DNA from: Sphaerolaimus hirsutus
Lineage: Eukaryota; Nematoda; Chromadorea; Monhysterida; Sphaerolaimidae
DNA: 64,000 nt
Reading direction: 5' to 3'
NCBI GenBank assembly: GCA_964036195.1
Contig: OZ038460.1
Location: 3,537,504 to 3,601,503 of the forward strand
Shown here: positions 1 to 64,000 of the stretch, one piece after another
How the letters are laid out: each line of letters begins with the position of its first letter
Numbering within the stretch: the stretch's first letter is position 1
The notes under the pieces: generated by a model
What the model saw: the letters and a program-made list of their open reading frames with translations, nothing else
What the model was told of the DNA's origin: nothing
The model's database searches: none
Translations under genes and position numbers: made by a program

Positions 1-195
1 AGTAAAATGGAAAATGCGTAGTCAATTGAGAAGTAAATTGGCAAAAGCGAAGTAAAAGGCAAGTAAATTGGCAAAAGCGAAGTAAAAACAATAAAAAATA
101 AAATGTAATTTTCCTTCGCTTTTGCCAATTTTCTTCTCAATTCACTTCTCATTTTACTTCGCATTTACAATTTTACTTCTCATTCATCTATTTGC
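1..195. repeat. Inverted repeat of AAGTAAATTGGCAAAAGCGA type
   Basis: The first 85 bases repeat the motif AGTAAATTGGCAAAAGCGAAG. The next 100 bases carry its reverse complement (TTCGCTTTTGCCAATTT, then TTCTCAATTCACTTCTC), so the stretch can fold into an imperfect hairpin. No coding signal is visible. It is probably a short palindromic element cut by the window edge. The rest of 196-1067 holds no gene I can support. Confidence 0.6.
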
Positions 196-1067
196 GGCCC
201 CAGCTGCAGTGGTGTTTTTTCTGATGGAAATCAGAGTCCCTGTAAAATTTCATATTGAATAAAAATCATAAATTACGTAAATACTGAAAATGCCAAATGC
301 ATAAATAAATAGATAAAATTATGGTCAAATACCATGGGTGTTTCTGAAAATATATACAAATAAATATATTCTTCAATCGCAGCCCCAAGGTAAGACCAAT
401 CTGCCTACCTGAATCAAATGACAACTTCCGCACAGAATGGACAAAATATGTTGTTGCAGGTAAATCCTGAAACGTAAAATAATATACTAATTTGACACAG
501 GATTGCAAATGGAGTCTCTACGTCTGAAAGTCGATAGCTCCAAAAAGTTGATTTTTAGAAAATTGCATTCAATTGTCAATAACACTCTTCTTTCTCTGCC
601 AGCAATACATGTCCAATTGGCTTGCTGGCTGTCTATCATAAAGTTCCAAATGTTGATAATAAAGTGTAAAATCTGATCTCAACATATATGGGTGCAGTGG
701 CCTTTCAACAAAATGCATTTGGACGGGAACGGAAACAGCATCTAGGAAGAAGTCCAGTATATTTATACGTACTATTTTCCCAAAAATGGGTGGACTTATC
801 GATTTTGCTCGACTTTGATCGAGTTAACGTAGACTTATCTACCTTTTGCGGGAGAGTTTCGCTGTAAAATTACTCCGATTTTTTCAAAAGTGTCAAAATA
901 TAACATTTTGTTTAAAGGAACACGTGCCGTTGAAAATGAAAAGTGGTAAATGGCGAAAAATGTGCGTTACTGATTCTATATATCATCTATGTGCTTTACT
1001 TAGTTTTCATCATTTTGGAGTTATCGACTTTTTGTAAAACTGCACGACTCGTATATTTTTTGCACAG

Positions 1068-2286
<1,219 letters not shown>

Positions 2287-3018
2287 ATTCGGTCAGATTG
2301 CACTTGTGATGTGACCGGGTTTAGTTGAGAAGACATACTTGTTTGGCACCAGCTACCAGACAATTAGCCAATGTCAATAATTCGCCTGGTGTCACCGCAG
2401 TTACTCAGTTTTCAGCATTTTCTTATGCCCATTATTTTCTTCTGCCACTACAAACCGTTCTCGAAATTCTTGTAGAAAAAAAAAGATTTTGAAGTATTTT
2501 TTCTTGTGGTGAAATACAAATTCAAAAAGTTCAAAAACTTTTTTTTTTCTTTTCTGTTTGCCAACGTGTTGGCCCAAACCCAGGCGAGTCGCTGTTCCCA
2601 ACCTTGCCCATGTATAGTGGGGGGATGTTCGGTTTAATGCCCAAAAAATTCAGATTTACTGGAATAACTCACTGCCAATATGAAACAGTTGGTATGCCTA
2701 AATGTTTTGTATTTTCAACTAAATCTTGGTGCTGAGTGAAACTGTGAAATTAAATCTTGGACCATTGTGAAACTGTGAAATCATGCCTGTTATCACTATA
2801 GATTTCTCTGTATTTTCCTATTGTTTTGCCCTGAGGATGATGGTGAATAAACAAATCTGAATAAATAAATGTGGACAAAAATCGAATGCATGTTGATGGG
2901 ATTTGAGTATTTAAGGCATTAATGGATATTCACATCCAATTAGATATTTACACTCCAGTGACTTTACACCTCACACGCATACTTATGTGGCTGTACACGC
3001 TAGTTTACCAACACGGCA

Positions 3019-3082
3019 CGTCGATCAAAAATGTAAACTGAAACGCGACGCGTCGCGCGTCGGTTTACATTTTTGATCGACG
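3019..3082. repeat. Hairpin with 20-base perfect arms
   Basis: The arm CGTCGATCAAAAATGTAAAC is followed by a CG-rich loop of GACGCGTCGCGC type and then the exact reverse complement GTTTACATTTTTGATCGACG. TAGTTTACCA lies just outside. It could belong to the left end of the Harbinger-like element, whose right side near 8120 also holds TGGTAAACTG, but the match is only about nine bases. Confidence 0.6.
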
Positions 3083-3601
3083 TGTGTACTTTAGTTTACG
3101 TTGGTGTTTCACTCTCTGGGGTTAGTGGTTTCGGCAAGTCACAAAAGTGCGACACGTCGCACGATTACACACGAATGTGACACAGCTGGGTAAACTGGAA
3201 GTGACGATTATGCGACGCGTCGCTTTCGTCGCGCGACGCGTCGTATGCGACTCGCGACGCGTCGTACAGCCAAAAATAAGGAAGGATTTATTCCCCGAGA
3301 CTTATCAGGTGAGCAGTAAACTAATTTTTTTTAGACTTTTCAAATTCCTTAACATATCTTTGTTGCGAAACGTAGACAATTTAGACGTGACAATTACGTT
3401 TGTGTGTGTCTGCTAACATTTGTTCTTTATCGTGACTGTTGATATTTTGTTTTTTATCGTGACTGTTGATAATTCGTTTTTGTTACTTTTTACTTCAATT
3501 TACAAGTTGAAATCTACTCAACAGATTTATTGTGTGATTTCATCATGTTGTTACGGATAGAAAAATTAAAGATTACATGGACACTTGATTTGTATGGAAG
3601 T

Positions 3602-3820
3602 TCGACAAAAAGAAATGCAAGGAAGTGCGACAAAAAAAATGCAAACTTTGTACTCGCTAATTGTCAATTTAAATCTAAAACTGTAAAAAGAAATCATTCT
3701 CCTTCTCGCTTCGACAAAAAGAAATGCAAGGAAGTGCGACAAAAAAAAATGCAAACTTTGTACTCGCCAATTTTCAATTTAAATCTAAAACTGTAAAAAG
3801 AAATCATTCTCCTTCTCGCT
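3602..3820. repeat. Tandem duplication, unit about 109 bases, two copies
   Basis: The unit starting TCGACAAAAAGAAATGCAAG at 3602 recurs at 3711 with very few differences (one extra A in a poly-A run). Both copies end in CCTTCTCGCT. No coding content. Confidence 0.8.
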
Positions 3821-4363
3821 GTAACAAAAACTAAGAAAAAACAAAAACAAGACTATATTGCTGTTGACAAGAGTTACACTTTTGAGCAAAATTTAAAACT
3901 TGTTTACCTATCTCAGAATGCGAAATTTGACAATTGTATACGGAAGAAACTAAAAAAGTACATAACGTTTTCACTTTGAAATGTGATAATTTGCAAATGA
4001 TTGAAATGTTACAAAAAAAGGAACTGGATGAAAACGTAAAATGATAAGAAACTGCATTAAAACGTATTCACTACTTTCAGCACTTTCACATGACTGAAGC
4101 CTTCTGTGCATGTAAACCCAGTGTGCATGTGGACCCTAATTTTAACTCAAATTCGACAATTTCCATAACTTTTTATCTATTTTCACCTTTGAAACCACTA
4201 GTCCATGTGTTTTATTTTTAAGAACTATCAATCGCTCCAGAGGAGTCTACCCAATCCCCTGGAGCCTCGTGGAAAGTCAACATGTAGAATACCGCTGACA
4301 TGCACATGGGGTAAACATGCACAGAGGCACACGCCCCTTTCACATTACCAAAAAAAACACATT

Positions 4364-6228
4364 TCAATCATCAAAATCCTCCAGTTCCTCGTAATAGTCT
4401 TCATTGGTCGCCTGAGAATGTGTGCAATTTCAGTATACTGTTCTATTTTTTAAAATTTTTAGAAGTAAACAGTTTACATCTGTGAACATCTGTAATGGTA
4501 AACTTATAGAAAACTTTCCAACTGTTTCCCAGAAATATATATGCACACTGGGGAACTGTACATATCAATTACTGTAGAAATACTAAAGTCTAGTAGACAC
4601 TGCACATTGAAACATGTACAACACCGAAAACCACAATTGAACCGAATACGTACCGCAAGTTGTTTGGCGTAGCGCTCCTCATCTAAAGGGCAATTGCGCG
4701 GCCTCGTACCGGCGCGCGATTGGCGGATCGGCTGTGGCACGGTAGGGCGCTGTTCACTGGTCGGCGGCGGTTTGCTTGTCTGCACATTTTCATACTGTAA
4801 ACATAGATTACAGTACGAAGCAAAATATCGAAGCAATTTTCTATCCTAACCGTTTTGTTCCCGGCAGCCGCTTGCTTGTTCTTCTTTGCACTTTTGCGCG
4901 CGCTGGCCGGGGAACTGGCAGCAGTCTGATTCTGAGTTTATATTATCAGTTTATAATGGCAAAAAAGTTGTACAACAGAAGCACTGCAGACGGAAACTTA
5001 CTGTCAGGCGGTACCGCTTCGCAGCACATTCTGTGTCCGGTACAGGCTGGCCAGTGCGTTTCTGGGCACTTTGCAGCAGTACGACGCCATCGTCGTTCTC
5101 ACAGTCCATTTCAGCGGGCTGTAAAAAAGCGAATAGAATTTACTTGCTTCTTAACACTGAATTATGAGTAGGAAAAAAACAGAAACTGTCAGTCACCTCG
5201 GCATACTGCAGCTGTTGATGCTGCCGCTACGGCGCCTGCGATGCCACAAACGAGTACGTGATGCCGTCTTCAGTGGCATCCACCTGGTGGCACGACTGCA
5301 AATATACATGAGAAATTTCAATTTGCATATGGTATTGCACATGAAGAAGTAATGAAATGTCTTACTAACGTTAACGTTTTGCAGGGCTTGCTGCAAGTGC
5401 TTCACCTCAAACCGGGTCGCCTGAAGCTTGGCAGCCAGGGCAACCTCGGAAGCCTGCCTTTGCATCAAGTGTGCGGCGATGGTCGTCGCTGTGTTCACAT
5501 TCACCGGTGACGTGTACGGCAAACTCGGTGCTTGCACGTTCTGTTGCGGAGTGGGCAATTTCTGCACGGTGTGCAATTTGCCCTTTTCCGTCGGCACGGA
5601 TTTCTTGGCTTTTTTCATAGACCCGGCAAGTTGGTCCAGTTGTTGCGTCGGCTGTAAGTACGATATGTCACTTTATCATAATCATAAATAAATGCACTAC
5701 TACAAATAAGTACCACTGTGCACACTGATTTACCGAAATATGTATAAGAATGTGTAAATTGGATTTCATCAAAAGTAACAAGAAGTAAATCTTTTAAATT
5801 ACACATTTTCAATTTACCAAAAGATGCATCTTAAGTAGTTTGTTGACACAAAAGAAAGAGTGCAATCCTCACAATTTGAGCCAGGTATTGTACCAGACTG
5901 TCATCTTGGTCCGGTTCGGCAACTTTCGCCTCCTGCTGCGGAAACGCAAAGTTGCCCGGCTTTGTTTTCTGATGTAAGTAACATTAGTAGTTAGTACAGG
6001 GTTGTTAGTTACATGCTGTTTACGTACATCATGAAACACCACCGTTATACTCACCTGCACCGGCGTGACGTTGTAGTCCATTTCCGCGTTCTTTTGCGGC
6101 GCATCGAGGGGCGACACAATGAGCCCGCTGGTCCTGCGGCGGCGGCGTTCGAGCAGCGCACTGCCAGACGGATTGGCAGGCGGAGCCGCAATGATCGGCA
6201 AACTGGTCGTTCCAGTATGGGCGGATTC
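4364..6228 (-). CDS. Unknown multi-exon gene next to Harbinger transposase
   Basis: Eight phase-0 exons can be chained on the minus strand: 6055-6228, 5873-5968, 5370-5651, 5197-5295, 5002-5118, 4851-4925, 4654-4794 and 4364-4411. Donors are GTGAGT, GTGAGG, GTTAGT, GTGACT, GTAAGT, GTTAGG and GTACGT; each acceptor ends in AG. The chain gives about 343 residues and ends with the acidic tail EDYYEELEDFDD and TGA. Visible features are an RRRRR run in the first exon, an alanine- and glutamine-rich segment in the third, and a Lys/Ala stretch (SARKSAKKNKQ). I recognise no domain. Harbinger elements usually carry a second, Myb-like gene next to the transposase, and position and divergence fit that role, but no Myb motif is visible. 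Exon four has an in-frame TAG at 5227-5229, which looks like a lost glutamine codon (CAG), so this copy is probably dead. The 5' end is not resolved. Confidence 0.55.
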
Positions 6229-6290
6229 CTACGAAAAGTTAACATCATTTACGAAACGTTTCAAGTAAATTACTTTTTCCTACCTTTTAG

Positions 6291-8043
6291 ATTGCTTTAT
6301 AATTCATTGTATTTTGGAAAAACATTTACGGATTTCCGGCGCTACGATTAGAACGATTATTGACGAAGTGTCCACCGGAATAGTGAAAGTTTTGAAGGAC
6401 CACTTGAAACCTATGGGGAGTGATTTAGGGCAAATGAAAGATTTCGCGCAGCAATACTGGAAACTGTGGCAGATGCCGAACTGTGTGGGGAGTCTGGATG
6501 GCAAACACATCCGTATTCGCAAACCCGCTGGTAAGTACATATCATTTTACGCATTCTACTTTTGCCCTCATGTGTGTTGTTTCCAGTAAACATAAACATG
6601 GTGAGTCGTATGCAACGTCACGGTAAACTAAGCGTTGCATTTGCGATGCTTGCGACGCTTGCGACGCGTGTGTCGCCTTCAATCAGAAATAGTCGCCAGT
6701 TTACCAAGGTTGCAAATTTTTTTGTGAAAACGTTGCTTTTCATCGCATTTTGCATCGCAAACGTCGCAAAATCGTCGCTTTTGCTTGAGTTTAACCGCAA
6801 CCCCCACCGATTTCAAAGTAACTTCATTTGGGTCATGGGAATGTTGTGCAAATGATTTTTGGATGTACTTGTAGAGAAAAAAATTGCGCTTCTTCTGACG
6901 TACCTGGCTTCTCATAAAAGTTATCTAAAAAAAAGTTATGATTTTTTTTAAAAAAGGGCCAAATTGCGCGACGAAATGGCGACGGTCTGGCGACGGTCTG
7001 GCGACTGTAGAAAAATGACTAAATTCACAGTGATGGGAAACTGTGCAGTGAGGTGGAAATGTTTACAGTTACAAAAGTAAATGAAAAATGCCTTGCAGAG
7101 GGTGGAACGAGGTACTGGTGCTACAAGGGCTTCTTGTCGATTATACTGTTCATCAGCGCCAGCGCGGATTTGAAAATTCAGTACGTGGACATCGGTATGC
7201 CGGGGTCACAAGCAGATGGTGCTGTGCTGATCACGTCTGATTTCGGGCAGGATTTGATGTGAGTTTACATCCTTTTTGACATGTTCCAATGAGGTGCTAT
7301 ACATTTACACATGATACAAGTGATACATTTACACAGACATGGCAGAATGCTGATGGTGCCACCCTGCTTGCTGCCCGGTGCAGATGCCAACGAACCTGCA
7401 AATATCATTCCGAGTTATTTTGTGGGTGATCAAGCGTTCGCGTTGCGCAAGTGGTGTATGGTGCCATATGCGCTGCATGCAGATGACAGCCAGCGACACT
7501 TCAACTATCGGTGTGTTTGAATATTCTGAAAGAAGCGTTGTTCGGTTAAACTGAAATCTAAATTTGACTGCAACTACTGCAGCTTATCCCGAGCTAGGCG
7601 TACTGTCAAATGCGTCTTTGGTATTTTGGCCGGCAGATGGCGCATACTGATGACCTGTATCGCGATGGAACCGCCACGCGTACAAAGACTGGTTATGGCC
7701 TGTTGCCACCTGCACAATTGGCTGCGTGATATCCGCGGGGAAAGTGCTGCCAACCAATTTTATGAAAATGGCGATGAAAAACCACAAGACGACCCAAACA
7801 ACACTGTTGAGCGAAATGTAAGTTTACCTTGCATATTCACTGTTACAATTCAACATCACATAAATTCATTCCCATACACAGCTACAGTGGCGACCAGTGT
7901 ACGACAACATGGATACGATCGATAACGTGCCAATCTGAAGGGACGTTGACGAAAGAGATGCGCGCCCCATCAGGGATGCAATCAAGGAGTGGATTATGAC
8001 GGACGCCGGTCGTGTTCTGTGGGTGAATCCCGCTGACTGCTGA
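6291..8043 (+). pseudogene. PIF/Harbinger (HARBI1-like) DDE transposase, decayed
   Basis: Exons 6291-6530, 7099-7258, 7337-7510, 7583-7817 and 7882-8043 join with matching phases. They read the typical Harbinger DDE nuclease order: VGSLDGKHIRIRKP (first Asp), WCYKGFLSIIL, YVDIGMPGSQADGAV (second Asp), YFVGDQAFALRKW, then SRARRTVKCVFGILAGRWRIL and ACCHLHNWLRD. The family normally has Glu in the TVE.FG motif; here the codon is AAA (Lys), one base from GAA. The last exon has an in-frame TGA at 7936-7938, yet the frame continues with sequence typical of the family's C-terminus up to TGA at 8041. These two lesions make an active transposase unlikely. The intron at 6531-7098 holds GCGACG/TGCGAC-rich repeat sequence. 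The first exon, with the N-terminal helix-turn-helix, is not resolved. Confidence 0.88.
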
Positions 8044-8175
8044 ATTTGCAACTACGTTGAATATAAAAATCAAACTGAAATATTTCTGTTGCAGTGGCAG
8101 TTAGCATTAAAGTGGCACTGGAATGGTAAACTGATGTAACAAATACAAAAAATTCATTTTCATGCTATCTGCTAC

Positions 8176-8470
8176 AGCTAGGGTGTCAAATTTCTGTTTC
8201 CATTTTCCGTTTCCGCCTTTCCGCAGGAAAATTTTTTACCTTTCCGTTTTCCGGCAGCCGAAAAATTTTTACCTTTCCGTTTTCCGTTTTCCGGCAGCCG
8301 AAAAATATTTACCTTTCCGTTTTCCGTTTTCCGGCAGCTGAAAATTTTTTACCTTTCCGTTTCCGTTTTTCCGGCCCATTTTTCCGTTTTCCGGCTGAAA
8401 AATTTTTACCTTTCCGTTTCCATTTTACCAGGCCATTTTTCCATTTTCTGGCTCGATTTTCAGTTTACTG
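8176..8470. repeat. TTTCCGTTTTCCGG tandem array
   Basis: An imperfect array of about 40-base units built from ACCTTTCCGTTTTCCG and GGCAGCCGAAAAATTTTT. A similar array lies at 12125-12380 in the same orientation, and weaker traces occur at 17810-17930 and 38405-38510. The outer edges carry CTAGGGTGTCAAA on the left and TTTGAAACCCTAG on the right of the 8.2-12.4 kb block, so the arrays may be sub-terminal parts of one larger element. Confidence 0.8.
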
Positions 8471-8483
8471 GCATTTTTCCATT

Positions 8484-9719
8484 GTTTTTCTAATATGTAT
8501 TTATCTTCAATTGGCTCCTCCCATTGTGTTGTTTTTGTCTCTTGGAGCAGCATTGACAACTGGGATTTCAGGGTCAGTGAAACAGGTGCTGTGATGCTGT
8601 CAATTTGCAATTTTGGTGTTGATTTTGCCAGCATGTCTGTTCGGTGATTTTATTTCATGCCCATTACTGTGACAATTTTATTCACCTTTGGACTCCTATC
8701 ATTTTCTGCTATTTCATTCATGACTGATCTGGAGTTTGACAGCCATTCCCTCATGTTCATAGAACAGTGGTTAAATAAAGCTTTGACTTTGTAATATAGT
8801 TCTAAAGCTTCAACTTCATTTGTGACACTCATGATGAAGTTATTGCAAAAATGTTGTTTATTATCATCGCCAACTTGTTTCATTCCCCTTCATTTTCTTC
8901 ATATTCATTCATGTTGTTTATTGTCACATTTAAATGGTATTTTATGACTGCTCCCAAAATTGCTGGGCTGCACACAAGTCCAAACAGTACGCGTTTAAAA
9001 CAAAGTACTATTAAGTTATTTTCAGTTACTGGTTTTGAGGCATCTTTCAGCCAAAAAAATCGTGTGTAGTCTCTAGCTTGGTCATGCAATCCTATTTGCA
9101 AAAATGCCTTTTCAATATCGGCAATTAATGCTAGATTGCCTGCCCTGAAACTCAGGAGTAGGCCCAGTGCTAATGGTGTTGTAATTGGTCCTCTAAAAAG
9201 GCACTCGTTGAAACTGGGCTTACCTGCCGACCCATCGTACAGGATTCTGCATGATGTCGATTTGCCCGGCGTGATTACTGGCTGGTGTGGCAGGTAATGA
9301 ATCCCCTTGTTGTCTGTTTTGTTGTCACAGATCTCAATTATTCCCTTTTCTAGTTGGTCGTCCAAAACTTTCCGGTATTGTTTGAATAAGTTTGGATCTT
9401 TGTTGAATCTTCTTATCAGTGATTTAAACCACACCAAGGCTTCTGCTTTTCCCGTGGGCAGGTCACTGATACTCTCTTTATACGGCCAGTCAATATAGTA
9501 TTGTTTGTTGTTGTTGTTGAATTTTATGCTATTTATTATCATCTCCTCTGCAATGTTGTCATCAATTGCATAGGGGTCATCAGTGATTCCCACTGCTTCT
9601 AGACTGTGAAATTGTCGTAGTGTTTCATTTCCTATGGCCACTATGGCTACTTTTTGATGATTTTTTGTTGGTTCAGTTAAGCTTAAACTACAAGTGAAGT
9701 TACAGGCATGATCCATAGT
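8484..9719 (-). pseudogene. BEL/Pao retrotransposon reverse transcriptase fragment
   Basis: The minus strand reads a BEL/Pao-type polymerase. Recognisable blocks are the segment before RT (GKAEALVWFKSL), HYLPHQPVITPGKSTS with CRILYDGSA, LFRGPITTPLALG, LIADIEKAFLQIGLHDQARD with RFFWLKD, and VLFGLVCSPAILGAVIKYHL. The frame breaks near 8880. In the next frame, where the YVDD catalytic box is expected, the sequence reads FCNN before FIMSVTNEVEA, so the two catalytic aspartates are lost. Coding homology fades by about 8480, where the TTTCCG array begins. A short upstream remnant continues at 12025-12120, beyond the inserted LTR element. No LTRs of its own are recognised. Confidence 0.9.
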
Positions 9720-10536
9720 TGTCGTGAATGCCACCAAACTGATGTCATTCAGTTGACCGTAATGAGTGATAGCTAATTGAGTGGTTGATTTACACTATGC
9801 GACAGTGCAGACTGTAGATTTAGATAGCCACGGCAGTCAGGTGAGTTTGCGTGAAAAAGGGGGGTTTCCAAGGTTGTTTCAGTTGCTTTATTGTAGATTG
9901 CAGGTCAGATCAGGTAAATATAATCAGAAATTGTCCAGTGGTGAGTACTACAGCCAAACTCCTAAGTTGTAGACTGACTAAAACTCCCAAAAGTGGGAAC
10001 ATCACAGAATATTGTATAAGTAAACAGCCTACAGTAATGTTTCACATATACTATAGGGAAAAAGTTGAAGAACATATGTTGCATTCAGATACTCAGATGC
10101 ATTTAAATACATATAAATACTGTAGGTACATACATAGTACAATTTGAGTTCATAAGAAGCCTAAAGCAGGCACAGTCAAAGTTTCAGTGCAGCTGTCTAG
10201 CTTTAACAATTGTTGGGTTTTGCAGATGCATATTGAAGCTACCAAATAGAGCTGGTAATTGTAAATAGAGTTTGACACATTCCTATTCACCAAGTTTTAT
10301 TATAAGATACTTATACCTAGAAAAGTATATATTTCTTGTATCAGCGGAAAATTGCGAGTTGAATGAGCATAATATCGAATTCATAAACCTTATTTCAACA
10401 TAATTGACATTTTGAACCTGAATATTCTTAATAAACCTTCGGAAAACTTAATAGCCCCCAGAAACCTTCAGAAACTTAATCCACCTAATTTTCTAAACAT
10501 TGACAAATTAGGTGTAATTTATGTACGGTCAGCACA
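9720..10536 (-). repeat. LTR of non-autonomous element (left copy)
   Basis: 817-base long terminal repeat, TG...CA, constant 1488-base offset to the right copy, so no indels between them. Two small open frames inside are also duplicated and look like chance ORFs. Confidence 0.92.
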
Positions 10537-11207
10537 CTCCGGGCAGAAGAAGTTGTTGGGGGTGGTGGTGAGATAATGAAATTGGTGTCGGTATCATTCT
10601 GTGTTTGGAAGTGCTGCTCAATGCACTGCACAATCCAATTGATTCTGGATACACGAATCAGCCATGGCCTCGCATTACCTCTGACGTGTACCAATTTGCT
10701 GTGGCACATCTGTGCCTTGTGGACGTGATCCCCACGCCTTTTGCTGCTTGCTGCGGTGCGTCGCAGCCAAGTTGACGCTGACGACGCGCCAACCACCGAC
10801 ACTGTTGCATTCCTACACTGTAGCATTCCTACACTGTAGCATTCCTGGCCAAGTGCTGCCAGAAACCTTTCGAGAGTTGTCCACCGTCCGACAAGTGACA
10901 CCTAGTCAAATGCCGGTGCCGCCCAACATCTGACACCTTGTCAGAGTGCTGGTGAAAGCTGCCTGGGGTCCTGACAGGCTTGTCAGAACGCCAGTGTCCT
11001 GCCGGGCGTGAGCATAGCACCGCTCCCAAGTTGAAGACAGGAGTACCTTAGCTTTGGTACATTGATGGCTGCAGAGCATCAGCCAAACTTCTGCCAAGGC
11101 CTGTTGATGATCAGCAGGGCTTTTGTAGATCTGCCAGCTGCCGCACAATGTCCGTACTGATTCGGTCTAATCAATTGATAGCTGATTAGACCCTGCTCGC
11201 TGCGCCA

Positions 11208-12024
11208 TGTCGTGAATGCCACCAAACTGATGTCATTCAGTTGACCGTAATGAGTGATAGCTAATTGAGTGGTTGATTTACACTATGCGACAGTGCAGAC
11301 TGTAGATTTAGATAGCCACGGCAGTCAGGTGAGTTTGCGTGAAAAAGGGGGGTTTCCAAGGTTGTTTCAGTTGCTTTATTGTAGATTGCAGGTCAGATCA
11401 GGTAAATATAATCAGAAATTGTCCAGTGGTGAGTACTACAGCCAAACTCCTAAGTTGTAGACTGACTAAAACTCCCAAAAGTGGGAACATCACAGAATAT
11501 TGTATAAGTAAACAGCCTACAGTAATGTTTCACATATACTATAGGGAAAAAGTTGAAGAACATATGTTGCATTCAGATACTCAGATGCATTTAAATACAT
11601 ATAAATACTGTAGGTACATACATAGTACAATTTGAGTTCATAAGAAGCCTAAAGCAGGCACAGTCAAAGTTTCAGTGCAGCTGTCTAGCTTTAACAATTG
11701 TTGGGTTTTGCAGATGCATATTGAAGCTACCAAATAGAGCTGGTAATTGTAAATAGAGTTTGACACATTCCTATTCACCAAGTTTTATTATAAGATACTT
11801 ATACCTAGAAAAGTATATATTTCTTGTATCAGCGGAAAATTGCGAGTTGAATGAGCATAATATCGAATTCATAAACCTTATTTCAACATAATTGACATTT
11901 TGAACCTGAATATTCTTAATAAACCTTCGGAAAACTTAATAGCCCCCAGAAACCTTCAGAAACTTAATCCACCTAATTTTCTAAACATTGACAAATTAGG
12001 TGTAATTTATGTACGGTCAGCACA
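11208..12024 (-). repeat. LTR of non-autonomous element (right copy)
   Basis: 817-base partner of 9720-10536, with no difference noticed on reading. Followed directly by the ATAGT duplication. Confidence 0.92.
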
Positions 12025-12124
12025 ATAGTTGCAGAATGTACAGCTACCACAATCAAAGCCAAACAGGCAATGCTGCATGCAGGTTTTCCTTCTGCAAATT
12101 TGTCTATTACCGTGCTAATTTCAC

Positions 12125-12380
12125 TTTATTTTTTTCCATTTCCGTGAAAATTTTGCTTTCCGTTTTCCGTTTTCCGGCATTTCATTTTTCTGTTTTCCGT
12201 TTTCTGGCCGACAATTTTTTTACCTTTCCGTTTTCCGTTTTCTGCTGAGTGAAATTTTTTTACCTTTCCGTTTTCCGGCAGAAATTTTTTTTTTACCCTT
12301 CCGTTTTCCGTTTTCCGTAAAGTGAAAAAATTTTACCTTTCCGTTTTCCGTTTTCCGGAAAAAAATTTTTTTGAAACCCT
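12125..12380. repeat. TTTCCGTTTTCCG array, second block
   Basis: Same unit as at 8176-8470 (ACCTTTCCGTTTTCCG with poly-T spacers), ending at TTTTTTTGAAACCCTAGCT. Together the two arrays bracket the BEL/Pao remnant and its LTR insertion. Confidence 0.78.
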
Positions 12381-13847
12381 AGCTACAGCTACACTTCATT
12401 TTTCGATTGCAACTGGTTATAATGGTTGTTATGTAGTACACTGTCGTTGAATGGACAATTTTCATTCACTATTCGATTTTTGGCTGATTTTTTCTTTTTT
12501 AATTGTGATTAAATCATAATTCGCAAAGTCTTTCGTTTCACGCTGCGAAAAATTGTGTGATGTGTGCAGCTAATGTTCCTCTTTCATGTGTGATTTTTTT
12601 TTCCGGATTCGGGCTTTCCGTTCACGTGCTAGTGATTTATTTGCGTTTAATTGAAATAAAATCATAAAAAATCGAAAGTTTATATTTCATGTCCGCTGTG
12701 TACACCAATCGATAGCGCAATGAAAAGTGATAATTTAGAACGTTTCAATAAACAAAAAAACGTAACAGGTGATTTTATAAAAATTTATTTCCACAAAAAA
12801 ATTATAAATTCAATAAAAAATCCAATGTTGCACTTAAAAATATTTTAAAAATTTTGACAACATCTACACAACGTACTGTACACGATGACGCAAAAAAATT
12901 GCATAAACTATGCTCCGTTCTTCCACAATTAAAGAAATTAGAAATTTATGTTTACAGCGTAAATTCACATCACTGGCAAACTTGAAAAAAATAAAGATGG
13001 CGGCCTAAACTCCGCCCACTTTTACTATGCGTGAATTTAGCCGGTAAACTAAAAAATTGAGTTTACCGCCAGTAAACTGAAAACGCCAGTAAACTAGTGT
13101 GCGTGGGGCCATTGAATATCGAGAATTTTTTTATATCGTAAATCAAAATCGAGGCTCCACATAGGTATATTAATATCGAATATCGAGTTTCATAACAAAA
13201 TATCGAATATGGATATTGCTAGCCTAGGAAGTATTGAAAACTGCCTAGGAGCAGGAGGTCCTCAGGAATTCTTCTTCATTATATTCATGTTCTTATGGTA
13301 TGTGTAACGATGGCAAAAAAAGATTCGAAAATTCAAAAAAATTTTCGAATTTTCGAATTTTTTAGGACTTTTCGAATTTTTGAGCTTAAAAAATACATAA
13401 AAATCGATTTATTTTTCAAAAATATTTGAAAATTCAAAAGTTCATAAATTCAAAAAGTGTTTTCAAATTACTTCAGCTATTTTTTATGAAAATGCATATT
13501 TCATATAACAAAAACGTCAATTTTGCAAGAATCCATCTGTAGGTGCAGAAAAACTGCATGGATGTACTTGTGGTAACAGCTTTTAAGCTGTAAAATGTAA
13601 AGGTGTATTCACAGTTCCCAAGAGAAATTCGAAAATGCAATAAATTTGTGGAAAAAAATTCGAAAAGTGTCCAAAAAGATTCGAAAATTCGAAAAGTATT
13701 CAAAACGATTTGAAAATTTGAAAATTCAAAAACTAAATTTGAAAATTTGAAAACTAATTTCAGAAAAAATTCTAAATTCGAAAAGTCATTTTAGAAAAAA
13801 CACTTAAAAATTTAAATACTTTTTTCCAGAGGGTTTGCCATCGTTAG
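12381..13847. other. AT-rich stretch, no gene; AATTCGAAAA low-complexity block
   Basis: No coding signal supported. At 13020-13110 there are several GTAAACT/AGTTTAC inverted words. From about 13313 to 13830 the sequence is a degenerate run of GAAAATTCGAAAA-type words on both strands, which folds on itself and is probably simple-sequence derived. Confidence 0.5.
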
Positions 13848-14683
13848 GTATACGCGGCGGACATCACACTTAGTATGAAAACCTACCACAACCCATCTGA
13901 ATAATGAACCGAAAATTATACAGTTTTTTCATCATAATATTTCGTTTTTAAAGTCGGCAGACGTATCGCCCTACAAACATTTGCGTCAGTCTCTCCAGTG
14001 GAGAGTGCATGACGGCATTAGGTATTGTGACGCAATATTTTAACGATTGGAATAGATCGGGTCATGTATGAAAACTTGGCCCATATCCCAGTTACCAGTT
14101 GCGTATTATACAAATGAGTGAAAACTGAACGTTAGCTAAAAATCGTGAAAATTTGCTTCGCTTTGCCAATTTCCACCTTCATAATCGCTATTTTTGTTTA
14201 TATACATGATTATATAGCTATTGTGAGCCTATGTTTTTCATGTTAATAGCGGATTTCGAAATTTTGGCCGGCTGCTAAGTTCTCTTCTGTTGGAACGGAG
14301 CCAACGAATGAAAAATAAAATAAAAATAAAAACAGTAGTTTGAACGGTAAAACGGTAGTTTGAATGGTAAAACAGTAGTTTGAAAGGTCAAATTCTTTAC
14401 GAGCAACGTTGAAAATGTAGATAACTAGAGCGCAGCATGCACAGACGCAGCGAAACGTCCATTTTTCTTTTAATATGATTTTCTTTTTCAATTTCTAGCG
14501 TCCGCGTGGGACACAAGTTTCGTTGTTCGCTCTATTCACGAGCGAATTCTAACTCTCCGATTTTGTAGGGTGAAATGTCCGCCGACTTTACTATGAATTA
14601 ATCAATTACAAAATTTATCACAAGATTTTATTCATTAAATTATGGTAGGTTTTCATACTAGGTGTGCTGTCCGCCGAGTATAT
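13848..14683. mobile_element. TIR element, TATACGCGGCGGACA ends
   Basis: The left end (GTATACGCGGCGGACATCAC, then ACTTAGTATGAAAACCTACC) matches the reverse complement of the right end (GTGTGCTGTCCGCCGAGTATA) over about 40 bases. The 836-base interior has no transposase. The outer GGCGGAC...TATAC motif is shared with elements at 18684-18943, 46877-47836 and near 62095, so this is a dispersed non-autonomous DNA transposon family. Confidence 0.75.
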
Positions 14684-15169
14684 GTGATGTTTTGGCAACA
14701 AGCATATAAGTCAGTTTTCCTCTAGTTTCAGTGGCCAGTTTCATTCTTATTTTATATTTACTCTGCTGACATCATAAGCTAAAAATTTGCCGTGCGCCAT
14801 TTTTCGTAGTGAGCCTTAAATTCGCTGAACCTGCACAACATACGGAACAAAACTGTATAAAAACGGAACCACAAGGAAAATAAATGACCAATGTTCACGG
14901 TTCGTGTAGAACTCTAAGTATAAAATGCGACTTCTGTTTGGAATATACATGAACTCGAAATTGGAATACATAATAATGAAAATATAGACAAAATATATTG
15001 CACGGGTGACGAAACATAAAGTTAGTGACATCTGCACACTTGGTGCCATAAATCAAGTAGAACGGTCTTATCTATGAATGCACATTAGAAAAAGTTCTCC
15101 CAAAAATACGAATAATAGCAACCATAAGCGCAGTTACCCTTAAAAACAATTTGGCAATTTTTGCCCATT
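14684..15169. other. No gene seen
   Basis: AT-rich sequence without a credible exon or a repeat I can define. Confidence 0.4.
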
Positions 15170-15900
15170 TACATGTGCTGATTAGCATTGAAAAAATCTC
15201 TGCGAGGTTGATATTTTTAAAATCCCAGAAAATCTCAGAAAATAAAAGCTTTTCTGATATTTATATTTTTCCACGATTTTCCAGAGAGATTTAATTATAT
15301 TTTCTTTTTGAGAGATTTTCTGAGATTTTTTTAAAATATCAGAAAATTTCTCAAATTCTGGTATTTATATTTTTCCTGGTTTTTGAGAGAGATTTACCGT
15401 ATTACCTCAAATTAATCCCCCCTTGAATGAACCCCCCCTCGAATTAACCCCCCCCCTCAAAATGGGCTGGGGAAATAATAAACCCCCCTCGAAATACCCC
15501 CCTCTAGAATGATGTACATCATGTATGCAATGTACATGATGTATTTATTACTGCGTATTTGTATCGCAGCTACACATAGACCTGTTTGTGTAGCAAATCT
15601 ACGTTTTTATGTCCAAATATATCCTATTTGGACGCATTTATTACCTGTTTTGGGTACAAAAATGCCTACTCTTTACTACGATCCTTACGAAAATTTCTGA
15701 CGAAAAAATCCCCCCCCCCCCTTGAAAAGACCCCCCCTCGAATTAACCCCCATCAAATTTTGCTGGCGAAATATTACACCCCCATGGGGGTATTTCGAGA
15801 TAATACGGTAATCATTTTTATTCTTGAGAGATTTTCTGAGATTATTTTTAATTATAGGTATTTTCTAAAAATTGAGGGGTTTTTTCAATGCTAGTGCTGA
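15170..15900. mobile_element. TIR element with a second TIR element nested inside
   Basis: The outer ends pair as GTGCTGATTAGCATTGAAAA at left and the complement of TTTTTTCAATGCTAGTGCTG at right. Sub-terminal words AAAATCTCAGAAAAT also occur in inverted orientation. The C-rich element at 15395-15810 sits inside. No ORF. Confidence 0.6.
15395..15810. mobile_element. CCGTATTACCTC...GAGATAATACGG C-rich MITE
   Basis: Left end TACCGTATTACCTCAAATTA, right end GGGGGTATTTCGAGATAATACGGTA. TA is present on both sides. The interior is rich in poly-C blocks separated by CTCGAATTAA or CTCGAAATA. Other copies are at 18941-19400, 38086-38652, 43714-44141 and 49975-50373. No transposase. Confidence 0.8.
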
Positions 15901-16060
15901 TATACCGAGTTTCTAAAAGATTCACCACACTACATTTATTACTTAGCACATAGTTAGTCACATAAATAAATGTTTCCCATTATAAATGGGAACATTCTGT
16001 GCAATACTGGAAGCTGTCAATCTTTGAACTAAATAAATATTTGACTACTGTGTAAAAATA

Positions 16061-17326
16061 CACTACCGTGCAGAATAGTTGAGACTTTTCACACATAGAG
16101 AAACAGTAGGCTGGGGGTCCACCGCATTTTTTTGCTTCCCAATTTATTGTCCCTTGCCCAATTTTGATGCTGTTTGAGTATGTTGGGGTTTGATGCTGTG
16201 GCTACTACGAAAAAAATTTGTTTGCTCAAATAAACCCCCAGGTCCGAGATAAGGGGGGTCTATAAAAAGATGATCAATAAATATACAAAAAAATGGGCAA
16301 TCTGGATGAGTGTCTTTGAAGCTTAATAACTCAACCGTTTCTGGGCTGATTTGACTCATTCAACACTTAAAATGATCGGGACAACCTGCAGATTCTATTT
16401 TTGTGGTCAGTTTAGTGATGTCTGAATTCCGTATGTCGATTTGACCCAGTTTTTGAACATGAAAACATAATTTTTTTTGAACATGCTATTATATACTTTA
16501 GACAACGAGGATTCATTTAAAACAAAAATGAGTTCAATATCTCTTTTCAATCAAAAGTTATGGCACTTCAAAGTTTTCAATGGTGTCTAAATATTTTACG
16601 CTTATTTTACCGGGGTTTGCAGCATGAAAATTTTGTTATTGAACAGTCTATAACATACTTAAGACAGAGAGAATTAATATGACAAAAACGTTTTTTTCAA
16701 TATCTCTTTCCAATCAAAAGTTATAGCACTTACAAACTTCCATCTTCATTCCATCCAAAAAAATTGCACATTACTCATTCACAGACAGGACAACTTTTCT
16801 CCAGAATAGAACAAAGCCAAAACCTTAAATTTACACACCAAATAGCCCCACTCAGTAGTATGCCTACCCCCCTTTTCTGAGTTGTTGGCTATGGATGCAA
16901 AACTGCAGCAAATTTAAATAAATGCCACATTTCCTTATATGCATTGCCATATGCTGTTCATGCTTAGAATGTTTCTTGCTGCACACAGAGCTCAGTGATG
17001 CAGGCAAGCAGTTGCCATGGTGAAACTTTTGTAAAAAAATGAACATAGGAATTGGATATAGACTTTAAAGTGAGATACTGGGTGGCTACTGCCCAAAACA
17101 AGAAAAGTCTCAACTATTCTGAAACATGAACAAACTGAGTTAATATGTTTGTGCACTAGGAATATACACAGATGTGAACTCGGGGGGCGATCATCCTGGG
17201 CATGTGTAGTCAACCCCCCAGGGTACCCATGTATAGTATCCAAATGTTTTGCATATCAACCATTTCAAAATTCTGGCAACATTAATCATGCAGCGCAAAA
17301 AGTCTCAACTATTCTGCACGGTAGTG
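16061..17326. mobile_element. Tc1/mariner-like non-autonomous element
   Basis: CACTACCGTGCAGAATAGTT at 16061 is mirrored by AACTATTCTGCACGGTAGTG ending at 17326, a near-perfect inverted repeat of about 27 bases with TA on both outer sides. Termini starting CACTACCGTGC with TA duplications are typical of Tc1/mariner elements. The 1266-base interior has no intact transposase frame. A third partial copy of the terminal sequence (AGTCTCAACTATTCTGAAA) lies at about 17106. Confidence 0.8.
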
Positions 17327-17598
17327 TAGTAAAAAGTCCGCCGACATTAGGTATAAATCTAGAGTGTAGTATTGGCCGCTGCAAAAAATGAAAACATTCC
17401 TTCGCAATTTAACAAAACCCTGACTCCTCGTGGACTAAACATCCTATAACATCAATTAAAAACACTTTTTTCCAAAACAAATTTATCTAAAATCAAACAC
17501 TTGAGCCTCAAAAAGACTATCCAAAAATATCACAAAAAATGAGACACCGCGTGCACCATGAACGCGGCGCGCGACATCAATCTAATCCATCTAAATGG

Positions 17599-20500
17599 TC
17601 ATCTGTTGGCATCCATCACGCCCTGCTGGTGGCAGGAGAGTATTTCTGACAGGTGGTTGCTGGCACAGCTCAGCAGCTGGGACACCTGTGGGGTGGTGGT
17701 GCATTGGTTGGATGGGCAGTGGATTTTGAGTAGTTTTTGGACGTGTGGACTTTTGTAGCTTTTCTATAATATATGTAGCTTTTCTCCATTTGGTAGGGGA
17801 TTAATTTTTACATTTCCGATTTCCGGCAGCGATCAATTTTTCACGTTTTCATTTTCCTGCAAGTGAAATTTCACCTTTCCATTTTCTGGCAGCTGGATAC
17901 ATTTTACCTTCTGTTTTCCGCAAAAAAGTTCCGACTCGTGTTCATTTTTGTATGACATTTTACATGCCTTTTGACATTTCACATGACATTTGACATTTCA
18001 CATGACATTTGACATTTCACATGACATTTGACATTTCACAGGCTCTGTGACTGCCCCCAGTAGCCTCTCATCCAATTTTCACTCTCCCAGCCATACCTGC
18101 GCGGTGCCGTCGCAGAACTGGTCGCAACCGTGCACGCCCTTGGCCCGGCAGCAGTCCGAGTTGCGCCGGCCGCCCGTGGCGCACTTGATCCAGATGGACG
18201 CGTCGCGCACCGCGCAGAACCCGCTGCCCGCCTTCGCGAAGATCTGTGGGGGGGGGGTTTATTGGTGCTGCGCACATTAGTTTACTGCCAGGAAACTAGG
18301 CTTTTGGTAAACTCGTAAATTGGCTTTGAGCACATTTGAGTTTGCCAGAATTAGGTTTCTGTCAACTATAGTTGACGAAGGTTTACAATAATTCATTGTG
18401 GTTCACTCAAATACGTTCAAAGCTGATTTATGAGTACCCGAGCTTAACTCTGTAAGCAGACTAGGTAGTGTGTGCGGCCACATTGTGGCTGCACGCACTA
18501 GCTTATTTATGACACTGTGAAAGCTTTGTCAACTCTTAAATCAAGCTTGCATGCATTCGAGTTGACTAGAATGAATAAATTTTACACTTTGTCAACTGTA
18601 GTTTATGAACACCTAACTCCAGTTAACAATGCCATTCAAAATTAATTTATGAGTTGATAGTCTTAGTTTATTGGCAGTTTTTGGTATACTCGGCGGACCG
18701 CACGCTATGCATTTTTCTGAAGGTAACACTCCATCATGACGTCATCATTAATCAAATAAAAATAATTCCACTAAAAAAAAACATTTCGGGAAAAAACATT
18801 CCTCATTTGTACGCGACTCCGCTTTTTTCTTTTTTTTAATATTTTTCTTTTTGTGAAAGTGCATACGTAAGTATCCAACTCGCGCGTTATCGACCAAGAC
18901 ATAAATAATTTTGGGTGCATACTTTGCGGTCCGCCGAGTATACCGTATTTCCTCGAAAAACCCGCCCCTCGAAATACCCCCCCCCCTCGTTTGACCCCCC
19001 CCCCCCTCTCGAGACCACTATGAAACAATCACCCCCCTCGAAATACCCCCCCCCCCCCCAAATTGGGTGTAAAGAGAACGTACATGACAAATACTGCAGT
19101 TTGTGTTCTGCGTAGTGCAGAACACACGTTAAAACAATGTCGGAAACACGTTAGAACAGTGTCTATACCGACTACGTACTACTATTAGTCTACAGGAGTC
19201 TTTACATGTCAGTTATTGATGCATTTTTCTACTCCAGAGCACATCACAAACAACGATTTTGTACTAGGATTTCAAAAAAGTTCTTGTGAAATAATAACCC
19301 CCCCCCCTCGAAATACCCCCCTCGTTTAACCCCCCCCCCCACCTCTCGGGAGCACTATGAAACAATCACCCCCCGGGGGGTATTTCGAGGAAATACGGTA
19401 CTTTCATTATGATTTCCATTTCGTGCAGTTGGCGGTCAAATTTCGTCTGCAATTTTTTGACCGCTTTAAAAAGCCTTGGCAACCCCTCAAAAACATCTCC
19501 CAATCCCAAGCCCACCTGCTCCCTAGTAATATTATAACTACACAGCGGCTGGCAATAAGGACTGATCGAGTTCATCTTGCAGCACTGCTGCAGCTTGTAC
19601 TCCGCCAACTGCATGGGGTCCAACTGCAAGCCCTTGGTCACGGCCGGCTCTATTGGAATTGGGTCTAGGCCCAGTCGCTCGACGTGTTTCTGCACGGCTG
19701 CCGGCTGCCGCAGTTGTTGAGAGCGCTCAGAGGATGCGCTGTCCAGTTCTGGGGAGTCCTCGTTTAGAGTGAGTACTTCGGCTAGGGTGTTCGTTTTTTG
19801 GTCGTCTGTGTTTTTGGTGATGATGTGTTTGTGAGTTTTGTGCAAAGTTCTCTGTAAAGGTCTCTGTAAAGTGCAACAGACCCTGTGAAAGCTCATGTTA
19901 AATATATGTAAAAGACCCTGTAAAATGTCATATGTCATGAAAGAAACCATGTAGAGTGTCCGGTCTCCGGTGTATCCAAATCTTATTGTATCATATCTAA
20001 ATATTATGTTTTACGATACAATAAGATTTGGATACACCTGACTCTTTAGAGGGTCTTTGACAAGACAATGACATTTGACACTTTACAGGGTCTTTTACAT
20101 GACACATGACATTTAACGGGGTCTTTTTACATGACACATGACATTTTACAGGGTCTTTGACACTTTACAGGGTACCATTGTGCCTTTCAATCCCCAAAAG
20201 GCCCAACTGACCAATTGTCTGCTTCATAAACACCGGCTGCGTCAACTGTTTCATAAACACCGGCAACCGCTCATCGCTCTCTTTCGGTACATTCGACCTC
20301 TGCACAAGTCGGCCCCGCCCACTTTCCCCACTATAAGCCGACCCGCTACCGAAATTGTCAACCGGATCTTGACCGCTATCATCTACCCATTCCAATTCCG
20401 GTGGCGTGGGAAAAGGTTCCAATCGGGGCGGAGTCGGGAATGGGGAGTCGGTGCTGATTGGTCGGCTGTCGGTGTCCGGTGTGCTGGGGTTTTCGGTATA

Positions 20501-23500
20501 GGTGTCGGTGTCCTCCATGCTCTCCCAGGGGAGTTCCGGTGGCTGAGTGGTTTGTGAAGGTTTTGGGCTATTTTTGTTGACTTCTAGCTTCTAGCTTTCT
20601 GAGAGAATTCTAGCTACCGTAGTTTCATGAATCTCAAGTCACATCATAGATTCATTATGTATTGTAACAAGTTCATGGATGTTGGAGGCGATACATTGGG
20701 TCAGGCCTGATACGCACATCTGCCCGTTACGCACATTTGCCCGTTTTTTTCACTTGACACTTTTTCTAGTGATTTAGATATGAGTGACGTGAAAAACGCT
20801 GCGCAATGACATTAGTGAACTTTTTTCACTTCACTCATATCTGAAAATCACTTGAAAATGTGTCAAGTGAAGAAAAAAAAACAGTGAAAAAAAGCCATTT
20901 TTCACTGTTTTTAACTTGACACATTTTCAAGTGATTTTCAGATATGAGTGAAGTGAAAAAAGTTCACTAATGTCATTGCGCAGCGTTTTTCACTTCACTC
21001 ATATCTGAAAATCACTAAAAAAGTGTCAAGTGAAAAAAACGGGCAAATGTGCGTAACGGACAGATGTGTGTATCAGTGCACCCCCGCTACATTCACATGT
21101 GATGGTCAAAAAATCTTTTTTCCTTTTTTTTTGAAAAATTTCACTGTAAATTCACATTGAGTTGACATTTTGTTTGACACACCTGTGGAAATGGCTCCAG
21201 GGTGGTACTCGATGTTTCGTCAGGCTGGGAAACAGTTGACTTAAGTTTGCCAGTCGTGTCACCGCCATCGACATCTGGCACCTCGTATGGCTGGGTCAGT
21301 GCCACGTTCGGACTGAAAGGAATAATTTATTATTTTTTCAGGGCATTTTCGTGACTAGGCACAGTAATCTTTGTGGCCATGCGGTTGAATGTCGAAACAT
21401 TTGTTAACCGGTGACAGTTGTAAAAGGTACTGAACTTTTTCAAAGTAAACGTAAAGTGTTCTTTTTTACTCACGACTGAGTACAGAAAACGTAAGGTAAA
21501 TTTGTTTTACTTTTACACTGCGTAAAACGTGAGTAAAATACTTTTTTCACTGGAAAACGTAAGTTTGTATTTTTCTCACAGAAAACGTAAAAGTAGTTTT
21601 TACTCACAGAAAATGTAGAACTGAGTATTTTTCTCACAGAAAACGTAAAAGTCAGTATTTTTTTCTTTTTTTTACTCTGGAATACATCAAATCTGCGTTT
21701 TTTGTCATGATAATTATTTCTTGGGAAAATATTCAATATTTGTCACTGTTTCTCTGTCAAAATGTACCCTTTCTATGCCCATTGAAATACGTTTTCGGTA
21801 CTCGCGTACTTTCAAAAAGTAAGCGAGTAAGCGAGTACCGGTATTTTTTCGCGGGGAAACGTAAACGTTTTTACGCAGTACTCGAGTATATGTATTTATC
21901 GAGTAAAACTAAATACATGGTCCGGCTGAAAAGTCCCCGGGCAGTGCTTGCCATTCGCGCTAGGGGTAAGCTACGGTCATAAAATTTTAAAACGTTAATA
22001 TCACAGGTGTTTTGAGTTTTCACCCAAAATTTCACCCCTGTAGCTCCACCCACTGCGGAACTGTGGGTGTTACAATTTCGGTCATTTTGTACTGATGTAC
22101 AAATGGTGCTCTAGCTCAATGCTGCTTTAAGTTGTGATCGTGAAACTTTGGCTAGTGTAAGCCACCAGTGTTGGCAATGTGGCAGCACCAACGAACATTA
22201 GCTATGATGTTGTGAAATGAACATTTGATAAGTGAACATTTATGTGATACTTATTGTTTTCCTCTTGTGATATGATAAAAGTAAATATTTAGGACATAAA
22301 ATCAGTTCGCAGGATTCCCGAATAAAGGCACTAAAGATAAATAGACTCATAACACCTTGGTGGACGAGCTTATTTTCTTTCATTGCTTTGGTGGAGTGGG
22401 ACTCAACTGTAGAACTGCATAATTTGGCTACTGCCATTTATGCCAGGAGTCTGCTGATCCTGGGCGTGGCTGGTCCACTGCTAATAGGTGACTGCACACG
22501 TCCGACCCATAATTGAACATCTTTAGTGTCAATATGGAAAGAACTCCACCGCGCGTTTTGACAAGGTCAGCTCAACCCAACGTAGCTTTGGGTGTGAGTG
22601 ATATGGATTTTTTCGCCACTGCAGACAGGCAGAGGCAAGCGGCAGAACGGAATATGCATAGAAATCCGAATTCTGTCAATGCTCCAAATGAGCTAAACAC
22701 AAGTTGTTCGACAGCCGTTGTAGGCAGTTCCCCTGACGCTTCGAACCACCCAGTGTCGCTTTTAGACACACAAACTCCGTTTTTGAATGATTCTGCAATA
22801 TTTGCGATTGGCAGAAATATGTCGGCATCACGCCCCACGAATTCACCAGTGGTCGATTTGCAAGTGAGTCAGGAAAATTTGCAACATTCACAGTTTGTTC
22901 AAATGAACCAGCAAATGAACGATTTGACGAATTTGGTTCAAGATATGCAATTAACGGTGGTGCAGTCAATTCAGTTGTCTACTGTCACCATGAACAACGA
23001 AATTGCTAACATCAAGGATAGGCTGGATGCTTTAGATAAGGGTAAAAATTCGATGGGAAATGTGGTTCCCACAAGTGTCGATAATTTGGGTGCAATTTCC
23101 GGTGACATTGGGAATCGGGGTGCAGTTTCCGACAATGTTGAAAATTTGGGCAACGTTGAAAATTATGGAAATTCGGGTATTGGTGCAACCAGTGAGATGG
23201 TAAACGTTTCGAATATTTCCAGTATTGGCGCGATGCCATTGCAAGTTGTCATTTCTTCCATTCCGACTTTTTCAGGTGAAGCGCCGGACAATTTCAAAGA
23301 TTGGAAAGAAAATGTTGAACAACATTTGTTCATGGTCCCTGAAGCACTTTTGGCACGCTTTTGGTATATGATTTTCACAGCAAAATTGGTTTTGTTGGCA
23401 AAAAATTTGTGGAAATCGTTTACGAGGGACCAAAAACAGAATTACAAATTTATTCTGCAGGAATTTGAAAAGTCATTCCGATCACACACACAACGCATGA

Positions 23501-26500
23501 CTGTGTCACAGTGGGAAAAGCAAACGCAACTAGAAACAGAAACATGCATGACTTATTGCATGCGCTTAGTTGGAAAACTTCCAATTGAATACAAAAAAAG
23601 GGCTCAGGAAGAGCAAAATTTTATCATTTTGATTCGTTTCATCCAGGGCGTGAAAAGGGAACTTTTTGAACAAAATGTGCTGGTAACATTACAAAAAGAC
23701 ATTGAAAACAAAGTGATAACTGAGCCACGGGAAGCTGCCCAGCGGCTGGATGATTACATTTTTGAATTGACTCGTTTGGGACTACGTCAAAAATTGGGCA
23801 ACACAAAACCTAACTTTGGGCCAAATAAACAACCAATAAAACAATTCAATTGCAATCCACCAGTTCAGTGTACGTATTGCAAAAAATTGGGACATAAAGA
23901 AGACACTTGTTATTCCAAAAGAAATAATGAAAATAAAAAATTGCCTCCCACCGCAGGTTACAGCGGTGTAAAATCGTTCGGGCCGTCGGCTACGCACAAC
24001 ACAAATTTGAAACCACAATCAGCGATGAAAGGGCCGATGGTCAACAAAGTGCATGCGAATTTGGCGTCACTGGTCGAAAACATTCAAAATTTGTCGGACT
24101 CTCTGCAAAATGCTTTTGTGAGTTTGCCGGACACTTTACAATCTTTAAAAATTCACAAACCCATTTTAAATTCTTCAAATTTGCAGGAGCAAGAAGTCAT
24201 TGAGGAAAATGCCATTGACAAAGATAGTGCAAGCTCGGTCGAAGATGATGTGACCACTACTGAACCGGACAGTGAGTTTTTGTCACCGCTTTTTGAAATT
24301 CCAATTATTGATAAAAATAATATTTATTTCGAAAAAACGCATGCACATACGCAGATTTGGAAGTGGATGGGACAACAGTGTTGGAAAATGACATTACTGA
24401 TACAAACATGTGCAATGTTGTGCCAGGGTTTATGGATTAAACCCTCAATCAAGCCAATTCGAAAGCTGACACATTCAATTTTCTCAGTGATCTCGCATTT
24501 TTGTGATTTTTTCATTGGTGCATATGCACCCATTGCCCGACAAATTACCGCAACTTTTACTAGTTTACAAAAACAAAATGTGATTCAAATGTATAAATTC
24601 AATTTATATGATTTAAAAACTAATTTAATTATGGCACCAATTACACTTTTTGGGCAATTCTGAAATGCAGTAATAGACACAGGCGCCACATGTAGTGTAA
24701 TCAGTAAATCAGTCTTACAAACTATTTTACACAAAGCAAAAATAACAATACCGTTGTCAAAATTGTTGAAACCCGCTAACGTAATAATACACCATGCAGG
24801 CGGTGTCGTTCCACCAGAGAAAATTAAACAAATTTTCATTCCAGTTACTCATACTGATAAAAATGGCACAGTATACAAGAAAATTGTCTCATTTTTGGTA
24901 AATTTGTCTAACACAGCCACTACTAAAATATTACTGGGACTAGATTTATTGCCATACATGAACTTCATGGAAATAATTCGAGACCATTTTCATTCGAAAA
25001 CACTTGAAAATGTATCTACAAAATTGCCAAAATCAACAATTGATTCCAAATCACAATTGAACAATAAATTGGATCGAAAAGCAAAAAATGGAATATTTAC
25101 TGCTGAAAATGTAAATATTCCATCAAATTCAATAAGTAAAATAAATTTTGCAATATCTAATTTAAATGCTACGGATGCTAAAACATCTGGTGTATGTGAG
25201 TTCTCTCTTTTGCAGAAAAATAATCCATGGTTGGACATATATGATATATATTTATCTTCTGCAAATACCAATATATACCAAACAATTGTTCTAAATAATA
25301 CTAATCACACAATTCAATTGAAGAAGAATGTAAAAATTGGACAATTTTATCCAAAAAAATAAAATTTTCAACTTTAGCACAAAAATTTTGGAAGGTGTTC
25401 AAAATCTCATCGCTGTGGAGGATCAAATACCTCCAAATTTTGTGGCATCTGTGCCAGACTTTCCAACAAAACAGACAGATAGATTTAAACATATAAAAGA
25501 AAATTTGCCCATGAATGACATGTGTGAATTATCAAAATGTCAAAAAACAACATTTGAACAACTCATTCACGATTTTCATGACATATTCTCATGTGGAGAA
25601 TTTGATGTTGGATGCACATCTTTAGTGGCACATTTTATCCGAGTAGATCCTTCACAAAAGCCTATCAAACAGGCTGTACGATATGAAGCACCTCAAAAGC
25701 GACCGTATATTCACACAACAATAGAACAAATGCTGGCACGTGGTATAATAGAACCATGTGACTCGCCATGGGCCAGCCCAATTAATGTTGTTAAAAAAGG
25801 GGATAATGACTGGCGTCTGACAGTCGATTATAGATTAGTAAATCTTATTTCACAAGTTCAATCTTACCCTTTACCACAAATTGGTCACATTTTAACTGAA
25901 TTAGCAGGTAGAAAAGTATTTTCTTCTCTTGATTTAAAACATGGTTTTTATAATTTGCCTTTGGGAGATGAACAAACAAAGGACATCACTGCATTTGTGT
26001 GTAGTATGGGTCAATTTCGTTTTTTAAGATGCCCAATGGGTGCATGTGGTAGTCCTGCATCCTTCCAAAGACTTATGAATGTCATGTTAAGAGGTCTCGT
26101 ACAACCACAAGAAGCTTCTCGTCCATGGGTTCGAAGCTATTTAGATGATTTACTAATTACAACAGACACAGTTGATAAACACTTATTAGCAATACAAAAA
26201 GTATTCGAAAGATTACGTTGGGCCGGTTTGAAATTGGGACCAAAGAAATGTTTATTTTTGGTCCATAAACTGAGATATTTAGGTCATGATATTGATTCAT
26301 TTGGAATCAAACCCGCATTCAATAGGGTAACTGCAGTACTAGAACAACCAGAACCTACTTCAATGCAAGATTTGAGACGGTTTCTGGGGAAAACTACTTA
26401 TTTTAGTCATTTTATACCATGTTATGCTGATGTTTCAGCCCCTCTATACCATGCAATTTCAGGTAAATTTCCAAAAAGGGGTTTTACACCTTTACTATGG

Positions 26501-29500
26501 ACAGAATCCATGAAAAAATCTTGGAAGCTTTTAAAAATAGCACTTACTAATCCTCCTTGTTTAGCACATCCTCAATATGATGGGAGAGAGTTTTTTATTC
26601 AAACTGACGCTTGTAGATATGGGTTGGCAGCTGTCCTTTTACAAAAAGATGATAAAAATAGGTTTCATCCATTAGCTTATATTAGCAAAAGAGTGCATGC
26701 TGAATATAAGAATTGGAGTGCTGCCATGCTGGAAGCTTTAGCTGTGGCATATGCATGTCGTCGATTTTCTCCAATCATTGATGGCCAGAAAATTGTCATA
26801 CAAACTGACAATTCAGGAATAGTTCAAGCATATAAATCCCCAAATGTATCCATTCTTGAAAGATGGTCTATGTACCTACAAAATACCATAACCAGGATTG
26901 AACATAGACCAGCTAACATGAATAAAATTGCAGACCAGCTTAGCAGAAATCCGATCGATCTAAATGACAAAGAAGACGAAAAAATTCTTTCAGAGGTGTC
27001 TGACTTAATTGACACCATTCCCGGACTGAATAACACAGAAAATATTCTTATTTCGGAAATTAACAATAATTCAGAATTTTCTTGGGAAAAAGAACAATTA
27101 AAAGATAAAAAAATTCAAGAATACAAAATTGCCATAGAAAATGGTAAAATATTTGAAAATGCTTGCATCATTGATAATATAGTTCATGTCCTAACTCCCT
27201 ATCATACAAAATGCTTTGTAAAATGGATTCCTGAACATCACAAAAATGCCTTTTTAGTTCAGGCACATTCAGGATTATATGCATCACACGGTGGGGTTGA
27301 AAAAACATTAGCTTTACTAACAAAGTTCGGTGCCTGGCCATCAATGAAAGCAGATATAATAAAGTATTGTCAACACTGCTCTGAATGTCACAGATTCAAA
27401 GTACACAAACATGGCAAAGCCCCAATGTTACTCACACCAACCCCCTCAGAACCATTTCACACAGTGCACATCGACTTAACAGAATTACCTAAAATTGGCA
27501 CTTTCCAATACATTTTAGTAATTGTCTGTGGACTAACAAGGTATGGAGTAAGCGTTCCTTTGTCAAATCGTAAATCAGAAACTATAACTAAGTTGTTTAA
27601 AAAACACTTTGTGCGTGTATATGGTGCTCCAAGCAAAATCATTTCAGACAATGCACCAGAGTTTCTTTCTGACAATTTTTCAAAAATGTGTAAAGAATTT
27701 AATATTCAACACATTACTGGACAGACATATCATCCACAAACAAATGGAATTGCAGAGCGTACAATTCAGTCAATTTGTAACATTTTGAGAATGATTCCAG
27801 GAAAAGGGTCCTGGATACAAAATGTCTCTTTAGCCACACTAAAATATAATATGGCAATGAATACAATTACTAAATATCCACCATTCTTATTAATTTTTCA
27901 ACGAATGCCAAGGATAAACTATTTTACGAATTCAATTTTGAGTGAAGAAAATCCACAAAAACTGTGGAGATTTGCTGAATTGAACACGGAACTAGCAAAA
28001 AGAAAATATATTTCATGGTTCAACAATAAACGACTGATAAAATGCCTTGACAAAATTATTCCAGGTCAAAAAGTCATGATAAAATCTACTGATAGTAAAA
28101 AATTGTCAGAAACACTGGCCCATTTCTAGTTGTTTCGATAAAAAATAACGAAGCGATACTAACAGATCCTTCATTTCGACAAACTAACACCATAACAACA
28201 AGACTAGAAAACCTTTTTCTAATCCCAAACTAACGGAATTTCACAAAATTTACCGCTCAAACATGAAATGGTTTAATTCGCGCCTATTATACCAGTCTAA
28301 AACAACCGGAGACGAAATGTCTCCATAAACGGGAGATTCATAGCGGTCAGTTTCACTTTCGCCGGCCAAGTGAGTACCAATTCCCCTAACCTCATGGTCA
28401 AGATGAATTTTCGCATCTACATAACCATTCTGCTCTTGAAAACAATTAGCGCAACATTCGCGGAAATTAAATCGCTTCGGGGTTTCATGAGAAAAAATCA
28501 GTCTCTTGTCCTTCTCCAACAGCTCCATAAAATTCTTCAGCGAGTACTCCTGAAATGTATACATCTACTTATATACAATAACTTTAAAACTAATATTAAT
28601 TGACATAATAAAATTTGAATTTTGAAATTTTTAAAATAATGTTTTCGGAATAATAAAATATAACATGTTTTATTTTGAACGTTTGAAAAACACATGGATA
28701 GTGGAAACACATTGTTCAACAAAATAATAACAACGAACTAACCAAATTCACAAAACAAACGTCTTTCGGCAAGTTGACAATTTCCAGCATTGAAATTTTT
28801 CTCTGCTCCATTTTGACAAAATTAAAAATCGTGTCTACACATTTTTGCGGGAAAACGTTGCTCTTTTGCATAATAGTCACCTGAAATGTGTAGATAAAAT
28901 TTAAATGCTAGATTTAAAAATGAATAAACCGATCATAATTGAAAAATAATTCACTTTACAACCACTTTTCGCCGCCGGATATAACTGAATCATATCCAAA
29001 TCGCTCAAATGGCAGGATTGCATTTGAGCACATTGTAGTGAAGAACAGATTTCAACCCATAAAGTCCTTGAGGGAATAGAGACTAGACTATGTGACATGA
29101 TGGGCAGGCACATCGAATTCATCCGAAAATTTGTCTGAAACATACACGAAATTCAAATTACTTAATTTGAATTGAGTTGAGTAATTCGGTAAACAATTTA
29201 ACCCGGATTACTAACCGTCACATAACACATCGTTTCCTGTATCTTTTCCTCGAATGAATTTTTGGCACTTTCACAGAAAAATTTGCGCTCTTTTTCCACG
29301 CGCAATTTGTGCTCTTTGTCATCAAAATCGACAATTTCAAAACAAATCTCGTCAATTTTTCCAGACATGCGACTGCCAACCGTCTAAAAAATAATTAAAG
29401 TGAAGTCTACAGGGAACAAATAATTTCAATTCATTCAAATTTATCAAATTTGACAGAAAAACTTCTAACTTGTGCATTTGCGAAACTATGCAGCAACAAT

Positions 29501-32500
29501 TGCGCGGCATCCGACAATTTCATGGACTCTAAATTTTCACCTTTGGCAATCCAATGTTTCGGCGTAATACGGACCTGCCCATCTTGCCAAAAGTCGTCAC
29601 ACAAAACATGTGGCTTCCTTGCCCCTAAAGCTTCCCTCGAATGTGCTTTCAAACTTTTGCATGCTAAAATTTGATAAAAACTTCTTGGAATTTACATATA
29701 AAAGACAAAATGTCTAATTTAATAACAAGTTACCCGCTAATAAGCTCGACATTTCTTCAAAACTGGTCCTAAATCGGCCAACACTTTGACGTTACGTTCA
29801 ATTTGAATTTTTTCTTTTTTGAACACAATATTTATTTGGATACATACTCACATTTCACTTCAGGAATGCAAACTGTCACTTACTTTTTCAAGTAAACTGT
29901 ATTATAAAAATAAACATAAAGCGAACAAATCACATACATGAGAAAAATGGCAGATTCCTCAACAGCCACAAATAAACTAAGCCAACAAATTTTCAATGGC
30001 TTCTGCTATAGCATACAAACTCATGTAAACTTGTGTTGCCGATGCGGTCCATTTTTGAAGGACATTTGCAATGAGGTGGTTCAACGGGAAGAACAAAACA
30101 AGAATTTGGCCTCCAAATTACTGAATTCTAAAGATCAGTTTGCAAAAGTTTCCATTGCACATTCGGGGTGTGAAGTTGTGAAGCAAAAATTGCTAGCGCT
30201 GCAACAAAAAGTCGAGCAGGTTCTAAACATTTAAATTTGTTTTAGACAAAATTTTCAGAAAATTCTCAAAATTTGTAAAAATTTTAGGAGGAAAATGACA
30301 AATTTTGGCCAGTGCACGTTGCGCAAGGCAGAGCCGGGTGTAGACTGCAAATTGATACACAATCAGTTGCAATCAAACACTGGTGTTGTGTGGAATGCGA
30401 AAACGCTGGAGAAATACAATGCTGTAATGCATCTAAAATGCTCGGACAAGTAATTTCAGTTGATAAAATTTATTTTACTTGTTTAATCAAAAATTTTTTT
30501 TTGCTTAATTAAAAAGAAAAAACCAAAATAATTAAAAAGAAAAAAACCAAAATATTTGGAATTTGAAATATAATGCTGGTAATGCATCTAAAATGCTCGG
30601 ACAAGTAATTTCAGTTGATAAAATTTATTTTACTTGTTTAATCAAAATTTTAGTTTTTGGAAAAAATATAAAATTATTGATTCAATTATAGGAGTCCAAT
30701 GCTGACATGGTGGGCGTCGCTCAACGCTTGAATGCTTTGGCGGCCACTGGAAAAGAGCCGGGTTTGAAGGCACAAGTGACAATTTTGAACAAACAAAATT
30801 CCGTTTTCAAAATTCCCAAAAATAAACATTCGAAATTGTCACATGGAAAAACAGATTCCCCAGTGGAACCAAAGGGGTTGGCAAACTTGTTAGCCCAACA
30901 TGAACAAGAACACCCTGTACAATTGTTTCACCATATCAAAAACAACGCACAAAGCGGTGCACAAGGTGATTCATCATAACTATCTAAAAATTATGACAAA
31001 ACATTTCAAAAACAAAAATTCTTTTTCCTTCAAAGGCGGCTATTTTAACCGCGGAAGGGGCTGGGGCCAGTTCAAATACAATCGACCATATGGTCGTGCC
31101 AGGTCCCACAATAGGGGAATGAATAGAGATCATCCATACAAATGGGGCAATTCAACACCACCAAAAAAGTTGAAAGATTGTGAATTAAATAGCGATGAAG
31201 TTGGTATTTATTCACATTTTACAAATTTGGATAATATCATTTTTAGTCAACAAAAAGAAATTTTTCTTACAGTGGGAGGAAGCCTTTGAGTATGCAAAGG
31301 GACAACCGGGCTTCGGTGAATTTGGACCAGAATATGGTGCTAAAAAAAGTGTTGAACGCATGGCCATCCCATTTGAACCAAAAATGTTAAAATCTCATAA
31401 ATTTTAAATGTTTTTGAAAATTTGTTTATTGATTAAATCAATTCAAGTTTATTGCAGTGCCACGGTACACCAAAGTGACACGGCTTCGAGCAGCAGCATT
31501 TTGGACAACGTGACGCCCGACATTTCTGCATTGGTACCCAAAGTTGTTTAGAAAAAGTATTTGCTGATACTTCAAAAAGTACGTATATTAATAAATTGAG
31601 TACTAAAATTTGAGTACTCATAAATTTCTACTTATATATAAATATATACATATATATGTATTAATATTTACGTTTATGTATTTTCTCAATAAACAACTCT
31701 GGTACAAGCTATGGTCCAAAAGGAATTGGCTGCCAAATTACCCGCTGCCGCAGTGGCTCAGATGAGTGGGGTGTCAAACGCTAGCGAAACATCTTTTACG
31801 GCTCAGCAAATGGCTGAAATGGGCTTACGCGAAAAACCTATTCAATATCAAGGGGTAGATCAAAAAGAATTTGCAAATGCAATGGCACCAATTGTGGCCA
31901 CTGAAAAAGTGACGTCAATTATTGTTGATGGTCTGTAAAGATATTATTAAATTTACTTAAAAACTTTTTCATCTAAAAATAATTAAATATTATTTAATAA
32001 AATTGATAGGCTCCGAGTTCATCAAGAAGACAGAAGGATCGGTGCCAATTTCCAAGTCAGAAGTTCAGTTAATGAACGACGAGTCCCATTTGGAAGGAGA
32101 ACCAGGAACATCGACATTCGAACAAGGAACACACCAGCCGTACTGCCAGACGCCACCCCACAACCCGCTTTAAAGGATACAAGTAAAATGATTTTGTCGA
32201 TTTAAGTTTGTTTAGGTAGATAGTGTTGTGAAATGAACATTTGATAAGTGAACATTTATGTGATACTCTTTGTTTTCCTCTTGTGATATGATAAAAGTAA
32301 ATATTTAGGACATAAAATCAGTTCGCAGGATTCCCGAATAAAGGCACTAAAGATAAATAGACTCATAACATATGATATCATAAGTCTTGTCCATATTGTC
32401 ATTACTATCACTACTCTCACTACCAAATTCATCATTCTGCCTCTCCTTCTCAAAAAGTGGTTAATACCGGATGCATTTTGCATGCACACTGCTGTTGAAC

Positions 32501-35500
32501 ACAGGTAATGTGCCCACTACAGATTAGTAATGAAACATAGGGAAATTTTAAACACATAACTCACTTACTGCACATTTGATAAAAGTGTTGAATATTATCA
32601 GCACATTGCCAACACTGGTGGCTTACACTAGCCAAAGTTTCATGATCAAAACTTAAAGCAGCATTGAGCTAGAGCACCATTTGTACATCAGTACAAAATG
32701 ACCGAAATTGTAACCCCCACAGTTCCTCAGTGGGTGGAGCTAGAGGGGTGAAATTTTGGGTGGTGACTCAAAACACCTGATATATTAACGTGTTAAAATT
32801 TTATAGCTTACCCCTTGCGCGAATGGCGAGCACTGCCCGGGGACTTTTCAGCCGGACCATGTACATTTTAACAACTAGCCTTTCAACACAGTTAATCAAT
32901 CAAAAACTCACTCAAAATCATCCCCCGGCTCTGTGCCCGGCGGCGAATGCCCTCCGTTCCCATCATCCACACTAATCTGCTGAATACTCCCAGGAAATCC
33001 ATCCTGTTCACCTGGATCACCTCCATTACCATCGCCAACATCACCACCATTTTGGCTGGGATAAACAGCTGCCGGCGGTGGAGTAGGTCTAGTCACCGCG
33101 ACTTTCGGTGCACCAGGTGTAAAACCGGGTGTATTCACATTGGCGCCATTTGGTGCACCAGGTGTAAAACCAGGTGTATTCACATTGACGCCATTTGGTG
33201 CACCAGGTGTAAAACCAGGTGTATTCACATTGACGCCATTTGGTGCACCAGGTGTAAAACCAGGTGTATTCACATTGGCGCCATTTATGGTGCCAGTTCT
33301 TTCCGTGGTTCCACCATTTGGCACGTTGCCAATATTGATCGGCTTTATCGGCGTTGAAGTTGATCCCGGCACTGCTGACGTTGATGGTGCCGCAGTGGTC
33401 GCTGGGGGGTGGGGTGGGGTGGGTTTGCAACTGAATGTGACAAGCTTTTGAGGTGAGTAGGTGAACTGAATGTGAGTGGACATTGGGGTTTGATTGGGTA
33501 GTTGGTTAGGCTTGCTTAAAAGGTTTTGATAGACTTGGATCACCAGGGGTTAATATTTTAAGCCAGGGTCGTTTAGTTAGGGGTAAGGACATAAATACAT
33601 ATCATTTAGTACTTTAGAAGAAATGTTAGATGGTTATGAAAATTACAAATGAACAAAAACTCCATTTTCTGCTTCATATATTTTATTTCCGAGTATTGAA
33701 AATTTGTTGGAAAAATTACCATGAATCTTACACACGTTTTACTCAAGGATTGCAACACTAACCCCATTTGAGGACACTGGAACACGTCTTAAACAACTTA
33801 TTATAAAACAATAAATCATTTTACTACAACTGACATGTGAAACTAAAGGTATATGTATTTCTTGAATCTTATGACACCTCAGTGATCCCCAAACCAATGA
33901 AACATTGTGATGGTGAACAACAAATTGTTTGTGACTTAACTGACATAAACTAAACATTTTTTTACTCAAACCTAAATATAAAAGTGCAAGTCTGATAAAC
34001 ACATCAATGTTTAATTGCTATAAACATAAAACTAAATATAACAAATACATTTGTGTGTAAATATAATCGCTACCGTCTACTGTCTACATACTTGTGTAAA
34101 ACATATTAGGTATACTCCGGTTACTTTACACCCTGCACGCGTGGTTCCCGCTGGAAGTGTGCCAACAATAGTTAACGCGTGCAAGTTTCATACAAAGATG
34201 ACAAAATTGATTGTTCTTATAATGTTATTCATTAACATATTCCCATCGATGAATTTTTTCATTTTTATTTGGCAATCGCATGATTTAATAATCATTGGCA
34301 CGCTTCCAACACGAGACATAAATCAGTGCGAGGGCAGAGTATCATGTACGCCGAGTATACATATTACAAAATAATCAACTACAATTCTATGTATGAGGTG
34401 ACTTGACTAAAAAAGTGATATTCTTGTCAGTAACCGGAAATGAAAGCTCACTATACCAATAAATCTAAAAAATATCACCAAAAAAATAAATAAAAATTCT
34501 AGTGCCGAGTGAGCACTCACTCCCAGCCGCCGACAAAAAACTTTGCACTAGGCAAACAACCGGGGCACAAACCATCGGAGGGCAGGACAAAAATCCTGTA
34601 AGATCCATCACCCTCGGCACCCCCCGATCCGGGGGTGCGACCCCCGTTCCAATCGCCGCCCGAATTCCACTCGTTGGGACCCCCTTCGAACACGTCCACA
34701 GGTCTCCAATTGTAGGGCGGCGGAGTTGGCTTAGTGCCAACGAAAGTGTTCGCCGGTCGCGGTGCGGGCGCACTGGCCAATTTGTTGCTGTAGGCTGCGG
34801 TAGGCGGCGGCGACGGCGAAGAGCCCGGCGCCGGAGCCGGCGAAGGTGCCCGACTCGGATACGGTTCTGGATATGCCGGCCCTCTAGTAGGCGGGCTATC
34901 GAATGGAGTGTCTACCGGCGCGGGTGGATGCGCGGTCACGGTAGCGCCATTAGATTGGTAATCTCCACCAATGAATGTGACCGCTGTGTGGGGCGATAGC
35001 TGCGACGGCCCCACGAAGGAGGTGGTCGTTGAGTATCTCGGGTACCCGTCGAGGCTGCTAGACGCCGTTGGCGTGGGCAGGTACTCTAGGTACTCGGTGG
35101 GTACGCCTGGTTGTTTTTGGTAGGGTTTTGTGAACTGGTGAAGGTGTTTTTGGAAGGTGACAGGCTGCACTTTGATTTTGCCACTCATTTGCCGTTGTTC
35201 GTTGTCGTTTTATTTACGTTCTCAACGCATAAACTCTAATGTATTTATGTTCATAGAAACGAAAACCCGGAATTTGATTACATGAAGTTCACGCGATCAC
35301 GGAAGTTTTGAAACAATTCTGAAAATCTACTTGGACTGGCTGGCATCTATTTAGGTAGAATCAGATAGGATCTATTCATTGAGCCTGCGAAAAATACCGG
35401 GTGGCCCACGTCAGGCGCACGGTTTCAATTGGCTCCCGTCACGTCAATGTTGAATGAAAAGTGCTCAAATTTGGTATGGGGTTAGATAAATGTACCCCAT

Positions 35501-38500
35501 TTGTTGTGTTAAGTGCACGGTTTCATATCGCAAAATTTCCTGTCGGAACGTGAAGCAGTTTCATAATTACTCCTGTGGAGCAGCAAGAGTGGACTCCTGT
35601 ATATAAGCAGCTCCTGTGGAGTGACGTTGTTTTGCATATCGTGTGATAAATGTGAAAATTTTGTGATATGCATGTGTGCACTTAACATACTAAACAGGGT
35701 ACATTTATCTACAACCATGCTAAATAAGGACTATTTTTATGAAGAATTGGTGCTTTGGTAGACGACTGAATCTGTGTGCCACGTTCAAACACGTATTAAA
35801 CTGTGCTTCACGTTCCGACATGAATTTTTGTGATGTGGAACCGTGCATTGAACACAACAAATGGGGTAGATTTATCTACCTCCGTACCAAATTTGAGCAG
35901 TTTTCATCCAAAATTGGCGTGTTGGGAGCCAATTGAAACCGTGCGGCTGACGTGGGTCACCCTATAGTCATTAAATCTCGAATCTCGAAATCCGAAAACC
36001 GAAATCTCGAAAACTCATTAAATCAGCTTTGAAGGCATTTGGGTTTGCTAGAATGAAATGTTTGGCAACTACCTACAGTTGACGGACATTAACAATGACT
36101 CATTTCAGAAAACTAAAAAACGTCCAAAGCTGACTTATGAGGTTTCAAAATTTCGATTGAAAACTATTGTGCGCAGGCACAATGAATTGATCCTATCGGA
36201 ATCTAAATTGGTGCCAGCCAGGCCAAGTAGATTTTCAAAATTGTTTCCAAGCATTCGTGATCACGTGAACTTTCTGGCCACTGTGTCACATTGCACACTA
36301 GTATTTTAGACTGCTGGAATTTGGAAAAGGTATAAATCTGTTTTGAACACATTCGGGTTTATCAGATAAGGAATAATTTTTGATCGCCGTCAACAGATGA
36401 CACTCCAGACCCTGTAAAAAGCCGTGTAAAATGTCAAAAGTCATGGAAAATGTCCTGCAAAATTGCAAACGTACGTTTGCCATTTTGCAGGGCATTTTTC
36501 ATTACTTTTGACACTTTGCATGACATTGGACATTTTACAGGACTTTTTACAGGGTCTGAGAGTGCCCCCATTAGTTGATACCTAGACTCTCCATTGTGGT
36601 AAACTCAAAGGTATGCAAAACAGATATTTATGACGTTATTTACCAAATTTCAGTCCACATCGCCAATGTGTTTGAGTTTATTCTGTAATTTTGGTGTGTG
36701 CATTTAGAATTTGAATTGATTTTTTAAACAAAAAAAGTCCGCAAATGAGTGGCAAAAAGTGCAGTGCAGCCTAAAGAATACTGTGGACACAAAAAAAAAC
36801 TGAAGTTTATGTTTTGAAACACTACTAAGGTGAATGGACTACTTGGACATATTTGTGAGTGAATTGAAAGCGGATTTATCGATCTTCACCGAACGAATGG
36901 GGTGCGATTTTATCTGGTGATAAAAAAATGACTGGAAATTATTGTACACAACTAGACTAGAGTCTAAACAATTTACCAAAAATATATTTATTATTAAACA
37001 GTTGACATTGAGTTCGCATCAGAAGCGGAATTCCATGTCAACTGGCCTACACGGACTATGAAACAAATTGGAAAATAATTACACAAACGAAATTAAATCT
37101 TCCAAATATTTGTCACAGTGCTCTACATTGATTTCGATGTTATTTTACAACATGTGAAAAAAGTACTCCGAAACCCCATTCAAAACTGACCAGTAGTACT
37201 GGGCGTGCTGCTCGAGTGCAAGTACGGCTGCAAGTCGTACATGCCGTCAAAATTGCCGCCCCCGCCGCCGCCGCCGCCAGCCCTAGTGCCCTGAGTGACC
37301 AACTGCAGGTTCCACGCATTGTCGCCGTCCCCATATCCCGCAGCCGCGTCGACAACCTGCCGCTGCGGCTCGTAGCCGCCGCCGCCGTTGTTGTCGTCGA
37401 CAATGGAATTGGGCCTCGACCGGTCGCCGTAGCCCGACGCCGATGTCTGAAAGTCGCCCGAGCGCTCACTTTGAGTGTGCCGCTCTACCGCGAGTCGTTC
37501 TGGCGGCTCGTCCACGCTGTGCGCCAGCCGCGTGGGCCGCGACACCGACGCCGAGATCGCCGACGTGGGCGAAATGCTGATTGGCGCCGCGGCGGCGTCG
37601 TTGTGCTGCTGCTCGACCACCCGCTGCACAAGCGAAGGATAGATGGAAAGATAGAGGTAGAGAGGGGTTGGGGTTGGGAGAGTTGAGCCTGCCGCATAGT
37701 TGATGGATACTGATAATTTAGCGTTAAATAATTTTGCGTCGTAAATGTTTGTGGCTGTTATCGGGTTGGTCAGAAAGTTGTTGCGCAATTTAATGTAAGT
37801 AAAAGTGAGATGTAACATCTCAAATAAATTCCCGCAATTTCATGCCGAGATCGGGTACAACCATTCTCTTTCATGCTTCAATGTCGAGGTATTGTAAACA
37901 TTCAACTTCTGAGCCTCAATCGATGGATTTTGCCGCATCGAATTGAAAATGCGCGACCATGCAATAACCCGTACCTAAAACGCTAAAACAAACACGACAG
38001 GGAAGTTCACACTAGGTTATTTTAACACAGCTGTAAATACAAGCCCATCAAAAACATTGGCATGCAACAGGTTACACGGTAAACATACCGTATTTCTTTG
38101 AATTACCCTCCCCCTTGAGTTGACCCCCATCGAAATAACCCCGTCTTGAATGATGTACATCATCATGTAGGCAATGTTTTACGGTATCACTATAAGCAGT
38201 TGGGTATACTCTTTAGACAATGGCTTATTAAATGAAAGCTTCTAAGAAACCCGAGATGCGGCGAAGTATATTAAGGAATACGATATTTCCTCGAAAATCC
38301 TCCTTTAATAAACCTCCTCGTGCTATCCTCAGGTCTGAGTGAGCTTGGGAAACGCCCTCGGAAATAAAACCCTCGAAATACCCCCCGAATTGAGTGCAAA
38401 GAAAATGACCAAAACCGATAATTTTTTTTACCTTTCCGTTTTCCGTAAAGTTCACAATTTTTACCTTTCTGTTTTCCGGTTTCCGAGAAAAAAATTTTTT

Positions 38501-41500
38501 GACACACTAGTGACAAACCATGAATAAAAAACGAATTTCAAAAAAATTCTGGTGAAAAATTACCCCTCAAATAAGCCATACTTGAATTCACCTCCCTCAA
38601 AATTTGCTGATGAAATAATAAACTCCTGGGAGTATTTCGAGGAAATATTGTATGCAGATCTTTATACCCAGGTAACCATATCCATTTACCTAGTTAAACT
38701 ATGCGGCGGCGAAATAAAAGTTTGGGTAATTAGGGGCCAGATTAGCAGTCAGAACCATAGAAAAAACTGATTGAAGAGGCAACAGAATAAGGAGTAGAAA
38801 GTCGAAAAACGCGCATTCCATTATTAAAAAAACAGCGCTTCCAGCATGCACTTCCAGTATGCCGCAAAAACAATACAAAATTAACATGCTCCAAGCTATA
38901 AAAAAATCGAAAAAATCGCACCTGCACTTGGCCATATCCTCCATAACTATCCCCACTATCCGTCCTTTGATTTTCATATGGATCAACGCTGATTTTCTGC
39001 ACCGACCACAACGATTCAACATCATTATTCGAATCATCAGTCGCATAATTGGACTGTGAATTGTCATTATTCGATGGCCTTGGCGCCGGCGCGGCCGCCA
39101 CCGAGTTGCCGTAGGATGAGTAACCGTTTGAGGGTTCGTAGGCGCCTGTCGCGTGGAAACTGGGAACTGGGTCGCCTGTTATTTGGGGGGGGGGGGTTGG
39201 GGGTTTCCAAATCGGGGGGTTGCCATGCAATGTATCAAAATTTCAGTAAAAAATATTCCTTCTTTTTGTTATCATTGCCATTTTACATGACATTTTACAC
39301 CTGAATTTACAATTTACAGGGCTCGGGACTGCACCCAGGCTCGCCATTGGTCTTGCAGGAAACTTGAATCATTAAATTATGATATCGCAGATCACAAGTT
39401 TGCTCCGTTTCCATTAGATACTTGCATAACTAAGTATCTCATTTCCAGGCTACCCAAATAGCCCCCCACCCCCAACCCACGCCCCCCCCCCAAACCCACC
39501 AGTCTCCCCATAGGCAGTGTCGCTGACATAACTGGGCTGCTGTGACCCACTGCTATAGGCACCACCGCCAGAATTCGAACGCGGCCGTATAGGCTGCGTT
39601 CTCGCCGCGCGAACTTGTGCCGCCGCGCCGACCGGCCGCGATCCGTAAACTACCTCCGGCATGATCGGTCCATAGGGTATTGATTCGATTGGCGGTTCGC
39701 CTGAATTGATAGGGGTGTAAATTGGGTGGGAGAGTTGGTTTGGGTGCATTGGGTTTGAAAATGGCAAGGTGTTTGAGAAAACTTGTATAAAATTTGAAAT
39801 TGCCCTTTGTTCAATGAGTTTTCGGATTTTATTTTCGACCTTTTCCGAATTTATAAAGATAGTTTTCAAATTCTTTACACTGGTTTATGGACTATCGAAT
39901 GTTTTGTAACAATCGATTAATAATCAATATTTTATTGAACACTGTTGCACAACATCTTTCTAGCTGTTGCCGTGGATGCTTTCACTCATTTCCCCTATTT
40001 TTCCCACCACACTGCGTTTCTATTGCCGGTAGGCGTTAACCTGTATCTTGCAACCTAAATAACCTTAGAAATCGTAAAACATGACAGTACCATTGGGGCC
40101 GATGGCGACAATGGGCTGCGGCCCTCTGGCGATGTAGGGCACGATGGGCTTGAGCGCCTGCTCGCGGCGCGACCGCTGCAGGAAGAAGTCCTTCGTGGGC
40201 CGGTCGTCCGCCACCAGCTTCGCCGCAGGCGACCTGGGGTCACATCCAATTGGGAGCACGATTTCTGAGCTTATTGTTCTAATCGAAATTTGGACCTGCC
40301 GTCGAAATTTGGGAAACATATTTGTTTTGAATACATTTGAGTTTAAAAATAATTAATAATATTTTATCGACATCAACAGTAGTTGGCAGACACCTTACTC
40401 TGGTAAACTCAAACTGAAAAAATGGTTAAAAAATAAAAGTAACGATACAACTAGAATTTCCCACCCTTCTACTCACAAAAACGGATCCGGCGGCACAGTA
40501 ACCACCGCCTCAAGTCCCTTAAACTGCGCAAAGTGCGCAAACTCATCAGCGACGCTGGCCAACACGGCCTGCCTGTCGCGCGACAGCGCCAGTCTCTTCT
40601 CCGCGCCCTCGAACGGCTCCCACAGGTCGCCCTTCCTGCACAGGCCGCACGTGACCGGACACAGTTCCCTGATCTTGTCCGCGTGAGATAGTTTGCAGTA
40701 GCCGACCAGTTGAACGCAGTCGTAGCTGTAGTAGGATCTGGGGGCAGTCACAGATCTTGTGAAGGGCCATGGGAAATGGAAAATGTCATGTAAAGTGGGA
40801 AAAGTCATGTGAAATGACCTGGAAAATAGCAAACGTGCGTTTGCCATTTTCCAGGACATTTTACATGACTTTTTACACTTTGCACGACATTTGACATTTG
40901 ACAGGGCACTTCACAAGCTCTGGGATCGCCACCTGTCCTCGCAAATAATGCACATAGACGGGCCAATTAGCAGTGACGATAGTGAAATGATAGTGATAAT
41001 TAATTGATTCGGGTTGATAATTAACTGCGGGGTGCCGCGCGGCCGCCGTCTACTCGCAGCCGGCCGCATGACCGCCGCCGTGCCGCGTCGCTGCAGCGGC
41101 AGCGCGGCTTACTTTGAGCGCCGCCGCAGTTGATTCAGGTAGGTCATTGGGTGAGATTTGGTGTAGCTGAGAAGAATGCTCCAGTTTTCGACGATCGACA
41201 TTTTCGTTGCGAAATATTTAGTGCCGGCTGACTAATGGAAGTTTTTTGATGATACACGTCAATCAACATAGGTAAATATACTTATGTACTTAGTATTTTA
41301 GGTACTTTTTTACACAAATCACAAAGGTGCGAACTCGCTCATTCGAAGTGTGTGCGAAAATCAATTGTCAAGTGGCGCGGGGCGTTTTGTGGGTCAACGA
41401 CCATGAAATGAACGCGGCAAAATATTGAGTTAGCGCGGCAGTCAACCTAATTGACTACCGCGTCGCTTTTGTCAACTCGGAAAAACATCAGAGTCGAACA

Positions 41501-44500
41501 AAAAGCCCTCACAACTTGCGACATTCGGTCGCCATTGCATGTGGCTCTTTACGCGTGATCGGCCGCAATCAATTGTAAATCCACGCATTTCTGCCGCAGC
41601 AGAGTAGACACGCTAAACACCACACGACTGCACTATTTTATCAATATCACCAGCCAAAAATGTCGGCCCGGCGGCAGCACAATGGCGGCGGCCGCGTGCC
41701 GCACATGAATGACATTCCGCTGTGGCTGCAACGCCGCTGCGTTCTACCTGGCGGGCTAATAGTGCAAAGGTGAGTCGAGCTGAAATAGCCACTGGAGGAT
41801 GTGCGGCGAATTTGGACACACGCGCTCACAAGGGGGTCAGTTTCAGGTCGTTTCAAACGGTGGGGTGTGTGATAAGGGATTTAAAAAAGGGTGTGATAGG
41901 GTGATAGGTTGAATTGACACTTTCAAAATGCGGTCGCACTTTTTGTCGCCAAACTTGTCACGAAACTTGACACTTTTTATTCTTGACAACCGTCGCGTCA
42001 CTTGACACTATTCGCAAGAGCATCCGGCCGCGAGACACCCGACCGGCCGCGAATAATCAGTCGCGCCCGCCGGGCATTATGTTGACTTGTTTCCACGCAC
42101 TATCAATTGGGTAGATCGGGCGCGCGACGGCTAGAAGCGGCCACTTGCGCAACTGACGCAGAGTGCGCACTGCCCTTTTGTGCCGCCGGAGGCGCTTGGG
42201 AAGGGATTTTAGTGACCCGACATGTTTTTGTCGGGCAGCCCGATTTTTCGTGATCTAAAATTAAATCTGCTGCTCCTTTAAAACGACTCTGTCGGGCAAC
42301 GCCCAATCGGGTTGCCCGAAACACGTGTCGGGTTCATTTCATACACCACCGCCAGCAAATTTCAATATCGGCGCGGCACGGCCGCAGCCCTCCGGCCATG
42401 TCGCCTAGCCGTTTGGCAGGCCGCCGCGCGAAGAACACCAGCGGCGGGAAATCGTATTCTATTTTTTTTTACGAGAGAGCCACACATCGATAGTCGAAAA
42501 CACTTCAAAATCACAGAATAATGGACATCAAGCAGAAGCAGCAAATTGTGCAATGGACATCAAGAGATGGCGGCAAACGGCGCCACGTTGTAATACCGGA
42601 AATTGTGTTTAAAAAAATATGTTTACATGCTACATAATTAGTTATTACACACACGGGTGTTGTGATAAGATATTTATTATTATTGCTTTATTGAGTGGCC
42701 TGAAGAGGCCTGTGTTTGAACTCATCATCGAATGTCCATAAAAGCTATAAAAAATTCGCAAAACAAATTTTTGGAAACCGAAAGAAATTTTTGCAACTTG
42801 CAAAGTGCGCAATTAAACAGAGATTCTACATGCGTCATGCAAATAAAAATCGGAAATACACAAAGCGAAAAAAATTCCCCGCCAAAAACACATCCACGTA
42901 CAACATGCACTGCCGCGATAAATTCTATCTCCAACCACAACATAGCCAATATATCCGATAGTGATATGATATGATTTCTACTAGTCAATTCAATATGCGC
43001 GCATAGCCTAAGGCAGGGGGGGGGGTGATTCATTTTCAACCCAAAATTTTCACATACACTCTTATATATTCACATATTTTGTGTGGATAAAAACCCATCA
43101 TATCAGATACAGATCGATTGATTTCTATAGGCTGCACGCGTGTGGATGTGTGCATTTTTGTTTGGTGGATATGTACTTGGAGATGTTCTCAAAGGTGTGG
43201 GGATTTTTCCGATGATTTTATTTATGTACCAACTTGGATTTTGGTGACGAGTCTTCGAAATGGATGATAAAAAATTTTAGCGGCCGATTTTGAAAGCGAC
43301 GTGAATGTCATGGTTATGCTCTTCAAAGTTCACAACCTAAAAATGAAAATAGGTACACATTATTTATGTAGGTATGCTCTCGCGGCCGATTAGTGTCACT
43401 TTCAGGATTACACTTTTTTCGCCGATAATCACACAAGCAATCAAATGATTTGATGCTCAGTAAACTGACAAAGTAGCAAAGTTTTTCAAGTGTGTCGATG
43501 TGAAAAAAATGTCGCGCCGACAACTTAACCGATGGCACTCAAAGTTCAAATATGCGTCCATGTAAATATGTGAATTTTTTTGAAGAGCATAGATACCTCA
43601 CTTCCAGTTTTGCCGCGAAAATAGTCTAAAAAATAGATGATGCAAATCGAAACATTTTAGAAATGAAAGTGGAAACTAATCGCCAAGCGTGCAAACAAAT
43701 AGAAATTGCTACATACCGTATTACCTCGAATTATCCCCCCCCCCCCTTGAATCTACCCCCCCTCGAAATACCCCCCCCCCTAAAATCGGCTGAGGAAATA
43801 ATAACCCCCCCCCCCTCGAAATACCCCCCTAAAATTGAGTGTAAAGTACATGTACATGACAAATACCGTAGTTTGTGATCTGTACAATGCAGAACACACG
43901 TAAAAGTGATGGCTAAGTCACGTTAGGGAAGGGTTTATGTGTATATACAGCGATATATGCCTATAAACACATATACATCTACGTAATTGTTAGATTTTTC
44001 TACGTCTGCGTATGGGGAATTTCCGAAAATTTCTGGCGAAATAATAGACCCCCCCTCGAATAACCCCCCTCGAATTATCCCCCCTCAAATTTTGCTGGCG
44101 AAATAATAAACCCCCTGGGGGTATTTCGAGGTAATACGGTATTTAGTAAAAATAAATATATAGGTACTAATGCGTTCAAAATCATCAATATCAACAAACA
44201 AAAACATGATATTCGAACAGAAAAACATGGGTCAAGGACCAGACAAAATACACCCCATAAATCAAATTCACCCGCCACTATTCAAACATCGAAAAATCTA
44301 TCGAGAAAAACGTAATCCGATCGAATTCCCCAAATTCACAAATCCATCACCTATGTATTTTAGCCAATATCACAATTCAATTTTCAAAAGTTGCCAAATC
44401 CCCCAGTTGCTAAATTTGCACATGAAAACTGGGTAGCGACAGCCAGCCACACAATTGAAAAAAATTGAATATTGGAACTTCAAAGTGCTTTTTATTTACG

Positions 44501-44969
44501 AGCTGATTTGAATATGGGGATGAGATATTTTTGACCAAAAAGGTTCGGAAATAAGGATATTTAATGATAAATTTTCGTGCAAAAAACCCAAAATACTCGA
44601 AAATAAAATTATCAAACAATAGCCAAGCATACAAATTGAATACCTCTTATCACATTTTCCACCTCTACATGCGTCACAAAGCTGCAAGCAGGGGGCAGTC
44701 CCAGACCCTGTAAATGTCAAATGTTATGCAGTGTCAATAATCATGTAAAACGACCTGTGAATTTCCGGGGCATTTTACATGACTTTTGACACTTTGCATG
44801 ACACTTGACATTTTACAGGCCATTTTACAGGGTCTGGGATTGGCACCAGGTCGGGCGACGGCCGCCGCAACGGCACAATGTCGCCGCGACATGTTTCATT
44901 GTGTTCCAGCGACAAGTTAAGCTGATTCCACATGATTTTCAACAATTCAACGACATATGTACGACCGCC
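17599..44969 (-). CDS. Secreted ShK-domain / DB-module matrix protein (5' end missing)
   Basis: Fourteen exons chain with consistent phases on the minus strand: 44847-44969, 44644-44681, 40477-40737, 40091-40233, 39500-39700, 38922-39175, 37191-37623, 34612-35106, 32912-33401, 21183-21312, 20212-20542, 19516-19781, 18097-18243, 17599-17685 (stop TGA). That gives at least 1132 residues. Exon three carries a ShK-like six-cysteine unit (YDCVQLVGYCKLSHADK, then LCPVTCGLC), preceded by CDACRGGKCDKR. The long middle is Pro/Gly/Ser-rich, with four near-identical 15-residue units of NVNTPGFTPGAPNG type. The last three exons hold 12 cysteines spaced as in DB modules, with CC pairs in LQQCCKMNSISPYC and SDCCRAKGVHGC. 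Such proteins are extracellular and often cuticle- or matrix-associated; function here is inferred from domains only. The intron at 21313-32911 is inflated to 11.6 kb by nested transposons. The first exon and signal peptide were not found. Confidence 0.82.
17930..18055. repeat. Truncated copy of the CAG-target palindromic family
   Basis: Repeats of CATGACATTTGACATTTCA lead to the family right end GGCTCTGTGACTGCCCC followed by CAG. It lies in the last intron of the ShK/DB gene, about 45 bases from the donor of the DB exon. The left end is missing. Confidence 0.7.
18290..18660. repeat. GTTTACTAGAA / AGCTGATTTATGAG imperfect palindromic repeat
   Basis: Words such as GAGTTTGCCAGAAT, TCAACTATAGTTGACGAA and TTCAAAGCTGATTTATGAGT occur in inverted order, plus GTGTGYGGCCAC...GTGGCTGCACGCAC at 18470-18505. 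Related copies lie at 36010-36365, 40300-40420, 48463-48640, 52040-52225 and 60115-60275. Confidence 0.55.
18684..18943. mobile_element. TATACTCGGCGGACCGCA TIR element
   Basis: GGTATACTCGGCGGACCGCA at left is exactly mirrored by TGCGGTCCGCCGAGTATACC at right. The 260-base interior has no ORF but includes CTCCATCATGACGTCATC, also found near 47790 (inverted) and 62145. Confidence 0.88.
18941..19400. mobile_element. CCGTATTTCCTCGAAA C-rich MITE
   Basis: Left end TACCGTATTTCCTCGAAAAA and right end TATTTCGAGGAAATACGGTA, TA on both sides, interior of poly-C blocks with CTCGAAATAC spacers. It abuts the 18684-18943 element, sharing the terminal TACC, so one inserted at the end of the other. Confidence 0.8.
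19850..20180. repeat. GGGTCTTTTACATGACA repeat block with internal hairpin
   Basis: Multiple copies of ACATGACATTTGACA and ACAGGGTCTTT words flank a hairpin whose arms are GTGTATCCAAATCTTATTGT and its complement (about 19970-20040). It appears related to the CAG-target palindromic family but is rearranged. It lies in a ShK/DB intron. Confidence 0.6.
20707..21076. mobile_element. 370-base near-perfect hairpin element
   Basis: CTGATACGCACATCTGYCCG at the left edge is mirrored at the right edge (CGGACAGATGTGTGTATCAG). Almost the whole length is one long inverted repeat with arms of about 170 bases (TTCACTTGACACWTTTTC, AGATATGAGTGAAGTGAAAA) around a short centre. It lies in the intron between exons 20212-20542 and 21183-21312. 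RNA from it would form a long double-stranded stem. Confidence 0.85.
21420..21915. repeat. GTACTGAAC...ACGTAAA dispersed repeat
   Basis: The sequence from AAAGGTACTGAACTTTTTCAAAGTAAACG to CTCGAGTATATGTATTTATCGAG matches 61167-61665 in order and content (TACTCAC, AGAAAACGTAAA, GAGTACCGGTATTTTTTCGCG). Its right end meets the TA in front of the long-TIR element. No coding potential. Confidence 0.7.
22208..22354 (+). repeat. 5' LTR of gypsy-like element
   Basis: 147 bases, TGTTGTGAAATG...CTCATAACA. It differs from the 3' LTR only at two bases near 22251. Confidence 0.95.
22513..24663 (+). CDS. gag: Gag protein of gypsy-like element
   Basis: A 716-residue frame. The middle (about residues 255-360) has the tryptophan- and hydrophobic-rich pattern of retrotransposon capsid domains (SGEAPDNFKDWKENVEQHLF). 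A CCHC zinc knuckle at residues 453-466 (CTYCKKLGHKEDTC) is the nucleic-acid-binding nucleocapsid part. Asn-rich repeats with GN.GA spacing occupy about residues 180-235. The ATG at 22513 is about 160 bases after the 5' LTR; a second in-frame ATG follows at 22534. The frame stops at TGA 24661, and the codons just beyond encode the protease in the same frame, so a Gag-protease product would need readthrough, unless the TGA is a mutation. Confidence 0.9.
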   Translation: MNIFSVNMERTPPRVLTRSAQPNVALGVSDMDFFATADRQRQAAERNMHRNPNSVNAPNELNTSCSTAVVGSSPDASNHPVSLLDTQTPFLNDSAIFAIGRNMSASRPTNSPVVDLQVSQENLQHSQFVQMNQQMNDLTNLVQDMQLTVVQSIQLSTVTMNNEIANIKDRLDALDKGKNSMGNVVPTSVDNLGAISGDIGNRGAVSDNVENLGNVENYGNSGIGATSEMVNVSNISSIGAMPLQVVISSIPTFSGEAPDNFKDWKENVEQHLFMVPEALLARFWYMIFTAKLVLLAKNLWKSFTRDQKQNYKFILQEFEKSFRSHTQRMTVSQWEKQTQLETETCMTYCMRLVGKLPIEYKKRAQEEQNFIILIRFIQGVKRELFEQNVLVTLQKDIENKVITEPREAAQRLDDYIFELTRLGLRQKLGNTKPNFGPNKQPIKQFNCNPPVQCTYCKKLGHKEDTCYSKRNNENKKLPPTAGYSGVKSFGPSATHNTNLKPQSAMKGPMVNKVHANLASLVENIQNLSDSLQNAFVSLPDTLQSLKIHKPILNSSNLQEQEVIEENAIDKDSASSVEDDVTTTEPDSEFLSPLFEIPIIDKNNIYFEKTHAHTQIWKWMGQQCWKMTLLIQTCAMLCQGLWIKPSIKPIRKLTHSIFSVISHFCDFFIGAYAPIARQITATFTSLQKQNVIQMYKFNLYDLKTNLIMAPITLFGQF
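24664..25362 (+). CDS. Aspartic protease region, in frame after gag TGA
   Basis: The frame directly after the gag stop reads AVIDTGATCSVISKSVL at 24667-24717, with DTGA as the retropepsin active site, then a second motif region (ILLGLDLLP at about 24932) typical of the C-terminal part of retroviral-type proteases. It has no ATG until 24754, which is after the active site, so it cannot start independently and still be functional. The frame ends at TAA 25360, inside a run CCAAAAAAATAAA, and overlaps the RT frame, which is +1 relative to it. Confidence 0.85.
   Translation, partial: NAVIDTGATCSVISKSVLQTILHKAKITIPLSKLLKPANVIIHHAGGVVPPEKIKQIFIPVTHTDKNGTVYKKIVSFLVNLSNTATTKILLGLDLLPYMNFMEIIRDHFHSKTLENVSTKLPKSTIDSKSQLNNKLDRKAKNGIFTAENVNIPSNSISKINFAISNLNATDAKTSGVCEFSLLQKNNPWLDIYDIYLSSANTNIYQTIVLNNTNHTIQLKKNVKIGQFYPKK
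25337..28129 (+). CDS. pol: Pol: reverse transcriptase, RNase H, integrase
   Basis: A 930-residue frame. The RT has SPWASPINVVKKGDNDWRL, DLKHGFYNLPL and the catalytic box YLDD at residues 268-271. RNase H follows, with QTDACRYGLAAVLL (Asp about 424) and TDNSGIV. Integrase has the HHCC zinc finger (AHSGLYASHGG to CQHCSECHRFK) and a D,D35E core: Asp713, Asp771, Glu807. All catalytic residues I can see are intact. The frame stops at 28129, just where the chromodomain-less GPY/F module begins in another frame (GPFLVV at 28117, open to TAA 28231), so the C-terminus is frame-shifted. The first ATG overlaps the protease frame; translation probably depends on a frameshift rather than on this ATG. Confidence 0.93.
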   Translation: MDNFIQKNKIFNFSTKILEGVQNLIAVEDQIPPNFVASVPDFPTKQTDRFKHIKENLPMNDMCELSKCQKTTFEQLIHDFHDIFSCGEFDVGCTSLVAHFIRVDPSQKPIKQAVRYEAPQKRPYIHTTIEQMLARGIIEPCDSPWASPINVVKKGDNDWRLTVDYRLVNLISQVQSYPLPQIGHILTELAGRKVFSSLDLKHGFYNLPLGDEQTKDITAFVCSMGQFRFLRCPMGACGSPASFQRLMNVMLRGLVQPQEASRPWVRSYLDDLLITTDTVDKHLLAIQKVFERLRWAGLKLGPKKCLFLVHKLRYLGHDIDSFGIKPAFNRVTAVLEQPEPTSMQDLRRFLGKTTYFSHFIPCYADVSAPLYHAISGKFPKRGFTPLLWTESMKKSWKLLKIALTNPPCLAHPQYDGREFFIQTDACRYGLAAVLLQKDDKNRFHPLAYISKRVHAEYKNWSAAMLEALAVAYACRRFSPIIDGQKIVIQTDNSGIVQAYKSPNVSILERWSMYLQNTITRIEHRPANMNKIADQLSRNPIDLNDKEDEKILSEVSDLIDTIPGLNNTENILISEINNNSEFSWEKEQLKDKKIQEYKIAIENGKIFENACIIDNIVHVLTPYHTKCFVKWIPEHHKNAFLVQAHSGLYASHGGVEKTLALLTKFGAWPSMKADIIKYCQHCSECHRFKVHKHGKAPMLLTPTPSEPFHTVHIDLTELPKIGTFQYILVIVCGLTRYGVSVPLSNRKSETITKLFKKHFVRVYGAPSKIISDNAPEFLSDNFSKMCKEFNIQHITGQTYHPQTNGIAERTIQSICNILRMIPGKGSWIQNVSLATLKYNMAMNTITKYPPFLLIFQRMPRINYFTNSILSEENPQKLWRFAELNTELAKRKYISWFNNKRLIKCLDKIIPGQKVMIKSTDSKKLSETLAHF
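28250..29752 (-). CDS. Antisense spliced cargo gene inside the LTR element, unknown
   Basis: Six exons on the minus strand fit in phase: 29734-29752 (ATG), 29470-29663, 29216-29383, 28955-29134, 28743-28880 and 28250-28549 (stop TAA). Introns are 70-86 bases except one of 193, all GT-AG; one donor (GTGAAT) is weak. The sum is 999 bases, 332 residues. It starts MSSLLAACKSLKAHSREALG and includes a Lys/Glu-rich stretch (DKEHKLRVEKERKFF), several cysteines (CSSLQCAQMQSCH; ECCANCFQ) and ends ELNHFMFER. I recognise no domain, signal peptide or membrane segment. Its stop is only 16 bases from the end of the integrase-related frame, and its start is 185 bases from the divergent plus-strand gene. Because it is antisense, its introns would survive retrotransposition. 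Confidence 0.6.
29753..29937. promoter_or_regulatory. Shared upstream region of the two divergent cargo genes
   Basis: The 185 bases between the two start codons are AT-rich and contain TATAAAAA at 29903-29910, about 28 bases before the plus-strand ATG. On the minus side I see no clear TATA box. It is the only place where a promoter independent of the LTR could lie, but function is inferred from position alone. Confidence 0.4.
29938..32173 (+). CDS. Sense spliced cargo gene inside the LTR element, unknown
   Basis: Eight exons can be joined with matching phases: 29938-30219, 30288-30449, 30692-30965, 31036-31199, 31273-31385, 31458-31542, 31723-31930 and 32010-32173 (stop TAA). They total 1452 bases, 483 residues. 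Exon one has a cysteine cluster (CCRCGPFLKDIC) and a likely coiled coil (REEQNKNLASKLL). Exon four is Arg/Gly-rich (GRGWGQFKYNRPYGRARSHN), as in RNA-binding tails. Later exons are Ser/Thr/Ala-rich. No domain is recognised. The end of exon two and part of the following intron are repeated at about 30567-30648, and exon two also has a well-behaved alternative frame, so that exon is uncertain. The acceptors of exons seven and eight are also choices among alternatives. The stop lies 50 bases before the 3' LTR. Confidence 0.5.
32224..32370 (+). repeat. 3' LTR of gypsy-like element
   Basis: 147 bases, same ends as 22208-22354, followed directly by the TATGA duplication. Confidence 0.95.
33135..33290 (-). 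repeat. 45-base coding minisatellite in ShK/DB exon
   Basis: Four near-identical 45-base units encode NVNTPGFTPGAPNG-type 15-residue repeats in exon 32912-33401. Units differ by single bases (GTC/GCC). Proline- and glycine-rich repeats of this kind are usual in extracellular matrix proteins. Confidence 0.88.
34106..34366. mobile_element. Possible short TIR element, TATAC ends
   Basis: AGGTATACTCCGG at left and CGCCGAGTATACAT at right are imperfectly inverted. Inside, CGCTGGAAGTGTGCCAACAAT pairs with ATTGGCACGCTTCCAACACG. The same inner pair occurs at 50722-50906 (CGCTGGAAGCGTGCCAACG / TTGGCACGATTCCAACGCG). No coding content. Confidence 0.5.
36407..36569. repeat. CAG-target family palindrome, diverged intronic copy
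   Basis: Ends ACTCCAGACCCTGTAAAA and TTACAGGGTCTGAGAGTGCCCC with a hairpin centre (CAAACGTACGTTTGCCATTTTGCAGGG). It lies deep in the intron between exons 37191-37623 and 35106, not at a splice site, and no matching CAG duplication remains on both sides. Confidence 0.7.
38086..38652. mobile_element. CCGTATTTC C-rich MITE, degenerate copy
   Basis: Left TACCGTATTTCTTTGAATTA, right AGTATTTCGAGGAAATATTGTA. The interior has CCTCGAAAT words and a TTTCCGTTTTCCG segment. The right end is mutated relative to the other copies. Confidence 0.6.
39278..39345. repeat. Partial copy of the CAG-target palindromic family
   Basis: TTTTACATGACATTTTACAC...TTTACAGGGCTCGGGACTGCACC followed by CAG. This is the right half only, in the 324-base intron between exons 39500-39700 and 38922-39175. 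Confidence 0.6.
40741..40932 (-). mobile_element. Introner-like palindromic element, 3' end is the splice acceptor
   Basis: A 192-base palindrome bounded by the duplicated triplet CTG (plus strand, 40738-40740 and 40933-40935; CAG on minus). On the minus strand the element starts GTGGCGATCCCAG straight after one CAG, and ends GTGACTGCCCC before the other CAG. That second CAG is the acceptor of the ShK exon (40737). The internal arms (CATGACATTTGACATTTNACAGG) are shared with the other family members. If 40933 is an exon end, the element is excised exactly; the open sequence just upstream (MCIICEDR into SYYSYDC) would allow this, but whether that exon is used is unknown. Confidence 0.8.
41030..42430. 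other. GC- and CpG-rich stretches within ShK/DB intron
   Basis: Blocks at 41030-41135, 41660-41760 and 42000-42430 are far richer in CG dinucleotides than their surroundings (GCGGCCGCCG, GGCCGCGAATAATC). No exon is supported. An internal promoter or alternative first exon for the ShK/DB gene is possible, since the ShK exon lies about 300 bases downstream of the first block. Confidence 0.35.
42540..43713. other. No gene seen
   Basis: AT-rich intronic sequence. I see no exon with good splice sites and no clear repeat boundary. Confidence 0.4.
43714..44141. mobile_element. CCGTATTACCTCGAA C-rich MITE
   Basis: TACCGTATTACCTCGAATTA to TATTTCGAGGTAATACGGTA with TA at both edges and poly-C/CTCGAAATAC interior. 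Lies in the intron before the ShK exon. Confidence 0.85.
44692..44846 (-). mobile_element. Introner-like palindromic element filling a whole intron
   Basis: A 155-base palindrome bounded by the duplicated triplet CAG (plus strand, 44689-44691 and 44847-44849). Read on minus, the upstream exon ends in CTG at 44847 and the element begins directly with the donor GTGCCAATCCCAG. The other end is GACTGCCCC, then CTG and CTTGCAG, the acceptor of exon 44644-44681. The intron is 165 bases, of which all but ten are this element. Its arms (CCCAGACCCTGTAAA, CATGACACTTGACATTTTACAGG) match the copies at 40741 and 58942. Confidence 0.85.
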
Positions 44970-46876
44970 CTACACACAATAATACACGTGATTATCTGTG
45001 ATAATGATTTGCGGTTTTTATCGCATCTCGTTGTGGATATTTCCAGTGAAAAAGCTGGAAAAACGACCGATTTCGTGTCAAATGAACAAATGTCGAATTC
45101 CCAACTGACTCTGACACTGAACACTGGCAGATTGTAAAATGGAATGTCAACTGGGAATTGTTTAAAATGATGGCAGACGGCGGGAAATAATTTCGGCAGC
45201 ACATGATAACATTCATAATCTAAAACACAATAGCGGAGAAATGAAAATCTTGATTGATGAAATTATCGCGGGCATGCTTTTATTTGCACGAGTAAAATAT
45301 CAGATTGAATTCCTGAGAGAGGGAATACTCTGCCCACCCAAATTTATATCATAATCATATTTGCTGTATATGACTCTTCCTTCCATAAAAAATGAATAAT
45401 GAGTTCGAATATTTGACCTTACGCTGGATAGCGATGGGAAATGTTCTGGAAAACAAAAGTACCTAGATATTAGTGACTTTTTCGCAAATAGAATGTTTTT
45501 ATATTTTTCTGCTGTTGTTTTGAAGGATAACTTTCGAATTTTCTACTCTACTAACAAAATTATATGAAACTTTCTGGAACACAGGAAAAGTTGAACAAAT
45601 CCATTAAAAAAACACATTTCGAAAAACCTTAAAAAATAGTATTTCCATTGCTTAATCAACGCAACCCGCGAAAAATCTTCTCTATCACTCAAAATACATC
45701 CATGAAGAAATATGAATAATATCAATATCAATGAAATTCATTGGCTGGCCACGTGTTGCCGTAGCTCAAAGTAAATGTTCGCGCATAATTTATTTATAGC
45801 GCATGTTTTTGTTTGGCGCATGTTATCGATATCGCCAAGTCACGAATATCTTGATAACGTCTTTATTTAGACTTCCGGTGAGCTCTTTTATTTACGGCGT
45901 CCTTTCATTTTGAAATGTTACATTACTCGTTATGGAACGTCGTGGAAAGAGCGCCAGTGCGAATGGCGCCAGCTCCTTGGCGCATGTTGCGATCAAGTCT
46001 TTTGACCATGTGGCGGCATTTAAGATTGTGCCATTGTGTATAAATTAAGAACTCCTTTACCACTTTGGGGATATATGGTGAGGAAATGACAAGAATCTTG
46101 CAAAAGAATTTGTATTTAAGAAAGAAATTCGGCATACGCTGTCACTCTGTCTTTCACAATGGATACAAAATAAGCCACGAAAAGGCAAAATAGCATGCAA
46201 AATCACATAAAATTTAATATTTTTCCTCGGTCGCCATAAAAAAAGGGTGACAGCAAAATCAATGGGACATGACACTTAGAGATAAAGGTATTATAGGTAA
46301 TAAATGAAATGTGGGAATGAAATTGAGAGAAATCAATTCTATACTGGATGGGCAGAACCTCTTTGAGGTATGGCACAAAATCCATGTAAAACAACATAAA
46401 TAAATAAAAGAAGACTGTAAGAAAATGGATATCAGGTAGTGAACTAATATAATTGCCAATTGCCATAATACAATGTTCCAAGATCCTTAAGGTACAAGAT
46501 TGAAAAAGGCTGACAGATGCAAGCAACATGCAAAATCTGACAGATGATTTTAAACCTTAAAATTTGTATTTTAAACTTATTTCCACTTGATAATTGCATT
46601 TTTGACAATTTTCTGCTGAATTGTTCATTCATGTTTTGCAGCAGTCCAAGCTGTTGCCCAAACATTTGCACTGTTTTATATGTGCAACGCAATCCATGTG
46701 AAATTGAAGATTTGAATAGTGTTTTAACCAAAAATACCAACAAAAAAATCGGAAACACTCTTCAAAATTCAGAACTTTTGTAGAAAAAAGTGTTTTCCCA
46801 GTGGTTGAATGAAAATTCAAAGATGAGTTTAGTATTTTAAAGCTTTCATTTGCCATCGTTAATTATAAGCAAACAT
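44970..46876. other. Upstream of known ShK/DB exons; no gene resolved
   Basis: The acceptor GTGTAG of exon 44847-44969 shows that an upstream exon must exist. A minus-strand open stretch at about 45000-45200 could contribute but shows no clear donor. The rest is AT-rich with no recognisable gene. Confidence 0.35.
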
Positions 46877-47836
46877 GGTATACTCAGCAGACCGCAGCAT
46901 AATCCAAGCACAAAATGGGGCATAATCCAAGCATAAGTGCAGCATAATCCAAACAAAATGCCACATAATCCAAGCAAAACACCCCTACCCAAAATGGAGC
47001 ATAATCCAAGCAAAAACCAGGGATAATCCAAGCACCCCTCACCTAACACTCTGCATATATGTTGTATTTATGTATTCTATGGGTCAATTTTTTTGTAACT
47101 GTGTAACTAATAGCCAATTAGTCAGTGCAATTAAGAGGAATCAACATCAATTTTCTATGGAATCTTATTTGTATTCCTAAATACTTGTATTACATATTGT
47201 TGCATTGTATATTTCTGACATAACAATTTATATTATATATATATATATATATTTCTATACTATATGAATACATTCTAAAAAGAATCAGCAACAACACAAC
47301 TGTAATGCACACTGTAATTAATGCCATTGACCCATGTGTGAACTTTGCACACCCATAATATTGCTGCATGCACATTTGCACTGTACTGTACTTAAATACA
47401 TAATTACATAAGAAGAGTGCTTGCTTGGATTATGCTTGGATCATGCCTCATTTCTGCTTGGATTATGCTGCACTTGGCGGCACAAAAATTGCATGTAACT
47501 TTACACTGATAATGCTTGGATTATGCGCAAAAATTGCTTGGATTATGCCTGATTGTATTATGCGCACTTGGATTTTGAGCTTTCCCCCAAAGGATGCACC
47601 CAAAATTATTTATGTCCTAGTCAGTAATGCACGAGCCAGATACTTATGTATGCACTTTCACAAAAAAAAAAAATATTTAAAAAAAGAAAAAGGCAGAGTC
47701 GCGGACAAGCAACAAATGTTGTTTCTTGAAACGATTTTTCTTTTTTTGCCGGAACAAATTTTATTTTATTAACGATGACGTCATGATGGAGTGTTTCCTT
47801 CAGAAAAATGCATAGCATGTGGTCCGCCGAGTATAA
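46877..47836. mobile_element. TIR element with inverted GCATAATCCAAGCA arrays
   Basis: GGTATACTCAGCAGACCGCA at left pairs with GTGGTCCGCCGAGTATA at right. Just inside the left end are about seven irregular copies of GCATAATCCAAGCA (46898-47040). At 47420-47580 the complement TGCTTGGATTATGC is repeated several times. The two arrays are separated by about 380 bases that include a TA microsatellite. No transposase. Confidence 0.75.
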
Positions 47837-47859
47837 TATACCAATTTTCAGCCATACAT

Positions 47860-48960
47860 CACTGGCGCCAGCGGGGAATTGCCAATTCCCCATAACTGCT
47901 TATTGCACATTTGTAATAAACCTCCCATAAGTGCAGCGCTTTGCACAAATTAACTAATTGCACATGGGGACATAAGATTCCCCATGGCGGGCAAAGATTC
48001 ACCCCCAAAATGGGTGTCCATTTGCCATAACACAAAGTATGCACAGCCCTCATGCGCAATTGTCTCTACCCATGTGCAATTTGTGCAGATGTGAAGGGCA
48101 AGTATTTACAATAATGCAAGTTAATGTAAAAACACAGCTGCCCTTCATTGCATAATGGTGTCAATTATACTGATTACCCACATACTTATAGCGATTGGCA
48201 CGATCTGTCACTATTGAATTTGAGGTTGATTAAAAATACATTTTTTTGATTTGGCTGCTTTGTTTGCCAATATATTGAAAATCAATTTGTGCTATTGCTT
48301 GAGTGAAACTGAGTCTCATTTTCTTCAAATATCTCTGAAGGGAATAGAAATAGATAAAGCTAGAAGATATTCCTAATGATAGTCAGTAATAGCCATTTTC
48401 AGCCAAAATATGGCACTACACATATACTAGTTGTGACAACTGACATATCCAAAGCAGATAAATCTGTTTTAAACACATTTCAGTTTGTCAGAAAAAAATA
48501 AATTGATGAAGATAAAAACCTAATATATTGACTAATACTGTTGACAGATAAAAAATCATTCAGTATGGTAAACTCAAATGTGTTCAAAACAGATTTATCA
48601 GTTTTGGAAATTTCAGTTGCCGACTAGTGTGTGCAGGCACAATCAGAGAGCAGATAAATATGCCAAATGAATTAACCTACCAATTAACCTACCTACCTAC
48701 CTACTTACACAGACACATTCAAAGTACCAAATAATCCCTTTGATTTTGCCACTGCATACTTTGCATTATGGGGAATTTACTGGTGCCATGTGCAATTTGC
48801 GCCACTTGACACTCGCCATATATGTGCAATCTTTGTTTCGCCATGTGCAAATGTTGGGATGTATGTGCAATGTTAGCTTTGGGCAACACAGCGAAAAATT
48901 GTGCAACTTAGTCCCATGTGCAATATGCCGAATAGGCAATACGTAGGCTCTCGCGCCAGC
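47860..48960. repeat. GTGCAATTTGTGC / GGGGAATT inverted repeat region
   Basis: GCGGGGAATTGCCAATTCCCC at 47876, several CATGTGCAATTTG words at 47880-48090 and again at 48740-48930 in inverse relation, and GCGCCAGCG near both edges suggest one inverted-repeat element of about 1.1 kb. Boundaries are uncertain. It contains the separate palindrome at 48463-48640. Confidence 0.45.
48463..48640. repeat. AGATAAATCTGTTTTAAACAC palindrome
   Basis: AGATAAATCTGTTTTAAACA with CAGTTTGTCA on the left is mirrored by TGGTAAACTCAAATGTGTTC with AAAACAGATTTATC on the right. Member of the family also at 18290, 36010, 40300, 52040 and 60115. Confidence 0.7.
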
Positions 48961-49974
48961 GCCAAAGCCCTCACAATCCCATCACTATTCACGCGCCAAC
49001 TTAATTCCCTTCACTCAATCAGTTCACTAGAGGAACTCTAGCGTGACTAGCGCGCAGTCAAATGCCAAATGTCCGAGATTTCTCCCCAATTTGCTGCATT
49101 CCTCGGGTGCAAGAGTCAAAAAAAGTGCCGCGAAAGAATTCAAACAGAATTTTTGGAAATTTGACGGATTTCCAGTCTGCTGGAGAAAGGTGAAATTGAA
49201 TAGGATCGGACATCAGTTACTTTTAGCTACACATTAATCACATTTTTGGCGGCAATTATTGCAGCAAAGGATCAAAACCGCAAACTTAGTGATCATCTGT
49301 GATAGAACATATACTGGACGGACATAACGCTATAAATACAAGGAATTATACCGTATTTTGATGAATGAAGTCACATTGTGAATGATGTCACAAAAATTGT
49401 GCACCAAATTAACCATAAGTGGGAGAGATGTGATGTGATGTGTGCAGTGAAACATTTATGTCTGTCCGTTTATTCAGATGGAATATGGTACATTTTCTTT
49501 TAAAGTGTGCCGTCCCCGTCAGTATACTATACGTAAATATTTTTTCTGAGCGTGAAATTTTGTGGTCATAAAAACCATAATTGGTGTAATTAAAACCTCA
49601 GACGCTATTATTGGGCGGTAAAAATACACTGCCGAATGCATTACACTTGGGCGTGGACTGATTAGATATCTATCGGACGTGTACATTAAATCCTGATAAT
49701 GAGTAAGTCAGTGAGTCAATGAATACACGCAGGAGTACAGTCCAGTTTCATACAAGAAAACTTGAGCAATAAAATAGTAAGAGCCATTTCAAGTTATAAA
49801 AAGTGACAGTAGTGAACAAGTATTTTATTCAATATCACATTGGCACTGAACTTTTATTTGATACCGCAATGTATTTGCCATCCGGATTATGAGGGACCTA
49901 CTAGTGGTGAGTTTACAAATATTCATTTTTTATAAATATTTATAGTTTATTGTAATGACTAAAAATCAACAACA

Positions 49975-50373
49975 TACCGTATTTCCTCGAAATACCCCCT
50001 CCCCTCTTGAATTAACCCCCCCTTCGAAAAAACCCCAGGTGTTTTTGAGCTGGGGAAAAAATAAACCCCCCTCGAAATACCCCCCGTCTGAAATTATGTA
50101 CATCATGTATGCAATGTACATGACGTATATATTGGTCGCAGTTTGCATCGCAGCCACACATGTACTAATTTGTGTAGCGATGCACGTTGATACGTCCAGA
50201 TACACCCTACTTGGACACGTTGATTACCGGTTTTGGGTATATACCAAAGCGTACTCTTTACTATGAATTTCGTGAAAATTTCTAACGAAATAATTAACCT
50301 CCCTCGAAATACCCCCCTCAAAATTTCCACTCTGAAAAATAAACCCCCTCGGGGTATTTCGAGGAAATACGGT
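49975..50373. mobile_element. CCGTATTTCCTCGAAA C-rich MITE
   Basis: TACCGTATTTCCTCGAAATA to TATTTCGAGGAAATACGGTA, TA at both edges. The middle contains ATGTACATCATGTATGCAATGTACATGA, also present in the copies at 15508 and (partly) 38152. Confidence 0.87.
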
Positions 50374-50941
50374 ATTTATACAAATAGCACGTTGAATAAA
50401 AAATTGTTCGTTCGTACCTGCCACATTTTTGGGCGACAAAATGCACATATGCCAAGAAATGCACATAATATTCAAATCGATGCCAAACACACATTTGCAC
50501 TCCCGTGTGAAATGCCTTTGGGCGGAAATTTTCTACTTTCCTTTCCGGTAAGGTATTTATTTCCCATGCATCGTACACTCTTTGTTGTCACATGTAATTT
50601 TCTTTTTTATGAAAAACTTTATTTTCCCGATAATCACTTCCTCACTTCTTGTAAGTTCACGGCGTGCGGCATAAGCTCCATTCAAGAAAATAGATACTGT
50701 TGAAATACAAAATACTAACGAGTGGTTCACGCTGGAAGCGTGCCAACGTATGTATTTTGTGAGTTACATAAAAATATGAAAAAGCTCGTTGTCGTGAAAA
50801 TGTTTTAGATTTAAGTCTTCACAACAAGAAATTTTGTTGTCTCACAAAAATTGCATTATCTACCAAATCACATGATGAACTATCATTGGCACGATTCCAA
50901 CGCGAGACATAATAACTGCACGTGTAGAGTTCATGTCACTG

Positions 50942-51110
50942 CCGTATAGGCATCCACTTCGAAGAAAACACCACTGCTCCAGGCTGCGCGCAAGTCTTAG
51001 AGCGGCGTTACGGCCTCAAATTGGCAGGCAGCCAAGCCACCTCCGTGTTGGACGTAGACTCCGCCTACCAGTGCAAGCTGCGCAAACCAATTGTGACTTT
51101 GCTTGACATT
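50942..51110 (+). other. Orphan open segment of protein-like sequence
   Basis: After a possible acceptor (GCCGTATAG/GC) the plus strand reads IHFEENTTAPGCAQVLERRY and then GLKLAGSQATSVLDVDSAYQ with balanced amino-acid and codon composition. It stops in sequence that resembles half of the CAG-target palindrome family (51108-51150). I cannot assign a family or connect it to other exons; it may be a lone exon or a captured gene fragment. Confidence 0.3.
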
Positions 51111-52039
51111 TGGCATTACATCTGACACTTTACAGGGCTTGGGACTACTCCATATCGATGTTGTAAAATCTCCAATCAATGTCGAGCGATATTTTATTTT
51201 GCTTGTGCATCAATCCGCTCTACCCCACTTAATTATTATTATTATGTTTGACATTTTTGACGAATTTCTACACCGATGTTCGAAACGAGGACGTTATAAT
51301 TGGCATGGTTCCAACCCTTGACCAATAGATTGTGCCCATCGAAATGACCTGGCGTCGGTTGACGTCAATGTCAATTGAATTTTTTGAATTGCATGATTTG
51401 AGTTGAATTGCATGTGAATTCTAGGACTGAGATAACGCTTTAAAAAAGTTTAAAACTCTGGCCATGGCTTCATTGAATTCATAAAAATAAATGTTTAAAG
51501 TAGGAAAAGGTGATTTTGACAGTGCCTTGTCAACAAGTTGACACCGATGAGCCCCGCACTGTAATGAGTGTAGGTACCTATGTGAAAATGGACGATCCCT
51601 GCAATTGTCTCCTACATTAGTCATTATAAATTTGACACATTCAAAAAAAATTCAGTTGACAACCGGCACCAATCGTCGCCGCGCCGAATGAATCTGCTAA
51701 TTATTGGATTAATCAGTATGTGCGTATTATATGTTTGTTTGTTGTACATATATTGTCAACTTAGAGATGCGTATCGCTTCAGAAATCGTCGTCGAACAAC
51801 ACACTCGGCACCAGTAAAATTATATTCAAATATTTGATATCACTTTTTCAACAGAAAAATAACAACTAATGCTTCAAAATTGCCTCCGAACTTCGGAGAT
51901 GCGCCAAAGAAAACAGGGTCACAACACAAATATAAACGAATTTAACCGTCACCACGCGTTTCATCATAGAGCACAGTATTTTCAGCGCTGGCGACAGTAG
52001 AAATCAATGCCAGTACGCACACCAGTTGACAATCGAAAT

Positions 52040-52225
52040 TCCCAAAACTGAAAAATCTGTTTTCAACTCCCTAAAAATTTGAGTTAACCATCCCATCATG
52101 AATAATTTTTGCAGTTTACAAAAGTAGTTGACGGACTCCTCATTCCGGTAAACTCCGGTGTTTAAAACAAATTTATCAGCTTTGGAAATTTCGGCTATCA
52201 ACTACTGTGTGTAGGGCCATTTATC
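52040..52225. repeat. AAATTTATCAGCTTTGG palindromic repeat copy
   Basis: GTAGTTGACGGACTCCTCATTCCGGTAAACTC and AAAACAAATTTATCAGCTTTGGAAATTTC are the right half; the left half (AAATCTGTTTTCAACTCCC) is the diverged complement. The end GTGTGTAGGGCCA matches other copies. Confidence 0.55.
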
Positions 52226-52332
52226 CCTAACTCAAATCGACGGAAAAAAACAATCAAATGTTAACTGTAGCATCAATTTGGTCGATCACAGTGTTTTTCT
52301 GTGCCCCATACCGACCTTCCAAAAAATCAGAA

Positions 52333-55300
52333 TCAATCATCAGCATTTAAAGGTTTCACCACCGTGCCTTTCGTAATGGTGCCCCACCCAATTAGACGCC
52401 AATGTTTATCAATTCGACGGGACAAAGCGATTTTTTCACCCTTTTCCGTGCAAACTGGGTTGCTCAGACGAATTTTGGCCATGTCGCCTTTCACGGCGAG
52501 AACGGTGCCGCCTGAAAATTTGAAGGTAAGTTGGGTGATTTTTTAGATTTGTGTGAAGGGGTGGCGGAATAGAAAAAGAAATTTTTTTAAGTGAACTGAG
52601 AAAATAAATTTTAGGTGACATTTTTGGTTTGTTCCGAGGTTTTTTGTTCATGTGAGGTTTTTTGTTCATTGTGAAACATGCTTTTTTATGCTTTTTGTCA
52701 CTTATTCGCTGTTTTTTTTATCACCAGCAAATTTTCCAGTCGCAAAGCAAAATGTGGAATTTTACCCATTTTACAATAAAACAGGGCTATAAAATACTGA
52801 CCAGTTGACAAACTGCCAATGTTAACCATAAGAATCTCAGCCTTGCTCAGTTTTTGAACTTTGGCGCCCTTTCTATCGCCCTCCGTGCGCACGCCCAACA
52901 AACGCCGCAGCAGGAAATACGTGATTTCAATCTCGCTGAATATGTCCGGCAAGGTGCCCACCGCGCCCAGAACCTGATCGAGAATAAATTATAAATGAGT
53001 GAAATTTGATCAAGTAAAATAAAGGCCACATTATCAGCTTTTAGCTTAAATGTAATCAGTTTACCAGAACATGTTTATAAAGCATATGAATTTTTACTCG
53101 TAAATTACTGTGAGAAATTTTGAATCTTTACGCGTCACTTTTTACAAGGAAGTTTAACAACTTCCTTCGTCACATAACAGAAATTCGTCACAAGAAATTC
53201 GTCACATAACGGGGCGCACTAAAATTGACTTCTGACGCACTCCTCTCGCGTCACAGAAAAATACACAGGAAAATCGAGAGAAAAAATCACATCACCCTCA
53301 CAAACACAACCCCCCTCTCACCTGTCCAACCAAACGATCAGCCCTACACAAAGTAGGGTCAATCTTAGTGCCCACCCCGATTAGCCCCCCTGGGACCGCA
53401 TACTGCAGCGGGTTGTGCTCGGCGAACAGCGACACGATCCTGGAGTAGATGGGGCGGCACTGGAGCCGGCCGTCGGCCGTCTTGGACACGATGCCCGGGC
53501 GCACTTCGATTTCTTGGCCGACGCGAAGCACACCTATGTTTGGAAATGCTAGTAGGTGGGTTGGGGGGACACCCGTCAAGGAGCCAGGGGAGGGGGATTA
53601 TAATTATAACAGCAATGAATTTTGCGACTTTTGATCAAAAGCCAATGCATTAAAAATCGTTGGCATGCAACCCGTGTGAACGTCGCATGCTAGGTGTAAA
53701 GTAAATGGGGTATATAAAAGTTCAAGGCAAAAAAATTTTGGGGGGGGGTATGTTTGAAGAAAAAATCGATTTTTAAGCTGCCCGATTTATTTTTAAAACA
53801 AAGATTGCTGAGGTGAAAATAAAAACCCGTGAAATCCCGATCCCGAAAAGTCAATCCCATTTGAACCCTACCAGTAAGACCCCCCGTAACAAACCTCTCA
53901 AAATAGACCCCCCGGCCACGCCCCCTTTCAAATCATCCACATCAGCGCCGGGTTTGTTCACGTCAAACGAACGAATCACGATAAGCCGTGGGTCCGACGT
54001 GAAATCGCGCATGGGCACGGGTACCTTTTTGCACAGGTACTCGCAGATAACCTGCGTGTATGCATGTGTGGGAATGTAGACCTTTTTGAGGGGGTATACA
54101 TAAATATAAGCCATTCTGGAGTGTAGGAATACAGGAACAAGTGTATAAACGATTTCTGGAACCAAGTGCGTAGCTCAAAAAAGTGACTGGAATGAAAAAA
54201 ACGTTTGACAACGTTTACGTTTTTAAAATAAAAAAAACGTTTGTCAAAAACATATAAAGTTAAAAATAATACTCATTTTTAGAAGTGACGTCCTAACTCT
54301 AGAATACATAAACCAAAAACATCCGAGCAAACAAAAACCCAACAACCCACCTCAATATTATACTTCAACTGTGCCGAAATGGGCACAATGGGCGCCTTAT
54401 CAGCCACAGTGCCCTCCACGAAGGATCGAATCTGGTCGTGCTGCTCCCTGGCCTGGTTCTCCTTGATCAGGTCGATCTTGTTCTGCAGGATGAGCAGGTG
54501 CCGCAGCTGCATGATCTCCACCGCCGCCAGGTGCTCACTCGTTTGCGGTTGTGGACACGATTCGTTGCCTGTGTGGAGGGGTGGGGGTGTATTTGTTGGG
54601 GCTTCTTTTGGTGCGTTTACCGTACCGTACCGTACCGTTTACAGTAATTTGATGAATTTACCGTGCCGTTTTTATCGTCAAATTAAAGCTTTACCGTACC
54701 GTTTTAGTGTAAAAGTTAAAATTATAACAAAACAATGTGATTACAAGTTACCACTGACAGGGACGTATCCAGGATTTTTGAGCGGGGGGGGCTGTTTGTT
54801 TACGGAGCCTCGCGAACGGGGGGGAACCCCCCTAAAATTTTGCCTACAGAGTGACGGAATGGCGCCATGGCGCTGGCGCCATTCGAAGGCGCCACGCCAT
54901 GGCACCATTGGCGTTGGCGCTGGCGGCAAGAGCCATTTTATGTATGTAAATATACATATATGTATGTAAATATACATATATGTATGTAAATATACATATA
55001 TGTATGTAAATATACATATATGTATGTAAATATACATATATGTATGTAAATATACATATATGTATGTAAATATACATATATGTATGTAAATATACATATA
55101 TGTATGTAAATATACATATATGTATGTAAATATACATATATGTATGTAAATATACATATATGTATGTAAATATACATATATGTATGTAAATATACATATA
55201 TGTATGTAAATATACATATATGTATGTAAATATACATATACGTATGTAAATATACATATATGTATGTAAATATACATATATGTATGTAAATATACATATA

Positions 55301-57795
55301 TACACAGCGGCAGGCACACCTAAACGGCATTTTCAGCGATATGCATGTGCAGAGGTCGATCCGCTGAAAATACCTTATGTGTAATGGAAGATTGCGCGCT
55401 TGCGCGCAAAAATTTTTATGGGTACCTTCCAAATTCCACCCCAAAATCGCATTTTCCGGGACTTTTCTGGTCTCACCCCGGGAAGGGGGGGGGGTGCAGG
55501 CTGCAGCCCCCCCCCCGCCCCCCCTGGATAAGTCCTTGACCACTGATCTGGATCGGTACCCCACCCTGTTGGAGACCCCCGCTACCCCCTCCAACCACCC
55601 ACCAGCAATCAACAGCAGGGCAGCGTCCATAATGGCGGCGCCGTTGAGCATGGTGGCCATGAGGATGTCGTGGCCGGGGCAGTCGACGAACGACACGTGC
55701 CGCACCAGCGAAAACTGCCCCTCGCAGCCGAGACGAGCGCACGCGAAACGGTCCGGCGTGGACGAACCCGCAGAGCTGGGGGGGGCTTTGTTGGTTAGGG
55801 GTCGTGTAGGGATGTGGGGAAAAGGTGTCTTTTCGAATGAGCCTGTTTTAACAAAAAAAAACTTTGAAAAAGATAAAATAAAATAAAAACAAAGAAAACT
55901 GTCCCAACATTCATTGTGTGTTTAATTGCGCAGTTTTGTGCGAAAACAAATTTGCAAAATATCAAGTGAATAAGTACTGCAAATTTCAGCTGGACTTCTG
56001 CAAAAAGCGGCTTTGATACTCGTGTTTTTCAAACATTTTAAACGGTAAAAAGACACCGGCGATCATTTCATCTCGATACAGTGGCGTAGCCAGGATTTTT
56101 GAGCGGGGGGGGCGGATTGTTTACGGAGCCCGGCGAACGGGGGGGGCGGCGCCCCCCCCCCTAAAATTTGACCCCTATAGTAGGGAATTGGCGCCATGGC
56201 GCTGGCGCCATTCGTAGGCGCCACGCCATAGTGTTGGCGCCATTTGTAGGCGCCGCGATATGGCGCCATTGGCGTCACATACCGCTGTAAATGTATGTAA
56301 TTTACATACATATACAGCGACATGGACACAATTGAGTGCATTTTAACCCAGCTTGAGGCAATCGCAACCTGTGAAGTAAAAATGCCTGTAATGTGAAGCA
56401 AAAATGCGCAAAATTTTTTGAAAATGGACCCCGAAATCGTTGCAGGAGAACACATTTCCTTACATTTCCATGTCTCACCCCGGAAGGGGGGGGGGCCGCC
56501 CCCCCCGCCCCCCCCCTGGCTACGCCACTGTCTCGATATGCAGAATAAGCAGCCGGTAGAAAATAAAATACGGGTCGTTTTTGTAGCAGCAATTCAAGTT
56601 TATTATCGCCCACTGCGGTGTGACCTTTGCAAATTAGCCTTTGCATTCACGCACAACAATAAATTCGATGACCGTGTCCACCAAATGAAACAGCCAAATA
56701 AGATATTGCATTAGACAGATCACACTCAATAACAATCAGATACGGATTAATACTTCTGATAAACGATAAGTCCACAATATATTTACCAAAAAAAACACAA
56801 CTAAAAACCCACCGATAGCACGTAGGTCTAGGACACTCCTTATTCGAACACCTATATATTTTGGCATTGGCATAGCCCAATTTAATGGTGATGTTTCGTT
56901 CCAATTCGTTCTTGAAGCGGACAGTCTGCACCCCGCTGAGAGCTTTTACAACGGTCGATTTTCCGTGCGCCACGTGTCCTATTGTCCCGATGTTTATTGT
57001 CGCTTGACGACTGATCACCTGTGAAGTGTGAATGGGTCTGGAGTTTTTGTGTCTGGATCAAGGGTGAAAATGTTTTTAAAGAGACCTCGTTTAAAAAAGT
57101 CTTTTTTTAAAAAGTTTTTAAAAAAGGTGGATGGTTAGTCTGGGTTCGTTGGCAGCTGAACAACATGGAATGGAAATGCTGACATGGAAAACTTAATTAC
57201 ACGGCGGTTCTGCCTCTGCCTGCCGGATAATTTTTCAAAACCGATCGAAAAAGTTGACTTTTTAATTTATTGCATGAATGAGGTGTCTTTTTATTACAAA
57301 AATGGATGTTTTGAAGTTAGATATCAGCGGAGTAGACCCAGAATTGGCAGTCGATCATGGACAGAAGCAGCCAACACGCACTAGTTGACATCAAAATTCG
57401 TGTCGACTAAATTTTGGCCAATTTTTGATCTCATTTCAGCTTCCCTACGTGATAGAGCATGGTTAATTTAATATCGTCACACATAATTTTCATTGTTTTC
57501 GTCAAGTGTGACGCTTTAAACAAATTTTCTTAGTGTTACTTAAAATTGGCCATTTAGTTGACACAAATTTGCGATGTAAACTAGTGTGTGCCACAAAACC
57601 CCAAAAATTAACTTTGCAACACTCTCCCCTCACCTCAGGAGTCAGCGGCGTAAGCTCGCTGGGATTCAAACGAGTCAAATCTTGCACGGCGAGATGGGCG
57701 TCATGGGCCGGTAGCGCTTCTTGTTCATCAGCGTCAGGATGTTCGTCATCGGCCGGCTGCTCGCCGCCATTTTCAAGTGGCTTGTCTGTTCCCAT
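52333..57795 (-). CDS. EIF2S3: Translation initiation factor eIF2 subunit gamma
   Basis: Eight exons fit exactly in phase: 57634-57795, 56813-57018, 55603-55775, 54351-54568, 53895-54051, 53322-53533, 52802-52973 and 52333-52511 (stop TGA). They encode 492 residues, about twenty more than human eIF2 gamma. The GTPase has G1 GHVAHGKS (68-75), G3 DCPGH (154-158) and G4 NKID (210-213). A cysteine cluster between G1 and G3 ([11 protein letters not shown], then CARLGC) matches the family's zinc-binding loop. EF-Tu-like domains II and III follow ([57 protein letters not shown]). The protein carries initiator Met-tRNA to the 40S ribosome as part of the eIF2 heterotrimer, in the cytoplasm. The start is the ATG of MGTDKPLE, the first in frame after a stop. 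The N-terminal 50 residues are acidic and variable. Introns two and three hold hAT-like elements. All catalytic motifs are intact. Confidence 0.97.
54758..55538. mobile_element. hAT-like MITE in eIF2 gamma intron, minisatellite-expanded
   Basis: CAGGGACGTATCCAGGATTT at the left pairs with CCTGGATAAGTCCTTG at the right, and both sides carry the 8-base duplication ACCACTGA (54750-54757 and 55539-55546). CAG ends with 8-base duplications are typical of hAT elements. Next to the left end are GCGCCATGGCGCTGGCGCCA palindromes. The centre is an 18-unit minisatellite. Total 781 bases against 452 in the sister copy. Confidence 0.85.
54941..55300. repeat. Minisatellite, 18 x 20 bp TGTATGTAAATATACATATA
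   Basis: Eighteen consecutive 20-base units with no indel and a single substitution (C for T at 55241). Each unit contains the inverted pair TGTAT/ATACA. Because 20 is not a multiple of three and the unit lacks minus-strand stop codons in any frame, long chance reading frames (up to 255 codons, rich in Tyr and Ile) run through it; these are not genes. Confidence 0.98.
56079..56530. mobile_element. hAT-like MITE, CAGTGGCGTAGCCAGG ends
   Basis: CAGTGGCGTAGCCAGGATTT is mirrored by CCCTGGCTACGCCACTG, with the 8-base duplication TCTCGATA at 56071-56078 and 56531-56538. Lies in intron two of eIF2 gamma. In place of the minisatellite of the sister copy, it has one short ATGTATGTAATTTACATACAT palindrome. 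Confidence 0.92.
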
Positions 57796-58941
57796 GGTCA
57801 AGTGTTAAGTGACACTTGATTTAAAGTGTTTTATAGTTGATTCGGTGTAGGTTTTTTGCGGTGCGTTTGGATTTATCTCGTCTTTCTATTGCATCACAAT
57901 TTGGCTGCCGTCCAAGGGTTATCACCACTTTCGTGCTACTTTGCCTAGTTGCGAAAAAGCGCCTGTTTTAGCCGCAAAGAGGCGATCGATTTTACTGTTT
58001 TCCATGAAAAATGAAGCTCGATAGCTTGTGTACGAACAATACGGATCTCTCGATTAGGACTGAACCAATTGTGTATGTAACCTTCACGGTATTTACGGTC
58101 CATTACGAATGTTTACTCTTCATTTTTATATCGCAACTAATGAAATGGATACATTCGATAACAACATGGCTCAAATAAACTAAATCATTCAAGATTTCAT
58201 AAATTCCCATAATCACGCGTTTTATACAACCTAAATACTCACCTAATCCTCACAAGCCTTCAACAACATTAGTCACAATCGCTCTACAAATTCAATGGCG
58301 CTAATAAAGTGCACACGAGAGGGGGGGGGTGCCTTTTGCATTAGCCGAACACCCCCCAAGTGCAGTGCAATGCACAGCCACAGTCGAAGGTGCAGTGCAA
58401 CGCATCAAGCAAATGAGTTTGTCCATAGCATATGGTGGTCTGTTCTGCTCTATTGTGTTTTGAGTACCATGGGTTCTCGTGTGGTCGCGGGGTTTTGAAG
58501 GGAGTATCTTTTGACAGACATAGGGTCACTTAAATGAGACGTCACACGTCACCAGGCGGTCATATGCACGCACGTCGAGTAATATTTGCTGGGCATCATG
58601 CATGTTATAAGTGTGCATTCGGCTGGCCGCCAGAGAAGTTCTACGGGGGCCTATTCCACTTTTTTCGAGTGAAGAAGGTACGAATTGTATTTTCTTCAAA
58701 TATTTACAACGTATTTAAAACGCTAAAAATTTTGGTTGACATTGGACAACCATCTCACACCACTTCGCAAACAAATTTTTGGAACAGGATACTTGTCTTG
58801 TCACTTGTCAAGTGGACAGAACTGGAGCCAGGGGCCAGAGTCAATTGCAGCTAAGGCGCACTTAAGGCGCCCGAAATCATGAAATTTCGTGCGATTTAAG
58901 CGTTTACCCGGGATGTCCTATTGAATTGAATTCAGGACCAG
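57796..58941. promoter_or_regulatory. Upstream region of eIF2 gamma
   Basis: The 5' flank of the eIF2 gamma start codon. I see no TATA box at a convincing distance and no other gene. A short inverted repeat of GTGCAGTGCAATGCAC type lies at about 58360-58405. Confidence 0.35.
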
Positions 58942-59130
58942 GTGGCACAGGTGGACAAATGCCCTGTAAAATTTCAAATAATTTCAAATTTCAAAAGCCA
59001 TGTAAAATTCCCACGCTGTAAGCCATGTAAAAACGACGAACGCTCGACAAATGCCATTTTACATGACTTTTGTCACTTTGCATGCCATTTTACATTTTAC
59101 AGGCCACTTCACAGGCTCTGAAAGTGCCCC
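58942..59130. mobile_element. CAG-target palindromic element, third complete copy
   Basis: 189 bases bounded by the duplicated triplet CAG (58939-58941 and 59131-59133). It starts GTGGCACAGGTGG and ends CTCTGAAAGTGCCCC, with arms ATGCCCTGTAAAAT and CATGCCATTTTACATTTTACAGG. On the plus strand it reads CAG/GTGG...CCCCCAG/GT, so it has intron-like ends in either context. I see no coding sequence on either side. Confidence 0.82.
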
Positions 59131-59159
59131 CAGGTCCCATCACCCTACCCCATATGTGA

Positions 59160-59345
59160 CTAATAAACCAACTTGAACGGGGCGGCAGACAGCGAGAGCA
59201 CTCTGAAAGGTGGCGAGCACGCGCGCGCGGCGCCGCGGCACGACTGCAGCAACTCTAGCTATCGATCGCATGCGAGCGGGCGGCCGCTGCCGCCGCCGCG
59301 GCGTGTGTACTAGCCGCCGCCGCGGCAGGGCGCCCCGGTTGTTGG
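59160..59345. other. CpG-rich block
   Basis: A short island of very high GC and CpG content (GCGCGCGCGGCGCCGCGGCA, GCCGCCGCCGCGG) in AT-rich surroundings. It resembles the block at 41030-41135. It may mark a promoter of a gene not resolved in this window. Confidence 0.4.
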
Positions 59346-61166
59346 TGCAGTTGGCAAAGTTTGGGGTTTTTGGGGGTTTTTGAGGGTTTTTTTGAGGGGT
59401 TGAAGGTTTTTTGTTTCTTTTTCTGGGGTGTGATAGTTTTGAAGTTTTTTTAGAATTTTTGGAATAGTTTTTAAATCTCCAGAACTTCTTGAATTTTAGA
59501 GTTTTTCACTGTTTGACAAGATTTCAAGTGGTTGCCCTCGCACATTTTGCACAATATTTCTTCATATTTATTTTTGAATATTGGTAATTCACATCATAGT
59601 AAAATATTTTGTAAATACGTGTGTTCCCCTGTCAACATTTTCCTGAAAAAAATAATTAGCATTTGTCAACTCAACGGGGTTAGCTGTCGCAAGTGAATTA
59701 GTACAGCGTTTGTGCACTGCTCACCTGTGTCAACTGACCGGGCAACTACTAAACAGTACATTTAGTAAACAGAATACACGACCCCAGATTACTAATGCAC
59801 ACTATATTGGATAAACTTAGCGCAGTCACATTTGCATACGACACCGTCCACACTAAAACTACATTCGAGGGTATCCAAACGCGACATCTACACTCTTGCG
59901 GAACGAGAATTATTTCCCAGTATGCATAGCATTATCAGTGCCCAGTTTCTGGCCCCACTTATGTATTTATGTAGTGTACATGGACTGGATGCTTTACAAT
60001 CAATGCTACCGTATTTTGGTGAATTAACTAGGTATGTATCATGAAAAGTTGTCCATCGAATTTACCCATAATTTTACCTAGGTTGCTAGAATTTTTTAAA
60101 ACAATTTTGTGTGCTTATTGTTCAGCCTCTAACGCGTTTGAGTTTACTAGAATGAGTTTTTTTTACTATATATAAACTGTACCTAGTTGTCGAACACCTT
60201 TTTCCAGTAATCTCAAATGCCATTCAGAGTTGATTTAGGTAGGTATACTAAATTGCAGTAAACTATTGTGTACATCGCCCATGTGATGTGGTCATAAAAA
60301 TAATATTTTTGGTTTTTATTCACATAAAATACGGTACTTCCATCGTAAAGCGTGGGATCAGTGAACTACAGCCGTGCAGCCGGGCGGCGCTTGAAAGCCT
60401 ACTCTGATGCATTTTTCATGCGGCATGATTCAAGACGGCCGGGTGGCTATACATGCCGCTCAAAACATTCCGACATTTTCGTCGGCATGAAATGTTACGT
60501 CGACCTTTTTGTACCCGCCCTCGCTTTTCCGCTTGCATTTCGCGTATTTTTCGCGTTGTTTATTCATTTTTATTCCGCCTGGAAATAGGATGAGACGTTT
60601 TTATGCATGTTGTTGGTAAAATAGTAATGTAAATGGCGCCAGCGTGGCTGCTATGGATTTACTGAGACCGGCCACCCTGTAAAATGTAAAATGCCAGGTA
60701 AATTTACTCCCATTTTTACCGGAAATTTCACATGACATTCAAGAAATGTTGTGTGACGTTTGCATTTTAAGTGGGCGATATGCACCTGGCTCAGCGCCAC
60801 AGTTATCATCTAAATATGTTCTCAGATTACAATACGGCAGGTGATAAGTGAAGCAAAATTTAAGCTGAAAGAAGTATGAAGCAAGCAAACTCACAAGTGT
60901 CAAGTAGTTTCAGTTACAAATGTAATCAATTGTAACTTTACATGTCACTTAGCGGTTTGCTTGACTCTTCTCTACTTTCGCAATCGGTCTCCAGAATTAG
61001 TTCGATGCAATGTGCAAATTTTTATGTAAATAAATAAATACACTTGGAACCAGCAGAAAATGCGCCCATCACTATTTTTTATATTTTAGGCGCTCCTCCA
61101 TACCACTTCCTTTAAAATACCTCGAATTGCACCGTTTTAGTCTTGTTCAGGCTGCCCGCCAGAGTT
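59346..61166. other. No gene seen; minor repeats
   Basis: AT-rich sequence with a TTTTTGGGGG-type pyrimidine/purine run at 59355-59460 and a palindromic-family copy at 60115-60275 (GAGTTTACTAGAATGAG, TTCAGAGTTGATTTAGG). Small open frames here (for example 60352-60588) have no features of real proteins. Confidence 0.4.
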
Positions 61167-61665
61167 GTTAAAAGTACTGAACTATTTCAAAAGTAAACGT
61201 AAACGTAAAGTATTTTTCTTTTACTCACCCCTGGGTGCAGAAAACGGAAAGTATTTTTAAAATACTTTTACACTGCGTAAAACATGAGTAAAATACGTTT
61301 TTCCAGAGAAAACGTTAAAAAATGATATTTTTTCTGAGGGAGACATAAAAACAGACATTTTTTCTCGCAGAAAACGTAAAAGTGAGTATTTTTGTTACAG
61401 AAAATGTCTGTATTTTTCCAATTTCTACTCTGGTATGCATCAAGAATTTGTTGTTCTCTCTTGATAAGTATTTCTTATGAAAATGTCTCTGTTTGGCAAA
61501 GTGACATTTTCTGTCCCCTAAAAATACGCTATCTGTACTTGCGTACTTTCAAAAAGTACGCGAATAAGTGAGTACCGGTATTTTTTTCGCGAGGAAACGT
61601 AAACTTATTTACGCAGTACTCGAGTATAGGTATTTATCGAGTAAACGTAAATACGTTTTAACAAC
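61167..61665. repeat. GTACTGAAC...ACGTAAA dispersed repeat, second copy
   Basis: Matches 21420-21915 through the whole length. The edges GTTGTTAAAAGTAC and ACGTTTTAACAACT are inverted to each other, suggesting a TIR-bounded element of about 0.5 kb. Confidence 0.72.
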
Positions 61666-62084
61666 TATGCTGTCCGCTTGAATTGTGGTTTAAAGTGTCC
61701 ATGTGCGTTAGGTTAACGGCTTTCGATCGGTTTGATATCTTACTTTTCGTTGTGCAGTTCGGTACGGCGTTTTTAATTTCCCCGTTTCGTTATTGAAATG
61801 CGCTATAATTCTGTGTTTTTTTATAGAGAATAAATATTTCATTTTATGTACCTAGTTAGGAATGGCGATAATGGCGCAAGTATGCGCCCGAAATTACTTA
61901 TGTCTTGGTCGAAAATGCGCGAGCAGGATACTTATCTACCTATACACTTCAACAAAAGTAAAAATATTTGAAAAAGAAATTCCCATCTTGTTGTACCTGC
62001 TCCAATTTTGATGACAAAATGAAACCTGCAAAGACATTGTCATGAAAAAATTCAAAATGAATTTATGTGCCTCTCTAAAAATAT

Positions 62085-62275
62085 ATACCTAATGTACTCT
62101 GCGGACCGCACGATATGCATTTTTCTGAAGGAAACACTCCATCATGACGTCATCGTTAATAAAATAAAAATTGTTTCAGCAAAAAAAAAAACAACGTTTC
62201 AGAAAAACATTCGTCGCTTGTATACGACTGCGCCTTTTTCCTTTTAAAATATTTTTCTTTTTGTGAAAGCGCGTG
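62085..62275. repeat. Single end of the GGCGGACCGCA element family
   Basis: TGTACTCTGCGGACCGCACG, then TATGCATTTTTCTGAAGG and CATCATGACGTCATCGTTAA, parallel 18684-18850. A matching right end is not seen, so it is probably truncated. Confidence 0.65.
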
Positions 62276-62309
62276 TAAATATTAAGACTCGCTTCGCCTA
62301 AGAACCAAA

Positions 62310-64000
62310 CATGCCTATTTTGTTCCTGTTACAAAAATTTTTTTTGCATTTTTTTTCATGGTTTTGGAATCTCCATAACTAGAAACTTAAAATTTCCTTC
62401 CATGCATGTATCCGGAAATGTCATCTTCCTACTGAAAAAATTGATCAAAGTCAAAAGTCACCATTTTTCAGGCTGTTTTTTGGAAATTCATAACTTTTGT
62501 TTGACTTTATCTATCAATATAATATTTTGTATTTTTATTAAGAAAGTTGTGGAGATTAATTGGCCCATACAAACTAGTTTCATCAAATGTTTTTTTCTCA
62601 ACGAAAATGATGGCTGAAATTTTGAAAATGGCATCAAATTTTCAGTTTGTAATTGAGAGCTTAGCTTTTTTTTGCAAAAACTGTGCCCAATTGCATAGTT
62701 TATTTTACAAAAATAAAATAGAAAAAGTAGGTCTGCCAATTTTTGCCACAACAGTTTGAAACAGCCCGACACCCGTCTCACCACCACAGACAAGCCCACT
62801 CTGAAGACTCAGATGAAGTTGTATGAAAAAAGTTTTCATCATAAACTTAGGTCATTTTTACATGTTCTTTCATTTGTATATCTCCATTTTGTCTCAAACA
62901 TAATTTGGAAGGGTGCTTCCATACAAAAATTCACTTTTCACATAAAAAATTCTGAGCCCCATTTTTATGCTGCATTTGGAATCTTCGTACATAGAAACTA
63001 AGAATTTCTTTCCATACATATATCTGGAAATGCCATCTTCCTACAAAAAAAATTGATTGAAGTCAAAAATCATCTTTTTTCCAGACATTTCTTTGGAAAT
63101 TCAAAACTTTTGCTTGACATCATCTATCAATTTGATATTTTGGATTTTTATTAATATAGTTTTGGAGATTAATTGCCCCATACAAACAAACTTCATCAGA
63201 TTTTTTTTTCTCACTGAAAATTGTGGCTGAAATTTTGAAAATGGCACCAAGTTTTTTGTTCTGAATTGAGAGCTTAGCTTTTTTCACAAAAACTGTGCTC
63301 AATTGCATAGTTTATGATAAAAAAATAAAATCCAAAAAGTAGGTCTGCACTTTTTTACCACAGCAGTTTGAAATGATCAACAACGCAGATGTCATGATCA
63401 CGGACAATCCCACTCTGAAGACTCAGATGAAGTTTTATGAAAAAAGTTTCCATTATATTCTTAGGTTATTTTATCATGCTCTTTCATTTGTATGTCTCCA
63501 TTTTTTATTAAACACACTTTGAAAGGGTGTTGTCATACAAAAGTGTACTTTTTAGCACATATCACAAGTGTGGTCATGTAAAATCCAAAAATTATTCATT
63601 TGTACTAGTAGCTAACTGTTCTGACAGTAGCTTTTAGCTGGCCATTTGGTTATTTTATGTTTCTGCTAAATTGCACTTGCATAAAAAAAAATATCACAAG
63701 CATGATCACATGTGAATATCATGTCCCAACCCTAGTTCATAGCAGTTAGATTGCAAACAGAAACATAAAATAACCAAATGGCCAGCTAAAAGCTACTGTC
63801 AGAACAGTTAGCTAATGGTAAAAATGAATTATTTTTGGATTTTACATGATCACACTTGTGATATTTGCTAAAAAAGTACATTTTTGTATGACAGCACCCT
63901 TTCAAAGTGTGTTTAATAAAAAATGGAGACATACAAATGAAAGAGCATGATAAAATAACCTAAGAATATAATGGAAACTTTTTTCAAAAAATTTCATCTG
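62310..64000. repeat. Tandem 613-base unit leading into a large palindrome
   Basis: A unit starting near 62401 (CATGCATGTATCCGGAAATG) recurs diverged at 63014 (CATACATATATCTGGAAATG). From about 63418 the sequence GAAGACTCAGATGAAGTTTTATG runs to a turning point near 63710, then returns in reverse complement to the window edge (ending TTTCATCTG). The arms match closely, for example TTTTAGCTGGCCATTTGG and CCAAATGGCCAGCTAAAA. No credible coding content; the structure continues beyond the window. Confidence 0.85.

Follow-up and report, generated by a model that had tools for sequence, protein, structure and literature searches.

Copies of the element in the window

The window (the whole 64-kb stretch of DNA analysed here) contains an ShK gene and several copies of a short palindromic element. 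The three copies with inverted ends and a triplet duplication that were listed in the first-pass annotation are all present, each with the same triplet on both sides. Copy 1 occupies positions 40741–40932 on the minus strand (192 bp), where it runs from GTGGCG, containing the donor GT, to CTGCCCC; its inverted arms of 96 nt are 81% complementary. Its plus-strand flanks are CTG/CTG, at 40738–40740 and 40933–40935. Read on the minus strand, the CAG at 40933–40935, left of the element, is predicted to remain exonic, and the second CAG, at 40738–40740, is the predicted source of the AG acceptor. Copy 2 (44692–44846, minus strand, 155 bp) has the form GTGCCA...CTGCCCC with CTG on both sides, the plus-strand flanks being CAG/CAG at 44689–44691 and 44847–44849; its RNA folds with −79.9 kcal/mol (z −10). 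Copy 3 (58942–59130, plus strand) has the form GTGGCA...GTGCCCC and is flanked by CAG at 58939–58941 and 59131–59133.

The window was also searched with a profile of 72 copies, including two from the window itself. This search completed the earlier list, which was right about the three copies but had missed a fourth, nearly full-length one at 36398–36568 on the plus strand (E 5.9e-45). The left end of this copy is decayed, neither side carries CWG (CAG or CTG), and it lies between longer open reading frames in the region of the ShK gene. The same region holds a partial degenerate copy at 39218–39335 (plus strand, E 1.6e-9). Other profile matches are a broken, degenerate copy at 17913–18057 on the minus strand and further degenerate pieces at 19887–20173, 51076–51151, 2–186 and 60674–60792. 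A fragment of PF13359 was found at 7530–7925; it is not tied to the ends of the element.

Both minus-strand copies had been placed at splice sites of the ShK gene. For the 40.7-kb copy this is supported: the exon on its 3' side (40473–40737, minus strand) contains an ShK domain (PF01549, E 1.6e-4), and this flank alone, scanned over 40473–40736, covers profile positions 6–37 of 37. The missing first cysteine is encoded in frame in the upstream flank at 40933–40965, the predicted end of the preceding exon. The sequence thus supports an exact split of the ShK domain by this copy, and the predicted intron extends from 40932 down to 40738 (GT...CAG). For the 44.7-kb copy the placement lacks support from the coding score over the junction, which is low (2.7). 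Its proposed acceptor, the CAG of TTGCAG at 44682–44684 on the minus strand, seven bases past the duplication, is a guess of the first-pass annotation.

Ends, target site and copy number in the genome

The 14-base donor-side end GTGSCARTCCCAGA has 4,254 exact occurrences in the 348-Mb genome, compared with none for the reversed pattern used as a control, so the family is far from what chance would produce. Among the best 120 of 7,831 matches to the eIF2-gamma of this genome, most are nematode proteins at 77–84% identity, closely followed by other animals. The two ends are unequal, GTGCCA with the donor GT against GGGGCA read inward (...TGCCCC outward), and both adjoin a copy of the target triplet. 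Donor-side ends are preceded by CAG or CTG in 83% of cases, in equal numbers (1,771 and 1,770 of the 4,254, respectively); right ends followed by CAG number 1,334 genome-wide. Judging by 54 sampled elements with CWG on both sides, the target site is CCWGG-like. What had been described as a 3-base CAG duplication is indeed a duplicated triplet, but the triplet is CWG, and its two copies are unlike in 16 of these 54 elements.

A strict pattern retrieved 180 exact full copies. The triplet on the right, that is, the acceptor side, is CAG in 116 of them and CTG in 64 (p 1.3e-4), whereas the left triplet shows 101 CAG vs 79 CTG (p 0.12). Mixed copies are more often CTG/CAG than CAG/CTG (24 vs 9, p 0.014). 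Among matched copies CTG/CTG is less frequent than CAG/CAG (55 vs 92, p 0.003), a deficit also to be expected if some of the CTG copies had been lost. Median arm mismatch is 0.142 for CTG/CTG, 0.128 for CAG/CAG and 0.152 for CTG/CAG; these values do not support the idea that the mixed CTG/CAG copies are simply older.

Copies in coding exons

A strongly coding junction (score of at least 8) was found in 24 of 84 sampled elements, and in 23 of the 24 the best frame lies on the strand on which the element begins with GT. The remaining 60 score below 8 in every frame. The training set of the codon model comprised 718 codons, part of them from loci later tested (L047, L048, L049 and the window), an overlap that does not affect the pattern sample. 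This sample consists of 30 loci taken by the end pattern and not chosen for genes, of which 27 yielded 36 two-ended elements and three yielded none. Here 8 of 36 junctions are strongly coding on the GT strand, two of them belonging to secondary copies in their locus, as against 1 of 36 on the other strand and a background of 1.7% among 2,160 positions of these loci. CWG sites are themselves coding-enriched: 66 of 1,014 sampled in all loci score as coding (6.5%, per strand). For the similarity sample, the query carried CTG on both sides. On the other strand, this sample reaches the threshold in 7 of 46 cases, above the background of 2.4% of positions; this excess likely consists of shadow frames of real genes, and could also reflect a second working orientation of the element.

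We considered exact removal, defined as deletion of the element together with one CWG. At the threshold of 8, the GT-strand frame is kept in 23 of 26 cases, or 10/10 for CTG/CTG, 4/4 for CTG/CAG, 6/8 for CAG/CAG and 3/4 for other flanks; at the threshold of 5 the respective numbers are 11/12, 4/4, 7/9 and 3/4. On the other strand it is kept in 6 of 10 cases (threshold 8). Exact removal does not restore the frame in two CAG/CAG copies, L025 and L043. Chance proximity of a MITE to introns was rejected on the strand and frame tests.

Of 30 joined open reading frames scanned, 11 have a Pfam domain that spans the junction. Eight of these matches are above the Pfam cut-off (HSP70, GWT1, Sugar_tr, 7tm_1, Oscp1 twice, POLB thumb and Trypsin) and three below it (ASC, AMP-binding and zf-C2H2); no Pfam match was obtained in 17 of the 30. 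The HSP70 match covers the junction with 73 residues against 73 profile positions (E 2.5e-27). The OSCP1 gene carries two copies of the element, one with CAG and one with CTG. As 29 of the 30 frames submitted came from the GT strand, Pfam is uninformative on orientation, and the domain cases were dropped as proof of strand bias.

The acceptor side of CTG-ended copies

The 64 exact full copies that end in CTG lack the usual AG, and the same triplet stands at the acceptor side in 9 of the 23 strongly coding GT-strand copies. The earlier statement that a duplicated CAG supplies the acceptor therefore describes only part of the family. CTG-ended copies also interrupt conserved domains. All three CAG-ended domain copies tested can be removed as a GT-AG intron that leaves the protein exact. 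For CTG-ended ones, no GT-AG pair in the range searched gives this result in any of the seven tested. The cheapest GT-AG option in this range costs three residues in two of the seven (GWT1 and Sugar_tr) and changes 14 residues in HSP70, 13 in ASC, 14 in trypsin, 8 in the GPCR and 6 in OSCP1. For GWT1 this option is an AG inside the element, 6 nt short of its end, which adds three codons. In 32 of 46 copies the last internal AG precedes the element end by 16 nt and the end of the CWG by 19 nt. The strong internal pair GTAAAA...TTTTACAG was rejected as the normal splice route: it would leave 37 nt in the mRNA (counted by hand) and shift the frame.

Either TG is widely used as a 3' splice site here, or the genes concerned are imprecisely spliced or broken. 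That CTG itself serves as the acceptor is the least certain element of our interpretation, with chances about equal for and against. That one transposon family has seeded constitutive GT-TG introns in large numbers, including those in HSP70 and OSCP1, is a tentative reading of these sequences, at slightly under even odds.

A substantial possibility, though one to which we give somewhat less than an even chance, is that only CAG-ended copies are spliced exactly, the CTG-ended ones either using a nearby GT-AG pair with the gain or loss of a few residues or residing in damaged or heterozygous alleles. The three-residue options in GWT1 and Sugar_tr agree with this, as do the preference for CAG at the 3' side and the smaller number of CTG/CTG than CAG/CAG full copies. 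One copy (L072) looks as though spliced at TTGCAG just past its end, which would give the spacing usual for C2H2 fingers. In human genes, according to PMC2374985, TG does not occur as the only 3' splice site. Against these points stand the 6 to 14 residues that the cheapest canonical option would change in the other five domains. Nor do CTG-ended copies look younger by their arm mismatch (0.142 vs 0.128, 16 copies each). The genome-wide equality of CTG and CAG on the left also speaks against this possibility, but is a weak test, because most copies may lie outside exons.

Proposed mechanism

The ends, the target, the strand bias and the restoration of frames and domains are observed properties of the family. 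The original suggestion of an introner-like MITE that brings its own GT and takes the acceptor from the duplicated target agrees with the exon excess, the GT-strand bias and the restored frames and domains, and on this sequence evidence the elements are very probably a family of introners. Our main reading, with a probability of roughly 0.86, is that a non-autonomous, palindromic, CWG-duplicating DNA transposon, NuwaI-like and related to PIF/Harbinger, became an introner in a nematode. The GT end would have derived from a GG end, and the mobilising enzyme would be a transposase of the NuwaI type, a group whose autonomous elements pair a DDE transposase with a Myb/SANT protein.

The element would insert at CCWGG-like sites and duplicate CWG. 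Since one inverted end begins with GT, insertion into an exon in that orientation presents a donor GT in the transcript, which would then read CWG|GT...TGCCCC-CWG|. The GT of the element would serve the spliceosome as donor, with the acceptor coming from the second target copy, and the loss of the element with one CWG would restore the exon exactly. A CAG target would thereby yield a GT-AG intron, and a CTG target, a GT-TG intron. In the latter case TTTTACAG, 19 nt upstream, would perhaps be recognised first, and the CWG next to the hairpin base would then be the site of ligation. Such joining of the element's GT to the duplicated CWG, guided by the upstream TTTTACAG and by the hairpin, which would draw both ends of the element together, is nearly, yet not quite, an even bet. 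Selection would still favour AG where it arises if the GT-TG reading is true.

Removal without the spliceosome, by hairpin-guided RNA cleavage and ligation or by somatic DNA excision, would be indifferent to whether W is A or T. It could draw on the very stable hairpin of the 44.7-kb copy (z −10), on the tolerance of both CTG and CAG and on the restoration of the frame in both classes. However, the strong dependence on the GT-first strand, together with a preference for CAG that is greater at the 3' than at the 5' side, is closer to what the spliceosome would give than to the outcome of a symmetric reaction of the hairpin. Moreover, the assembly, presumably mostly of somatic DNA, retains the elements, and the few other introns of the genome that were read by eye are GT-AG; we consider such removal very improbable. 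A further disfavoured explanation, which we rate as very improbable, is an ordinary MITE with no role in making introns, its splice-site cases being chance in gene-rich DNA: the 60 of 84 elements without a strongly coding junction and the coding enrichment of CWG sites are as this would have it, but the excess in the pattern sample is confined to the GT strand (8/36 vs 1/36), the best frames divide 23 to 1, exact removal restores the frame, and the HSP70 and OSCP1 domains run uninterrupted over junctions in genes that a plain insertion would destroy.

No source of sudden intron gain is better supported than introners. The present family, with its thousands of ends in a nematode-like genome and a target site that points to a known transposon group, would allow the conversion of a transposon end into a donor, and of a target site into an acceptor, to be followed. 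Its CTG copies make the use of a non-AG 3' end as a rule a direct question to RNA in an animal; GT-TG introns, if true, would be an exception to the rule that TG does not act as the only 3' splice site. No report of introners in nematodes was found among the literature matches listed, which covered papers available without subscription. More recent survey work on introners and horizontal transfer may bear on this point.

Comparison with known systems

Within animals and land plants, introners are reported from no more than two groups in the 2022 survey of Gozashti et al. (PMC9860276). Like the introners described there, the family consists of many copies of a DNA element that is non-autonomous, has inverted ends and duplicates a short target; the copies lie in exons, and their removal restores the frame. 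It resembles the Chrysochromulina introner of that survey in that the element carries the 5' site and the 3' site is co-opted from the duplication. It differs from the surveyed introners in its nematode-like host, in its 3-bp CWG duplication and in the TG that 64 of 180 exact full copies would offer as acceptor in place of AG.

The transposon group closest in target is NuwaI of the PHIS (PIF/Harbinger-ISL2EU-Spy) superfamily, which has animal hosts, the target duplication 5'-CWG-3' and inverted ends that usually start with GGG (PMC4482050). The CWG duplication is shared with our element, of whose ends one is GGGGCA and the other starts with GTG; nematodes are not among the NuwaI hosts listed in the account cited.

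The introner elements of the dinoflagellate Amoebophrya (PMC7789003) likewise have hairpin inverted repeats at intron ends, border direct repeats of 3–5 nt and non-GT-AG borders. There, by the description cited, the border dinucleotides vary widely and no family-specific motif was found in the inverted repeats, whereas here a single family in an animal has GT at the 5' border and varies mainly in the last triplet (CAG or CTG).

As for TG itself, human TG 3' splice sites lie within 28 nt of an AG (PMC2374985), a likeness to the 19 nt measured here in 32 of 46 copies. The human sites are described as alternative only, whereas here TG would be the sole site restoring the protein. In Fritillaria borealis (PMC13326754), 95% of introns escape GT/AG, in contrast to the few other introns read here, which are GT-AG; what the two would share is an animal spliceosome that takes 3' ends other than AG in large numbers.

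Copies in the window and the genome

The window (C16:3537504-3601503, in a genome of 348 Mb and 762 contigs) contains three copies of an introner-like palindromic MITE (40741-40932, 44692-44846, 58942-59130). They had been reported in the first-pass annotation and are real; a fourth, nearly full-length copy with a decayed left end (36398-36568) was absent from it. The consensus of the sampled copies is a palindrome of 184 nt. Folded as RNA, the 44.7-kb copy gives −79.9 kcal/mol, versus −40.5 ± 4.0 for 200 shuffles. The 14-base GT end (donor side) occurs 4,254 times genome-wide, preceded by CAG in 1,771 cases and by CTG in 1,770.

In the sampled locus L040 (+ strand, 1160-3800), three, perhaps four, family members lie inside 2.7 kb; one has CGA/CCG flanks without CWG, though the sequence around it is coding-like. 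Elements ending with GGGAGTGCCCC (e.g. L027, L067, L069 at 1503) form a subfamily that has an AG of its own, 6 nt short of the end. Splicing there would lengthen the product by three codons without a frame shift, and the element would no longer depend on the target triplet.

Target site and probable transposon affiliation

Flanking triplets are given left/right, the GT end first. After removal of repeats, 80 fetched loci and the window yielded 84 elements, 54 of them with CWG on both sides. Of these 54, 20 are CAG/CAG and 18 CTG/CTG; the other 16 are mixed (11 CTG/CAG, 5 CAG/CTG). At least one flank is non-CWG in the remaining 30 elements, whose ends are decayed, misjudged or truncated; one of these, L070, on a later look is CAG/CAG. 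The empty site is CCWGG-like, with C before CWG at 72% and G after it at 57% of the 54 two-sided sites. Since CWG duplication with inverted ends starting with GGG is described in PMC4482050 for NuwaI, a PIF/Harbinger-related animal group, the CWG duplication and the one GGG-starting end seen here (GGGGCA, against GTGCCA at the other end) suggest a NuwaI-like MITE family.

Of 180 exact copies, 33 carry unlike target triplets, CTG at one flank and CAG at the opposite one. This seems too frequent for point mutation at the observed divergence, and the pairs may come from mismatched joining during insertion. Another palindromic MITE family, distinct from this one though its ends are similar (GTGCCAGTTCCGC...GCGGAACTGGCCCC and GGGGCCAATTCCGC...), lies within and close to the HSP70 gene of locus L021, at roughly 2075-2285 and 2800-3090 of the reverse strand; perhaps it is a sister family mobilised by the same enzyme. 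The window itself carries a fragment of DDE_Tnp_4 (PF13359), a transposase domain of PIF/Harbinger type, at 7530-7925, with no strong end of the element family seen beside it. A retroelement with long open reading frames occupies 22513-28129 (RT, RNase H and integrase within 25334-28129).

Orientation of copies in coding exons

Each junction was scored by the best open frame across it, the element and one triplet being left out, under a codon model whose training set was 718 codons from recognisable genes. Thirty loci sampled by end pattern alone gave 36 two-ended elements in 27 loci, 24 being the pattern copy itself. On the GT strand, where the element starts with GT, 8 of the 36 junctions reached score 8, versus 1.7% of 2,160 random same-locus positions (p 1.2e-7); two of the eight are secondary copies (L069, L072). 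The other strand gave 1/36 versus 1.1% of positions. CWG sites score as coding more often than random positions do (66 of 1,014 sampled sites, per strand); with them as the reference, the excess has p 0.002. In the similarity sample (46 elements, 44.7-kb copy as query), score 8 was reached on the GT strand by 16 elements (background 3.8% of 2,760 positions) and on the opposite strand by 7 (background 2.4%).

When a single best frame was retained per element (n=84), it lay on the GT strand in 23 of the 24 elements reaching score 8 (27 of 31 at score 5), so copies in exons are nearly all oriented with GT first. Splicing requires this orientation, which is not expected from a plain MITE. On their 3' side, the 23 coding GT-strand copies have CTG (9), CAG (12, including L070) or other triplets (2).

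Reading frames and domains after exact removal

Left and right best frames were also picked independently on the GT strand, agreement being expected by chance in 1 of 3 cases. At threshold 8 the frames agree in 10/10 CTG/CTG, 4/4 CTG/CAG, 6/8 CAG/CAG and 3/4 other copies, and at threshold 5 in 11/12, 4/4, 7/9 and 3/4; on the other strand the values at threshold 8 are 4/7, 1/1 and 1/2. The two failing CAG/CAG copies are L025 and L043. The failing copy among the others is L028, whose right end shows AG rather than CAG; removal of AG alone puts it in frame.

Thirty joined ORFs were run against Pfam: 22 of 27 GT-strand and 1 of 4 other-strand ORFs from the best-frame list (score at least 4.5, window excluded), and 7 GT-strand extras chosen by eye. 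At E ≤ 0.01, 13 matched and 17 had no match; in 11 the best stretch spans the junction. The spanning domains are GWT1, Sugar_tr, HSP70, ASC, 7tm_1, Oscp1 and Trypsin at CTG/CTG copies, the POLB thumb at a CTG/CAG copy, AMP-binding and a second Oscp1 site at CAG/CAG copies, and a C2H2 finger at L072 (right flank TTGCAG). Pfam's cut-off is exceeded in eight cases; the three below it are ASC, AMP-binding and zf-C2H2. The HSP70 ORF places 73 residues on 73 profile positions (E 2.5e-27). The OSCP1 gene of L069 holds two copies, CAG/CAG and CTG/CTG, and the profile spans both with length unchanged. Two matches were set aside: DUF745 in L034 (weak, in a coiled-coil-like ORF) and leucine-rich repeats in L060, which do not cross the junction.

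In the window, removal of the 40.7-kb copy would restore the target, as the first-pass annotation had stated. The minus-strand exon from 40737 alone covers positions 6-37 of the 37-position ShK profile, and with the copy and one CAG removed the upstream flank supplies the first ShK motif cysteine in frame. Judged by sequence, this copy is a clean predicted GT...CAG intron. The flanks of the 44.7-kb copy have a junction score of 2.7, below coding level. The window also encodes eIF2-gamma (about 57.8-53.9 kb), whose nearest relatives are nematodes, mostly with 77-84% identity among the best-listed matches, other animals being close behind.

Possible acceptor of the CTG-ended copies

Exact full copies (exact ends, 122-152 nt between two 14-nt end motifs) number 92 CAG/CAG, 55 CTG/CTG, 24 CTG/CAG and 9 CAG/CTG genome-wide, exon and non-exon copies pooled. 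CAG exceeds CTG on the right side (116 vs 64, p 1.3e-4); on the left side the counts are 101 vs 79 (p 0.12), and CTG/CAG exceeds CAG/CTG (p 0.014). AG is favoured on the 3' side, not required.

The suggestion that the duplicated CAG supplies the acceptor fits the CAG-ended domain copies, where a GT-AG pair would restore the protein unchanged in 3/3. It does not extend to the CTG/CTG domain copies: when donors were sought between −60 and +80 and acceptors between −80 and +60 relative to the ends, a GT-AG pair without residue change was found for 0/7. The cheapest open pair changes 3 residues in GWT1 and Sugar_tr, 6 in Oscp1, 8 in 7tm_1, 13 in ASC, and 14 in HSP70 and trypsin. Because the triplet is duplicated, shifting the borders inside a CTG copy yields no AG. 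The few other introns read by eye (in eIF2-gamma, HSP70 and POLB) are GT-AG. Therefore, the CTG-ended copies either use TG as the 3' end, or are spliced at a cost, or are broken alleles. By arm mismatch, CTG/CTG copies are not younger than others. That CTG is as common as CAG on the left argues weakly against purging of CTG copies; the deficit of CTG/CTG relative to CAG/CAG full copies (p 0.003) is what their partial loss or conversion would give.

In 32 of 46 copies the last internal AG, mostly within TTTTACAG, stands 16 nt upstream of the element end and so 19 nt upstream of the CWG end. Human TG acceptors are described as always having an AG at most 28 nt away, with choice at the second step possible (PMC2374985). 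We propose that the last internal AG of the element would be recognised first, ligation then shifting to the CWG at the base of the hairpin.

Comparison with known introners

A 2022 survey (PMC9860276) gives introners in two groups only among animals and land plants. Among the matches listed, titles and abstract openings named no CWG-type nematode introner with a split CAG/CTG acceptor. Non-canonical borders are already known from the introners of Amoebophrya, as is the mass use of non-AG acceptors from Fritillaria. Introners as such are known; a CWG-type nematode introner with a split CAG/CTG acceptor would add a variant to them.
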